Shown piece after piece: positions 1-64,000 of a DNA stretch of 64,000 bases. The stretch's first letter is position 1, and each line of letters opens with the position of its first letter. The position numbers were made by a program, and so were the translations under genes. The notes beneath the pieces are model-generated. The model was not told where the DNA came from and did no database searches. It saw nothing but the letters and a program-made list of their open reading frames with translations. The stretch covers positions 52,306 to 116,305 of the forward strand of contig WION01000164.1 in the NCBI GenBank assembly GCA_015039365.1, written 5' to 3'. Source of the stretch: Amanita rubescens. Taxonomy: Eukaryota > Basidiomycota > Agaricomycetes > Agaricales > Amanitaceae.

Positions 1-3000
1 GATCCTCTCCACATAGTCTTGTTGAGTCTTGAATTGGTCCAAAGCCTCCATGAATGATTCCAAAATTGGCTTGTTGATCCAAAATGATAGCTTTGCAATT
101 ATGACAATTGCTTGAACTTCATATTAGCATATATGTAGAGTGAAAGAATGGTATACTATATTACCAGCTAAGACTTGGCAGGCTGTAGGCTTATTACAGC
201 AAATCAATTATTCATCAATGGGAAAAACACAGCACGTACAGTTACTGAAAATTCTCCTGGTTGGTCTCCAAACAAGGAGAAAAGTTCAGGCTGACTATAA
301 GAAAGAGGAAATTTCCAATGTAATGCTGGACTTACACACTGTGTTAATTAATATTGAGATTAAAATATTCTGCAACTTGACAACACTCACCTGAAAAGCC
401 AGGAAAATCAAGGGTGTCAGGTGCAGTACATTCCAAGAGCCTCTCACAATCTATGGATGACAGTAAAATTAGAGAAAGCAACAATGGTCTAAGACTACTC
501 TGTTCTCACTTTCTGTAATGTTAATCAAGGACATGGATGAATTGGGATGTGTTGGAATTTCAGAAAATTGAGGCATTTCACACACTTCCTATGGGTAATG
601 TCAAGTGCCTCCTTGAAAGAAGGTTTAATATTACTTACATCCTGTTGGTCATAAATTAGATAGTACCATCATGCTTTCATAAATTTGAACAATACCACTC
701 ACTGCCTGAAGATTGTGGGGTGATGGGGACTACTTTTCAGAAAAGTGTACTGTCACTCACTGCCTATAGGTCATTGGGAAAACACATTGGTCACTGTATT
801 GTTGAAAATGTGCAACATATTCCTCACAGCCTGTTTATGGTTATAAAAGCTATAAAAAGGACATTGTTCAGAAAATGGGCAAGTTACATTACTCACTTTC
901 TGTTTATCATGGCAGAAAACATGATGAAATTGGCTTTCAGAACAATAGAAGATGGTGCTCACATCCTGATAGTCAAGATTGCGATAAGTTTCACAAAAGT
1001 GTCTAATGTCACTCACTGCCTGCAAGTTTATTATGCATGACATAAATAGTCTTTTCAAATACTCATATGCAATACCACTCACAAGCTGTTCATCATAGGA
1101 GAATATGTGATGCAACTACTTCAGCAAAGTGTGGAGAATGACTTACTTCCTGCTCATCAAGGAAGATATAGTTTTTGTGTGGCAACTAGTAGTATCACTC
1201 ACTTCCTATAATAGGTTATAGTAAGGGATGAAGTACACTCTCAGATGACTTTGCAATATGACTTACATGCTGTTGACCATAAGATTTGGTGACATCACTG
1301 TTTAGAACATTGGTTACTCACTTGCTGTTGGTCATAAGAGGAGATGTGATGAAACACTGTTTCATGAAACTTGCAATGGCCTCACCTTCTGTTAATTAAT
1401 TATAAAAGAAAGATATGATGAGATAACATCTCAGGAAATGAGGAATGACATTCACTCTCTGTTGATAGAAGGTGAAGAAGTGATTTACATGAGACAGATT
1501 TTGCAACAATTGCTCACTAGCTGTAATGATCCACACATAGGAAATATGTGATGAGATAACTTGTGAAAACATTTGCAACATCACTGACTTCCTGTCAATC
1601 AGGAAAAGATGATGAGACAACCTTGCAAAAAAGAACAAGATGTGATGTCACTCACTTCCTATTGATCAAGGGAGAGATGAAGCAGGTTTCAAGAGTTGAA
1701 ATGTTTCTCACATCCTATAAGTCACAGTAGAATATGTGATGAGATAGATTCCCAGGGATTTGTGCAATGCTCTACCCACATACTATCAGTCACATAAGAA
1801 AGTATGAGGCAGCTGCTTGAAAAAAGATGACATGTTACTCACTTCCTGTTGATTGCATAATATAATCAGATTGCATTTCAGAAATGCACAATGTCACTTA
1901 CTTGCTGTTGGTCATAGGCGCTTGAATCTGATTACATTACTGAGAAATGGTAGATTGTCACTCACTCGCTTTTCATCACAATAAGGATAGGATGCAACTG
2001 TTTATCCAAAATTTGCAATGTCACTCACATCCTATTAATCATTTGAAAAACAGAATGAGATTGCAGTTTGCAATATCACTCACCCACTATGGGTCATACA
2101 TAAGCAAGACTGCATTTCACAATGTGTAATCATACTCACTGCCTGTTAGAATATATCATGAAGAGATTGGCTCTCAAGGATATATTACTCACTCCCTGTT
2201 CAAGGGAAAATCAGAAAACTGTTTTCCAGAGAGCCACATAGTTTCACTTACATACTGTTGTTCATACTATGTGTATCAGATTTGACTAGGCAAGCACTTG
2301 ACTCACAATCTGTTGCTCACATGATTTTATGACAAAATAATGTATTATGACTCACTTTCTATTGGAAATGATGGTTCTATGAGATGTAATCAAGATGGTC
2401 AAACATGTTGTAGTCTTACTTGCTGTCAAGGGCTCAATTATCATGATGAAACTAATAGAAAAATGAAGACACTTGCTTTTCTCTTCTGTGACTGTTGATT
2501 GTGATGTGAGGAGTACCATTTCAACCTTGCAAGCAAGTGTAAATGCTACTTACACTCTATTTGTTGTGCAAAGAGATGTGACACAACTGTGCATTGATGT
2601 AGTTTCAACTTACTTCCTGCAAAAGAATGATGTGATGAAGCTGTCATATAGTTAACACCAAAATGATGCTTACAAACTGCACATCATAAAATTGGAGGCA
2701 TAAGACTGCCAGGTTCTTTAAAATTAAGGTTCTCACAAACTGTTGCTCACAACTCAAAATTGCACATTTGAAGATGGTAAGTTACCCACTTCCTAATGAT
2801 CATATTGCAAGATGTGGTGTGATTGCTGAAAGAGGAAAGATCAAATGGCTCACTCTCTGCATGATGTGGGGATGTGATGAGTTTTCCAATCATAAAAAGA
2901 GTGTGGTGTCAGTGTGTCACACACCTCCTAAGTTAATCATGGAATAGGAAGCAACAGTGAGTCTTGCTGTCAAGGAAATCTCACTAACTTTCTATTGATT

Positions 3001-5300
3001 TCAGGATGAGTATATGCATGTCCTGAGATTGTTTCAGAAGAAATGTAACCCACATCCTAGTTGCAAGGTGATAATCATGAGACATCCATGAAGATATGGA
3101 AGTCACTACTTACTGCCTGTTGTTGCACAACAAAATAATTAAATTGTATAATTGGGGAAATAATGACTGTATCATTCACTTGCTGTTCACAGGATGAAAG
3201 GATTAGGAGAGCTGTCACTCAGATAAAAATATAATGTACCAACTTTCTGTTGTTCACTGAATCAGGTCATACATAAATAAATTGTAATGTCACTCACTTT
3301 CTGCAGGCAAGAGGATTCAATTTCATGTAATTAAAATGGTAATAAAATGCTGCTCACTGCCTGATGATTTTTCAGTGTAATATGATTGAACGACATACAA
3401 AGCAAAGCAACTCACATCCTGTTTGTCATACAATGAAGGATAAGTTGTTGCCATAAATTGAGGATTGTTACCCACTGCCTGTTGAGAATGTTACAAGTTT
3501 GTTAAGCAGTAAATCATGGATCATTCACAAACTGTTGGCCATCAGACAAACCATGTCAAATGTATGCTGTTTCATTTGTATTTACCCACTTTGATCCCTA
3601 TTATTCAATTTTGTTGCAAAGTGAAAATATAACTTACTTTTATTTCATTTGAGGAAGCCTGAAGTATGGATAACCAAATTGCCATAAAAATGGATTGAAT
3701 AAACTGACAATCTGCTGCATAAGGTGTTTTTCAAGATAGCTGTAATTTTATAGAAATGACACTGACATTTCTATCCACCTGCTCTCAATTGAGTTTTCAA
3801 CTACATAAGTACTATTTGCAAAACATGCATACCCAGAAATGTGGGAATTTAGTGATAACCTCAACAATGATGGTATTCCATGCAGTAATGTCATCAAGCA
3901 CATGTCTGAGAAACATAAATATTCAGAAAACATATTATACATAAGTGATCCTCACTGAATTGCAGATTTAACACAGAGATCCAGATTATTCATCTGTGTT
4001 GAAACAAAAAGCTGGTGGATAATGTCATCATCAATTGCATCAGCAGTTGTCTGGGTCAATTCAGGACAGTTCTGCTCTGGTAAATCCATGTCTATTGAAC
4101 AGCATTATTGCTATTTGGGGAAAGAAATTTTGTTATTCTGACCTTCCAATCTCACATATCCATTGGGAGGGTATTGAGCATTTAATACTTTGGGAAGATA
4201 AACAGTCTGGAAAGTAGTTTCAGCATTCTCCCGGGCCTTACCCCACTTATCTTCAATCTCAACATCCAGCAAATTGACATATTCATTGATTATTTGACCA
4301 TCAAATTTGGTGAATACAGCTACCAAAGGAACTATAAAAATGCAAGTTGTTGGTCAGCACATGTCTTGCAGAAAGGAGGTATGAAAAAAAAACCAATTGA
4401 AGGCATCCTACCCAAACAAACATTGTGAGAGATAAATATCTCAGGACCTACCTTTGCCAGTCCCCCTGCTAAAGAACTCAAGCTCTGTAGGTAAAATGGG
4501 TCGAGGACTGTCCATTGGTATGCAATACCTACAAGAGGCTTGGTCAGCTAGTTTTATATACCGTAGCCAAAGCCAAAAATACCAAATTGCATGCAACTGA
4601 TTTTTCAGCTCAGTTTCTGCAGCTTTCTTTCCAATAAATTCCCAAGCCATCTCCAATTCCTCAGTTGCACCAGACTCAAAACCCTGAGAATCATGGAAGA
4701 TAAAGTTGCTTCCATTGTATGTAATTTGATGCTCAATGTCATGTATTCCTCTCTGCCATCATTAAATATGTTTGATTTATGTATCATCATTGAGTTTACC
4801 TCAACTGATGGAATCAAATGAGTCTTGGAAGGTACCATTTGATTACCTATAAGGAATTATATAGTTGAAAGAGAATAAGGAAGAGCATGATTCCTCACCA
4901 TCCTTGCCATATATAACAGGCTTTGTTCCCTTGGCTACAATACAAACCTTCTCCAAGATGGTTGTCTTGCCTGCATTAGCCCTTCCTATGACCAGAATAC
5001 GAAAGTATGGGCATTTGTATTGTTCCCTAAGGCCTGCAATATCTGCATTAGATATTCACAGGTCACATGTCAGTATTGTGTCAGTGCTGTCAAGATACAT
5101 ATTTTGACATACCAATTGGTGATGTAATACTAGTAATGTTTTCCATTGGTGCCAGAATACCAATAGTTTTAGAGACAGAGGTCAGAAATGCAATAGCAGT
5201 GTTTATCTTGAGAACTGAGTGCAATAATTGTAGACCTGTTAAGTGGTGGGGCAATCATTATGTGTGAGACTTAAAAGATCAACATGTTTGCACAGCTGGA
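1..5300 (-). CDS. G-domain P-loop GTPase gene with microexon array, copy 1 (3' end outside window)
   Basis: This minus-strand gene encodes a P-loop GTPase of the family common in Agaricomycetes. G1 (GRANAGKT) lies near 4960-5000, a DSQGF G3 motif near 4680, and a FTKFD G4 motif near 4290-4320, followed by VRLEG and a DIIHQLFVSTQ block at 3965-4080. About 0.4 kb later the coding sequence enters the array of three-base exons (3531 down to 448). A 51-base exon (290-240, starting PELFSLFGD) follows, then the C-terminal exon (NKPILESFMEALDQF), which is cut by the left edge. Compared with copy 2, the first exon region carries an insertion of about 47 nt (around 5205-5255), and a 2-nt indel occurs near 3725, so this copy may be damaged. 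I could not fix a start codon, nor the exon joins just before and just after the array. The function is unknown; proteins of this family are predicted nucleotide-binding proteins. Confidence 0.75.
448..3597 (-). other. Array of 51 three-base exons (copy 1)
   Basis: On the minus strand the pattern is AG, three bases, GT, repeated 51 times with exon starts 49-81 nt apart. Plus-strand starts of the triplets are 448, 510, 586, 639, 703, 761, 828, 897, 963, 1017, 1083, 1147, 1203, 1267, 1322, 1386, 1456, 1518, 1589, 1656, 1712, 1780, 1843, 1902, 1966, 2029, 2084, 2140, 2193, 2252, 2307, 2356, 2420, 2473, 2554, 2614, 2674, 2737, 2790, 2854, 2925, 2989, 3054, 3114, 3180, 3244, 3298, 3358, 3416, 3476 and 3529. 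An 8-nt exon (3590-3597) precedes the first triplet in transcription order. Donors are mostly GTGAGT or GTAAGT; acceptors resemble TATGACCAACAG. Joined in phase 0 there is no stop; both other frames contain stops. A further triplet, TGT, sits at 336-338. Splicing has not been shown here; it is inferred from the site pattern and from conservation in copy 2. Confidence 0.8.
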
Positions 5301-5817
5301 TTGGTCCTTACTTGAGTGGGCAGAGCACTGGATAATTAAATGTCAGCGGATCAATCAGTTGAGATGGTAAACAAGGTGTTGAAAACCTTCAGAAGATGAA
5401 CACAATACTTACATGAAGCAGTAGCTGGACGGAGATTCAAGGCACGGTACTGTATTAGTACTTCGCCAGTCAGGCTCGTGGGATCAATTGGCAGTTGGGA
5501 TGATGCTCACTGCCAGTTCAGGTGCAATAGATCTGTAATTTGAGGCAACACTGGCTGGTGAGTTGTAGGGAGGAGATCGATTCAGCGTGCTCGCAGTAAA
5601 GATGTTCCAGCTTTGATCGATTTGATCGTAGTACACATTTGTGGAAGCGGAGCCCAATTATTGGCTCCCGGCCATCATCTGAGCCGGACTCGGAAGCCCG
5701 GGCGCTCACTGCTGCCACAACTTCCACTCTATGGCCACTCTCTCAAATGCTCCACTGAGACGCCCACGTCGGAAACGAGTTGCCACGAGCTACCATTCTC
5801 AGCTCCCTGCTACTATC
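5300..5817. promoter_or_regulatory. 5' flank of copy 1 GTPase, shared repeat block
   Basis: This is non-coding sequence upstream of the minus-strand GTPase. It is duplicated at about 13850-14330. The stretch around 5525-5700 (TTTGAGGCAACA and CGGAGCCCAATTATTGG motifs) also has a reverse-complement relative at 22880-23060, so it behaves as a dispersed element that may carry promoter sequence. I found no clear TATA box. Confidence 0.4.
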
Positions 5818-6760
5818 TGTCGCGCTGCCCTCCGACATTGCAAGCACGCTGAGGTGAAGAAGCAACTTATCTCACGACGAAAGGGGCAAGCATTGGTAGA
5901 TGTTGACTAACACCCATACGGAGAAGCAACGACTGTGAGAGATGGAGAACGAAATGCGAGACGCGTGAATCAATGCACGGCTCGCGTTCAGAATAGAAAA
6001 CTAAAGAGTTCGCGTGAATGCTCGGCCTTCTGTATGTCGCAAATCAATTGTCATCCAACGATTATCTTTCTAGTTTATCTCTCAATGTCTTCGTTCCACC
6101 ACTTCTCACACAGGAAGAGGTTCCCTGTACTTCCACGTAGGGTAAGTATTCTCCTCGTCGGTATCGGGAGATCGGAGTCGAAATGAATGATTAGATGCTT
6201 CAACTTGGTTCCTGGGATGCTCTGTTTGCCCAGGCGCAGTACATCTCTGCTGAACGGTCGGAAGTGTGGGTCAACGTCGACTACTGACGCTTCTGCATTC
6301 GGGTTGCTGCATGAAGCCGCAATCAGACGGAAATGAAAGATCAATTGCTCGCGCTAAGCGATTCAAGTCAAATATTGGATCTTTCGGTGTCGCATTCTCC
6401 TCTCGTGGTTTCATAAATCTGTATAACAACCGGCTCCAAGGCCTTTCGGCGGGTAAGACTTTCGAACATCAACTACCTTTCAATTCTAACGGTGTGGTTT
6501 AGACCCACGTTCGATCCACCAAGGACCACATAGTAGAGCATCTTGCCTACTTGAAGGATAATATGCACCATTCCAATCCCTGGTACCCGCCACCGAATGA
6601 GGAGGAGACGATTTATTGATAAACGGTTCAGTGGCTCCGAGAGTACATCAACTTGAGGCAAAAGCTTGCAGTTGTCGAGCGGTGAAATGTCGTAAGTCTC
6701 TCCACATGCACGAACATACATACCACCCACTGAAGTGTCACTCGTTGATGAACAGATCGT
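5818..6760. other. Intergenic stretch, no recognisable gene
   Basis: This is unique sequence between the duplication and the dynamin-like remnant. Short ORFs on both strands resemble nothing I recognise. The N-terminal GTPase segment expected before 6761 (a GxxxxGKS P-loop) is not visible here. Confidence 0.5.
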
Positions 6761-7986
6761 AACAGTATTGTTGGAAAAGACTTTTTACCGCGCGGACAAG
6801 GAATCGTGACGCGCAGGCCGCTCGTGCTTCAGCTCATGATCATCCATACGCCTATTTCGCCAGAACCCAATCCAACTGCTTCCCCATATACAGAGTGTGG
6901 GCAATTCCTCCACACGGACAAACGGTTTACGGACTTTAGCGAAGTGTGTAGAGAGATTGAGCAGGAGACGTACAGAGTCGCGGGTCAGAATAAAGGCATC
7001 AGCAAGCTACCAATACACTTTCGGATATACAGCCCGGATGTGTTGGACTTGACGTTGATGGACCTTCCTGGTTTGACAAAGGTACGGCACCATGCCATCG
7101 AGGTTTGAACTCTTCTCATTCCAGAATTCAGATTTGTCGGTGATCAACCAAGCGATATTGAACGGCAAATTAGAAACCCCGTTATCGAGTCCATTTCAAA
7201 ACCGAACAGGTATTCTCGGCGCAATCCTGTTTTTAGCGCGTCTCATCGACCATAGCGTTGTCCTCTCCGTTTCTGCCGCAAATGTTGACCTTGCCAACTC
7301 AGATTCTCTCAAACTTGCCCGCACTGTTGACCCTCAAGGCCGAAGAACCATAGGCGTTCTTACCAAACTTAACCTCATGGACGCCGGTACCAACGCCCTT
7401 GACGTCCTCACTGGACGTGTTTACCCCCTCAAGCTTGGATTCATTGGTGTCGTTAACAGAAGCCAACAGGACATCAACGGAAAAAAGAGCTTGGGAGACG
7501 CTTTGGAAAGCGAAACTGAATTCTTTTGTAACCACCCTGCCTACCGGAATATTTCCCACAAAAACGGAACAAAATACTTGGCAAAGACGTTGAATATGGT
7601 GGGTATATACATTGTTTTGAAGGCGTAGTGTTGATGATTTGATTGAAAAGGTACTCATGAACCACATTTGCGACAAGTTGTCAGATATGAAGGCGCGTCT
7701 GAATACATTGATGGGACAGGCTCAGCAGGAGCTCAACTCATTTGGTGACAGTGCGACCATCTTTGGAGACAAGAATCAGGTATGTTGACTTGAGCATCAT
7801 TTAATGAATCCTACTCACCGACGATCTACAGCAAGGTTCCCTTGTTCTACGCCTCATGACACAGCTTGCGAGAGACTTGAAGACTTCATTTCTTCAATTG
7901 AAGGAACCAAAATTGATGTTTCAACCAAAGAACTCACTGGTGGTGCACGCATATACCACATTTTCCACGATGTTTTCATAATGTAA
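6761..7986 (+). pseudogene. Dynamin/Vps1-like GTPase remnant
   Basis: Conserved dynamin-family blocks run in order: [10 protein letters not shown] and TRRPLVLQL (6761-6840), [13 protein letters not shown] (about 6940), [17 protein letters not shown] with the G3 DxxG (7025-7075), a VGDQPSDIE block (7135-7160), [15 protein letters not shown], the G4 segment TKLNLMD, and [14 protein letters not shown] (about 7450). Introns are inferred at 7081-7131, about 7208-7250, 7600-7651 and 7780-7831. It is judged a pseudogene because the P-loop exon is missing, the usual G4 aspartate (TKxD) is asparagine, the frame breaks near 7870 (the ELTGGARIYHIFHD block is one frame off), and a stop follows at 7986, cutting away most of the stalk and the C-terminal GED. 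Intact family members tubulate membranes in vacuolar and peroxisomal fission. Confidence 0.8.
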
Positions 7987-8390
7987 TTTAGATTGAAGAC
8001 AATGCCCACACCACTGAATAGGAGACAGATGAATTAGTTTGTCCGTGTCGGAAGGTTGGGGGATAGAGCGGTTGGTACGGCAGTTATCTGGGCTTGGTGC
8101 TCAGGCTGGTAGTGGGAATCAAGAGCCAGGTGCTGGTGTGGCTCTTGGCCATGCACTGGCAGCAGAATGCGACACTGCACATGCCAATGTGTTGTGTAAG
8201 GCACCAGAGTCATTGAAGTTCACAACTGTATACAGACAATTTTTACATGAATGAGAAATTGGACATTATGGTACAACAAAAAAAGGCATGTAGCAAAATT
8301 GGAAAAACTGTGATTGGTGAGTAAGGTTTCCCTAAATGCATATTGGTATTGCCACTAGTATTGTGTTCATTGCTGCCAAAGAACATACCA
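7987..8390. other. Spacer between dynamin remnant and GTPase copy 2
   Basis: About 400 nt with no gene I can support. It contains the 3' flank of the minus-strand GTPase copy 2, whose stop codon is at 8391-8393. Confidence 0.4.
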
Positions 8391-11300
8391 TTAAATGAAG
8401 TCAATGACCAGTTTGTAGAGGAATGAAACCAAAGCTTCTTTGCCATCTTCAGAAGGCATTGACTCTGATGTAATGTGAGTCTGGATCTTCTCCACATAGT
8501 CTTGTTGAGTCTTGAATTGGTCCAAAGCCTCCATGAATGATTCCAAAAATGGCTTGTTTATCCAAAATGATAGCTTTGCCATTATGACAATTGCTTGAAC
8601 TTCATGTTAGCATATACATAGAGTGAAAGAATGGTATACTATATTACCAGCTAAGACTTGGCAGGCTGTAGGCTTATTACAGGAAATCAATTCTTCATCA
8701 ATGGGAAAAACACAGCACGTACAGTTACTGAAAATTCTCCTGGTTGGTCTCCAAACAAGGAGAAAAGTTCAGGCTGACTATAAGAAAGAGGAAATTTCCA
8801 ATGTAATGCTGGACTTACACACTGTGTTAATTAATATTGAGATTAAAATATCCTGCAACTTGATAACACTTGCCTGAAAAGCCAGGAAAATCAAGGGTGT
8901 CAGGTGCAGTACATTCCAAGAGCCTCTTACAATCTATGGATGGCAGTAAAATTAGAGAAAGCAAAACAGTCTAAAACTACTGTTCTCACTGTCTGTAATG
9001 TCAATCAAAGACATGGATGTGTCACTGGGATTTCAGAAAATTGAGGCATTTCACACACTTCCTATAGGTTAACAGAATAATGTCAAAGGGCCTGTCTTAA
9101 AAAGGTTTAATATTACTTACTTCCTGTTGGTCATAAGATATGATAGCATGCTTTCATAAATTTAACAATACCACCCACTGCCTGGAGATTGTGGGACAAA
9201 ATGAGGACTACTTTTCAGAAAAGTGTTCTGTCACTCACTGCCTATAGGTCATTGGGAAAACCACATTGGGCACTGTATTGTTGAGAATATGCAACATATT
9301 ATCCCTCACTTCCTGTTTGTGGTTATCAAAGTTATAGAAAGGTCATTGTTCAGAGCATTATCACTCACATGCTGTTGGTTATGAAGGGGAATGTGATAAA
9401 AGAACTTCAAAATAATGTGCACTGTACTCACTACCTGTTGGCCATAACATAGATGAAGTTATAATAAAGAGAAAATGGGCAAGTTACATTACTCACTTCC
9501 TGTTATTGTGGCAGAAGACATGATGAAATTGCCTTTCAGAACAATAGAATATGGTGCTCACAGCCTGATAGTCAAGATGATATGTTGCAATAAGTTTCAC
9601 AAAAGTGTCTAATGCCACTCACTGCCTACAAGTTTATTATGCATGTCCGAATAGTTAGCCTTTCATACTCATGTACAATACCACTCACAAGCTGTTCATC
9701 ATATGTAGGAGAATATGTGATGTGACTACTTCAGCAAAGTGTGCAGAATGACTTACTTCCTGCTCATCAAATAGATATTTTGAGATTTAGTTTTGTGCAA
9801 TTAGTATCACTCACTTCCTGTAGGTTATAGTAAGGGATTCAGAGGTGCACTCTTAGAAAACTTTGCAACATGACTCACATGCTGTTGACCATAAGATTTG
9901 ATGACATCACAAACACTGGTTACTCACTTGCTGTTGGTCATAAGATGAGATGGTGATGAAACACTGTTTCATAAAATTTGCAATGATCTCACATTCTGTT
10001 AAGTAATTATAAAAAAATGATATGATGAGATAGCATTTCAGGAATGAGCAATGACATTCACTCTCTGTGAAGAAGTGATTTACACAAGACAGATTTTGCA
10101 ACAATCAGTGCTCACTAGCTGTAATCAGACACAAGAAATATGTGATGAGATGACTTGTGAAAACAACTGCAGCATCACTGACTTCCTGGAAAGATTTGAA
10201 TCTTTCAAAAAAACACAAGATGTGATACCACACACTTCCTATTGAGCAAGGAAGATGTGATGAAGCAGGTTTCAAGAAAAGTTGAAATGTTTCTCACATC
10301 CTATAAGTCACATTAGAATATGTGATGAGACAGATTTCCTGGGATTTGTGCAATGTTCTACTCACATACTATCAGTCACAGAAGAAGGTAGGCAGCTGTT
10401 TGAAAAAAGATGCAATGTTACTCACTTCCTGTCAATTGCATAATATAATCAGATTGCATTTCAGAAATGCACAATGTCACTTACTTCCTGTTGGTCATAG
10501 GAAACTTGAATCTGATTACATTGCTGAGAAATGTACATTGTCACTCACTCGCTTTTTGTCACAATAAGGATAGGATGCAACTATGCATCTGAAATTTCCA
10601 ATGACACTCACATTCTGATAATCATACAAAAAAGAATGACATTGCATTTTGCAAAATCACTCACCCACTGTTGGTCATAGGTAAGACTGCATTTGAAAAT
10701 GTGTAATATACTCACTGCCTGTTAGAAAATATCATGAAGAGATTGGCTCTCAAGGATATATTACTCACTCCCTGTTCAAGGGAAAATCAGAAAACTGTTT
10801 TCCAGAGAGCCATGCAGCTTCACTTACATACTGTTGTTCATACTATGTGTATCAGATATTTGAACTAGGCAAACTTGACTCACAATCTGTTGCTCGCATG
10901 ATTTGATGACAAAAGAATGTGCATCATCACTCACTTGCTATTGGCAGTGATAGGTCTATGAGATGTAATCATGATGGTGGAAAATGTTGTAGTCTTACAT
11001 GCTGTCAAGAGCTCAATTATCATGATGCAATTAATAGAAAAATGAAGACACTTGCTCTTTTCATCTCTGGCTGTTGATTGTAATATGAGGAGTGCCATTG
11101 CAACCCTGCAAGCAATGTTACTTACACTCTATTTGTTGTGCAATGAGATGTGACACAACTTCTGGGTCCATCAATGTAGTGTCAACTCACTTCCTACAAA
11201 AAGAATAATGTGATGAAGCTGTCATGTAGTTAATACCAAATAATGCTTACAAACTGCACATCATAAAATTGGAGGCATAAGACTGCCAAGTTCTTTGAAA

Positions 11301-13850
11301 TGTAAGATTCTCACATACTGTTGCTCAAAACTCAAGATTGCACATTTGAAGATGGTGTTACTCACTTCCTAATGACCATATTGCAAGATGTGATCTGATT
11401 GCTGGAAGAGGCAAGATCAAATGGCTCACTCTCTGCATGATACAGTGGGGATGTGATGAGCTTTCCACAACAAAAAAGAGTGTTGTGTCACACACCTCCT
11501 GTTAATCATGGAATAGGAAGTAACAAGTCTTGCTGTCAAAGAAATCTCACTAACTTTCTATTGATTTCAGGATGAGCTACACATGTGTATGTCCTGAGGT
11601 TGTTTCAGAAGAAGTGTAACCCACATCCTATTAGTTGCAAGGTGTTAATCATGAGACATCCATGAAGATATGTAAGTCACTACTTACTGCCTGTTGTTGC
11701 ACAACAAAATAATTAAATTGTATAATTGGAGAAAGAATGACTGTATCATTCACTTGCTGTTCATAGGATGAGAGGATTAGAAGAGCTGTCACTCAGATAA
11801 AAATATAATGTACCAACTTTCTGTTGTTTATTGAATCAGGTCATACATACATATACATCATAAATTATAATGTCACTCACTTTCTGCAGGCAAGAAGATT
11901 CAATTTCATGTAAGTAAAATGGTAATACAATGCTGCTCACTGCCTGACAATCTTTTAGTGTAACATGATTGAACCACATACAAAGCAGCTCACATCCTGT
12001 TTGTCATATGATAAGTTGCTACCATAAATTGAGGATTGTTACCCACTGCCTGTTGAGAATGTTACAAGTTTGTTAAGCAGTAAAGCATAGATCATTCACA
12101 AACTGTTGGCCATCAGACAAACCATGTCAAGTGTATGCTGGTTCATTTGTATCTACCCACTTTGATCCCTATTATTCAATTTTGATTGTTTCAAAGTGAA
12201 ATATAACTTACTTTTATTTCATTTGAGGAAGTCTGAAGTATGGATAACCAAATTGCCATAGAAATGGATTGAATAAACTGACCACCTGCTGCATAAGGTG
12301 TTTTAAGATAGCTGTCATTTTATAGAAATGACACTGACATTTCTGTCCACCTGTTCTCAATTGAGTTTTCCAACTCCATATTGAACTATTTGCAAAATAT
12401 GCATACCCAGAAATGTGGGAATTTAGTGATAACCTGAAGAATGAGGGTTTCCCATTCAGTGATGTCTTCAAATGCATGTCTGGGATTGGTAAACATTTGC
12501 ATGTGGTAATTTGTAAGTGATCCTCACTGACTCAAGTGCAGATTTAACACAGAGATCCAGATTATTCATCTGTGTTGAAACAAAAAGCTGGTGGATAATG
12601 TCATCATCAATTGCATCAGCAGTTGTCTGGGTCAATTCAGGACAGTTCTGCTCTGGTAAATCCATGTCTATTGAACAGCATTATCTCTATTTAGAGAATG
12701 ATATGTTGTTATTCTGACCTTCCAATCTCACATATCCTTTGGGAGGGTATTGAGCATTCAATACTTTGGGAAGATAAACAGTCTGGAAAGTAGTTTCAGC
12801 ATTCTCCCGGGCCTTACCCCACTTATCCTCAATCTCAACATCCAGCAAGTTGGCATATTCATTGATTATTTGACCATCAAATTTGGTGAATACAGCTACC
12901 AAAGGAGCTATAAAAATGCAAGTTGTTGGTCAGTATGTGTATTGCAGAAGGGAAGCATAAAAAAAAACCAAAGGCAACCCAAATAAACATTGTGAGAGAT
13001 AAATACCTTGGGACTTACCTTTGCCTGTCCCCCTGCTAAAGAACTCAAGCTCTGTAGGTAGAATGGGTCGAGGACTGTCCATGGGTATGCAATACCTACA
13101 AGAAGCTTGGTCAGCTAGTTTTATATATGATAGCCAAAGCCAAAAATACCAAATTGCATGCAACTGATTTTTCAGCTCAGTTTCTGCAGCTTTCTTTCCA
13201 ATAAATTCCCAAGCCATCTCCAATTCATCAGCTGCACCAGACTCAAAACCCTGAGAATCATGGAAGATAAAGTTGCTTCCATTGTATGTAATTTGATGCT
13301 CAATGTCATGTATACCTCTCTGTCATCATTAAATATGTTTGATTATGCATCATTGTTGAATTTACCTCAACTGATGGAATCAAATGAGTCTTGGAAGGTA
13401 TTATTTGATTACCTATAAGGAACTAACTAGTTGAAAGTGAATAAGGGAGGGCATACTTTCTCACCATCCTTGTCATAGATAACAGGCTTTGTTCCCTTGG
13501 CTACAATACAAACCTTCTCCAAGATGGTTGTCTTGCCTGCATTAGCCCTTCCTATGACCAGAATGCGAAAGTATGGGCATTTGTATCGTTCCCTAAGGCC
13601 TGCAATATCTGTGTCAGATGTTCACAGGTCACATGTCAGTATTGTGTCAATGCTGTCAAGATACATATTTTGATGTACCATTTGGTGATGTACTACTAGT
13701 AATGTTTTCCATTGCTGACATCATCTGGTGCCAGAATACCAATAGCTTTAGAGACAGAGGTCAGAAATGCAATAGCAGTGAGACAATCATCATATGTGAG
13801 GCTCAAAAGATCAACATGTTTGCACAGCTGAATTGGTCCTTACATGAGCT
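8391..13850 (-). CDS. G-domain P-loop GTPase gene with microexon array, copy 2 (complete in window)
   Basis: This minus-strand gene is the more intact copy. An upstream exon around 13850-13700 reads LCKHVDLLSLTYDDC and AIAFLTSVSKAIG. The next exon (about 13616-13465) carries FRILVIGRANAGKTTILEK, the G1/Walker A motif. An exon near 13310-13150 has HDSQGFESG (G3) and KNQLHAIW. After an intron, YCIPMDSPRPI lies near 13100-13080. The G4 exon (about 12905-12720) has VAVFTKFDGQI. Next comes DMDLPEQNCPELTQTTADA with LFVSTQMNNLDLCVK (12668-12545), then VITKFPHFW near 12425. The triplet-exon array (12102-8931) follows, then a 51-nt exon beginning PELFSLFGD and the C-terminal exon AKLSFWINKPFLESFM to the stop at 8391. 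The start codon and the junctions flanking the array are unresolved. The biochemical role is unknown; the G1, G3 and G4 motifs argue for nucleotide binding. Confidence 0.8.
8931..12168 (-). other. Array of 53 three-base exons (copy 2)
   Basis: The AG-NNN-GT pattern occurs 53 times without exception. Plus-strand triplet starts are 8931, 8990, 9059, 9121, 9179, 9239, 9310, 9369, 9432, 9497, 9562, 9623, 9689, 9757, 9815, 9879, 9928, 9993, 10062, 10116, 10183, 10236, 10298, 10366, 10426, 10485, 10549, 10612, 10665, 10716, 10769, 10828, 10884, 10935, 10999, 11052, 11126, 11191, 11251, 11315, 11366, 11430, 11496, 11555, 11625, 11688, 11754, 11818, 11881, 11941, 11994, 12047 and 12100. An 8-nt exon lies at 12161-12168. 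Spacing is 49-74 nt, so the introns are 46-71 nt. Read in minus-strand order the codons give 13 Glu, 8 Ala, 4 Gln, 3 each of Lys, Asp, Arg, His and Tyr, and no stop, which suits an amphipathic helix or coiled coil. Another triplet, TGT, is at 8819-8821. Confidence 0.82.
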
Positions 13851-14330
13851 GGCAGAGGGCACTGGATAATTAAATAGATGCTGGCAACAAAGTGTAGTCT
13901 TCAGAAGATGAACACAATACTTACATGAAGAAGCAGCTGGACGGAGATTCAAGGCACGGTACCGTATTCGTACTATACTACTACGCCAGTCAGGCTCGTG
14001 GGATCAATTGGCAGTCGGGGTGATGATGCTCACTGCCACTGCTCAGGCGCGAAAGATCTGTAATTTGAGGCAGCACTGGCCCTGGCGAGTTCGAGCAAAG
14101 ATTGACAGTATGGAGGAGATCGGTTCAGCGTGCTCGTAGTAAAGATGTTGAGTCCAGCTTTGATCGATTTGACAGTACGTGTTTGGACATTCGTTGAAGC
14201 GGAGCCCAATTATTGGCTCCCGGCTATCATCTTCGGAGCCGGACTCGGAAGCGACTCCCTCAAATGCTCAACTAATGCACCCACGTCGGAAACGATCCAC
14301 GAGCTACCATCCTCAGCTCCCGGCTACTAT
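13850..14330. promoter_or_regulatory. 5' flank of copy 2 GTPase, shared repeat block
   Basis: Counterpart of 5300-5817. It includes the TTTGAGGCAGCA and CGGAGCCCAATTATTGG motifs and presumably the promoter of the minus-strand GTPase. No core promoter element is certain. Confidence 0.4.
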
Positions 14331-17300
14331 ATGGCCATTCCTACAACTGTGCTCGTCTGAACCATCGTCCTCTCCGACCCCTCCTGGCAGTGGTAGCCTC
14401 TTACCATCGGCATCTGCGACTGTAGGCATGCCAAAAGGTACCACTCAGTGAAAGGCACCTCCGGACCAACTCCTAGCGACTCTACTAGATACCACCTGTA
14501 ATATTGCTCCTATGCCTTGTCCTCCATTTTCGCCCTAGATAACGCCGTTGTCTGAAATACCAAGCCTACGAGAGATACGCCGATTTGCTGCTTTAAAACG
14601 CGATCGCTGAGTTAAGCTAGTCGCAAGTCGTCAAGTGGCTATAGTACGAGCGCTGGCACCACATTATCTTCGCGTCCACGGAGTGCTGTTCCTCCGTCAG
14701 CCTACCGTCCTGGGACGCCCGAAAAGGCGGTAGATCAAAATCGATCTGAACCTCCGTGATGCGCACGGCTATGCCTCCAACCTCCACCCAGTATATCCAG
14801 CGCGCCCTGTCCGTTTGTCGTTGCTACAGGCTTCAATTCTATTTCTGTTCATGCCACCCTTCCAGCCTTTCCATTTTGGCGGTTACATTGGTCGCCCCTT
14901 TTCAACTCGGTAGAGTACCTCCCAAGAATGGTCGGCGTGAACAGGTTGTCTGTTCCAGACTTCCAGTTATCGTTATGATCATTGGAGAGACTCCGTCAAA
15001 GCTATGCACAGCGATGAAGACGATAATATCGCGTTTCCGTTCTATGCCGATTATAACCTAAGCTATTCGCTGGAGCGGCAGGATGGAACTTTTTGTCATG
15101 AATGAAGTTACATTGCATTCCAGCGGTCGCAGTTCACATTTTATCAGGTCAAGCGACACATACATATTCTACTTCTTCCCCATCTCATCGTCGCCGTGCA
15201 ATCGTCCTCTTCCACATCCTTCTTCTCCTTATAATCACTATCGTTCTACACCCCAGGATATTCTAGAGGAAAAGGTGTTGAGAATACCGCGATGCAACGC
15301 GAAGCGATAAGCAGACCTACCTGGGCAATCAGAAGCATAGTTATAGACAACATCATTAATTTGATTTCCACCCATGTTGCTGTTCTGTGATAGCCCTTGA
15401 TGGGAATTTCAGAAATTTATCCTGAGGCCGCTTACCGACCCGCAGGTCCAGGCCAGAGTCGAGTCCCCTGCTACCTGAGGAAAAAAAAACCCACCGCACT
15501 CAAACAAGCCGTCCATGCGTAACTCATTAGAGCACAGGGTGGCGACTCGTAGATGGTGGGTGCAGCTGAGACTGAAATAAACTGCTAGCACTGGCACGTT
15601 GAGTCCATCGAAAGTGTATCTGCAACGTCATGCGCGAATTGAGCCATATGGTAGCAACTGCTGAGCTATTTGGACCTCACCGCGTGCCCAAATATCAAAA
15701 GAGGTCTTAGTCTCCCGTGGTTTGGCCTAGCTTATAGGTCTACGACGAGCGCCGCTTGTCCGAAGTGTAAATTTTGTGTTAGACTCTTTGAAGGAACGAG
15801 CATCATGGAGCGATAGATTAGTCAACTTGGGGGATTAGTGGCGTCAATACTTGGGGGCCAGGGTCCAAGGACGAGGTGCAGTGATGTTATGAACGCACAC
15901 GATTTTGACATAATTAATTTGGTTTTGGGCTATGTTACTGCTCCGTGACAGACCTGTTATTCCCCATCCGAACGCGACCCAAACTCGTCTGAACTCACCA
16001 GATCCACCGTGGACGTTGGAAAAAGGTCATGATTGCACCACCAAGACGCGAAGGTGTCAAGACGTGCAAGTAGACGTGGGAAATCGATATGGATAGTATT
16101 GAACTCCGTAGAAGACCCGATATGAGTGGATCACGGGTCATGTACGTATAAATGAATGCCTTTAGGAGTAACAGTTCTGACCTACTCGTGTCGAGAAGTC
16201 GCGGTGTTGCGGGTGCGTGAGGCCGCGACGTCAGGACAACCTCCTGAGACTTTACAGCGAAGGCACTTGCAGCTGGATGGTCAGGTACTTTTTGGCGTCC
16301 ATCATGGTATTCTCATGTTTTTCCCAGCTGAATAAGACCTAAACCGGTGTTGCCGACATGAAGGTAATGCTCCTATGAACAGTGAGACTTATGAGGCGCT
16401 ATCCTTTCCCCAAGACCATACCTTGTCCCGATTATGCTAATATTGGCGTGACGACATTCGAAGCGCGGAGCCTCAGGCCTCAGACCTCATTTGGCTCAAA
16501 TTTGCTTATCTCTTGACATGTCACGCACACGCAATTTACCTTTTTTGGGTGACACCGTTTTGCGTGCTCAATCGCTCCGTTTGAAGCCAATCAGGCTAGG
16601 AAATGCACTATGGTGTTCTCCATATGCTTAGTGTACTCGAGCGTGTCGCTGTGGCTATATTTGGGAATCTGGTAGTGGCAAGAGGCTCCGTAGAGTCAAT
16701 GATCAACGCAATCTAGCCGTCTATACCAAAAAAACAGCACCGACGAGCCCGGCATGGCCACCGGTTGAGGAACACCGTGAACCGGAGAAATCGTCATTGG
16801 ACGGTGGGTATACGGTATGGTGGGGACTTTATGGGGCAGAAACATTCGAAGTCGTCGGGGAAGGAAGGCCTTGTGCATCAGGGCAGGGCAAGTTTTTGAG
16901 CCGAGATGGTGATGGTGAGGCCGTGGCGGACTCGATCCTCACATCGTTAGAAACGTGACACCGCACAGCGACTAAAGTAGGAGGAGGCGTTGAGGAAATA
17001 GTTTTGGACATGGGAAATCGATTTGCACAATAACAGATGGAGAAGCGGGCCTTGCGGGGCAATGTTTTCAAAACGAAAATAAGCTCGACGATGACGTCGC
17101 GTTCCCGGCATGGGTATATGGGAGCGAAATAGGTATACCGCAATAGTTGTATCCGAATAGCAGCCAGCATTGGACGCCGTGACCCGGTTTACAACCCCAA
17201 GAATTATTTTTCGTGCTAAGATGTCTAAATGACGGATATGGGTACAGACCGTGAGTTTTCCTAGACCACGCATTGGGACCTATGAGTTAACTTGTAGTCG

Positions 17301-18170
17301 TCCGCGCCCAAGTGGGGCCTGAGTACGACGCTGCCATCGCTACCAGAGGAAACAGCCAGCGGGTCCCGCGGGAATCATCCAAAGTAGATACTTGCAGAGA
17401 ACATCAACAGGGACTTGGACTTGAAAGAAAAACTTGTACCTGGAGTGGCGTCTACAGCCGCCTCGTGTCGGCATATGACCAAATGGAGGTCTTGAACTTT
17501 GACCATGCCAGCGATTCGATTGGAACTGTTACGAAGTGCAGAAGACTCGGAATAAGAGCGGGAGCACAATTTTTGGGCATCCTGCCTCCAAAATCTTGTC
17601 TTTTGAGAATGGTCCCATAGACAGTACAAGTGAGGCCTGCACGCGGACATGGTAGACGGTATCGGGCGTGGTGTGATGACAACTTGGAACGTGGTGTCCT
17701 AATTCGGTTCGAATTTAATTTCAATTTATTTCTTTGTGCGCAATTTACCCTGTTTAGGTTGTTTCAATTATGAGTTGTTCCTCGAACCAAATCATGTTCT
17801 TGATGTATCGTTGTATAAGATCTCGTATAATCAATGGTAATGACATGGAATCTTGGTCTGGATGTTATTCCGTAATTATCCTGTGTAAGCTCAGCAGACC
17901 ATGATGAGTTGGCAGGCGACTCGATGACCAACAAGTAATTTAACCATCTCTGGCCAGCAACTCCGAATCCCCCCCAACGAAAAATGGTTCAACCGTTCGC
18001 AAAATTTAAATTTGACAAAGGGCAATCATAGCGATGATGTTCCGAGCACTAGCGCTCCGTTGTAAGACGCCAATCAGAGGACTAGTACCATCGCCGCTCG
18101 CTTCCGGACCGGCAGGGGGTTCATATAGTCATTTGGGGATCAACCAGGTTAACTGACAGCTTGTCATTCT
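14331..18170. other. Long non-coding stretch, probably old repeat remnants
   Basis: About 3.8 kb without a gene I can support. Short ORFs on both strands show no family motif and no consistent intron structure. Two segments (about 15340-15400 and 15890-15950) resemble each other loosely, each with ATTAATTTG followed by a CTGTTCTGTGA/CTGCTCCGTGA-like block; they may be decayed copies of one element. No tRNA-like sequence was found. Confidence 0.4.
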
Positions 18171-18218
18171 CCATAACCATGCTCCCCTACACCTTGTTAG
18201 TTCCTCCGCCCATCCTTC

Positions 18219-19911
18219 ATGAAATCTTTGCCTCCCCAGGTATGGGTCGCCATCGCCCGCTTCATCCCTGCCCTATGTCTCAAAGACATGCTCTCCGTCA
18301 ACCGATTCTTCTTTAACCTCGCAATGGACTACCGATATAGACAGATAAGCTTTACGTATCTCAATGAACGCATGTTGTGGTTGTTACTTCGCTTGAAGTG
18401 TGCCTTATTCCTTCTTTCCCTCCTTTTTTGCGCTTACACGAACTAGGGACTCGGCCATCGCGCAACGCGTCAAAACACTTTACATCTACCCCGACTTTCT
18501 CAAACGCGAACTATACACAAATCATGCCCAAGAAGACGTGAAAATCTCTTCGGACGTGCTTCGACACAAGATCCTCCTCAAATCGGGCAAATGCGGCCTC
18601 CCTGCAAAATTCATCATCGAGTTCATGCAGGACGTGCTCTCAAAACTCCCCAACGTTTCCGAATACCATATCACATGGACCGGTCTTCCCCTCACCTGCC
18701 TCTCCAACAATCCTGCGCAAATCTTTTCCAGTATTTTCGCATCCTGCACCCATCCGCCGCCTCACCATCACCATCTCACTCGAAAACCTCTCCTACCTTG
18801 ACGCGCAAGTCTTTTCCAGGCTATCTTGCCTCGAAGAACTTCGAATGGTTCTTCACAGCGAAATCCCCACTAGCACCGTTCTACCCATCCCCGCCACTCC
18901 CGACTTGCTCATGTACTCCACCACCGACTTTCCTCACCTTCACCTCCTCATCCACAACCCTCGCCTCCGCCATAAACTACGTCCGCAACACTCTCAAAAC
19001 CCTCGAAATAGAAATCCGCGGCCCCAGCCCATTAGGAAGCTTCCTCCCCCTCATCAACGACATCCCCAACCTCGAGAAGCTCCTAGTCAGCCTCCCCATC
19101 GACGGCGACATCCAATTCGACAACGACCACTCCGCTCTGAGCACCTTCATCGATCGCCACAGCGCCACGTTACGCGTTCTCGCTTTACGCGCTGAACAGC
19201 CCATCTTTAGCCTAGGCGGAAGGCGCGGTGGATCATCATCAATAACATCCGTCAACTCGGACCCAGATCCTTTCTTCCTCGATACGCGGTTCCAAAAGTC
19301 GTTGCAAAATATTCGACAAACGCGTTTACGATCGTTGGATCTGAACACGACTCATATACCGATCGATACGTGTCTAGCGTGTATAGGGACGTTTAGATCC
19401 ACGCTTGTCTCGTTGTCGTTGACTGGGCAGTATCAGTCTTTGTCGTTTATTGAAGAGGTTTTGGAGGAGTTGGAGGTTGAGTGCGATGATGGTCGATGTG
19501 GGTTGAGAGAAGTTGAGGTTGAGAGAGCTGAGGTTGGGATCGGTGGTGTTGACACCGAATTTGATGGATTTGTTGTCGGAAAAGGCGCCGAGGTTGGAGA
19601 AGCTTTGTTTACTCGTGAAGGATGTCGCTTCGTCCTCTTCGCCATCGCCGTTGTCTTCTGCCTGCGGAAGATTGTTGTGGGAGGCGAGAACAACAGATTC
19701 GTGAGTTTATTTGTCGCCTAATTAAAGAGCTGTTGTTGACGTCGAGTTAAATTAGGAATCGTTTTTTGCGGAGATGAGTAAACGGAGGTATCGAGAGTGG
19801 CAGTTGAGGCATATCAAGTTGATGCTGTCAATGCCGGATGTGGAGTGTTGGCAGTCGCAGGTCGAGATGGTCTTGGGAGAGTGTATACCGTCGATCAGGA
19901 CATTTGCATAG
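18219..19911 (+). pseudogene. F-box/LRR-like protein gene with frame breaks
   Basis: The N-terminus reads as an F-box: LPPQVWVAIARFIPAL, then LSVNRFFFNLAMDYRYR. An intron fits about 18398-18446 (GTGTGC to ACTAG), followed by RVKTLYIYPDFL. Leucine-rich segments follow (LEELRMVLHSEI, TLKTLEIEIRG, TRLRSLDLN, TLVSLSLTG, LRELRLGSVVLTPN, LEKLCLLVKDV), but they are spread over three frames, with shifts near 18740, between 18900 and 18960, and in 19500-19690. A final intron (about 19700-19754) leads to a C-terminus AEMSKRRYREWQLRH ending at 19911. F-box proteins normally link substrates to SCF ubiquitin ligases. The frame shifts suggest a decaying gene, though sequence error is possible. The start at 18219 is chosen because the F-box follows at once. 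Confidence 0.6.
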
Positions 19912-19962
19912 CGTACGTACGCGCCGTGTGGCTGCTAAGGCCGGTTTCTTGAATTTTCGCGT
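19868..19962 (+). repeat. Dispersed repeat, copy a (3' end of F-box gene)
   Basis: The last codons and 3' flank of the F-box gene (GAGAGTGTATA, then CGTGTGGCTGCTAAG and GGTTTCTTG) recur in imperfect form at about 22798-22890 in the same orientation. Confidence 0.6.
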
Positions 19963-20146
19963 TGAACTTTGGCGTTGGTTATTAGACGCTGTAGGAGCGC
20001 TCGCCCTTTCACTGCAGGCCACGGTCAGTCTCTCCGTCACTTCCCTTGCTGTTCTATCACCTTTCGAACCTCCGCGGAATTCTTCAGTTTCACTCCCGTG
20101 ACGGGTCCGCTCCACAAGCCGATCGGATAAGATTTATATTACGCTA

Positions 20147-22187
20147 ATGGACGGGATTATTTCGTCTGTCTCATGTCATGCCATGAATCCAAAACGCCAG
20201 GCTCAACATTTGAGTCTAAAAAGCTCGCGCCAACGCATACCGCTCATGACATGGAAGCGTATAAGCGCCAAGTCCAGGTGCAAGCGGTCCCATCATAAGG
20301 CTCTGAGCAGACCTTGGTGGTTCATTTCCGCCATTCTCCCTCTTATCTGCGCAGCAACAGCCCCTCTAGCCAATCTATTTACGATTCTCGCATTTTTTGA
20401 ACCATGGGTCGTTTTCACCCAACCCATCCTGGGACGAAGAGCCCATAACACAGCTTTGTGAGTCCTTTCACTCTCAACCACTGTTCAATAAACACAACAT
20501 GACTTTACAGAATCTACGCTCTCAACTCGGTAGCCCTCGTAACAGCTATATCCGCCAACATTCTCCTCATCCTGAACTTTGCTCGTAGAATCCGGTACTT
20601 CGTATCCCAACCAGCCACAATCTTCCTCTGGCAAGTCCCCCTCCTCTTACCGTCCGCCTAACCACTAACCTCCCAACAGGTACGTCTCTGGAACAGCTCA
20701 CATCGTCGCACTCAGCTGCACCAAGGCGGGCGTTGACGAGATCCACTCCCAAGCCTACTATTACGCCCTCATCTCCTGCGTCATGCACTTCTTCAACGCA
20801 ACCTTGCTCCTCACATCCGTCCTACCCACCCTCCACTGGCCCATCTTCCGGGACACATTCCCCGCATACCGGCCCCAAGTTCTCCTCTCAGCCCCCCAAC
20901 GCACCCTCATGTTCCAAACCATGATGTTCACGCTCTACCTCGCCTTAGGCGGGGGAATATTTTCCTCCATCGAAGGCTGGACGTACCTCGATGGAATATA
21001 CTGGACAAACTATTCGTTGCTCACGATCGGCTTTGGTTCGGATTTCCTACCTACGAGTCCGGCGGCCAAGATCGTCTTGATACCCTACACCGCGATGGGC
21101 ATACTCGTGCTGGGTCTCATCGTGACGAGTATCCGCGCGCTATTCGTAGCGCGGTTCAGAGAGCGAATCGTATGGGGAAAAGAAGTCATGAAAAATCAAC
21201 GCCAAAAATGGTTCCAAGTCCAACTTCGGGGCTACGAAAAAAATCCGTTTTCTTCCGTCTCTTGTCTTGGGTCAGAAATCCGAGAAAGAGTAGACCGAGA
21301 GTCCCTACGTTTCAAACGCCGATAAAGTGGAGTAGGGACGAATGGGAGGTAATGAGGTATGTGAAGAAGAGTGCGGATGATAGGAGGAAGTATTTATCGC
21401 TTTTGGTGACGTTTACGTTGTCGGGGTCATCTGGTTCGGAGGCGCGCTCATATTTTGGATAACAGAACGGGTGAGGAGTCAAAACCCTTGTTTAACACCA
21501 TTTCTCTTTTTGACATTGATCCTGCACAGCACTTGGAACAACAAGCGGGAAAATACACCTACGCCCTCTCCCTATACTTCACCTACGTTCTCCCTCATAA
21601 CCATCGGCTACGGTGACGTCATACCCCGGTCTCGCGCCGGTCGACCCGTTTTCGTAGCTTGGTCCCTCGCCGCCATCCCCGCCATGACGCTCCTCATCTC
21701 TGACATTGGCGCCACCCTGGCAACATGGGTAAAGGAAGGCCCCATCGAAGGCATCATTGGTAAATGGCTCATTGGGACGGTCGACATTTACCGGGACGAC
21801 GAACAAAGCGAAGACGGCGAGGGGAAAGAAAAAGACGCAGACGGCGGGTCTGCTTCCCGTGGTTCCCAAAAAGCCGGATGCGAATATGTCCTGAAAAGGA
21901 AAAGAGTGATAAACTACGAGGTGACGAGGGCTATGAGGCTCATTCGGGGCGTTCGACAAATTATCCAAGATGATGAAAACAAAAAGTATACGTGGGAGGA
22001 GTGGGAAGAGATTATCACGCTGTTGGGGTTGAATCGAGATAGAGGGTGTGAGGATGGTGATGTTTCGAATTGGACGTGGTTGGGAGATGAGGGGCCGTTG
22101 TTTGCTAGAGGGGAGTCTGAGAAGATTTGGATTTTGGAGAGGATTCGGGAACAGGTGGATCAAAAGTTGGGGGAGATGTTGAAGTAG
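20147..22187 (+). pseudogene. Two-pore outward-rectifier (Tok-type) potassium channel, frame-broken
   Basis: This is a fungal TOK channel, eight membrane spans with two pore loops. The first exon has WWFISAILPLICAATAPLAN. After an intron near 20459-20512 comes SVALVTAISANILLILNF. A GC-AG intron (GCAAGT, about 20630-20680) joins FLW to YVSGTAHIVALSC. Filter one is TIGFGSDF at 21023-21046; filter two is TIGYGDV at 21596-21620, followed by ISDIGATLATWV and a charged C-terminus ending LGEMLK at 22187. Three frame breaks interrupt the reading: at the A7 run near 21237, near 21415, and near 21580 just before filter two. None is explained by an intron. Intact family members are plasma-membrane potassium efflux channels. 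It is probably a pseudogene, unless the assembly has indel errors. The N-terminal start is uncertain. Confidence 0.8.
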
Positions 22188-22794
22188 CATGGGTACGTAC
22201 GGGGAGCGGCGGTGACTGGGGCATTCCATGACGCCGGACCCTCCCCAATTCGTTTCGGCCTCGGAACTGGGCTGGAACATGAACCAGAGCCCTGCACAAG
22301 GCCATGCCAAATCGTCCCTTCACGGCTGGCAACGATGCAGACAAGACGCCTCTTCAAATTTGGTACCACAACCCCAGAAAAAGATATTGCATATGAGCTT
22401 GCACTCCCCACTCTCGCAAGTCGGACGCAAGACTTGCCTTTAATGCATCGGTTTCATCATCCGTGATCGGCGACTAGATTCATGGACCATGGTTATTTTC
22501 GTTCGTCCTCGGAATGAACAAAGAATCGTACCTACGTCGCTGTAAACGAAGTATGCGGCAAACGGCCCAAGGGCGGGGGTGGAGGAATGTTATTGGAGAC
22601 AGCGCTGAGCAAGGGGAGACGCTCGTCGTGTCGGGCTGAGGAAAATGGCCGTATTGAACGGTCGCTGCTTCATCTTTCCGCTTGGCCGTCCCCATGCTCT
22701 AGGAGCACTGCACATACCGAACGCCAATCACCCGAGAGATCAAACCATCGTGGGCCACGCTCAGGCACGGCGGAGGGCCGAGTGGCGTGGCGTT
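22188..22794. other. Intergenic stretch downstream of the channel
   Basis: No coding sequence or RNA gene that I can support. Confidence 0.35.
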
Positions 22795-22797
22795 GAG

Positions 22798-23060
22798 CGA
22801 GAGTGTATAGGACGTCTGATGGCATTGCATAGATGATAGCGTACGTCGGCGTGTGGCTGCTAAGACTGGTTTCTTGCATTTTCGCAGTTGCTGTAGTACT
22901 ACAATCCGGGTCAGCTCCGGCAGCCGAGAGCCGACAATTGGGCTCCGACTCGGACGTCCAATTGGGGGTCCGCTTTTAAAGGGGCCCGAGTTGTCTCGCC
23001 ACCACTTTATCTGTTGCCTCAAATTGCCCTGAGCACAAGATTCAAGGTACTACTACAGTT
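22798..23060. repeat. Composite dispersed repeat
   Basis: The left part (22798-22890) resembles 19868-19962. The right part (about 22880-23060) is a reverse-complement relative of the GTPase 5' flanks at 5525-5700 and 14055-14230: it contains the complement of CGGAGCCCAATTNTNGGCTC and of TTTGAGGCAACA. Joining of two otherwise separate sequence types suggests a small mobile or recombined element. Confidence 0.6.
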
Positions 23061-23287
23061 GTGGACAATCAAAGTCCGCTTTTTTTCCCATGTTATTTCT
23101 AGACTCTACAATCCATCAGAGTACATCTATTACTGTATAATAGGCTATTTAGAATTATCATGATGAGATTTGCATGCATGAGCCAATTCCTGCATTTCAG
23201 CATTTCTTTTTTTTTTCCTACAAAATTTGGCCACCCCCTAAATTTGCATCCTAGGGAATGGCAGGGGTATACCCTCGATGATCCCTA

Positions 23288-23475
23288 GCACTAAGAGGGT
23301 GCCACTGGTAACTGCACTTCAGGTGTTTGTAGGGTTTGGTTTGTGGTTGAGTGTGCTTGCTGCATATCAGCAGCCCCTTATTGAGTGGCTTTCAACACCT
23401 CCTCCAGGACATGACAATGGTAGTACCAGCAAAGAAGAGCACGTGCACATAGCCAGCATAGTGGAGGAAATAGAG
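23288..23475 (+). mobile_element. Fragment of an unclassified repeat family
   Basis: 23288-23369 matches 43686-43760 in inverse orientation (about 75-80 nt, including GGTTTGGTTTGTGGTTGAG). The following bases encode PLIEWLSTPPP, similar to PLIERLSTPPPEYP on the minus strand near 45100. In the 43.7-45.5 kb copy these two pieces lie 1.3 kb apart and in the opposite order, so this is a rearranged or terminal fragment of the same family. Confidence 0.6.
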
Positions 23476-23845
23476 GATGGCACCAAGTGGCAGGTCCAAG
23501 CCCCGTCTCTTATTCTCTCTTATTCTCTCTTTGGCAATGTTTGGTGCTCTTCCTCTGGCTCTCTTTGGCAATGTTTGGCACTCAGTCCCTGGTCCCAAGT
23601 AGTAGACTAATGATATACAACTATGAAATGTTGGATTTTCCAGGTCTGAGGTGTTGGGGAAACAAGAGTGGACAATGAGTGGGTGAACTTCATGCTTGTA
23701 TTTTGAGCTCTGCTCATAACAAACATGTAAAGAAGTACAAACAAACAAACTACCATATGAGCACCAAACATTGCCAAAGAGAGAATAAGAGAGAATAACT
23801 TGAATAAGAGAGGGGCCTCGGATCTGCCACTTGGTGGCCCACATC
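23476..23845. mobile_element. Inverted-repeat element (MITE/foldback-like), about 370 bp
   Basis: The left arm, 23476-23549, begins GATGGCACCAAGTGGCAGG. It is complementary to the right arm, 23759-23845, which ends CTGCCACTTGGTGGCCCACATC with a small internal insertion. The arms carry TTATTCTCTC and TTGGCAATGTTTGG on opposite strands. The roughly 210-nt centre repeats part of the arm. No transposase lies inside, so it would be non-autonomous. I could not identify a target duplication. Confidence 0.7.
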
Positions 23846-24300
23846 TACAAGTCCTGCCAATATGTCACCATTTCAATCTTCAAAAAAATGGGAAAATACT
23901 CTGCCCATCCCAATGCTGTGATTGGCAGAGTTTTTTCCACCTTTATTGTGGATTATCCTGATATGTCGCTGTCCCAATCTTCAAAATAATAGGAAATACT
24001 CTGCCAATCCTAATACTACAATTAGTGGAGTATTTTTATGTCCAAATGATAGGGTTATTACACTATATTCTAAGGGTTACAGGCATTTGGTGGGGTGGAT
24101 GTAGTATCAAAGTCATCTGGACCCTGAAATGACTGGTTATGACTGGTCATGGAGATAGACCAATTTTGTATGACCACAACTGCAACTTTGTTCTTCAACA
24201 AAGTGCAACCATAACTGCAGTCATGCCATGACTGTGGTCATGGTTGGTCATGTGACCAGTTGTGACTGGTCATGCAACCTAACTTAGTCTCAATCACACA
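23846..24300. repeat. Cluster of small imperfect palindromes
   Basis: Two related hairpins lie at about 23892-23935 (ACTCTGCC against GGCAGAGT) and 23998-24038 (ACTCTGCCAAT against ATTAGTGGAGT). A third structure at about 24118-24290 is built from repeats of TGACTGGTCATG and its complement around an inner hairpin ACTTTGTT/AACAAAGT. These look like small foldback elements. Confidence 0.55.
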
Positions 24301-25340
24301 AATGACAAAATCAGCACGAATGCCAGCCTCTTCCTTTTTGATCACCACCTTCTGGATTGAGACAGCTCTCCAAAATCATCAATGCAATACTGCTACTGAA
24401 AATACACCACACACCTCAATGAGGGCTGAGGAACTCTTTTCTCTTTCTGTCTCACAAACTTCTCCCTTTCCTTTTTCATAGGTGTCAATAAATATGTCTT
24501 CCCCTCCATCCAGCTGTGCCCCTCCAATACCCTACAATGACAAGTCCCAAATGCACTTGCATACATGAAGCATCACCCTCATAGAACATGTCAAATCATA
24601 TCAAATCACTGTGGGGCCATTGTCTGCAAACAAGGAATGGATGGCCATGGATTTTTCCATTCTCCAAAATAAAATTATGTAGTTGTACTCAGTAGGTTGA
24701 ATTGAATTTTTAATAAATTTATATATAAATATTCATAAAAATAAATTTTGTTTTTATTTTGACATATATGATTGATTTGAATCTCAATAAAATAAAATAA
24801 GAATAAAAGTTTACATTCTAGGAATATTTATTAGGGGCACCTCCTGGTAACTCATTCAGGGGGTTGTACATAAATATGAACAACTCAAAAATTGACTTCC
24901 TGATTGGTGACTCCCATTGCAATTGGGTCATATGCCTAAGCCCTCTCTCATGGTGCGCCATTTGACAGAGGAAATACAGGACTCTCCAGAAGATGATCAG
25001 CATTGTGATGTGGCTGACATGGCCTAAGAAGATTTCTTCCGCAGAGAAATGGAGTATGTGGTGGTAATCAGGTGTAATTTGATTAGGTTTGTTGAGCATG
25101 ATAGTAGTTCCATCCACCTTGACCAGCATGAGCCCCTTCATCTGTAACATGTGCCCATGAGTCTCTGTCCATTCACATCCTGAGAACTCATCTAAATCAT
25201 TATCTGTTCAGTCTGGAGTGGTCAAGTCACAATCATAGCTTACCCTTCATTCAATCACTCCAGCTCTCTACAGCTCCCATCCCAAGAGGCTGAAGAAAAG
25301 ATTCTTGAATGAGGTTGAGAGCAGAAAACATTCATTGACT
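24301..25340. other. Non-coding or unrecognised stretch
   Basis: AT-rich around 24660-24830. A minus-strand ORF of 110 codons (25150-24818) has no motif I recognise and may be fortuitous. Confidence 0.3.
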
Positions 25341-25344
25341 GTAA

Positions 25345-25800
25345 CAGATACCCTCTTTGTTGTATTAGTGGGGCATGGGAGGGAGGATGGGGGTTGTGTA
25401 TCAGGCCTGTTAACTTTGATGTTGTGCTGCTCAAAGATGATCTAGAAATTGTGCTGGAAGGATTCAAGGGAATAGCAATCATTGTTCATTGTTAACACAG
25501 CATGTTACTCTGGGCAATGGGAATCAGAGAGGTGGACTTTGCTGGCTGGAGCCAAAAAAGACAAGGAGTTGGTCTCAGGGCATTGTTGCAGTGGTATCTT
25601 TGTGACCTCTCTTATGGTGGCTCAAGCGGAGGAGTATGGCATTGTTGATCCTAGCTGTGGTCCTTTCAACACCTTTCAATGCACAAGAACCCAGCAGGCA
25701 CATGAGTTTGGAGAACACACCTCTGCCATTCCTCAATCACTGCAGCATCCCAGTTCACCTGGTGCATTCATGGAGAGGATGAATGCCTACAGGGAAGACA
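25345..25800 (+). pseudogene. Caspase-like (C14-type) remnant
   Basis: Two blocks fit the caspase fold used in Agaricomycete C14-like proteins. FVVLVGHGRED (about 25354-25390) has the GHG of the histidine site. FIVNTACYSGQW (about 25483-25520) has the cysteine in ACYSG, followed by WTLLAGAKKDKE. Between them DDLEIVLEGFKGIAII lies in another frame, and a stop (TAG at about 25441) interrupts the first frame, so the gene appears broken. Full-length neighbours were not found. The family assignment is from motif memory only. Confidence 0.45.
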
Positions 25801-26167
25801 TTGGAGGAATATACATATGTATCATCCCCAGATTGTTACAAATGTGTCATGTCACATCATTTTTCAGTGGCACAGCCACCAGACTCTCTTTGCTGCTCTC
25901 TTTATTATTGTTTATCTGGCTCATTTTATGGTCTTTACTCAAACATTCTATGGTGTGTTTATCACATGTAAACCATGTTCACATGCCTATGATATTCACA
26001 TGTTAACATTTTCACATATTTCTTACATACTATATTTCTGTATGTAACTTGTACTATAAGAGCCACACAAATATACAACTAGACCTCAGTCTAGTTTTAA
26101 CAGTCAAAACTGTCTTTTTATCATCTAAGATCCCAGGCCCTTGAGGACTTATTCAATAGTAACACCC
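25801..26167. other. Spacer before retrotransposon nest
   Basis: AT-rich sequence; short ORFs only. It includes ACTATAAGAG near 26053 and might hold an old solo-LTR fragment, but I found no matching second copy. Confidence 0.3.
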
Positions 26168-26607
26168 TGTTGAAGTACAGCCAATCAGGCATTGTTTGGA
26201 AAACTCCAAGCAACTACATAGTTTATCTATAGCCATGGAACCTTATTTTAATTACACAATCATTACATTCTCACTTGTTCTTATGACATTCCTTATCACA
26301 CCCCTTGTTTCACTCCTTGACACACCGCATGTTTCGCACATGCCTGACTCATGTAGATAACCCAGTACCCTGATGAAGTCATACCCTTACCCATACCCTG
26401 TACCCTATGTAATATATAAGTAGAACGATTGTAGTAGGTAGACTAAGCAACAAGCTCGTCTTTCCTTGGACAGTTTAGTTGTGATCCCTATCCAACTTGC
26501 CTTGAACCTAGACAGTTCTTGTATCATTCTCATCGCTTGACACTGTCAGCGATATCCTCTAAGCGTATTGAGTCTTGTGTTGTGACGCCTGTCTAAGGCT
26601 CGTGACA
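26168..26607 (+). repeat. Left LTR of gypsy element 1 (start tentative)
   Basis: The right boundary, CA at 26606-26607, is inferred because a primer-binding-like block begins at 26610. The left boundary is placed at the first TGTTG (26168) and is only a guess. A TATA-like TATATA at 26413-26418 precedes the likely transcript start at about 26445. The partner LTR is not in the window because the element is cut at about 43685. Confidence 0.5.
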
Positions 26608-26621
26608 TAAGCTTGTTGCTT
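26445..26621 (+). promoter_or_regulatory. Self-priming pair of element 1
   Basis: AAGCAACAAGCT at 26445-26456, about 30 nt after the TATA box, is the exact complement of AGCTTGTTGCTT at 26610-26621, just beyond the LTR end. This is the geometry known from Tf1-type elements, where the 5' end of the RNA folds back to prime reverse transcription. Confidence 0.6.
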
Positions 26622-26765
26622 TTCTTCACACCACTCACCACGAATTTCCTACGAATTTTCCTCGCTATCGCCCTGATAGCACACCTCACATACCTTTACC
26701 TTGTAGCAGTTTATATTGCACAAGTACACCAACAACTCTACACAACCACAAACACCCGTTAAACC

Positions 26766-27894
26766 ATGGTCCTACCAGCTGCGCTCACCGCTATCGCGCT
26801 GGCAGGATTCACCTACATCATGAGACGAAACAGAATACAGGTTGTCCAACCAACCTTCGATGAAACCGGAAACATTATCGGAGCAACCTCAGCAACGGCC
26901 GTACCCACCATGGAAACAATTGCAACAGAAACCGAAGATGCAACTATTGCCGCAGCCGCAATGGGAGCAAACATTGCAAACGTTATAGAACAATTACGGT
27001 TACAAAGCAAGAACTTTCAAAGGCAATTAGCGCAACAACAACAAGAATTTGAAAGACAACTCGGACGAGAACGACGAGCCGCTGAAAGGGCCGATAAGAA
27101 GCCGATAGGCTTAGAACGCGACCACCGGAGTTAAAAATCGAACCACTGGAACACTACGAAGGCGAACCGGCGGAAATCGATTCATGGCTCAGAAGGATGA
27201 ATTACTATTTTGTCCAAGTAAGACTACCGGATGACATTGGACGAATCACATACACAATCCAACGAATCAGGAAAGGGAAAGGAAACCGGGCATCAAACTG
27301 GGCAAATGGAAAAATAGGCAAAATTGCGCAAAACGACGAAGAAAGGATCAGATTCACCGTGACTTATCCGGGACGAACCTGTACACACTATCAAGCATAC
27401 AACGGAGTCCCAGCAGAAGAGGCAATGGCTGACCACCCTGCATGGCCGGAATACACCTTTACCCACAGACCGCCCTTCCTCAACTGGAACGGATTCGTAG
27501 AAGAGGCAAGGCAATATTTCCTAACGACGGAAACACGCGACGAAGCCATAAAGAAACTTCGAGAGTTAAAACAAGGAGAAAAAACCATCGAAGAATATAT
27601 TATCGAATTCAAAGGATGGGCACAACTCTCTGGCTTCGACGAAATTGCTCTAATCGATCAATTTAAAAAAGGCGTCAAAATCGGTGTAGGAAGAAGGGTA
27701 ATAGAACTAGGAAACCCAGGAGACGGTAGCGAACCAGGACAACTCCAAGCATGGTACAACAGGGCAACTGAAATAGAAAAACAATTCAGAGAAGCCGAAA
27801 AATACTATGGAAAAAGGGAGTTTAAGGTAACAAGGACAAATGCGCAAGCCGGACCGAGTCAACAAAAAAAGGAAACGATCACGGTTAAAGTCAA
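26766..27894 (+). pseudogene. Element 1 gag, 5' part, split by element 2
   Basis: Gag-like polyprotein of a Ty3/gypsy element. The first section (26766 to about 27100) has a hydrophobic start and a helical QQQQEFERQLGRE segment. A one-base deletion near 27102 ends this frame at 27134, and the next frame carries the capsid-like core ([50 protein letters not shown]). This core resembles gag of element 2, so the elements are relatives. Coding is interrupted at 27894 by element 2 and resumes at 42035. Confidence 0.8.
27890..27894 (+). repeat. Target-site duplication GTCAA (left) of element 2
   Basis: GTCAA directly precedes the left LTR and recurs at 42030-42034 directly after the right LTR. Confidence 0.9.
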
Positions 27895-28153
27895 TGTAAC
27901 GGTCGAGATTTCGTTTTTATTTCATTTCATTTTCCTTTCTTTTAGTTACAAGAAGTTCCCACGCTTACCTAAGAATTCCGCGGAACGACGGCGTGAGAGT
28001 GACGAGTCCGAGTATATATACCTGAATACTAGTTACATGTCCCTTAGTCTTATGATTGTTTCTGTCGTCCATAGACGCAATCTTATTCTCATTTCCCATC
28101 CGCGTTTCTAGTCTCGAGTGTCCTAGTGATTGTGTCGGGATCACCTCCTAACA
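27895..28153 (+). repeat. Left LTR of gypsy element 2 (259 bp)
   Basis: TG...CA-bounded. It pairs with 41771-42029 and has the same length; the only difference I noted is C at 27900 versus T at 41776. A TATA box (TATATATA) lies at 28013-28020. The near identity points to a recent insertion. Confidence 0.93.

Positions 28154-28166
<13 letters not shown>
28046..28166 (+). promoter_or_regulatory. Self-priming pair of element 2
   Basis: AGTCTTATGATT at 28046-28057, about 26 nt past the TATA box and hence at the expected RNA 5' end, is the exact complement of AATCATAAGACT at 28155-28166, two bases after the LTR. This supports Tf1-like self-priming rather than tRNA priming. Confidence 0.65.
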
Positions 28167-29851
<1,685 letters not shown>

Positions 29852-30587
29852 ACGTATCTCCAACGATACTGACCGAAGAACGTTATGTTACTGCCCCTGA
29901 TGTACAGTACAAAGATTCAAAATTAAATATCGAATGCATTATGTACGAACTCAGAGGATTGGAACATAAGTGGAGAAACAAAAAAATAACAACAAAAAAA
30001 GATAAATTAGTAACGTGGCAAGGACCGTGGATGGTGAGAAGGATATGGGAACAACCGGAAGAGGTGGCAGTACAAACCCTAAAACAGTGGGTACATAAGA
30101 CGAGAGAAAACGAAGCGACGGCGGAGACGGTGAATGTGCTGAATGGAATGACGGAAGAGAACGCGTTGTGGCACCTGCAAAACCTTAAATGGAAAGGACG
30201 TTACATCCAAGGGAAAGGAAAAAACCAGATGACGGTTAGCGGCACAGTCACCACCTTAGATACTTTCCAAAGGCACAAGACGGAGATCCTCATAGACTCG
30301 GGATGTACCGGATCCTGCGTTAATGAAAATTTTGTACGGAAACACAATATTAACACGCGACGTCTAGACCGACCCATCCCCGTGTACAACGCCGACGGTA
30401 CGCCTAACTTAGGAGGAGCATTAAAAGAGATGGTACAATTGAGGATGCAAATCGGAGCTCACTACGAAGTCTTCGAATTCGGAGTATCAACGCTCGGAAA
30501 GGTCAACATATTCTTAGGACACGATTGGTTAAAACATCATAACCCGATTGTGGATTGGAAGAAGGGCTCACTCCTCATGAAACGCTG
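29852..30587 (+). CDS. Element 2 Pol, N-terminal part with protease (split by element 3)
   Basis: This reading frame is open from 29770, overlapping gag by 82 nt in the -1 frame. It contains an aspartic protease: LIDSGCTGSCVNENF (catalytic DSG at about 30295) and FLGHDWLKHHNPIVDW. It stops being Pol at 30587, where element 3 is inserted between bases of a cysteine codon. The rest of Pol resumes at 38431. Confidence 0.88.
30583..30587 (+). repeat. Target-site duplication CGCTG (left) of element 3
   Basis: CGCTG precedes the left LTR and recurs at 38426-38430 after the right LTR. Confidence 0.92.
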
Positions 30588-31073
30588 TGTTAAAGTTATC
30601 TTATCTAATCATATAAGATAACGTATATCTTATCTTATCTCATATAAGATAATACATCATATCTTATCCTATAGATTAGGATATACAGATTAGATGTACA
30701 TACATGCGTATATGTATTCACATACATATATACACGTACATATACATACATAGGATACTGGAATATCCTATAGTCGCTTGCGTCATCCCATTACTGTGGT
30801 AGACGCGTCATAGCTGTGCTAGACGTCATATCATACGTCATGCACAGCTCTTCCTCTATTTACTATACATTGTACTTATTAGGATACTAGTAGTATATAA
30901 GACTACCTGTACGTAGGTACAAATAAGAACCTTCCTTCTCCTCTTACCACCACATCCTATATCCATAGGATAGTGAGTTATCGTTCGAGGTCGTCACCGC
31001 CACTCTACACTCCACTCTAAGTAAGTATTCACTTTAATACTTAGACGCTGCGCTGCTGGGCGTATCTTCGTCA
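30588..31073 (+). repeat. Left LTR of Copia-like element 3 (486 bp)
   Basis: TGTTAAAG...CTTCGTCA, the same length as 37940-38425, with no difference that I noticed. This implies a very young insertion. The LTR itself contains perfect short hairpins, for example 30954-30971 (ATCCTAT/ATAGGAT) and 31022-31043 (TAAGTAT/ATACTTA). Confidence 0.95.
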
Positions 31074-32103
31074 GGTTATGGGCCCCGACATGGTATTGCT
31101 TGCATCACCATCGCCTCCAGGCATGTTACCATGCAAGATGTGTGAACAGGTATAGTATTGTGCGGGTCGGAGACCTGAGTGGCAATCCGTCAATTTAACT
31201 GAGTTCTTGTACCTGACATACGAGCTTATGACATGCGCCCGGACCCTAGGGCTTTAGGGGGATCTCCTTGCACCCAGGGATAAGGGTACCACCTATGTTT
31301 CTCAAGGCTGGCATGGCAACCTTGACCCCCACGGAGTTATACTTGCCCTCCGTGATGTGACTGGGGTATTCATGCACGATATTCCCATTATAAGGCCCTT
31401 AGTGCCTTTAGTTACCTGTATGTAGATCATATGGCCCGTAGTAACTTTCACAAAGTATAAAGGTCGTGCTGGGGTCCCATTGTGGACCATACACGCAGAC
31501 TATTAGGCGTCCACTCCTAGAGAGCGCCTTAGATTAGCCGTTGGCTCTGCTCAAAAGGCATCCACGTATACTTTCATATTGTTACTGGGAGTGCTTATAA
31601 AGGTGGTCACGGACGGTTTATGGACCGGACACCTTTCATTTTCCAAAGACAACTGGTACCTTTTGGGACCAGGCAGTTGCCGCAGGCGCACTGCAGTCCG
31701 CGGACCTTATGCATGTCATACTCGTTTACAGGTCAGGCACACAAGTCTGGTACATGTTCCTCGGATCGATCCTGGTGCTAGGCATTATCATGCTTGGCTG
31801 TAGCTCATAACGCTGCACGCAAGGTCGTTGTCGTATTCGTTATGACACCCTCGCCTATGAAGTTGTTGTCGTTTATGTAATGACACCTTCATTAATAAAA
31901 TCCTTAAAATAGATATAAATCATTGAATTTATAAATAATCCATCAAACGATCAATTGATTTCATCTCAATCAATCGTTCCATCATCAAGAAGCAAGAAAT
32001 AACATTTCTCGCTCACCCATTCCAATACAAGATCTACGCATCTTGTTCACCAACATTTCCATAAGGTTTTATATAAATAGAAACCTTTATCGACATTCTT
32101 GTC
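31074..32103 (+). other. Element 3 leader
   Basis: About 1 kb of non-coding leader. Immediately after the LTR is GGTTATGGGCCCC, possibly part of the primer-binding site; I could not match it to a tRNA. It is rich in short inverted repeats such as GCATG-TTAC-CATGC near 31114, and two TATGACACCT-type repeats near 31840-31890. Confidence 0.6.
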
Positions 32104-33252
32104 ATGTCTTCTTTTACCAAAGAAGAAGACAGCGCTTTATGTTCCCTTGTCACCGAATTACAAGGAGACAATTATCGTGCCTGGGCACGACAAATAACGG
32201 CATACTTTCAGATCTCAAATCTGATGGTATTCATGTGTCCCGTTATCCCCAATGCAATCCCTGCTCACCTCAAAGCAGTAATTGCGCCGATCACTGCCAC
32301 CAATAAGGCAGCAATCATCATACAAGCTGATGAGCTTGTACAAAACGAGAAGGCGTTACACGCCATTAAGCTCAGATTGTCCTTTACAATCTTTGAGCTT
32401 TATCAACACGTTTACAATGCAAGACTTCTATGGATGTTCTTGCAAGAACGTTACAAAGATGATTCACCAGCAATCCTTGACGGATCACTGGACAAAATAG
32501 ATCATGATCGATCTATAAATAAAATCATCACTCGTTATAGACACATAGCAGCACAGGGACATCAATTCCCGGCTGCTCATCTAAATAAAGCACTTACGAC
32601 CATCAGGGCTGTTCCATTAAAATGGATCAACCAAACAGCGGCTACATCATCCGTTACCGCTATCAATACGAATTACTCTAGCCCTAAGGCAGTTCGTTCA
32701 GGAAACACTGCCACACAAGTTGGACCGATCAGAGTCCAGCAACTTGCTAGTGAAATTCGTTCGGCATGGTCGTCACGGCATAAAGCTATAAACCAATTAT
32801 CTCCGTCGACGCAAGACCCTAACTTGCATACGGAAAATTGTTTAGCTAATGCCTCCTTAACAAACAAAGGCAAAAGCCGCTGCAGATGCTCGCCGCATCC
32901 ACAGCCTACACATTTGCGCTGGGAAGACTTTAAAAATAGTAGCAAGCCTGATTATATCAGGGGAGGATCTCCACTATTAGTCAAACAGCCCGAATCTGAT
33001 CCGGAATCAGATTCCACACATGATTCATTTAAATCATGTAAATCAAATGTTTCTACGCCTTCACCTTTGTCACACGAGCCTTTGACAGACTCGTTCAACA
33101 CAAGAATAACAAATTCCCAGGAGGAATTTTATGATGCTCATGAAGATTTCGAGCGTCATTATGGAAATTTCATGGCTATGAATAGCTATGATCAATGGGT
33201 AGAAGAACAATATAGCATAGACTTAGATTATTTCTGGAAGAAATATATGTAA
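32104..33252 (+). CDS. Element 3 Gag-like protein (382 aa)
   Basis: The only substantial ORF of element 3. Residues about 15-110 resemble the Copia Gag/UBN2 region (LQGDNYRAWARQITAYFQI, LWMFLQERYKDDS). The C-terminal half is Ser/Asn-rich and ends in an acidic, tyrosine-containing tail. No zinc knuckle, protease, integrase or reverse transcriptase follows. If made, it could package RNA while enzymes come from another Copia element. Perfect hairpins run through the coding sequence too, for example 32992-33014 and 33019-33038. Confidence 0.75.
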   Translation: MSSFTKEEDSALCSLVTELQGDNYRAWARQITAYFQISNLMVFMCPVIPNAIPAHLKAVIAPITATNKAAIIIQADELVQNEKALHAIKLRLSFTIFELYQHVYNARLLWMFLQERYKDDSPAILDGSLDKIDHDRSINKIITRYRHIAAQGHQFPAAHLNKALTTIRAVPLKWINQTAATSSVTAINTNYSSPKAVRSGNTATQVGPIRVQQLASEIRSAWSSRHKAINQLSPSTQDPNLHTENCLANASLTNKGKSRCRCSPHPQPTHLRWEDFKNSSKPDYIRGGSPLLVKQPESDPESDSTHDSFKSCKSNVSTPSPLSHEPLTDSFNTRITNSQEEFYDAHEDFERHYGNFMAMNSYDQWVEEQYSIDLDYFWKKYM

Positions 33253-36200
33253 TATATAAATTGTCATCAAAACAAGAGTATCGTGAAGGATCACTCCTTA
33301 TAAATCCGATTACTTGTCATACAATTTATATTCAAAATAAGGAAATCGTGTAGGCGTATGCCTTGCAACCCCGATTACTTATAAATAAAGGTCTTTCTGG
33401 TGGTATTAGCAAGGATCATTATCATTGCCAAAATATACCGCGTTCAAGGGAATTTCGATCACTTGAAGAAAGATCATCACGCTTGTCATCATATACAAGC
33501 ATCAACACATATTATCTTCGTCAAATTCAGAAATATCTATAATGTCTACACTATAAAAACAATATCTTTAAAAGCTCTCCACATATGCAAACCGATGTTT
33601 ATAGCCTATAGACGGCTATAATCTATTTGCAGATAACAGTAATGTGTTACCTTTGAGAAAGGTTCCTTGCCGTTGAAATAGCACGGTCTTGAAAACGTCT
33701 CATAATATGGTTTCCTACACTTGAGAAGGCTCCTTGCTGTTGAAATAGCACAGTCTTGAAAGTATCTCATAACACTGTAGTCGCAAAAGCAGTTTCAAAC
33801 TGCTGAACATTATCTGTTGGAGATAACAAATTTCTTGGTATAAACACCGTCATTCTTTAACGACGTTAGCAAGGATTTATCATCATTGCCAGAATACTGT
33901 CGCATACAAGGGAATTTCGATCACTTGTATAAGAATAGACTCCTATGCTTGTCCTTACAAGCATCTATAAACGTCCAGAGTATTTTTGTACTCAACCTAT
34001 AAATTGAATTGTACGGCGGCGCCATGCGCTCATCCCCTTTTCATATTTAAAATAGGTTTTCCAATAACAGGACAGACGTAATTAAAATACCTCGAAATAA
34101 TTCTTATAGCTTTAAGAATTGTGGATTATAATTCTAAATGATTATCTATAGGAACCAGATCATCCTTGAGTGAAATACATGTACCATGACCAAATACGTT
34201 GACCAACGTTATTATGTTGGATAATGTATTGTGTGAAACACAAGAACGGTTACATCTTTTTATAAAGATGATAAATTGACGAAATCATTGATTTCTTTAA
34301 ATACATGAAGATGATTTTTATAAATCATCACATGTTAAAATAAGAATACTGTTCATATCACATCAATCTATATGTGATAATAGATCATGTCAAAAATATA
34401 CATGATACTATCAGGCTAAATTACGCAATATCAATCCCTGTCTTGATTGAGGGGGAATCATTGCAAATAAACAAGCCATTACGACTTGTATAAATGACCA
34501 ATCAAAACAAGTATTCGATATAACTTGTAAACAAATACAATCATGGATGCGTATTAGAAATAGGCACATATTGTATATATATTATGGTTGCGTATTAAAA
34601 ATAGGCCCATAATAATGGTCATCAACTGTATTAGAGGAGGAAGCTCCCTCGATAATATACAGATGCCTGAACACGAACATAATATGTATTGGAGTTTTAT
34701 CCCCGTCTATTGTATAGAGAAGGCTCCTTGCCGTTGAAACTTATACGGTCTTGAAAGCGTCTCGTCTTTACAATATGACATTACACTCCTGACAAATATC
34801 CTAGTCAGGAACGTGTATTATATGGAATGCCAGGTTAATGCATATCTCAAATAAGCCTGTCTTATGGCTTATCGCAAATAACCTCACATATCCTCTCCAT
34901 ACATATAACAGTATTTCTTTATAAGAATCAATGGTAGCTTAAATCAAAAAGAAATAGTTATGTTAAATCTTGCGCCAGTTCCTTTAAAAATACAGATTCC
35001 CAAATATCGTTCATATGATATTACGGTTGAATTGTTGGAATACATTTAGTTCCTTGCACAGATCTTGGCCCTCAAAAGCTGAAGATAGGAACACCTTGCA
35101 TACAATTCAACACCCTCTTTAATTAACTCTAGTTCTTGGTCTCATCCGAACAATGGAGAATTTCCTTACACAAGTTTTGACGGTTTTCAGGTTGGTTAGC
35201 AATATTTATATATTGTGGATCGCTTGGGGATACAGCAGACCCAATACTGCTACGAAAATAAACTTGTACAGGTCAATCTTTGGATAGGTAGCAATATTTA
35301 TATATTGTGGGTTATTCAGGGACACAGCAGACACAATACTGCTATGACTTCGAAATATCGTTATGATCTTCCTGGCGGTATTAGCAAGGACATATTGTCA
35401 TTGCCAAAATATACCGTATATGAATGAGCTTCGGCCAACTCATAAGGAGGATCTTTATAAATAACGAATTTCGGTTTAATGTTGTCATTATACATTGAAC
35501 ATCAAAAAGGATATTCAAAATCATTCAACGAGACCTCCCTGATAATGTTCTATACTCTTATTGCATCTGGATAATGCATAAAGATAAAATAGAACTAAGG
35601 AAGAACAAGAATTAACAGAGTTAAGAGGACATTACTTGCCAACGGACTACACGTAACAGAGGAATAATCCTTGTTTAAGGATTAATATAGGCTGTACTGA
35701 AAAGGAAACCTATATCGGATAACGTCGCAGTTATACCTTCCCAGTAGACGTGTTCATGTTGAATATATCGTCCAAAAAAGATAGTCATTGACACTTAAAT
35801 GACTTAGAGGTCAAAATCTCGTTCATACGAGATATTATATAAGTGTTTGTTCTTCTATACAAACACTTATAATTATGCTTGTCGTCAATACAAGTAAATC
35901 CTCTTCGTCGTAAGAATCTATATCAAAAATAGATTCAATATGCTATAATGGGGTGGCGCCTGCCTTGCGCAAATCCCCAAATATACAAGTATGAGTGAAT
36001 GCAGAACGTCGATCGTTCTTGGATCCTCAATTAAAACTTGTCATGACAACGGTCGTATCCCTGTGGGTGTAGACCTTTAAAGTCATATTCGTATCTTGTA
36101 TCCATACACAAGGTACAATAAATATAGCATATATATAATACAAGAATAAACTTCTTGTACACAGTGTCTAACAAAGGATTACATCATTAATGATCGTCGG

Positions 36201-37939
36201 GTACGGCAGACACAATACTGCCAGCAAATTATCTTTATATTAAGATAAAATGCGCCGGGCACTTATAGCAGTTCTTACTGCTGATCATCTATGGTAAAAC
36301 CCTTTTATAATGATTACCAAGATATATTGCAAATGTGGATGACCACCACGTATAAGTCAAGTAGGGAATCATATCTGTATGAGCATCCAGTAAAATGTAT
36401 CTGGATTCACTTACACGATTAAAACAAGAAAGCTTATCACATATAAGCTCAAGTTTAATAATCGTCACACATGCTCAGGAATTGGATAATGATGAAGTTC
36501 ATTTCGTTATTACGAAATCAGGAGATTCGTCTCCCCGCTGGTGTTGTGCGTTCCTACCAAAATAGGGATATATGGAATCACAACCAAATAACAATCCTTT
36601 ACAAAAGTGATTATAAAGGATTTAATGATATGCAAATCATCATACCAGACGGATTATCATCATTTACAAAAGACAAGATATACACACATATCTATAGAAG
36701 GGAACAGTTGTTATTCAATAGCAGACGGGTCAATATGCTTATACAAGCATAAGTCCTTTAAAGACCCAAGGACTTCGATCTGCTGGATAACGAAGATATT
36801 CTTTAAGACACATGGTTGAACTCTTTATCGAAATTTAAAAAGGAGTTTTTATCGATATAACAGAGATGTAAACCATGATGTATAAGAATTATCTAGGCAA
36901 CCGTCTATAACATAATTCGCTTGTCGTTATACTTGTCTTTACAAGGACAAGCAATTATATTAGACCACAATACAATTATACTTGTCATCACAAGTAAGAA
37001 TCGTCAAGCGTGCGACTTGTCGATCAAGTGAACACGCCACATCATATTCTCGTATTGCTGTGCAAAGAGAATATATACTCCTTTACCTATTAAGGTGCTA
37101 GTCACCTTTACACCATATAAGGCGTTGGACGCCTTTAAATATAATAGGAGAACACACGAGTCAGCGTACATAATCAGGAACTTGTAAAGAAACAAGGAAT
37201 GATTATTGCACTCGTCACAGCATACGAGCAAAGAGTATTTGCAAGGGAGGAAGCTCCCCTTGTAGAGATACTATACTCGTCTAAATAGTTTCATTTAGGA
37301 AGACATAGTCAAGTTTTTACTTGACAATGCGACATATACACACTCGCATATCCATCAGAGGATTCTTTTCACACAAAGAATCATCGTCATATATCTCGCT
37401 ATTTACATAGCTTGATATTTATGCAAGTTGTTAAACGTTATCGTTTACCTGCCAAAAATATTCATTTAGCACTTAAGGATATATTCTTATCCTTTATTAA
37501 ACAAAGTAATAAATCATAGTCAGAGACAGCGAAGGCAGTAGACCAAGCCCCTTCTCGATTAAATATGATTTCACACACTTTGTAAGGCTTGAAGCCTGGG
37601 GGTGCTTTTATAATGGATATTATTAATATGACAGGAAACTCGATTTTTGATAAATCGATTCAAACAATATACGTCATTGTATTGGCTTTTCGACAAAGTC
37701 ATATCCTATACCTTTAGGATCAAACAATGATAAATATTGTATAACGTATACAACAAGCATTATAGGAATATCAAAGAAATATATAATACAAGGGATTAAG
37801 GTGAAAGCAGCATATAGTCTGGATCCCCGTACTTGTACACGAAACGAGAGATCTTCCGTGAAGACTTTTCAAGTCTTGCAATTCCGGTGACTCGTATAAA
37901 GATATTTCATATATTCCTGGATAACTTAGCGAGGGGGTG
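33253..37939 (+). other. Element 3 long non-coding internal region tiled with hairpins
   Basis: About 4.7 kb with no ORF above roughly 90 codons and no pol motif. It is dense in perfect stem-loops, roughly one every 40-80 nt. Examples: 34253-34270, 34281-34295, 34310-34329, 35816-35833, 35841-35868, 35914-35936, 37092-37108, 37119-37135, 37475-37494 and 37640-37658. Short direct repeats also recur (AGCAAGGAT...ATTGCCA; GGTTCCTTGCCGTTGAAA near 33660, 33730 and 34725). A purine-rich tract GAGGGGGTG just before 37940 is the likely polypurine tract. The layout suits a LARD-like, non-autonomous retrotransposon. Confidence 0.75.
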
Positions 37940-38425
37940 TGTTAAAGTTATCTTATCTAATCATATAAGATAACGTATATCTTATCTTATCTCATATAAG
38001 ATAATACATCATATCTTATCCTATAGATTAGGATATACAGATTAGATGTACATACATGCGTATATGTATTCACATACATATATACACGTACATATACATA
38101 CATAGGATACTGGAATATCCTATAGTCGCTTGCGTCATCCCATTACTGTGGTAGACGCGTCATAGCTGTGCTAGACGTCATATCATACGTCATGCACAGC
38201 TCTTCCTCTATTTACTATACATTGTACTTATTAGGATACTAGTAGTATATAAGACTACCTGTACGTAGGTACAAATAAGAACCTTCCTTCTCCTCTTACC
38301 ACCACATCCTATATCCATAGGATAGTGAGTTATCGTTCGAGGTCGTCACCGCCACTCTACACTCCACTCTAAGTAAGTATTCACTTTAATACTTAGACGC
38401 TGCGCTGCTGGGCGTATCTTCGTCA
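37940..38425 (+). repeat. Right LTR of Copia-like element 3 (486 bp)
   Basis: Matches 30588-31073 over the full length. Followed by CGCTG, the right target-site duplication (38426-38430). Confidence 0.95.
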
Positions 38426-39312
38426 CGCTGCCCAGGTGACTGCCATATAGACGAAAAGGATGAGGAAGGAATAGATACAGAAGGCGATGATAAGACCGGT
38501 GGAACACATGAATGGGAAGAAGGCGATAGATTGATAGCGGTAATGGAGGAAGAGATGGAAGGATGGGAATTGAGAGCATACGCGACCACGGCGACTGAAA
38601 TAGCAGCGGCGAATCAGACAAAACGTGATACGAAAGATATCATACCCGCTCACTATTTGAGTCACCGAGAAGTATTCGAAAAAGAAACGTTTGACGAGCT
38701 ACCAAAAAGGGGAAGATGGGATCATGCGATTGAATTGATACCAGGCACAAAGGCCGTAGATTGCAAGATTTACCCACTAAATAAAGAGGAACAAACCCAA
38801 TTGGACGCGTTCCTGAAAGAAAATCTAGAGACAGGACGGATAAGGACCAGCAAATCCCCGATGGCTTCACCTTTCTTTTTCATTAAAAAGAAGGATGGAA
38901 AACTAAGACCAGTACAAGATTATCGGAAATTGAACGAGATGACGATCAAAAACCGATACCCCTTGCCGCTAATATCGGAATTAATAGACCAACTCAGTCA
39001 CGCCCGAGTATTTTCGAAAATGGACATCAGGTGGGGGTACAACAACGTACGGATAAAGGAAGGAGATGAGTGGAAGGCGGCGTTTAGGACCAATCGAGGA
39101 TTGTTCGAACCGCTGGTGATGTTCTTTGGACTTACGAATTCACCGGCTACATTCCAAACGATGATGAACGACATATTCCGAGAAGAGATAGCAGAGGGAT
39201 GGGTGGTGATATATATGGACAATATATTAGTGTACTCCCAAGACGAAGAGACGCACAAACTACACGTAAATAGGATCCTAAAAAAGTTGAAACGGAGCAC
39301 AAACTATCGTTA
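38426..39312 (+). CDS. Element 2 Pol, reverse transcriptase part
   Basis: Continuation of Pol after element 3. RT landmarks in order: KSPMASPFFFIKKKDGKLR, VQDYRKLNEMTIKNRYPLP, FSKMDIRWGYNN, and IYMDNILVYS. The last corresponds to the YxDD box but has Asn where the second Asp is usual. The frame ends at 39312 (after KRSTNYR) because of a +1-type shift near 39295-39300. The remaining sequence (EHKLSLKAEKCWFDQ) continues in another frame. Confidence 0.88.
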
Positions 39313-41775
39313 AAAGCGGAAAAATGCTGGTTCGACCAGAAAACGATTGAGTTTCTGGGATTGATAATATCACACGATTCAATACGCATGGATAAAGCCA
39401 AAGTCCGGGCGATATTGGATTGGCCACGACCAACGAATAAACGAGAACTTCAGCAATTTTTAGGATTCGTGAACTTTTACCGACAATTCGTAAAAGGATT
39501 CGCAAAAATAGCCAAAGCGCTCACACGACTGACGGGAAAGGAAGGATGGATGTGGACGGTATTACAAGAGGAAGCATTTATGGGACTGAAGATGAGGATT
39601 GGGGAAGAAGTGGTGTTAGCGATACCATCAGATAAAGGAAAATACAGAGTAGAGACAGACGCATCGGACTTTGCCATGGGAGCGGTACTATCGCAACAAC
39701 AGGAAGACGGCACATGGAGACCGGTGGCCTTTATTTCGAAATCGCTCAACCCAGCGGAACGAAACTATGAAGTCTACGACAAGGAATTGTTAGCGATCAT
39801 GCACGCCTTGTATGAATGGTCTCACTACCTGAAAGGGACGGAGGAACAGATCGAGATCTTAACGGACCATCAAAACTTAACATACTTCCGAAAACCTCAG
39901 AACGTCAACCGAAGACAAGCGAGATGGGTGTTGGATTTACAGGAGTACAATTTTGTCCTGAAACACAGACCCGGGAAAACCAACACCAAGGCCGACGCCT
40001 TGTCTAGAAGGGCGGACCATGATAAAGGGGAAACAGATAATGAAGGGACGACATTGTTAAAAGAAGAATGTTTTATAAGAGTATGGGAAGAGGGAGACGA
40101 TTTACATAAAATGGAAAATGAGTTGAGGAAAATAAATCCTCGTCAATGGGAAGAGAAAATTAGGAAAGCGGTAGAGAATAAGGAAGACGGGTGGCAGGTG
40201 CGAGACGGAGGATTGGTGACTTGGCACGAGAGAGTGTATATCCCTGTTGTACGAAAGCTCCGAGAACAATTCATCGCGGAACACCACAGATGGGGACATT
40301 CAGGAGTAGACAAGACGATAGAATTGATGTTACGAAACTATTGGTGGCCGGGACTACGAAGAGATGTGGAAGACTACGTGCGAAGTTGTAGGACATGTCA
40401 GACCGCTAAACCGGATAGACAAAAGAAAGCCGCGCCTCTGCATCTGAATGAGACGCCGAGAGGACCATGGAGTGTAATATTGGTGGACATGATCGGGCCG
40501 TTACCCGAATCCAAAGGGTTCAACGCCGTGTTAGTAGTAGTAGATCGATTTACGAAGAAAGCGTATTTCATACCTACAAATACGACACTTTCGAGTCAAG
40601 GAACAGCTATACTATTCAGAGATCATGTTTTCAGAGAGCACGGAATACCAGAAAAGGTTATCAGCGATCGAGGACCTCAATTCGTATCCAAATTCATGAA
40701 GGAACTGTATCAAGTACTTCGAATTAAAGCCAACCCTTCCACTGCTTACCATCCGCAAACAGACGGACAGACAGAGAGAGTAAATCAAGAAGTGAAAGAA
40801 TTCTTAACGATGTTCGTAAATCATCAACAAGATGATTGGAGCGACTGGTTAGCAGTGGCTCAATTCTGTCATAACGACCGAACGCATTCGGCTACTGGAT
40901 TTTCCCCGTTCTTCTTGAACAACGGACGTAATCCTAGGAAAGGACTTGAACTGACGATGGAGAGGAAGGTACAAGCAGTAGACGAATGGGTGGATAGGTT
41001 GGTGGAAGCGTGCGATCAAGCGAGGAAGGGACTGAATAAGGCGGCGGAAAATATGCGAAAACAATACGATAAAAAGAAACAACCAGCGAGAAATTACCAG
41101 AAGGGTGATAAAGTCTATATTAGTGCCCAAAATCTACCTTCGCTACGAACAACAAAGAAGTTAGATGGGAAGTTCGTAGGACCGTACGAGGTGATTGAAA
41201 AAGTGGGATCAACGGCTTATCGAATCAGAATACCCGTATCATGGAAAGTCTACAATGTTTTCAACGAAGCGTTGTTGAAACCCCATGTACCGGCAAAATT
41301 CCCTAAGCAAATAGCGCAGGAAAAAGAATGGGCAAAAAGGAAGGAAGAGGATCACGCCAAAAAAGACGAGGAGTTTGAAGTAGAGGAAGTAATCGATAGC
41401 AGGCAGAGGACGCAGAAAGGAGCACGTACGGGGAGGTTAGAATATTTGGTGAAGTGGAAGGGATATCCCAACGAAGAAGCGACATGGGAACCGGCAGGTA
41501 ATCTGGAGAACGCTCATCGCAAGGTCCAAGAGTTTCATAAGAAGAAACCGAATGCACCCAGACCGTTGGCGATGCCCGCCAAGTTTTTCCAGAGGTATCA
41601 TAACTATACTGATCCACCGGTTCCTCGACAATTATTTGGATGGGAAGACGGAAAGTTCGACGAAGGGTATCTAAAGAACATGAATAAGAAGTGGGCCGAG
41701 TGGAAACATATGCGGAAGATGGCAGACGAGGATGATGATTCTCGGGACGAGAATCTTGAAGAGGGGGTGATGTAA
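39302..41775 (+). CDS. Element 2 Pol, RNase H, integrase and chromodomain part
   Basis: The frame is continuous from about 39302; the first Met is at 39361 (804 aa from there). By residue from that Met: RT thumb/connection (FLGFVNFYRQFVKGF) at about 35-50; RNase H (VETDASDFAMGAVLS) near 98; integrase HHCC finger (HRWGHSGVDK, CRTCQTAK) at about 308-350; DDE core (DMIGPLPES, VISDRGPQF, YHPQTDGQTERVNQE) at about 376-485; and a chromodomain (EYLVKWKGYPNEEATWEP) at about 690-710. Chromodomains in this clade can steer integration to marked chromatin. It ends within the polypurine tract GAAGAGGGGGTGA, next to the right LTR. Expression depends on crossing the shift near 39300, so this copy is probably inactive. 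Confidence 0.92.
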
Positions 41776-42029
41776 TGGTCGAGATTTCGTTTTTATTTCA
41801 TTTCATTTTCCTTTCTTTTAGTTACAAGAAGTTCCCACGCTTACCTAAGAATTCCGCGGAACGACGGCGTGAGAGTGACGAGTCCGAGTATATATACCTG
41901 AATACTAGTTACATGTCCCTTAGTCTTATGATTGTTTCTGTCGTCCATAGACGCAATCTTATTCTCATTTCCCATCCGCGTTTCTAGTCTCGAGTGTCCT
42001 AGTGATTGTGTCGGGATCACCTCCTAACA
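41771..42029 (+). repeat. Right LTR of gypsy element 2 (259 bp)
   Basis: Pairs with 27895-28153. It is followed by GTCAA (42030-42034), the right target-site duplication, and then by the resumed Gag frame of element 1. Confidence 0.93.
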
Positions 42030-42034
42030 GTCAA

Positions 42035-42242
42035 AGATGAAAACGCAATGGATGTTGACCAAACCCCGACAACGCGACCTCCGCCCAAATGTTACAACTG
42101 CGGAAAAATAGGCCACATTGCGAAATACTGCAAAGGAAAAACCGTGATTAGAAGACAAGCCGTAGGAGATTACTTCAGAACAATGACCGAAGAAGAAAAA
42201 ACAGAAATGAAAGAGAAACTGGGTTTTGTCAAGGATCAATGA
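42035..42242 (+). pseudogene. Element 1 gag, 3' part with zinc knuckle
   Basis: Continuation of element 1 Gag after element 2. It has one CCHC knuckle, CYNCGKIGHIAKYC (about 42091-42132), and ends LGFVKDQ. The stop TGA (42240-42242) overlaps the ATG of the pol frame at 42239 as ATGA. Confidence 0.85.
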
Positions 42243-43685
42243 AAGACAGTCCCTCTTCATTGATCTCCGAACGATGTATTTACGAATCTTTAGTACCTTC
42301 CGAATATGTATCACTGGAATCAATAATATATGAAGTGAAACAAAAGGAAGGAAAGATTCAAAACACATCGATAAGGGACAAACAAAACAAACTCAGAAAC
42401 TCCTCGCCAGCTTGGATGATAAGACAAATATGGAAATACCCGGAACAAGGAATTGTCCAATTAAGGACATATGCACATCAATCCTTCAAGGAACAAATCG
42501 ACAAAGAACTAATAAACAAAATTAACGATTTACCCGAAGAAGAAGCAATGTGGTACTTACGAAAACTCAGAGAACCACAATGGATTGGAGCAACCGGACA
42601 CAGAGAAATGGATGTCTGGGTAACCCTGACTACGTTGGACACGGAAGAAAGCTACGACACCATGGCTCTAATCGATAGTGGATGTATGATGTCAGCAATA
42701 TCAAAACAATTCGTCAAAGAACACAAAATAAATACGACCAAACTACCACGGGCAATAACGGCAACCAACGCCGACGGAACGTTAAACGTCGGAGGCAAAA
42801 TAACGGACATGGTGACGATCAAATTGAGGATTTACGACCATGAAGAAACAATGGAACTAGCAGTGGTAAACATAGGAAAAAAGGACGTATTCCTCGGACA
42901 CAATTGGCTGGAACATCATAACCCAGAAATCGAATGGTTAAAGTCAAAAATAAAATTCTCAAGATGTCCAGGAGAATGCTACGATGAATGATGGGTCAAC
43001 GAACCAGAAGAAGAAATCGATCAGTACAATCCGGAAGAAGACAAAATACTAGCAATAGATATCGACCGACCAGAATTTATACGACACGTCGACCTTCCCT
43101 GGATAAAAGTACAGGCCAAATCAAATTTTGCGACCGATATAGCAGGAGCAAATCAAACAGAAAGAAGATGGAAAGAGATAGTCCCTAAACACTATCTTAA
43201 ATACCAGGAAGTATTCGAAAAACAAATGTTTGATCAACTACCGCCACGAAGAGCATGGGATCACACCATAGAATTAACCCCCGGATCAAAAATGGTGGAT
43301 TGCAAAATTTATCCACTAAATCCGGAAGAGCAAAAACAACTCGACGAATTCCTCAAAGAACAATTAGAAACAGGAAGAATTAAACCGAGTAAATCCCCAA
43401 TGGCGTCTCCCTTCTTTTTTGTAAAAAAGAAGGACGGGAAATTAAGGCCGGTTCAAGACTACCGCAAGTTGAACGAAATGACGATCAAGAACAGATATCC
43501 GTTACCACTGATCTTGGAACTAATCGATAACCTGTCAGAAGCAAAATACTTCTCTAAAATGGACGTAAGATGGGGATACAATAATATCCGAATCAAAGAA
43601 GGAGACGAATGGAAAGCGGCATTCCGAACCAACCGCGGATTATTCGAACCTTTGGTAATGTTTTTCGGATTAACAAACTCCCCGG
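42239..43685 (+). pseudogene. Element 1 Pol, protease and RT start, truncated
   Basis: A single reading frame carries an aspartic protease (LIDSGCMMSAISKQF, FLGHNWLEHHNPEIEW) and then the first half of RT (KSPMASPFFFVKKKDGKLR, FSKMDVRWGYNN, FFGLTNSP). It is interrupted by an in-frame TGA at 42989-42991. At about 43685, before the YxDD box, the sequence switches to a different repeat, so element 1 has lost the rest of RT, RNase H, integrase and its right LTR. Confidence 0.88.
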
Positions 43686-45498
43686 TGATACGCAGCGAGC
43701 GCACTCAACCACAAACCAAACCCAACAAACACCTGAAGTGCAGTGGCACCCTCTTAGTGCAGGGAACCGAAGGTAAAAGAAGGGATCGAAGAGGATTGAA
43801 CGACGGTCGAAGTTCGCTTTTGTTTTGCGAGTCCAGGAGACTTCTCAGACGCCTCGTAAAGTAGTATTTGATCGAATAAGCAGTAGAGGATGAGTGTGGC
43901 AAGGAGGGGAACCTAAGATAATCGAAATCGCAGCTAAATGAAGAAACTCGAACTTCTAGAACGCAGTGAATCGCAGAAAGGACTAAAAACCGCAGTAAGA
44001 CGCAATCGCAGGACTCAAAGGACGCAACTCTGGACGCAGTGAACTCGATACTAGCTTCAAATTCCGACTCTGAGGGAAAAGGGGGAATGGAAAATCTATC
44101 TCTCTGTCTATCTAAGACAGAATATATATGTTAGTTATTTTTAGTTAGGCTAAAGTAAAAGGGAACGGAATAGGTAGCTAAGTAAGCGTCGTGCCGACGA
44201 GCACGCGCCGATATTCTATATAGGGAAGGGACTTTGTGAGTGTAAAGTAAAAGAAATCGAAAAGAAACGAAATAAAAGGAAATCTATGCGACGACCGCGG
44301 CGCTGACGTTGAGCTCCGAGAAGTGGACTTGAGGATAGCCTAGGATAACGATGGACACTTGACGATACTTGCGCGCTGAGCGGAAAACGAGACGACGCTG
44401 AAATACGGGGGAAATGAACCTCTGCGAAGGTGACCGAACTTCTTTTAGGCTCGGATGTATTCGTTCTGGAGTCTTTCTACCTCTGGATGATTAAGTAAAT
44501 CGCGCGGGATGTCGACAACATGCCAGGTAGTCAGGCAAGGGTAGATACAGGGTGCCGGAACGAGCTGGGGGAATATGTCTCCTTTTCTGGTCATGAGGAG
44601 GTAATGGGTGTGGCATCGGTCGATAATGATATAAGGGCCGCCGTGATCGATCTCCAGTCCTCGTCCTGCGATATGTGGCCTATGGATAACCCTATGAACT
44701 AGCTGTCCGCGCCCTAGGTGGATGGTACTCTGGTTGCCTTGCTCAAGACCGAAATACTCGACGCGATTGATAAGGTCGAGCTCGAATCCGTTTCTTCGCC
44801 GATCCTCCGCGCTCTGCTCCGGCTCTTCCATCCATCTCCTATGCCTTATCTCGTCGCCGGTACTTGGGGTGACTGTAGCGTGGAACTCTCCTCCTACTAG
44901 CGGGGACGCCGAAAGCCGTCTAGATTGGCCGAATATAGCTCCTAGCGAATGATACCAGTCGCCGCGCCTTCTGTTAAACGAGGGGTACATGCTCCCATAG
45001 GGATACGCTGGCTCTTGCAAGCTTTGTATCGGCGCGTCGTCTCCTTCTCGGAAAAGGGGGTACTCGGGCGGAGGCGTCGAAAGCCGCTCGATAAGAGGCC
45101 GCGCTCTATCGCCGTTCTCCTGGATCGCATCGTTAGCTGAGAGTGCTGGGGAACTCATCTGGGAAGGAGGGGAAAGCGTCAAGCACGACGCTATTCAATC
45201 CGAGTCCTCTTTTTCCATGCCGCGTGATTCCGAGGTTGCCGAGGATGATCGCTGATGCGCCTTTTGATGCTCCTTGCCGATCCTGCCTCGGATGAGTCAT
45301 GGTCCGCAACTCCACGTGATCCAAATGCTCCGACACGCCTAAGGCTTAGGGCTTGAACATAATCGAACCTGTCGCCCTTCTTTTGAGTTCGATCTTCCTT
45401 TCCTGCTTCGGTCCGCTTCGGCAATCGTCCTATCGCTTCGGTAGGTCTTCTATTATGCGCGTTTTCTCCGTCCAGCCGCTCCTCTAGTCCATCAACGT
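43686..45498 (-). mobile_element. Unclassified repeat element, rearranged
   Basis: The 43686-43760 end matches 23288-23369 in inverse orientation. A minus-strand ORF (45182-44445, 245 aa) contains PLIERLSTPPPEYP, shared with the 23.4 kb fragment, then a tyrosine/arginine-rich region and DHGGPYIIIDRCHTHYLLM. Upstream on the minus strand (about 45490-45191) a charged segment (AIGRLPKRTEAGKED) may belong to the same product. On the minus strand CCCTATATAGAATAT near 44225 resembles a TATA box. Both edges abut broken neighbours (element 1 Pol and an ankyrin gene) without target duplications, so a rearrangement is likely. I do not recognise the family. Confidence 0.5.
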
Positions 45499-47616
45499 AT
45501 GGGTCACAGAGATGTTGCTGAACTGCTGCTTGAAAGTGGAGCAGATGTACATGGACGGTCCAAAAATTTACTTGAGACTGCATCACGTGGTGGTCACAAA
45601 GACATCATTGAGCTGCTACTTGAGAGAGGAGCAGATGTGAATGAAAAGGGATACATATATGGAAATGCTCTCCAGGCTGCATCTGCAGGTGTTGTTGAGA
45701 GAAAGGATATTGTTGAGCTTCTGCTTGACAGAGGAGCAAATATGAATCCACAGGGTGGATGTTATAAAAATGCCCTCCAGGCTGCATTGCTTCATGGTCA
45801 TAAGAACATCATTGAGCTTTTACTTACAAGAGGAGCAGACATCAGCATAACAGGAGGACATTATGGAAGTGCTCTCCAGATTGCATCATTGAACAATAAC
45901 CAGGGTCTCATTGAGTTGCTACTTGGCAGAAAAGCTGATGTGAATGCACAAGGAGGATATTTTGGAAATGCTCTCCAGATTGCATCATATGCTGGTCACA
46001 AAGATACTATTGAACTGCTGTTCAGAAGAGGTGCAAATGTAAATGCAGGAGGAGGGTATTATGGAAATGCTTTACAAGCTGCAGCATATACTGGTCACAA
46101 GGACATTGTTGAATTGCTGCTTAACAGAGGTGCAGAAGTGAATCTGCAGGGAGGCAAATATGGTAATGCTCTTCAAGCTGCATCATGTCAAGGTGATGAG
46201 GACATTGTTGAGCTGCTGCTTGTTAAAGGAGCAAAGGTGGATATGCAGGGAGGATATTATGGTAATGCCCTCCAGGCTGCATCATGTGGGAAATACAAAA
46301 ATGTTCTTGAAAACAAGGGCATTGTTGAGCTGCTTCTTACAAAAGGAGTAGATGTGAATGCACAAGGTGGAACATTTGGAAATGCTCTCCAAGCTGCATC
46401 GTCCATGGGAAACAAGAAAATTGTTGAAATGTTGGTTGCAAATGGAGCAGAGGTAAATGCACAGGGAGGTGAATATGGAAATGCTCTCCATGCTGCATCA
46501 TATCAGGGTCATAAGGAGATTGTTGAACTGTTGATTGCAAATGGGGCAAAGGTTGATGTACATGGAGGAAAGCTTGGAAATGCTCTTCAAGCTGCAGTAT
46601 CTCTTGGTCACAAGAACATTGTTGAATTACTGATAGCAACTGGAGCAGAAGTGAATGTACAAGGAGGATGGCTTGGAAGTGCTCTTCAAGCAGCATGTTC
46701 AAGTAATCAGAAGGAGATCATTGAGCTGCTGCTTCACAAAGGAGCAGAAGTGAATGCACAAGGGGGGAAATTTGGAAATGCACTTCAAGCAGCATGTTGT
46801 AATGCTCAGAAGGAGATTATTGAGCTGCTGATTTACAGAGGAGCAGAAGTAAATGCACAAGGGGGGGAGTATGGAAATGCTCTCCAGGCTGCATTGGCAA
46901 ATGGAAAAAAGGATCTCATTCAAATGCTGCTTGACATTGGGGCAGATGTAAATGCACAGGGAGGTCACTATGGAAATGCTCTTCAGATTGCATCAAATAG
47001 AGGTAGCAAGGACATTGTTGAGCTGCTACTTGACAGGGGGGCAGACATAAATGCACAAGGAGGATATTATGGAAATGCTCTTCAGGCTGTATCAGGATGT
47101 TCAGGGAATGCATTTTCAGGAAATCTTATAACTAAGACGCTGCTTGAAAGAGGAGCAAATGTGCATATGCATGGAGGTCATTTTGGTACTGCTCTCCAAG
47201 CTGCATCTGCTTGTGGTCACATGGACATTGCTAAATTACTACTAGCCAGTGGAGCAGATGTGAATGATTGTGGAGGATACTATGGCAATGCTCTGCAAGC
47301 TGCATCATTTGAAGGTCATAAAGGAATTGTTGAATTGCTGCTTAGAGCAGGGGCTAATGCCAAGTCCAGTCAAACTGTGCAAGTAGTATGGTGTGATGGA
47401 TACAATGATGATGATGATGATGATGTGACATCTGATTTAAGCAGTGCTTTACAAGCTGCATCACTCAGAGGACATAAAAGAATTGTGAAATTGATTCTTG
47501 ATAACAACACTGTCACACATGAACACCTTGAAGCTGCTTTTACTGTTTCCTCAGACAGAGGTTATCAAGATATTGTAGACCTGCTGCTGGAACACAAAGC
47601 CAAGCTGATGCAATAG
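45499..47616 (+). CDS. Ankyrin-repeat protein, 5'-truncated (705 aa ORF)
   Basis: Roughly 20 consecutive ankyrin repeats of about 33-36 residues with the consensus GNALQAAS--GHKDIVELLL-RGADVNAQGG. The repeats are strikingly uniform in protein and DNA. A DDDDDD tract near residue 640 interrupts the last repeats. The frame opens inside a repeat (GHRDVAELLLESGAD) exactly where the upstream repeat element ends, so the N-terminal domains are missing; the start used here is only the first Met-like position. It converges with a NACHT-ankyrin gene (51366-48197), and their ankyrin segments share wording, so this may be the 3' half of a related STAND gene. Ankyrin domains bind partners or ligands in such receptors. 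Confidence 0.82.
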   Translation: MGHRDVAELLLESGADVHGRSKNLLETASRGGHKDIIELLLERGADVNEKGYIYGNALQAASAGVVERKDIVELLLDRGANMNPQGGCYKNALQAALLHGHKNIIELLLTRGADISITGGHYGSALQIASLNNNQGLIELLLGRKADVNAQGGYFGNALQIASYAGHKDTIELLFRRGANVNAGGGYYGNALQAAAYTGHKDIVELLLNRGAEVNLQGGKYGNALQAASCQGDEDIVELLLVKGAKVDMQGGYYGNALQAASCGKYKNVLENKGIVELLLTKGVDVNAQGGTFGNALQAASSMGNKKIVEMLVANGAEVNAQGGEYGNALHAASYQGHKEIVELLIANGAKVDVHGGKLGNALQAAVSLGHKNIVELLIATGAEVNVQGGWLGSALQAACSSNQKEIIELLLHKGAEVNAQGGKFGNALQAACCNAQKEIIELLIYRGAEVNAQGGEYGNALQAALANGKKDLIQMLLDIGADVNAQGGHYGNALQIASNRGSKDIVELLLDRGADINAQGGYYGNALQAVSGCSGNAFSGNLITKTLLERGANVHMHGGHFGTALQAASACGHMDIAKLLLASGADVNDCGGYYGNALQAASFEGHKGIVELLLRAGANAKSSQTVQVVWCDGYNDDDDDDVTSDLSSALQAASLRGHKRIVKLILDNNTVTHEHLEAAFTVSSDRGYQDIVDLLLEHKAKLMQ

Positions 47617-48196
47617 ATTTTAAATGCAAAGAAATATTTCCAACCAACTTCCAATGATCAAATTACATACATACATATGATGTGATTGTGGGCCTATGTA
47701 AATAAACATGAGAGCTTTTTATTGTTAATCATGGGAAAATCCATGCAGCTTGCCTTTAGTGAGAGAGTTGACCCTGACATTAGATTTGATGGCAGTAGAT
47801 GCAATACTTGCATGATGTATGTCATACATGTGTATCACATACACAAGGACAGTATGCACTTTCAGATTCTGAATTTTATGATGTACACAACTACCATACT
47901 CAAATAGTGGTCCACAAGCTCTGAAATGAAAATGATGTAACCTAGGTTGAATGTCAATGGCTAGCAAGTACAGTGACAAGAAGAAAAATCAATTCTTTAA
48001 GGATGAGCTGATAGTGGAAGCACAAGCAAAGCTTATTAGAAAATTTATTAGCAAGAGCTCATATCTGACTTTTGATTTTCAACTGCATAACACATATCAT
48101 ACATGACTATCAACATTCTCTTCCGGTTGATCCAAACACAATTGGAAATCACTCAATTTTGCCTATCATTCACTTACCTATGAGAAAATATCTGTA
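47617..48196. other. Intergenic region between convergent genes
   Basis: 3' flanks of the ankyrin ORF and of the NACHT-ankyrin gene. No gene or clear structure seen. Confidence 0.5.
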
Positions 48197-51100
48197 TTAT
48201 ATGTCCACCCTGGCTCCAGCATCTTTCAAAATCCCAGCAATAGCAGAATTGTGTCTCTTCAAAGCAGCCTTTGAGGCATTTCCATAATATCCACCTTGAG
48301 AATTCACATCTGCTCCTTTATCCAAGAGAAGCTGGACAATCTCCTTTGACCCAGAGAATGAAGCTGCCTGAAGGGCAGTATGGTAGAATCCTCCTTGTGT
48401 ATTCACATCTGCTCCATGCTCCAACAAGAGCTCAATAACTGGTAAGTGCTTGTGGATTACAGCAACCTGTAAGGCATTGCCATAAAACCCAGCAGATGCA
48501 TTGACATCCACTCCCTTCACATTGGCTTCTGCATCTCCCTCAAGCAATTCCTTGACTATGCCTTTCAAGCCAAGCTGGGAAGCATAATAGAGGGCATTGG
48601 GATTGAAATCATGAGGCCTCTGAGGTGGGATCTGTTGAGGCCCTTTATCAATGTCATACATTCTAACCCAATTCCTGAGTTGGGGGCTGTCAGGAGTGAA
48701 GAGCTGCTTGAGCTGTTGATGAATTGGAGGATTCTCTGCATTGTTGCCCTGTGCTACATGATAAAACCAGTACTGGGCAGAGTAGATGGCCAAAGGGTAT
48801 CTATCAATGGTACCAGTCTTGAGCATCCCATCTTCATCAAATTGGAGAAGATAGGCCAAACAGCCCTTGGCAATAAAACAGTGTGAAGTGTCTGCATCAA
48901 ACATAACTGTAGTCTTCTCAGAGAACTTGACCTTGTTAGTCAACAAGAATTGTCTGACAGAGCCATGAGAGACCCTGTACATGTGGGTTGTTGGATCAAG
49001 CACCAGGACATTGGGGAAGAGCTCCAAAACATCCTCTACATCACCCAATCTGTAGTCTCCATCAATAATAGGAGGGTCCTGATCAACACTAAACTCTACA
49101 CCAGTTGCATATTCTCTGAGATCCAAGAATCTTGCACAAAAGCCCATCCAAGGCAATAATCTGAGACCATCTTCCTCTAGACCTGGATGGAATGTAGGGT
49201 GAGAGTTGGAAAAGATGTATTGATAGGCATCATCCATAGGCTGATTCATTTCATCCAAGAAAAGCCTCATAGCATTAATGCTACTCCTGGCCTTTTGAAT
49301 TGAACGTAGCTGGCAAGCAACCCACTGGAATCTATGAAATGTGAGTCCAGACTCTCAACTTATCATGGGACTAGAGACTCACGATCCTTCGTAGCGCTTT
49401 GGTAAATATGAATTCAAGAAAGGCAATCCTTTTTCCTTCCATTTCCCAAGCGGAGGTTCTGTCTTGTACCTATGTTCTGTGTAAAGCAACATGTCCTGCC
49501 TGGTATCCTCCTCTTTGATTGAATACTGGTGAGTAACGAGAGGCCCGAGCTCAGGGTATTCTTTAACCTCCTTATTGCAAGTGAGGAAAACATGAAGGCC
49601 ATCCCAACCCCACTGATTTACATTCCTTAAAAAACCTATGACCTCTCCAAACTCCGGTACTTCATCCATGCCATCAATGACAAGATAGGCCTTCTTGTAC
49701 AACTGTAATGTATCTTTCAATGTCGTCACAATGTCGTCAATAAACGGGGGCTGCTTTCCGCTATCAAACATCGCATACAGCTTTTCGAGCAGGGGGGAAC
49801 ATTTCTCCGTGTATTCAGTGGATATTTGTGCGAGTAGCCCGGACAGGAGCTGCATGTACGTGACCTTTGAAATCTCGTAAATGTCAAAGTAGAAGTAAGC
49901 CACTATGGTGTCGCCATTGGCGCATTCTTTTCTAAGGTCTTCAATGACGGTATAGCTGGAGAAAAGTTAGATTTTATTAAGCGCAAGGTTTCTTTTAGCG
50001 TCACCTAAGATAGGTTTTTCCACAACCATCTTGAAAGACGTGAGATGCATACGTTGAAGTCATATTTTGAATTGACTTACATTTCCCGCTGAGTAACATG
50101 CTTGAATTCGGATCAGTCTTCCATTTCGTGTATTGTTCTGTCTTCAAGAGCCATTCTCCTGTCCCAGGTCCGTGATTAGCTCCCAACAGGCGGTGTGTCG
50201 TCAGTGGATCCGGAGCGCCCAGCCAAAAGAAGATATTTCCGTGCTTTCGGTCGTCTAGCGTATGTTTAGCATTCGCTCACCAGTAAAAGGAAGAAACATA
50301 CCCCACGAGCCACGACGAGCAGCGTGATACAATCTCCCAGTCCTAAGATTTCCACCAACATCTATGTACACGTTGATTATGGAGGAGAGAACAAGCTTCT
50401 GTGCTAACGAACCTCTGAGGTACCTATGCTCTCTGTTAATAGGGTCTATAAATGCCTTGCGCATCTCCGCTTCTTCGCGTGGGTCTAGCAACGGCGTGAG
50501 ACGCGCATTGGAAAGGTGAGAATTATATGCGCACGTTGAATCGTGTCACGGATGGCCACTAGTGCCTCTCTACAAGTTATGAGAAGCCCAGTCGATTTTA
50601 TCTTGCCATCTCTGAGAATCAAGGAATCCAAGTGTTCCAAAACTATGTAGAAATCGCCTTCGGTGAGTACGGTCAAAAATTGATTTTGGTCTATGGCGAG
50701 ATGTTAGTCCTATAGCGAAAATAAGAAATGACATACTCAGAGTGCCAACTTTGATTCGGGGGCTAGCGAAACCTATGGTAACGAGCATCTCGCCCAATGT
50801 GCGCGCGAGTTCTTCCTGAGTTTCAAGTTCGATCTCTCCTTCAACGTAGGGTTTGGTACGCATCATCAACTTCCATATGGCATACAAATAGTCTCCGACA
50901 ACGATGAACTTGTCTTTCGGTACCTGTGAGCGAGGTGTTAGCTCGAGCCAGGACGTGTAAGTGATTACACACATCGCAGAATAATACCAAGGCTGCGTAG
51001 AATTGCGTGATCGCTTTGGGAGACTAACAATATCGGTCAGAGAAAAAATACACGAAATTTCGCAAAGCCCACCTTGCCTTCCTCTGGCCAAACGCAGGTT

Positions 51101-51366
51101 GCATAGTTATGCAAGAGTTCGAGTAGCTCCGTAAGCAATTCGCGGAATATCCTGCCGTTTTCCCGGGGAATCGCGAATTTCATGGGAAAGTCAGGGTAGC
51201 GCTTATGGATAAGATCGAGGGTAGCCTTCGGCGCGGTGCAATCCTCATACACGTCCGGTAATTTAATGACAGTTTCTTTCTGGTATCGTTCTATGGCATC
51301 TTTCCATATACCATCAAAGCCAATGACGGGCAAAGGCGATTCGACGCGGTTCATTGATATTTCCAT
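48197..51366 (-). CDS. NACHT-ankyrin STAND (NLR-like) protein
   Basis: Several exons on the minus strand. The N-terminal region starts at Met 51366 (MEISMNRVES), with IWKDAIERYQKET resembling the fungal Goodbye-type STAND N-terminus. Further exons carry FLTVLTEGDFYIVLEH and LDPREEAEMRKAF. The NACHT P-loop GCGKTYL is split by an intron near 50030-50080; Walker B is KAYLVIDGMDE (about 49700-49660). An intron at about 49330-49381 precedes FQWVACQL. A winged-helix-like region with YRVSHGSVRQFLL follows, then about four ankyrin repeats (48530-48197). Proteins of this class act as NTP-driven signalling switches in fungal non-self recognition and heterokaryon incompatibility. Divergent with LPD1, 136 nt apart. 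Exon joins near 50700 are uncertain. Confidence 0.82.
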
Positions 51367-51502
51367 GGTGGAAGACGATAAGACTGCGGCGGGCGTCAGT
51401 GGCGTGAACCCGAAATGGTATCGCTGTAACACGTGACGCAACGTGACAGTGACACCCGCTTTCTTGACGCCGTGCGTTCCGAATACGAACGAGCGATTAT
51501 TA
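51367..51502. promoter_or_regulatory. Bidirectional promoter between the STAND gene and LPD1
   Basis: Only 136 nt separate the divergent start codons, so both promoters must lie here or within the first exons. No TATA box is evident. Confidence 0.5.
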
Positions 51503-53512
<2,010 letters not shown>

Positions 53513-54889
53513 AGCCCGCTATATCTCATTTAGCATACCTCCATAGAGAAACGTGCACGTAATATGGATTAATAATGAACACGAGCTTTCATTTGCATCA
53601 TTAAAAGTCTTTCACTGTTCCTTTCTGTTTGAGAACAAATCTTCGGATTGCTAGCACGACTGCCGTCGTATCGCGACGCAGCCTATTCATCCGAGATCAT
53701 CGGACCACCGTGACACACTTGAAACTCCGCGAGGCAAAACCTGGCATGGTCCACACGTAGTCACCGTTGTACGCTGCAAGACACGATGACCGATGTGAAT
53801 TTGAAAGACGCCAATCTTGATCTAGTGTCAAGAACCAAAGAGGGAGCTCCTATAAGTACGGATCCTGGTGCCTCGGACACCGTGAGCATAACGGTGAGAG
53901 AAAGTCTGTGTGGCATTCGCACTTGGCAGTACTCATGTCTTTCATAGATGCATGTTCCGCGTCAATTAAACTTGGCAATTCTGATATTCTGCACAACTTG
54001 AAGATGCACCATCATTGCCAGACATAGAATCATTTGTCCACTTGCGGCACATTCTTTACGCGAAAATGGTACTTTGGGCGCTTTTGTTGACAGCAAGCTG
54101 ACTGGACACGGACTCGATCGGGGTTAGAATGGAGAGTTTGAAGGGGAGCGAATAGTACGGTGAACACGTTGATGCGTGAACTCTACTTGAAACGTTCTCG
54201 CTTCAAATTGAAATTGTCGTTTGGAACGGCGAGAAGCCTCGGTTGCCAGTGAACTAGTGGTTAGTGAGGAATGTTGAAGACCCTGATCGCAAACGGACTT
54301 CCACTCCCCAGATTGTGGAAATAGGAATAGCGAAGCTCTGTTCGCGAGTTGGGAACACCAGGAATTCTTGTTAAGGCAAATTTAACATGCAGGCGCTCGT
54401 TCGAGAGCGATTCCATCGCACTTGCGAACGATCAGGGTTTGGCATGAAATCGCCGTGTTATTTGGGGTCAAGTCAACGGATCCGAATAAGCCACCAGCAT
54501 GAGGTTGTGAACGTGAGTATTCCGCATGTTAGGGTCAAGCTGCGCTCTCATCTCCGTTTCGTTTCGTAACAACAAAGCATATCTCAGAATCACATCAGCG
54601 TCTATTTTGAATTTACTCTGAGCGGTAAGCGGCCCCTGAACTCTCTAAGCGCTAGAACACCAGGGATTCTTGTTAAAACAAATTTAACGTGCAGGCGTTG
54701 ATTTCGCGAGTGATCCAGGGATCAATTCATGTGGTTCTTGGGGACCAGATCCATAACAACAGTAATTCTACATATCTTGGTCGTCGACACGCAGGAAATG
54801 CGTGTATTCCTGTGACATCATAGCAACACTCAGGCGTATAAATGCGCATGCGAGAGACAACCCTCGCAGTACACAAGATTAACACAAGA
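53513..54889. other. Intergenic region with local direct repeats
   Basis: About 1.4 kb without a gene. A block at about 54348-54402 (ACACCAGGAATTCTTGTTAA, then AAATTTAACATGCAGGCG) recurs at about 54657-54700. Another block at about 54592-54655 (CATCAGCGTCTATTTTGAAT, then CTCTGAGC) recurs at about 55484-55560. Confidence 0.55.
54838..54844 (+). promoter_or_regulatory. TATA box of the small membrane-protein gene
   Basis: TATAAAT lies 46 nt before the proposed start codon at 54890. Confidence 0.45.
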
Positions 54890-55295
54890 TGGTGAACATT
54901 TTCGTGAGCGCTTTCTTTGACCCATTCAATGATTATCAAAACCCTAACGGCGCTGGCACTGGATCCCATAGGATGACGTAAGATCAGCATTGATAGGTGC
55001 CATAGTCTCAGCAATAATGAGTGAAATCGCAAAAATACTACCAGGCGGCTCCCTTGTAAAAAAGGTCATCTTTTATGCGGTCGCCGCAGTCGTAGCCATT
55101 GGATTCATATTAGTATGTTATGGACTAGTCGGAATTCGTCGACAATATAACTGACATCTGTCACAGATCACGGTTGAAGTTCTAGGAGTGATTTTCATGA
55201 TTGTCACGGGCAAGAAACTTGGGGAGGGGGAGGTGGCTGGGGAGAAGAAGGAGGTTGGGAAGAGGAAGGAGGTTGGGAAGAGGAAGGAGGGATAG
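54890..55295 (+). CDS. Small predicted membrane protein with Lys-rich tail (about 90 aa)
   Basis: Not recognised as any family. Three exons fit: 54890-54903, 54983-55112 and 55167-55295. The introns are GTGAGC..TAAG and GTATGT..ACAG, the latter with an AACTGAC branch site. The product starts MVNISSALIGAIVSAIM. It has a hydrophobic segment VIFYAVAAVVAIGFILI and a second one VEVLGVIFMIVTG, and ends in a repeated lysine-rich tail (KKEVGKRKEVGKRKEG). If intron 2 is retained, the protein would instead end soon after the first membrane segment. The first acceptor (AAG) is the weak point. The gene is flanked by the local direct repeats described above. Confidence 0.42.
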
Positions 55296-55705
55296 CTAGG
55301 AGGCATGCGCACCCCCACGTCGCCGCAGTCGGCTAGCTAGGTACATGTGGAAAGTGTTGAAGTGTCACCAGAATATCTGGCAGTCAGGGGGCTGTGTATT
55401 GGCCAACGAGTAGTACTATTTCACATGTCAGCTGAGGGTCTCTCGCTACAACGAACCACTTCACAATTCATGCTATCTCATCATCACGTCAGCGTCTATT
55501 TGAATTCACTCTGAGCAGAAAGCGGTTCTTGAACCCCTTATGACAGCTAAGCGCTAAGCGCCGAGCGTCTACCAAAGCGTGCGCGCCTCTTCAATGCAAT
55601 TGCAACGTTGCACAGGCCACATCCATTCCGCTTGCATACGGCAAGTGCCATGGCTATTAAAAAGAGGACGCACCATGTCCAGCTTCATATTCGCATCATA
55701 ATACG
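55296..55705. other. Upstream region of the patatin gene
   Basis: Contains the second copy of a direct repeat (about 55484-55560, CGTCAGCGTCTATTTGAA). No gene seen. Confidence 0.45.
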
Positions 55706-56969
55706 ATGGCGAGCGAACGTCAGTTATTTACACTTTAAGCTCTAACTAAGTCATTGACGCTTTGCAGCGAAACCCAAGCGTATACTTGTTATTGACGGTG
55801 GTGGTATACGTGGCCTTGCTTCCTTGATGATTATCGATGCAATAATGAAGGAAATAGCGACAAAGACTGGCCAAAATCGACGTCCATGCGAGATTTTTGA
55901 CCTTATATGCGGCACATCTGTGGGTGGGTTGATATCGATACTCCTAGGAAGACTAGGCCTGGATTGTCAGAGGGCTATCGACGTCTACAAAACAATTGTG
56001 AAGAAACTATTCGGGGAGCAGAAAGATGCCTGGAATATTATCGCAAAAGGCCAATTCTTGGACACCTTGGAATTCGATAAATATATAGCTCAAGAAGTAA
56101 AAGAGCTTGCTGGATCACCCGATGCTTTGATGCATTTGGCCGGCGAAGGCGATCACGTCCGTGAAAGTACAAAGGTACGGGAAAGTCTTTTCAATTTCAC
56201 AAGTGCAAAGTTTGAAAATCTTCGTAGACATTTGTCACGGTGATGGAAAATGCTCCCAGCTACACTCATATCGTTAGCTCATATCCACGAGAACGGTTAT
56301 CGGCATCCGCCCAGCGCCCCTGGACCGTTACAGAAGCCATAAAAGCAACCACAGCCTCTCCCATCTATTTTTCTCCCATTCGCCTCGAGCTCGAAACCAA
56401 CAGGATGCAAAATTTTCAAGACGCAGGATTTGGTGGTTACAACAATCCCATATCACTGGCGTCCAGCGAATGGCAAACCATCTGGAGAGAGGAACGCGTT
56501 GGGTCAGTTATTAGTTTGGGTACTGGATTACAGAGTTATCTTCCCAATCCAGTACCGAAGACAAGGGTTTGGGGCCCAACACCGTCGTATGTTCGTAACT
56601 TGTGCGATCAGGTCCTTCAGAAGCGGCTGCCTGGCACCAAGGGATATGGCGACGTCGAATCGAATCTAGCTTATGCTATTAGGCAGCTGGCACGTATTGC
56701 AGCAGATTCGAGCCTTTCTCACCAAAGTATTTCTGTTAGCGGCGCCTCGTTTTGGTCAGCTAGTTTTGTTCATGTGTTGCCGACACTGCTCATTGTTTTG
56801 TAGTGAGCACTATTACCGCATAGACGAACCTTTCGGTCTTGACCAGTTCGACCTCATCGACGTTCATCAGGAAGAAAGGATAAAGGATAAATTCAATGAT
56901 TGGCTTCAGACGGGAGTCATCGAAGATATAGTACAAAGTTTACGCGCTGAGAGCAGACCTGCATCGTAG
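55706..56969 (+). CDS. Patatin-like phospholipase
   Basis: Predicted lipid acyl hydrolase with a Ser-Asp dyad. Exons: 55706-55718 (MASE), 55768-56174, 56228-56754 and 56804-56969. The oxyanion loop DGGGIRG comes just after the start, the nucleophile elbow is GTSVGG (about 55913-55930), and the catalytic Asp lies in QDAGFGGYNNP (about 56420). A stretch EAIKATTASPIYFSP is typical of fungal patatins. The protein is about 370 residues and ends VQSLRAESRPAS. Many fungal relatives are patatin-NACHT or patatin-TPR fusions; here the protein stops after the catalytic domain. Intron 3 (GTCAGC donor) was chosen because it keeps the frame into EHYYRIDEPFGLD. Confidence 0.9.
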
Positions 56970-57261
56970 ATAATTTAGGCAATTTTTACGGAACACCAAC
57001 CTTAATGGATAATGCACTTTTGGGGAGATAGCAACAAGCGAATATCTGGAATTGCGTGGGAGCGCACGGCCTCTAAAGTTCTATTTGGCATTGTTGTTTG
57101 AACGCTTCCAATGCAAATGAACACAAACTGCTCTACCAAACCATGTTCGACTCGAACCTTGTTCAAGGCACTGTTCATTTGATGTTCGTCCAGATTTAGT
57201 TCAGTGAGTGACCTTCTCCTGCGCAGCGCTCATCTATCTTATTTTAACAAATACAGGTGTT
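56970..57261. other. Intergenic region upstream of the chromodomain gene
   Basis: Short spacer between the phospholipase stop and the next start; no gene seen. Confidence 0.4.
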
Positions 57262-60200
57262 ATGACGAAAACGAAGAAGGCTACAGAAGAATCAACCAGC
57301 TTTTCATCCTCGGAACACCAATTTCAACCAAGAGAAGACGACGAAGAAGTGTTATGGGACGTCATCGATATAATAGATGAGAAGAGAGCTCAATATCTCG
57401 TCAACTGGGCAGGAGTTGATCCAGCAACGAAAAAACCCTGGAAGCCAAGTTGGGTCGCTAAAGGGGACGTGACGGACGACCTGGTGGAGAAATGGAAGAA
57501 GCACAAAAAGGAACGACAGGGCTCTGCGGCGGCGCGTAGAAAAAAATGTGCGTTGCAGTATTTCGATGATTATTCCGCTCCTATGATACCTCAGTATTAA
57601 GCTACTGGAGTGTCCGCCCTCTTCTGTGCAAGGCATGATCATGATCTGACATTTGCTGAAAACAGCGAGGAAACGTGGTTCAACTTTGTCTACAACTGGA
57701 GCGGGGGAAACCCCCAAACCCATGTCGACGCGTATCTCGGTTTCAACGGCAAAGTATTCAACACCGACAAAACCGGGTGCTGCAGGTCCGAGCAGCCGTC
57801 GTACGGTTCGCTTGGGTCCTGCCACTCCTATTGAAGATAACCAATCAGTGAGGGAGGAGCCATCCCTTAGCAAGACGGTTTGGTCTGCGAACGGGACAAG
57901 GAATGTTCGCCCAATACCAAAGGAGAGCGAAAGACACAAACGAAAACGCGAATCGTCGATCGCGTCCACCTCGTCGGCGACTTCGTTACCCGAAATCATC
58001 ACGGTTCACAAAGCCAGTCTTAGCACACCACCAGCACGGCCTCGGAAGAAACGGAAAATAGCGTTTACGCCAGGTGACGATGACGACAGCCAGGAAGAGA
58101 TTCCTTCTATCAAACGAGTCAAGTCCAACGGAGGGAGCGCGGGGGCTCTGTCGAAGAAGCTTGAAGTCGTTGCATCGGAAGAAGGAGATGATGAAGAAAT
58201 TGTCGCAAAGCCTGTGCTATCCGGAAATACGACGTCTAAGCCCCGTCTGGATCCAGAACCTGATAGCTCAAATCGCGTCAATGGAGTCATGGAGGTGAAC
58301 GAGTTGTTTTATGCATCCTTTCTCGTTTGTAACTGATGAAAACTAAAGCGAGGTGGAAAACCGGTGGTCGGTGCCAATTCACCTATAAATGGCATACATG
58401 ATAGACGTTCCAAACCTCCCTCGCCAGTACGGCGCATTGTAGTGAGAGGAGCCATCGCGAGCAGAACGGGCAAGGATTCAGTGGCTCCAAAGACGGCGGG
58501 ACAGCTCCAGCCAGGGTCACCCCCTTCAAAGCCCTCTCAAACCGAAAAACGACCGTACACACCACGAAATCTTTCACCTGAAACTGTGCGACGGTTGAAG
58601 CAGTTTGACGTCGAAATGGAAGCGTTGGAGGCAGAGCAGCGCAAGAGGGAAGCTGAAGAAGCAGAGCGCAGGGCAAAACAAGCCCAGATCCGAGAGGAGG
58701 AGGAGGAAGAGGACGACGACGACGACAGGATTTCTCTGGAATACTGTGACGAGTTTCCTGTTCCCGCTGCACCTTTTGACCATCCTCCCGAACCTTCTTC
58801 ACCACCTCGATCACCTGCACGCCCTCCAGCGTCGAAAGAGAATCCTTTGTCAGCCCCCAAAGTAGCCAATCCTATCCCTCTACGACCGCCAGATCTTAAA
58901 ACGAAAGCCATCAATAAGGTTTCTGATGACTATTATCGTCAAGGCATCGTCCCCGAGACAGAGCCTGAAGATAGTGGGAATACACAGTCACAAGAACTGT
59001 CTTTAACTCAATCACAAACCGCACCTCTAGCCGGATCGCCTCCTTCAATGACTGTTGAACCCCCCGCTTCCCTCAGGTCACCTGCTCCGACACCTGCGCG
59101 TCCTACTATAATATCTAAGATGCGACCTCGTACGCCGTCCTCGCGATCCGAATCATTAGCGAATCTGGAGCTCCCCCACATACTTGTAATGGAAAGAATT
59201 GACGAAGAGTCGCACTATGCTGACGTAAGCGCACCTCATGACAGCATTGAGACGGACAGCCAGGAATTTCGCAAGAACCGGCAAAATCCTGTTCCTCTCA
59301 AAGACGAAGTCAAAAGAAATGGCAAGGCTGGTGCGACTACGTCCGCTCCCGTGCCATACATTCTCGGTGCAAGAGCAGAAAAACGCTTATATGTCGTCGA
59401 CAAACGTCTCAACAGCACTATCGAGGACATTGAACAGTTCACGACGCCAGAGAAACGTACGAAGGACGGCGTAAAACCGAATGGGGGCGGGAAGAGCAAG
59501 AAGACCGGAACATCGTCTCCCGAATCAGACGCGATCCGAAGGCATGGGATGGAGCTCGCGGACGCCGCTAGGCGAGCGAAACTGCAAAGTCGACCTCCGG
59601 CGCCCAAGAGGTCTCTGACTGACATTTTACATGATCGCAAGTCGATGGAAAGGGCGACAGCCGCAGTCCGCCTCTCTGCATTGAGCCATTTGCCTCCATC
59701 CAGTATAGAGACTCCGTCTAGCTCTATTCTTGTCCCGGATAGTGATCGCGGTCTTCCAGAAGTGCCGGAGGAGGTAGTCCAGGAGATGGAAAGGGCATAC
59801 GTCAATTTGGATGGCGGGATGAATAGCCGTACGGATGACGATACTTTGGAGGATTCTGGGTTGTCACGACCTGTGGAGGGAACACGAACGGTACTTGCCG
59901 TACGTCACGAAGAGGAAGAATCGACGCAGGATTTGCTACAAGAGGCGAAGGCGGCCGTTGATCAAGCCGAAGGTGCTCAAGAGTCGGACGCGGACGCAGT
60001 TCCCATGGACGGCATTGAGGTACTTTCTTCCCCGTTGTCTGATGCTGTAACATTGACACGTCTTCATGTTCCACAGGCGCCAGAAGTGATGGCTTTGGAC
60101 GATAAAATTGTATCTGATATGCTTCAAACAGGCGAGGTGTGTGTCAGAAGGGTCTTTTGAAATTGGATATCAGCTAACGGCCACTCCTAGCCCGAGGCCC

Positions 60201-61098
60201 TACCAACCACTGACCGTGCAGACAAACTGGTGGCCCTGTTACAGCAGGAGCGTACCCGCAATCAGAATTTGCACGAAGAGATTGCTTCTCTCCGGCGAGC
60301 GCTCGAACTGGCCAAGGGTAGTACAAGTTCCAACGAGCTCGGACAACGACTCAAGGACGTCGAAGTTGCACTTGAGGAAGAAAAAGTTGCTTGGAATGCG
60401 GAACGCACATCTCTTATGGACGCAGTCGAAAACGCAACCAAGGGGAAGGAGAGTGCCCTCAAAGATATCGATTTCTTCAGAGAGCAATACGCTCGAGCCT
60501 CCGGATTCGTCACGTCTACACGCGAAGAAAATAAAGAGCTGGAAAAGCGCGCCAAGATCGCGGAGGACCAGGCCAAGTCTGGCGTTGCTATGATCAAAGC
60601 CACGTACGAAAACAAGGTCAAAGAGCTTGAAAGACACATGGAAAAGTGGCAAACGATGGCGACGTTTTTGATTCAGAAAGATTATCGGACGGAGAATGAT
60701 CAGTTGCGTCGGAGGGCTGCAGAGCATCCTGAACTGAAAGCCAAGTGTTGGTCGCTAGAGGCGAACGTCAGTTTCCTTACCTCGGAGATCTCGCAGCTCG
60801 GAAAAGATCGTGACAGGATGGAGAGCGAACTGGATTACTGGAAGCAGGAAGCTGAACGGGTTTCGGCGGAACTTAACAATTCTCGAGTTGAAATGGAGCG
60901 GTTCATTCAGGCGTCGACAAGTGGCGAGATGGTGTATCGATGTCTATGGAGAACGGATGAGAATAAACCGTGTGACGAGGTTGTACAAACGATCGAGGTG
61001 GGTGTATTATCCACTGAGGTCTTGCATTTCGACTGATCAGTTCTTTTCAGGAATTGAGAAATCATCTTTATTCGGCGGGGCATTTACGCTTGGATTGA
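57262..61098 (+). CDS. Chromodomain protein with coiled coil and C-terminal Cys/His motif (about 1185 aa)
   Basis: Exons 57262-57547, 57666-58294, 58349-60136, 60191-60997 and 61051-61098 join in frame. Residues about 30-85 form a chromodomain-like fold (EVLWDVIDIIDEKRAQYLVNW, then SWVAKGDVTDDLVEKW). A long disordered, Ser/Pro/Lys-rich middle contains basic patches (RPRKKRKIAF). A helical EEQRKREAEEAERR segment follows near 58640. Exon 4 is a coiled coil of about 230 residues (LQQERTRNQNLHEEIASLRR onward). The C-terminus has CLWRTDENKPC followed, across the last intron, by HLYSAGH, a C-C-H-H zinc-finger-like spacing. A chromatin-associated role is inferred from the domains. A further optional intron (60018-60074, a multiple of three) may be alternatively spliced. 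Confidence 0.85.
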
Positions 61099-61734
61099 AT
61101 TGTTATAATATTTACGTACTGCAATGTTGATTTAGCATGGGCCTGCAATGCTCTGTATTATGTGTTCTGTGTCGATTGTACAAACATCTCATGAAGTTTG
61201 TCACCGGTTCACCTCCTACAACCTACAAGGTCGGCTTTTTTCTTAAGGGCAACGTTATGGATTTCATTAAAAGTGGCATTGATCATGGCGGTGTGACTGA
61301 TAACAGATCTGTGTAATGTTGGGATTGTCGGCCACTCCACGCTCCGAATGAAATGAGTAGAGAACGTATATAAGCGGAGATGGCGTCTGTAACTATAATT
61401 AGAACACGGCCCCCATCTGAAACATTCCCTCGTCGTACCTGCCACGCCCTCGGTTTACCTTGCAGGTTGCTGACTCCCGCTGTCACGCCTACCCAACCTT
61501 CACATGTTAAAAAACTGTGTCTCGGCGCTGAGCGGTCGATAATGACGTACAAGAGATGGAGGGCGATTGGGTTCATCTTCGGTGTTCCCTTGGACCGTCG
61601 GAGCAGCGGTACCGAAGTTGAGATCGGACCGTCGCCCGCGTGACGGTGACACGACTGCCCGTGAGCGTGACCCGCTGCCATGCATCGGCGGCTTTTCCTT
61701 AGTCAGAGCGCTTTGCTTCAATCTTTCACCGCTA
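61099..61734. other. Intergenic region upstream of the peroxiredoxin
   Basis: About 0.6 kb; presumed promoter of the peroxiredoxin gene. GTATATAAGC near 61366 resembles a TATA box but lies far from the start codon. Confidence 0.4.
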
Positions 61735-62541
61735 ATGGCACAAATCAAACTAGGCGACATCATCCCCGAGGCTAGATTCAAATACATTCAATACACACCT
61801 GAGCTTGCCGACCACGTACGTCCCTGTTTAACTCAAAACAATTAACCGATATTGACTGTCCTAGTCTGCTTGCGGTATCCGTATGTTTATCATCCTCTTT
61901 CAGGGTCAGATCCATAAGGTCAACACGTATTTCAGCCACCACCCTCTCTACAGACGACTGGAGAAACAAGAAAGTCGTCCTCGTTTCCGTTCCTGGAGCC
62001 TTCACCGTACGTATCCGGTTTTCCTTCTTATCGCCGTGATCGCCCGAGGGAAAATACGCAAAAACGCTAATATTTCTCCTTAGCCGACTTGTCACACGAG
62101 GCACCTTCCTCCTTTCCTGGAGAAGCATGACGAGTTCAAAGCAAAGGGCGTGGACGTCGTCGCTGTTCTTGCTGCCAACGATGCATTCGTCATGAGTGGG
62201 TGGGCACGATTCGAGGGACTTGAGGATAAGGTATTTCTCATGACAATCTTTCTTTGATCAATCAACGACACTACCTCTAGATCCTCGCACTCTCAGATAC
62301 GGAAGCGCAATGGTCGACTTCCCTCGGACTCTCCCTCGATCTTGAACACGCTGGCCTTGGAACGCGCACCAAACGGTACGCCATGATCATCGATAGGCTT
62401 ATCGTCAAATACCTCGGAGTGCGTTCCCATTGCATTCACCTTTGCGAACCTCAACTAATTAACACCCACTCGCTATCCCAGGTTGAGCCAGGTAAAGACC
62501 TCACCGTCTCCAGCGCTGAGGCCGTCCTGGCGCACTTGTAG
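61735..62541 (+). CDS. Prx5-type peroxiredoxin (AHP1/PMP20 family, 170 aa)
   Basis: A thiol peroxidase that reduces hydrogen and alkyl peroxides. Six exons join in frame: 61735-61815, 61865-61880 (16 nt), 61936-62006, 62084-62230, 62281-62418 and 62482-62541. Start MAQIKLGDIIPEA. The peroxidatic cysteine is in VPGAFTPTCHTRHLPPFLEK, with the Prx5-specific block AANDAFVMSGWARFEG and a conserved Arg in RTKRYAMIIDRL. It ends VSSAEAVLAHL; there is no obvious peroxisomal PTS1 (SKL-like) tail, so a cytosolic form is most likely. The third-exon acceptor TTTCAG at 61935 was chosen because it restores GIPTTLSTDDW, the normal family spacing. Confidence 0.93.
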
Positions 62542-63014
62542 ATTATAGAAATATGCTTTGACACATGCTTGGATCGTCTTAGATTTGGTATATTGTGCTG
62601 GTGATTCAAGGAATATACTTTTCGAGTCTTCGTGAATTACTATTATTTGTATATTGAGTGCTTTGAGCATTGAAAAAATGACAGAAGACATGATCAGATC
62701 AGGCCTTAGCCTATAGGACACGACGCATCTGGAGAGAATCGTCGAACTCAAAAAAATTCATTAGCGGGTGTGATCTAACGCGAGATACTTGTAACTATGG
62801 CCCCCGTGCTAAACTGTCGCGTCGGATAACCCGTGACCTCCCAGCCGTTCCAAACGGTAACGCGCTTCACGCCAAATGTTGGCAGCACGGTCGTGCCTCC
62901 CACGATCGTACAAAACCGCGATTCCTTTCACTGGCTGCGCAACGGTCAGCTTTTCGTCTGGCACTTAGTATTTGGACGCCAGGGCACCGAAGTCTTCTGG
63001 CACCATCTCTGCCT
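62542..63014. other. Intergenic region
   Basis: 3' flank of the peroxiredoxin gene and unique sequence before the minisatellite; no gene supported. Confidence 0.4.
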
Positions 63015-64000
63015 CGCTAACATGTGGTTTTCTCGGAGTCGAGTCGACCAGCCGTAGTTCTACTGCACCGCCCAGCCCCGCCCCGCTATAGTTTTCTTAA
63101 TCCACCTGTGGCTTCTCGTCCCATCGCGCCCCTACCCGCCTGCGATGTTGCCATTGCACCCGTCCGTCTGTGGTTTTCCAGCACTATCAATTCCTCACCC
63201 AATTGTGGTGTTCTCGCACCATCGCACCCCACCCACTTGCGGCTTTTTCGCAACATCGCGCACCACATCCAGTTGTGGTTTTCTCGCACCATTTTTCACC
63301 CACCCGGCTGTGGTGTTTTCGCACCATTTCGGCCCACCACCTGCAGTTTTCCAGTACCAGAGCGCCCTCACTCGCCTGCAGTTTTCCAGAACCATTGATC
63401 CCCGACTCAGCTGTGGTATTCTCGCACCATTGCACCCCCATTCACCAGCAGTTTTCCAGCACCATTGACGTCCCACCCAGTTATGATATTCTCGCACCGT
63501 CGTGCCCCACTCAGCTGTAGTTTTCCAGTACCATTGATGCCCCACCCAGCTATGGTATTCTCGTACCATCATGCCCCCACCCACCGCGGTTTTCCAACAC
63601 CACCCCACCTAGTTATGGTATTCTCGCACCATCGTGCCCTACTCACATGCGGTTTTCTAGCACTATTGATGCCCCACCCAGTTGTGGTGTTCTCGAACCG
63701 TTGTACCCTCACCCAGCTGTGGTTTTCCAACACCATTGATCCCTGCCTAGCTGTGGTATTCTCGCACTGTCGCGCCCCCACGCCCACTGTGATTTCCAGC
63801 ACCATCAATCCTCACCCTGCTGTGGTTATTCTCGCCCTATCAAGCCCCCTGCCTGTGGTTTCCAGTACCATTGACCCTTCACCCAGCTGTGGTGCCCTCG
63901 CACCATGGCAGTCCCACTCACCTGCGGTTTTATCACACCATCACCTCCCCGGTCAGCCGTGGTTTTCTAACACCAAGTTCTCCCACCCAGTTGCAGTTTT
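63015..64000. repeat. Degenerate minisatellite reaching the right edge
   Basis: Imperfect tandem units of about 35 nt. They alternate between a form with GTGGTATTCTCGCACCATC and a form with GTGGTTTTCCAGCACCATTG, each joined by a CCCCACCCAGCT-like linker. The higher-order period is therefore about 70 nt. Units vary in length and several are hybrid. ORFs crossing it on both strands are products of the repeat and are not considered genes. The array continues beyond the window. Confidence 0.88.

Follow-up and report, generated by a model that had tools for sequence, protein, structure and literature searches.

Arrays of putative single-codon exons in a GTPase gene family of Amanita rubescens

Results

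A GTPase gene with 53 putative three-nucleotide exons

The window, by which we mean the whole 64,000-nt stretch of Amanita rubescens DNA that was analysed, carries a GTPase gene (gene A) with the following features, listed from its 5' side.

13526..13570, minus strand: P-loop stretch FRILVIGRANAGKTT, inside a longer exon
13150..13315, minus strand: GTPase exon GIHDIEH...HAIW (ends judged by eye from the sequence)
13019..13095, minus strand: GTPase exon YCIPMDSPRP...GTGK (ends judged by eye)
12719..12907, minus strand: GTPase exon PLVAVFTKFDG...YVRLE, the query of the genome search
12532..12667, minus strand: exon DMDLPEQNCPEL...KSALE (end judged by eye)
12407..12479, minus strand: exon HAFEDITEWETLILQVITKFPHFW (end judged by eye)
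12212..12232, minus strand: 21-nt exon TSSNEIK, directly 5' of array A and identical in P0001
8931..12159, minus strand: array A, 53 single-codon exons reading WFADAKKQADKEREYFES, then HQIYGAWNREEYDEELRNQHEELAAEVHEAAEETI, with phase-0 introns of 46-68 nt
11056..11070, minus strand: 15-nt exon PEMKR (CCAGAGATGAAAAGA), lying after the 18th single-codon exon of array A and before the 19th, with gcaagt as its GC donor
8819..8821, minus strand: TGT, probably an additional single-codon exon after array A, preceded by a 109-nt intron and at the position that F occupies within IFGPLL of P0088
8723..8773, minus strand: PELFSLFGDQPGEFSVT, the first normal exon past array A, resembling LPELFSVFG in P0002
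8391..8593, minus strand: last coding exon, AIVIMAKLSFWINKPF...VIDFI-stop

The exons on both flanks of the array are those of a GTPase gene, as an earlier note on this DNA had proposed. Among related database sequences, Pfam matched P0001 and P0002 to a P-loop GTPase, though only below threshold, and gave no such match for P0088 or P0117; a PDB profile search returned five weak matches, to P-loop GTPases.

Each of the 53 triplets between 12159 and 8931 has AG before it and GT after it, and successive triplets are separated by 46-68 nt, the gap with the 15-nt exon left out; the earlier note had given 46-71 nt. That note had also counted 53 single-codon exons, and the total stands with a membership that differs by two. 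The CAA at 11054, formerly taken as a single-codon exon, is better assigned to the 15-nt exon at 11070-11056, because array A then aligns with the transcript-like sequence P0001 over 63 residues with no gap. TGG at 12159-12157, formerly the end of a 12-nt exon, becomes a single-codon exon of its own, because P0001 reads NEIK-W with nothing between. Joined in order, the 53 triplets are open in phase 0, while the +1 frame contains one stop and the +2 frame seven, again as had been noted.

The chain is far longer than in shuffled sequence. In the array A stretch the longest chain under a relaxed AG-NNN-GT rule has 35 members, against at most three in dinucleotide shuffles (n=200), and with strict donors the minus-strand chain of 3-nt exons has 15 members, against at most one (n=500). 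Over the whole window, on either strand, no chain built with any other exon length from 0 to 30 nt exceeds two members. A parser that allowed exons of every length up to 40 nt returned 53 exons of 3 nt at array A (52 in the core only).

A second, homologous array lies in a paralogous gene (gene B) of the window.

4144..4329, minus strand: GTPase exon of gene B, counterpart of 12719..12907 and 97% identical to it (G000:C73:56449-56634)
448..3588, minus strand: array B, 51 single-codon exons reading WFADAKKQADKEREFFES, then QKIYGAWDRQEYDEELRKQHEELADKAAADEKI
2491-2477, minus strand: 15-nt exon SQKRK of array B, with a GC donor

All 51 exons paired between arrays A and B are triplets, and 40 of the 51 codons are identical. 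Intron length differs in 32 of 47 cases, in 24 of those by a number that is not a multiple of 3. Purifying selection on the triplets was looked for between the two arrays and was not found: divergence is similar in triplets (12/153 bases) and introns (about 8%), and each of the 11 codons that differ encodes a different amino acid, so arrays A and B provide no sign of it. Against its C737 homologue, array A has substitutions at 1/159 triplet bases and 48/3290 intron bases, a difference that is not significant.

Single-codon arrays across the gene family

The GTPase exon of gene A has at least 150 scored matches in a single genome, counting those on duplicate haplotype contigs, and runs of at least six consecutive 3-nt exons were found at 27 of the 30 GTPase loci examined. 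Arrays of single-codon exons, often exceeding 50 codons, are a trait of a large GTPase family. Not one of the 762 triplets in 15 array stretches is a stop, where 43.1 were expected from base composition by position. With all exon lengths up to 40 nt open to the parser, 816 of the 863 core exons in 16 parsed stretches were 3 nt long. These exons fall within the 30 nt or less that defines microexons and are bounded by spliceosomal GT-AG or GC-AG sites; the commonest donors in the 15 stretches are GTGAGT (509) and GTAAGT (75), with GCAAGT at 9, and the commonest acceptor is CAACAG (442).

Among the 863 core exons, 27 have lengths that are not multiples of 3, and four longer parsed exons contain stops; we take most of these to be misreadings by the parser. 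Odd exons such as CATGCAA, returned by a parser restricted to GT donors, proved false and are explained by GC donors. At L069 and L076 the parse includes exons of 2 and 4 nt (AATT, CA, CATT; GAAG, CTTC) whose joining leaves the frame unrestored, and L076 has one stop close to its end; those copies may therefore be broken or spliced otherwise.

The array introns form one multicopy family: allowing up to three mismatches gave 2,431 matches (1,245 forward, 1,186 reverse), and a reversed-pattern control gave none. Numerous near-identical introns in one genome are what characterises introners. Among the 100 of 2,431 places listed, we observed no dispersal over unrelated genes: by hand count these places fall into 19 clusters, 18 of which have a same-strand GTPase-family match upstream, with one lying at a contig end. 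Array B (3588-448), the extent of the family, the GC donors and the arrays of identical introns described below all go beyond the earlier note.

Young arrays with constant introns and varying codons

In the arrays that we regard as young, dozens of 62-nt introns have the same sequence, whereas the codons between them differ. Tandem repeats are clear in the distal parts of L069, L075, L076 and L077; at the arrays of the window, Tandem Repeats Finder reported none. One case is an 18-unit block that occurs twice in L075, with changes at 11/54 triplet bases and 3/1119 intron bases (Fisher 2e-13, computed with 1,116 intron bases). Five of the 18 codons changed, three of them at all three bases. Codon change is thus in excess in this one duplicated block. 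Of 16 locus pairs, only two gave a clear triplet excess, L076-L077 and L069-L077, and their units are so alike that position-based alignment is uncertain. Most pairs have few triplet changes (for instance 0/84, 0/129 and 0/48), with 4/39 in L063-L064 and 4/127, with numerous gaps, in L003-L008.

Identical introns may act as recombination arms by which codons are duplicated and exchanged, a possibility to which we give roughly even odds. The doubled block of L075 speaks for such exchange, as does the sharing of 5' codons by units with a rare intron in common (below). A somewhat unlikely alternative is that point mutations under strong diversifying selection, or a mutator targeted to the triplets, produced the codon excess. 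The distal array of L069 would suit such a process, its codons being mostly CAA, CTA and CGA, with the middle base alone differing. The three whole-triplet replacements in the L075 block argue against it, as do units that share a rare intron: where their 5' codons are not identical, 13 of 17 pairs differ at two or three bases.

The same units bear on another alternative, unlikely in our view, in which the arrays arose from a mobile, introner-like intron inserted between the codons of an existing exon and not from duplication of units. Different codons flanked by identical introns, and a single intron family of such high copy number, are what it would predict. Random insertion, however, is not expected to hold phase 0 and 3-nt spacing across dozens of exons, and codon usage in the arrays is far from that of normal exons. 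Moreover, of 34 unit pairs with a rare intron in common, 17 also have the same 5' codon, against a background of 11.6%, although the pairs are not independent (one L070 intron variant supplies 10 of the 34); the 3' codon is shared in only 12/34. In L070, 49 of the 77 introns are of one 53-nt form, an abundance that suggests local copying.

Transcript-like sequences in which the codons are joined

The database sequences P0001, P0088 and P0117 come from JGI contigs, which we infer to be cDNA because open reading frames cross the intron positions. Of these, P0088 (285 aa, from a 1,099-nt JGI contig) agrees at 60/60 residues with the GTPase exon found at six A. rubescens loci. At the C67 locus, 27 consecutive single-codon exons, one with a GC donor, read WFETAKNRAKSYSHEDHYFAFGYFRGA, and this peptide stands as a single run in P0088, the 27 exons being joined exactly. 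For this comparison we used the C67 exon list and a direct check, as the spliced alignment scored residues only, with no weight on splice sites, and misplaced a few exons (K-S-Y-S-H). P0088 thus behaves as a cDNA, and in the C67-type gene the 27 exons would be included in mature mRNA, as microexons are. It also contains HAQQR, which corresponds to the final 12 nt of an intron at C67 followed by the CGA exon and would reflect use of an upstream 3' splice site at that intron. Past HG the two sequences differ (PEPTKGI in P0088, E-PA-NRN at C67), as they do at two later codons; P0088 therefore comes from another allele or strain. Residues 120-285 of P0088, used as a query, matched P0088 itself and P0121, which resembles the C-terminal part.

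P0001 provides the corresponding comparison for the window, with 37 of the 63 residues aligned to array A identical. The core alignment, made with CAA in place of the 15-nt exon, scores 154, and shuffles of codon order (n=500) reach at most 58. Its tail, VCDIAQFSECQSH, was compared with 847 parsed introns in three frames. The best match was the array B intron that follows the corresponding GAA codon, read in frame 0; the counterpart of this intron in array A came tenth. P0001 thus appears to run into an intron at the corresponding array position. No clear retained intron was seen in the tails of P0009, P0045 and P0008. The GTPase part of P0001 matches array B's gene and its C737 homologue at 83-84%; P0001 belongs to another gene or species, related to the window genes.

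The joined-triplet peptides of P0001 and P0088 support the earlier proposal that the triplets are spliced exons, and they are homologous proteins of the kind whose absence the earlier note held would count against it. Our confidence that the triplets truly serve as one-codon exons of a spliceosomal gene is about 0.9. That the array is instead skipped, or removed as one large intron with its triplets unused, seems very improbable. It would fit the annotated A. rubescens models among the matches listed, which mostly end before the array (the NCBI-annotated proteins listed mostly cover little over half of the query), and it would fit P0053, in which PHYW is joined almost directly to LFALFTLFGG. 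It is contradicted for the C67-type gene by the 27 codons joined in P0088, and opposite a 1.86-kb gap in the genome P0117 has about 36 residues; the absence of stops among the 762 triplets also speaks against it. Equally improbable is that the peptides derive from intronless or retroposed copies while the intron-rich copies are relics that introns invaded and that no longer function, for although P0088 and P0001 are uninterrupted open reading frames and L069 and L076 contain frame-breaking exons, genome searches found no uninterrupted copy of the P0088 joined peptide (the same search recovered the 3' exon of the query) or of that of array A (a search run without a positive control), P0088 retains 12 nt of an intron, and P0001 appears to enter one. 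For the youngest arrays, a 494-aa query of nine hypervariable array peptide pieces found nothing at E<=0.001 among 7,998 scored candidates, and their splicing therefore remains putative.

Discussion

We propose that the pre-mRNA of these genes carries, in one segment, a short ordinary phase-0 intron of about 60 nt after nearly every codon, mostly of the form GTGAGT...CAACAG in the arrays read, and that each would be removed through intron definition. Once one intron is out, the lone codon would be joined to a neighbouring exon, and neither of its splice sites would stay crowded. The product would be a P-loop GTPase whose G domain and conserved C-terminal part are separated by a variable segment, read as helical in the earlier note. 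The end of the arrays close to the G domain, as seen in the window, has diverged introns and conserved codons; some arrays have in addition a young distal end, where dozens of introns match exactly and the codons vary. There the introns may serve as homology arms for unequal exchange and non-allelic gene conversion, which would duplicate, delete or swap codon-plus-intron units in frame; as introns diverge, exchange would stop and the codons would become fixed.

The codon may then be a unit of both gene structure and recombination, gained, lost or swapped singly in frame, in a form of codon-cassette diversification that possibly, if it has a function, supports nonself recognition; we consider this an evenly balanced proposition. 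If it is true, splicing could leave out any set of codons and still keep the frame, and introns could be recombination spacers at codon resolution. A spliceosome that copes with dozens of successive 3-nt exons would bear on exon and intron recognition and on minimum exon size. The arrays would also reveal a class of protein sequence missed by gene finders and offer a natural test of intron definition, splicing order and intron origin.

The earlier note had called such an array undescribed, and in the open-access literature that we searched nothing comparable to successive single-codon exons was found. One likeness is to microexons (1-30 nt), which, in the excerpted text of PMC12940212 and PMC8831610, include the 1-nt exons of Arabidopsis APC11 and Fusarium CYP621A and are often missed by annotation. 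As described there, microexons share with the arrays very short exons, ordinary spliceosomal introns around them and a reading frame that needs them, but they occur as one or a few per gene, whereas the A. rubescens arrays have more than 50 one-codon exons in succession. Introner-like elements of fungi and algae are likewise high-copy families of near-identical short introns, according to part of the account in PMC4457414. The A. rubescens copies that we could place differ from them in standing in tandem, within one gene family and at one-codon spacing.

Sea urchin 185/333 genes have a hypervariable region of shuffled elements, these being longer coding elements. In A. rubescens, by contrast, the proposed shuffled unit is a single codon with its intron. 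The likeness to the 185/333 genes and other hypervariable immune gene families lies in the large and diverse gene family, as outlined in the portion of PMC1988830 drawn on here. With coding minisatellites, the young arrays share tandem units, of about 65 bp, and block duplications, but the A. rubescens repeat is mostly intron, and the 3 of 65 bp kept in the mRNA are its variable part.

Structure of the window arrays

The window holds two arrays of single-codon exons in paralogous GTPase genes, the second of which (array B) is absent from the earlier note:

12159 to 8931, minus strand: array A, 53 single-codon exons, each triplet with AG before and GT after
11070-11056, minus strand: 15-nt exon PEMKR with a GC donor, between the WFADAKKQADKEREYFES and HQIYGAWNREEYDEELRNQHEELAAEVHEAAEETI parts of array A
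3588-448, minus strand: array B, with 51 single-codon exons, part of a second, paralogous GTPase gene

The count of 53 AG/GT-bracketed triplets given in the earlier note stands, although two of its members differ, and the introns between the triplets are 46-68 nt long and all in phase 0; the CAA in its reading gives way to the 15-nt exon. The joined codons of array A read WFADAKKQADKEREYFES - HQIYGAWNREEYDEELRNQHEELAAEVHEAAEETI, preceded on the 5' side by P-loop GTPase exons (GRANAGKTT, TKFD) and followed on the 3' side by PELFSLFGDQPGEFSVT and a final exon ending in VIDFI.

Elsewhere in the window, two identical 300-nt direct repeats lie 7,352 nt apart (30586-38237), a pair that looks like a young LTR retrotransposon. 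A 705-aa ORF on the plus strand (45499-47616) contains 99-bp tandem repeats, which we take to be of ankyrin-like type, and a GC-richer minisatellite with units of 35, 69 and 132 bp occupies 63196-63931.

Exon length and reading frame

A relaxed AG-NNN-GT chain had 35 members in the array A stretch, against at most three in 200 dinucleotide shuffles, and a strict chain reached 15 members at exon length 3 but at most two at any other length from 0 to 30 on either window strand. We also parsed 16 array stretches, including the homologue of array A on contig C737 and two neighboring parts of contig C3, by dynamic programming that left exon length free up to a ceiling of 40 nt. In the cores, 816 of 863 exons were exactly 3 nt long, a core being the longest stretch in which successive 3-nt exons are separated by no more than one exon of another kind, a definition somewhat biased toward 3 nt. 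Another 27 of the 863 were not multiples of three, and four longer parsed exons held stops; the majority seem to be intron ends drawn into the exon, as in TCTCTCATGGACAG-GGA. Exons of 2 and 4 nt also occur among the single-codon exons of loci L069 (G000:C13:580000-586500) and L076 (G000:C254:11500-17500): AATT, CA, CATT; GAAG, CTTC. These leave the frame unrestored in this parse, and therefore both copies may be broken or otherwise spliced.

Across 15 array stretches, the intron donor is mostly GTGAGT and the acceptor mostly CAACAG, and no stop occurs in 762 triplets, compared with 43.1 expected from base composition by position. In these stretches, 93% of codons have A or T as their last base. 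Compared with 4,700 codons drawn from 87 ordinary exon segments in this family, the arrays favor GGA for glycine (60/63 vs. 44/165) and CAA for glutamine (67/68 vs. 113/252) and avoid TTA or TTG for leucine (1/75 vs. 227/437) and TTC for phenylalanine (0/53 vs. 82/249). Few codons contain GT or finish with AG, as would be expected under selection against false splice sites. Final C is scarce, as is final G even where no AG arises, and these shortages are only partly accounted for.

Joined codons in database proteins

The earlier note proposed that its reading would be refuted in part if no homologous protein had the joined-triplet peptide; P0001, a 378-aa database protein (longest contig 1,494 nt), carries such a peptide. 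A gapless alignment pairs TSSNEIKWFAEAKKQADGEREYFQYNPKKIHEQFAAWDREDYDKSQTKQHSELERQVKKAADE of this protein with array A over 63 residues, 37 of them identical (30/56 in the array part). When the 15-nt exon is replaced by the CAA of the note, the core score is 154, whereas 500 codon-order shuffles gave no more than 58. The best genomic match of P0001 is the array B gene, at 84%. After ...AADE the protein ends in VCDIAQFSECQSHLNYCVT. When this tail was compared with 847 parsed introns, each read in three frames, the array B intron GTGTGTGAAATGCCTCAATTTTCTGAAAT in frame 0 matched best; it sits after the equivalent GAA codon, and its array A counterpart came tenth. From this alignment and tail, P0001 looks like a partly spliced transcript, with upstream single-codon introns removed and an intron of the GTGTGTGAAATGCCTCAATTTTCTGAAAT type retained.

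Across 60 residues, the JGI protein P0088 (285 aa; contig of 1,099 nt) is identical to the GTPase exon at six loci. On contig C67, 27 consecutive single-codon exons give WFETAKNRAKSYSHEDHYFAFGYFRGA, and the same run stands unchanged in P0088. Beyond it, HG, F, P, G, R, H, E, F, G, K, E and F agree with differences in between, so the protein derives from another allele or strain. The HAQQ preceding R in P0088 corresponds to the final 12 nt of a C67 intron, where an upstream 3' splice site was used. Genome searches found no uninterrupted copy of the array peptide of P0088, though the next exon, FGPLLSLFGD, matched at nine places, and none of the window array peptide. A third protein, P0117 (1,143-nt contig), matches contig C106 in three pieces at 92-98%, with about 36 residues falling within a 1.86-kb gap between pieces. 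A query built from pieces of nine hypervariable arrays matched no database protein.

A large family in the genome

In the A. rubescens genome (75.7 Mb, 786 contigs), the window-gene GTPase exon gave 150 scored matches among 238 candidates, duplicate haplotype contigs counted. At least six consecutive 3-nt exons were present at 27 of 30 fetched GTPase loci, which extend 1.5 kb downstream only. The intron motif CAACAG-NNN-GTGAGTGACATTGCACATTTTG matched 2,431 times at up to three mismatches (control, 0). By our count, the 100 listed places form 19 clusters. For 18 of these, a same-strand match to the GTPase family lies upstream; the nineteenth is at a contig end.

Single-codon arrays L011-L014 (G000:C3:125557-136901), of which parts were read, lie as far as 20 kb downstream from the closest C3 GTPase exon listed (115099) and, if continuous, could be one array of some 300 codons. 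L070 (G000:C8:75600-82500) has 76 three-nt exons and a peptide rich in Leu, Gln, Glu and Arg. A 53-nt form makes up 49 of its 77 introns, the 62-nt form being common elsewhere; the 53-nt variant has spread through this array.

Divergence and proposed exchange of units

Arrays A and B have 40 identical codons out of 51; the other 11 differ nonsynonymously, none synonymously. Corresponding introns (47 interiors) are 92% identical in aligned bases and 84% with gaps counted, compared with 75% and 58% for non-corresponding introns. With 12 of 153 triplet bases changed, the triplets therefore change no more slowly than the introns. Length differs in 32 of the 47 introns, GT/GC...AG is kept in all 47, paired triplets keep their length, and array A is two units longer. 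Array A and its C737 homologue differ at 1/159 triplet and 48/3290 intron positions, with 14 intron indels and no triplet indel.

Loci L069, L076 and L077 have near-identical GTPase exons and share most codons near them (WFEQ-GKK...); farther away the codons differ almost entirely, and dozens of distal 62-nt introns are identical while codons vary. Differences number 27/115 in triplets and 31/3428 in introns for L076 and L077, and 22/113 and 28/3267 for L069 and L077, the gaps spanning roughly whole units; such similar units make the positional alignment uncertain. The other 14 locus pairs compared lack a clear triplet excess. A firmer case is L075, where an 18-unit block anchored by rare intron variants is present twice: the two copies disagree in five of their 18 codons (11/54 bases), with every base changed in three of these, against three changes in 1,119 intron bases. 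Among unit pairs with the same rare intron, which are not independent, the 5' codon is shared in 17/34, against an 11.6% background, and the 3' codon in 12/34; where the 5' codons are unequal (17 pairs), 13 pairs show two or three changed bases. The L075 block and these codon patterns fit duplication of codon-plus-intron units together with codon exchange between units with identical introns.

Function and comparison with known systems

In Pfam, P0001 and P0002 have only a sub-threshold match to MMR_HSR1, and P0088 and P0117 have none. Database proteins P0002 and P0004 are 89% identical overall, yet their array segments differ in length and sequence. The size and variability of the family lead us to guess at a role in recognition. 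Judged from titles and abstract openings, searches of open-access full text yielded no published account of arrays of single-codon exons. Segments of low complexity (HLEYHHREEEEYHHHHH; EELREELERNNEEEKEEKE) occur in the more distant JGI proteins P0107 and P0120, located at the array position or close to it, suggesting that similar arrays exist outside Amanita.
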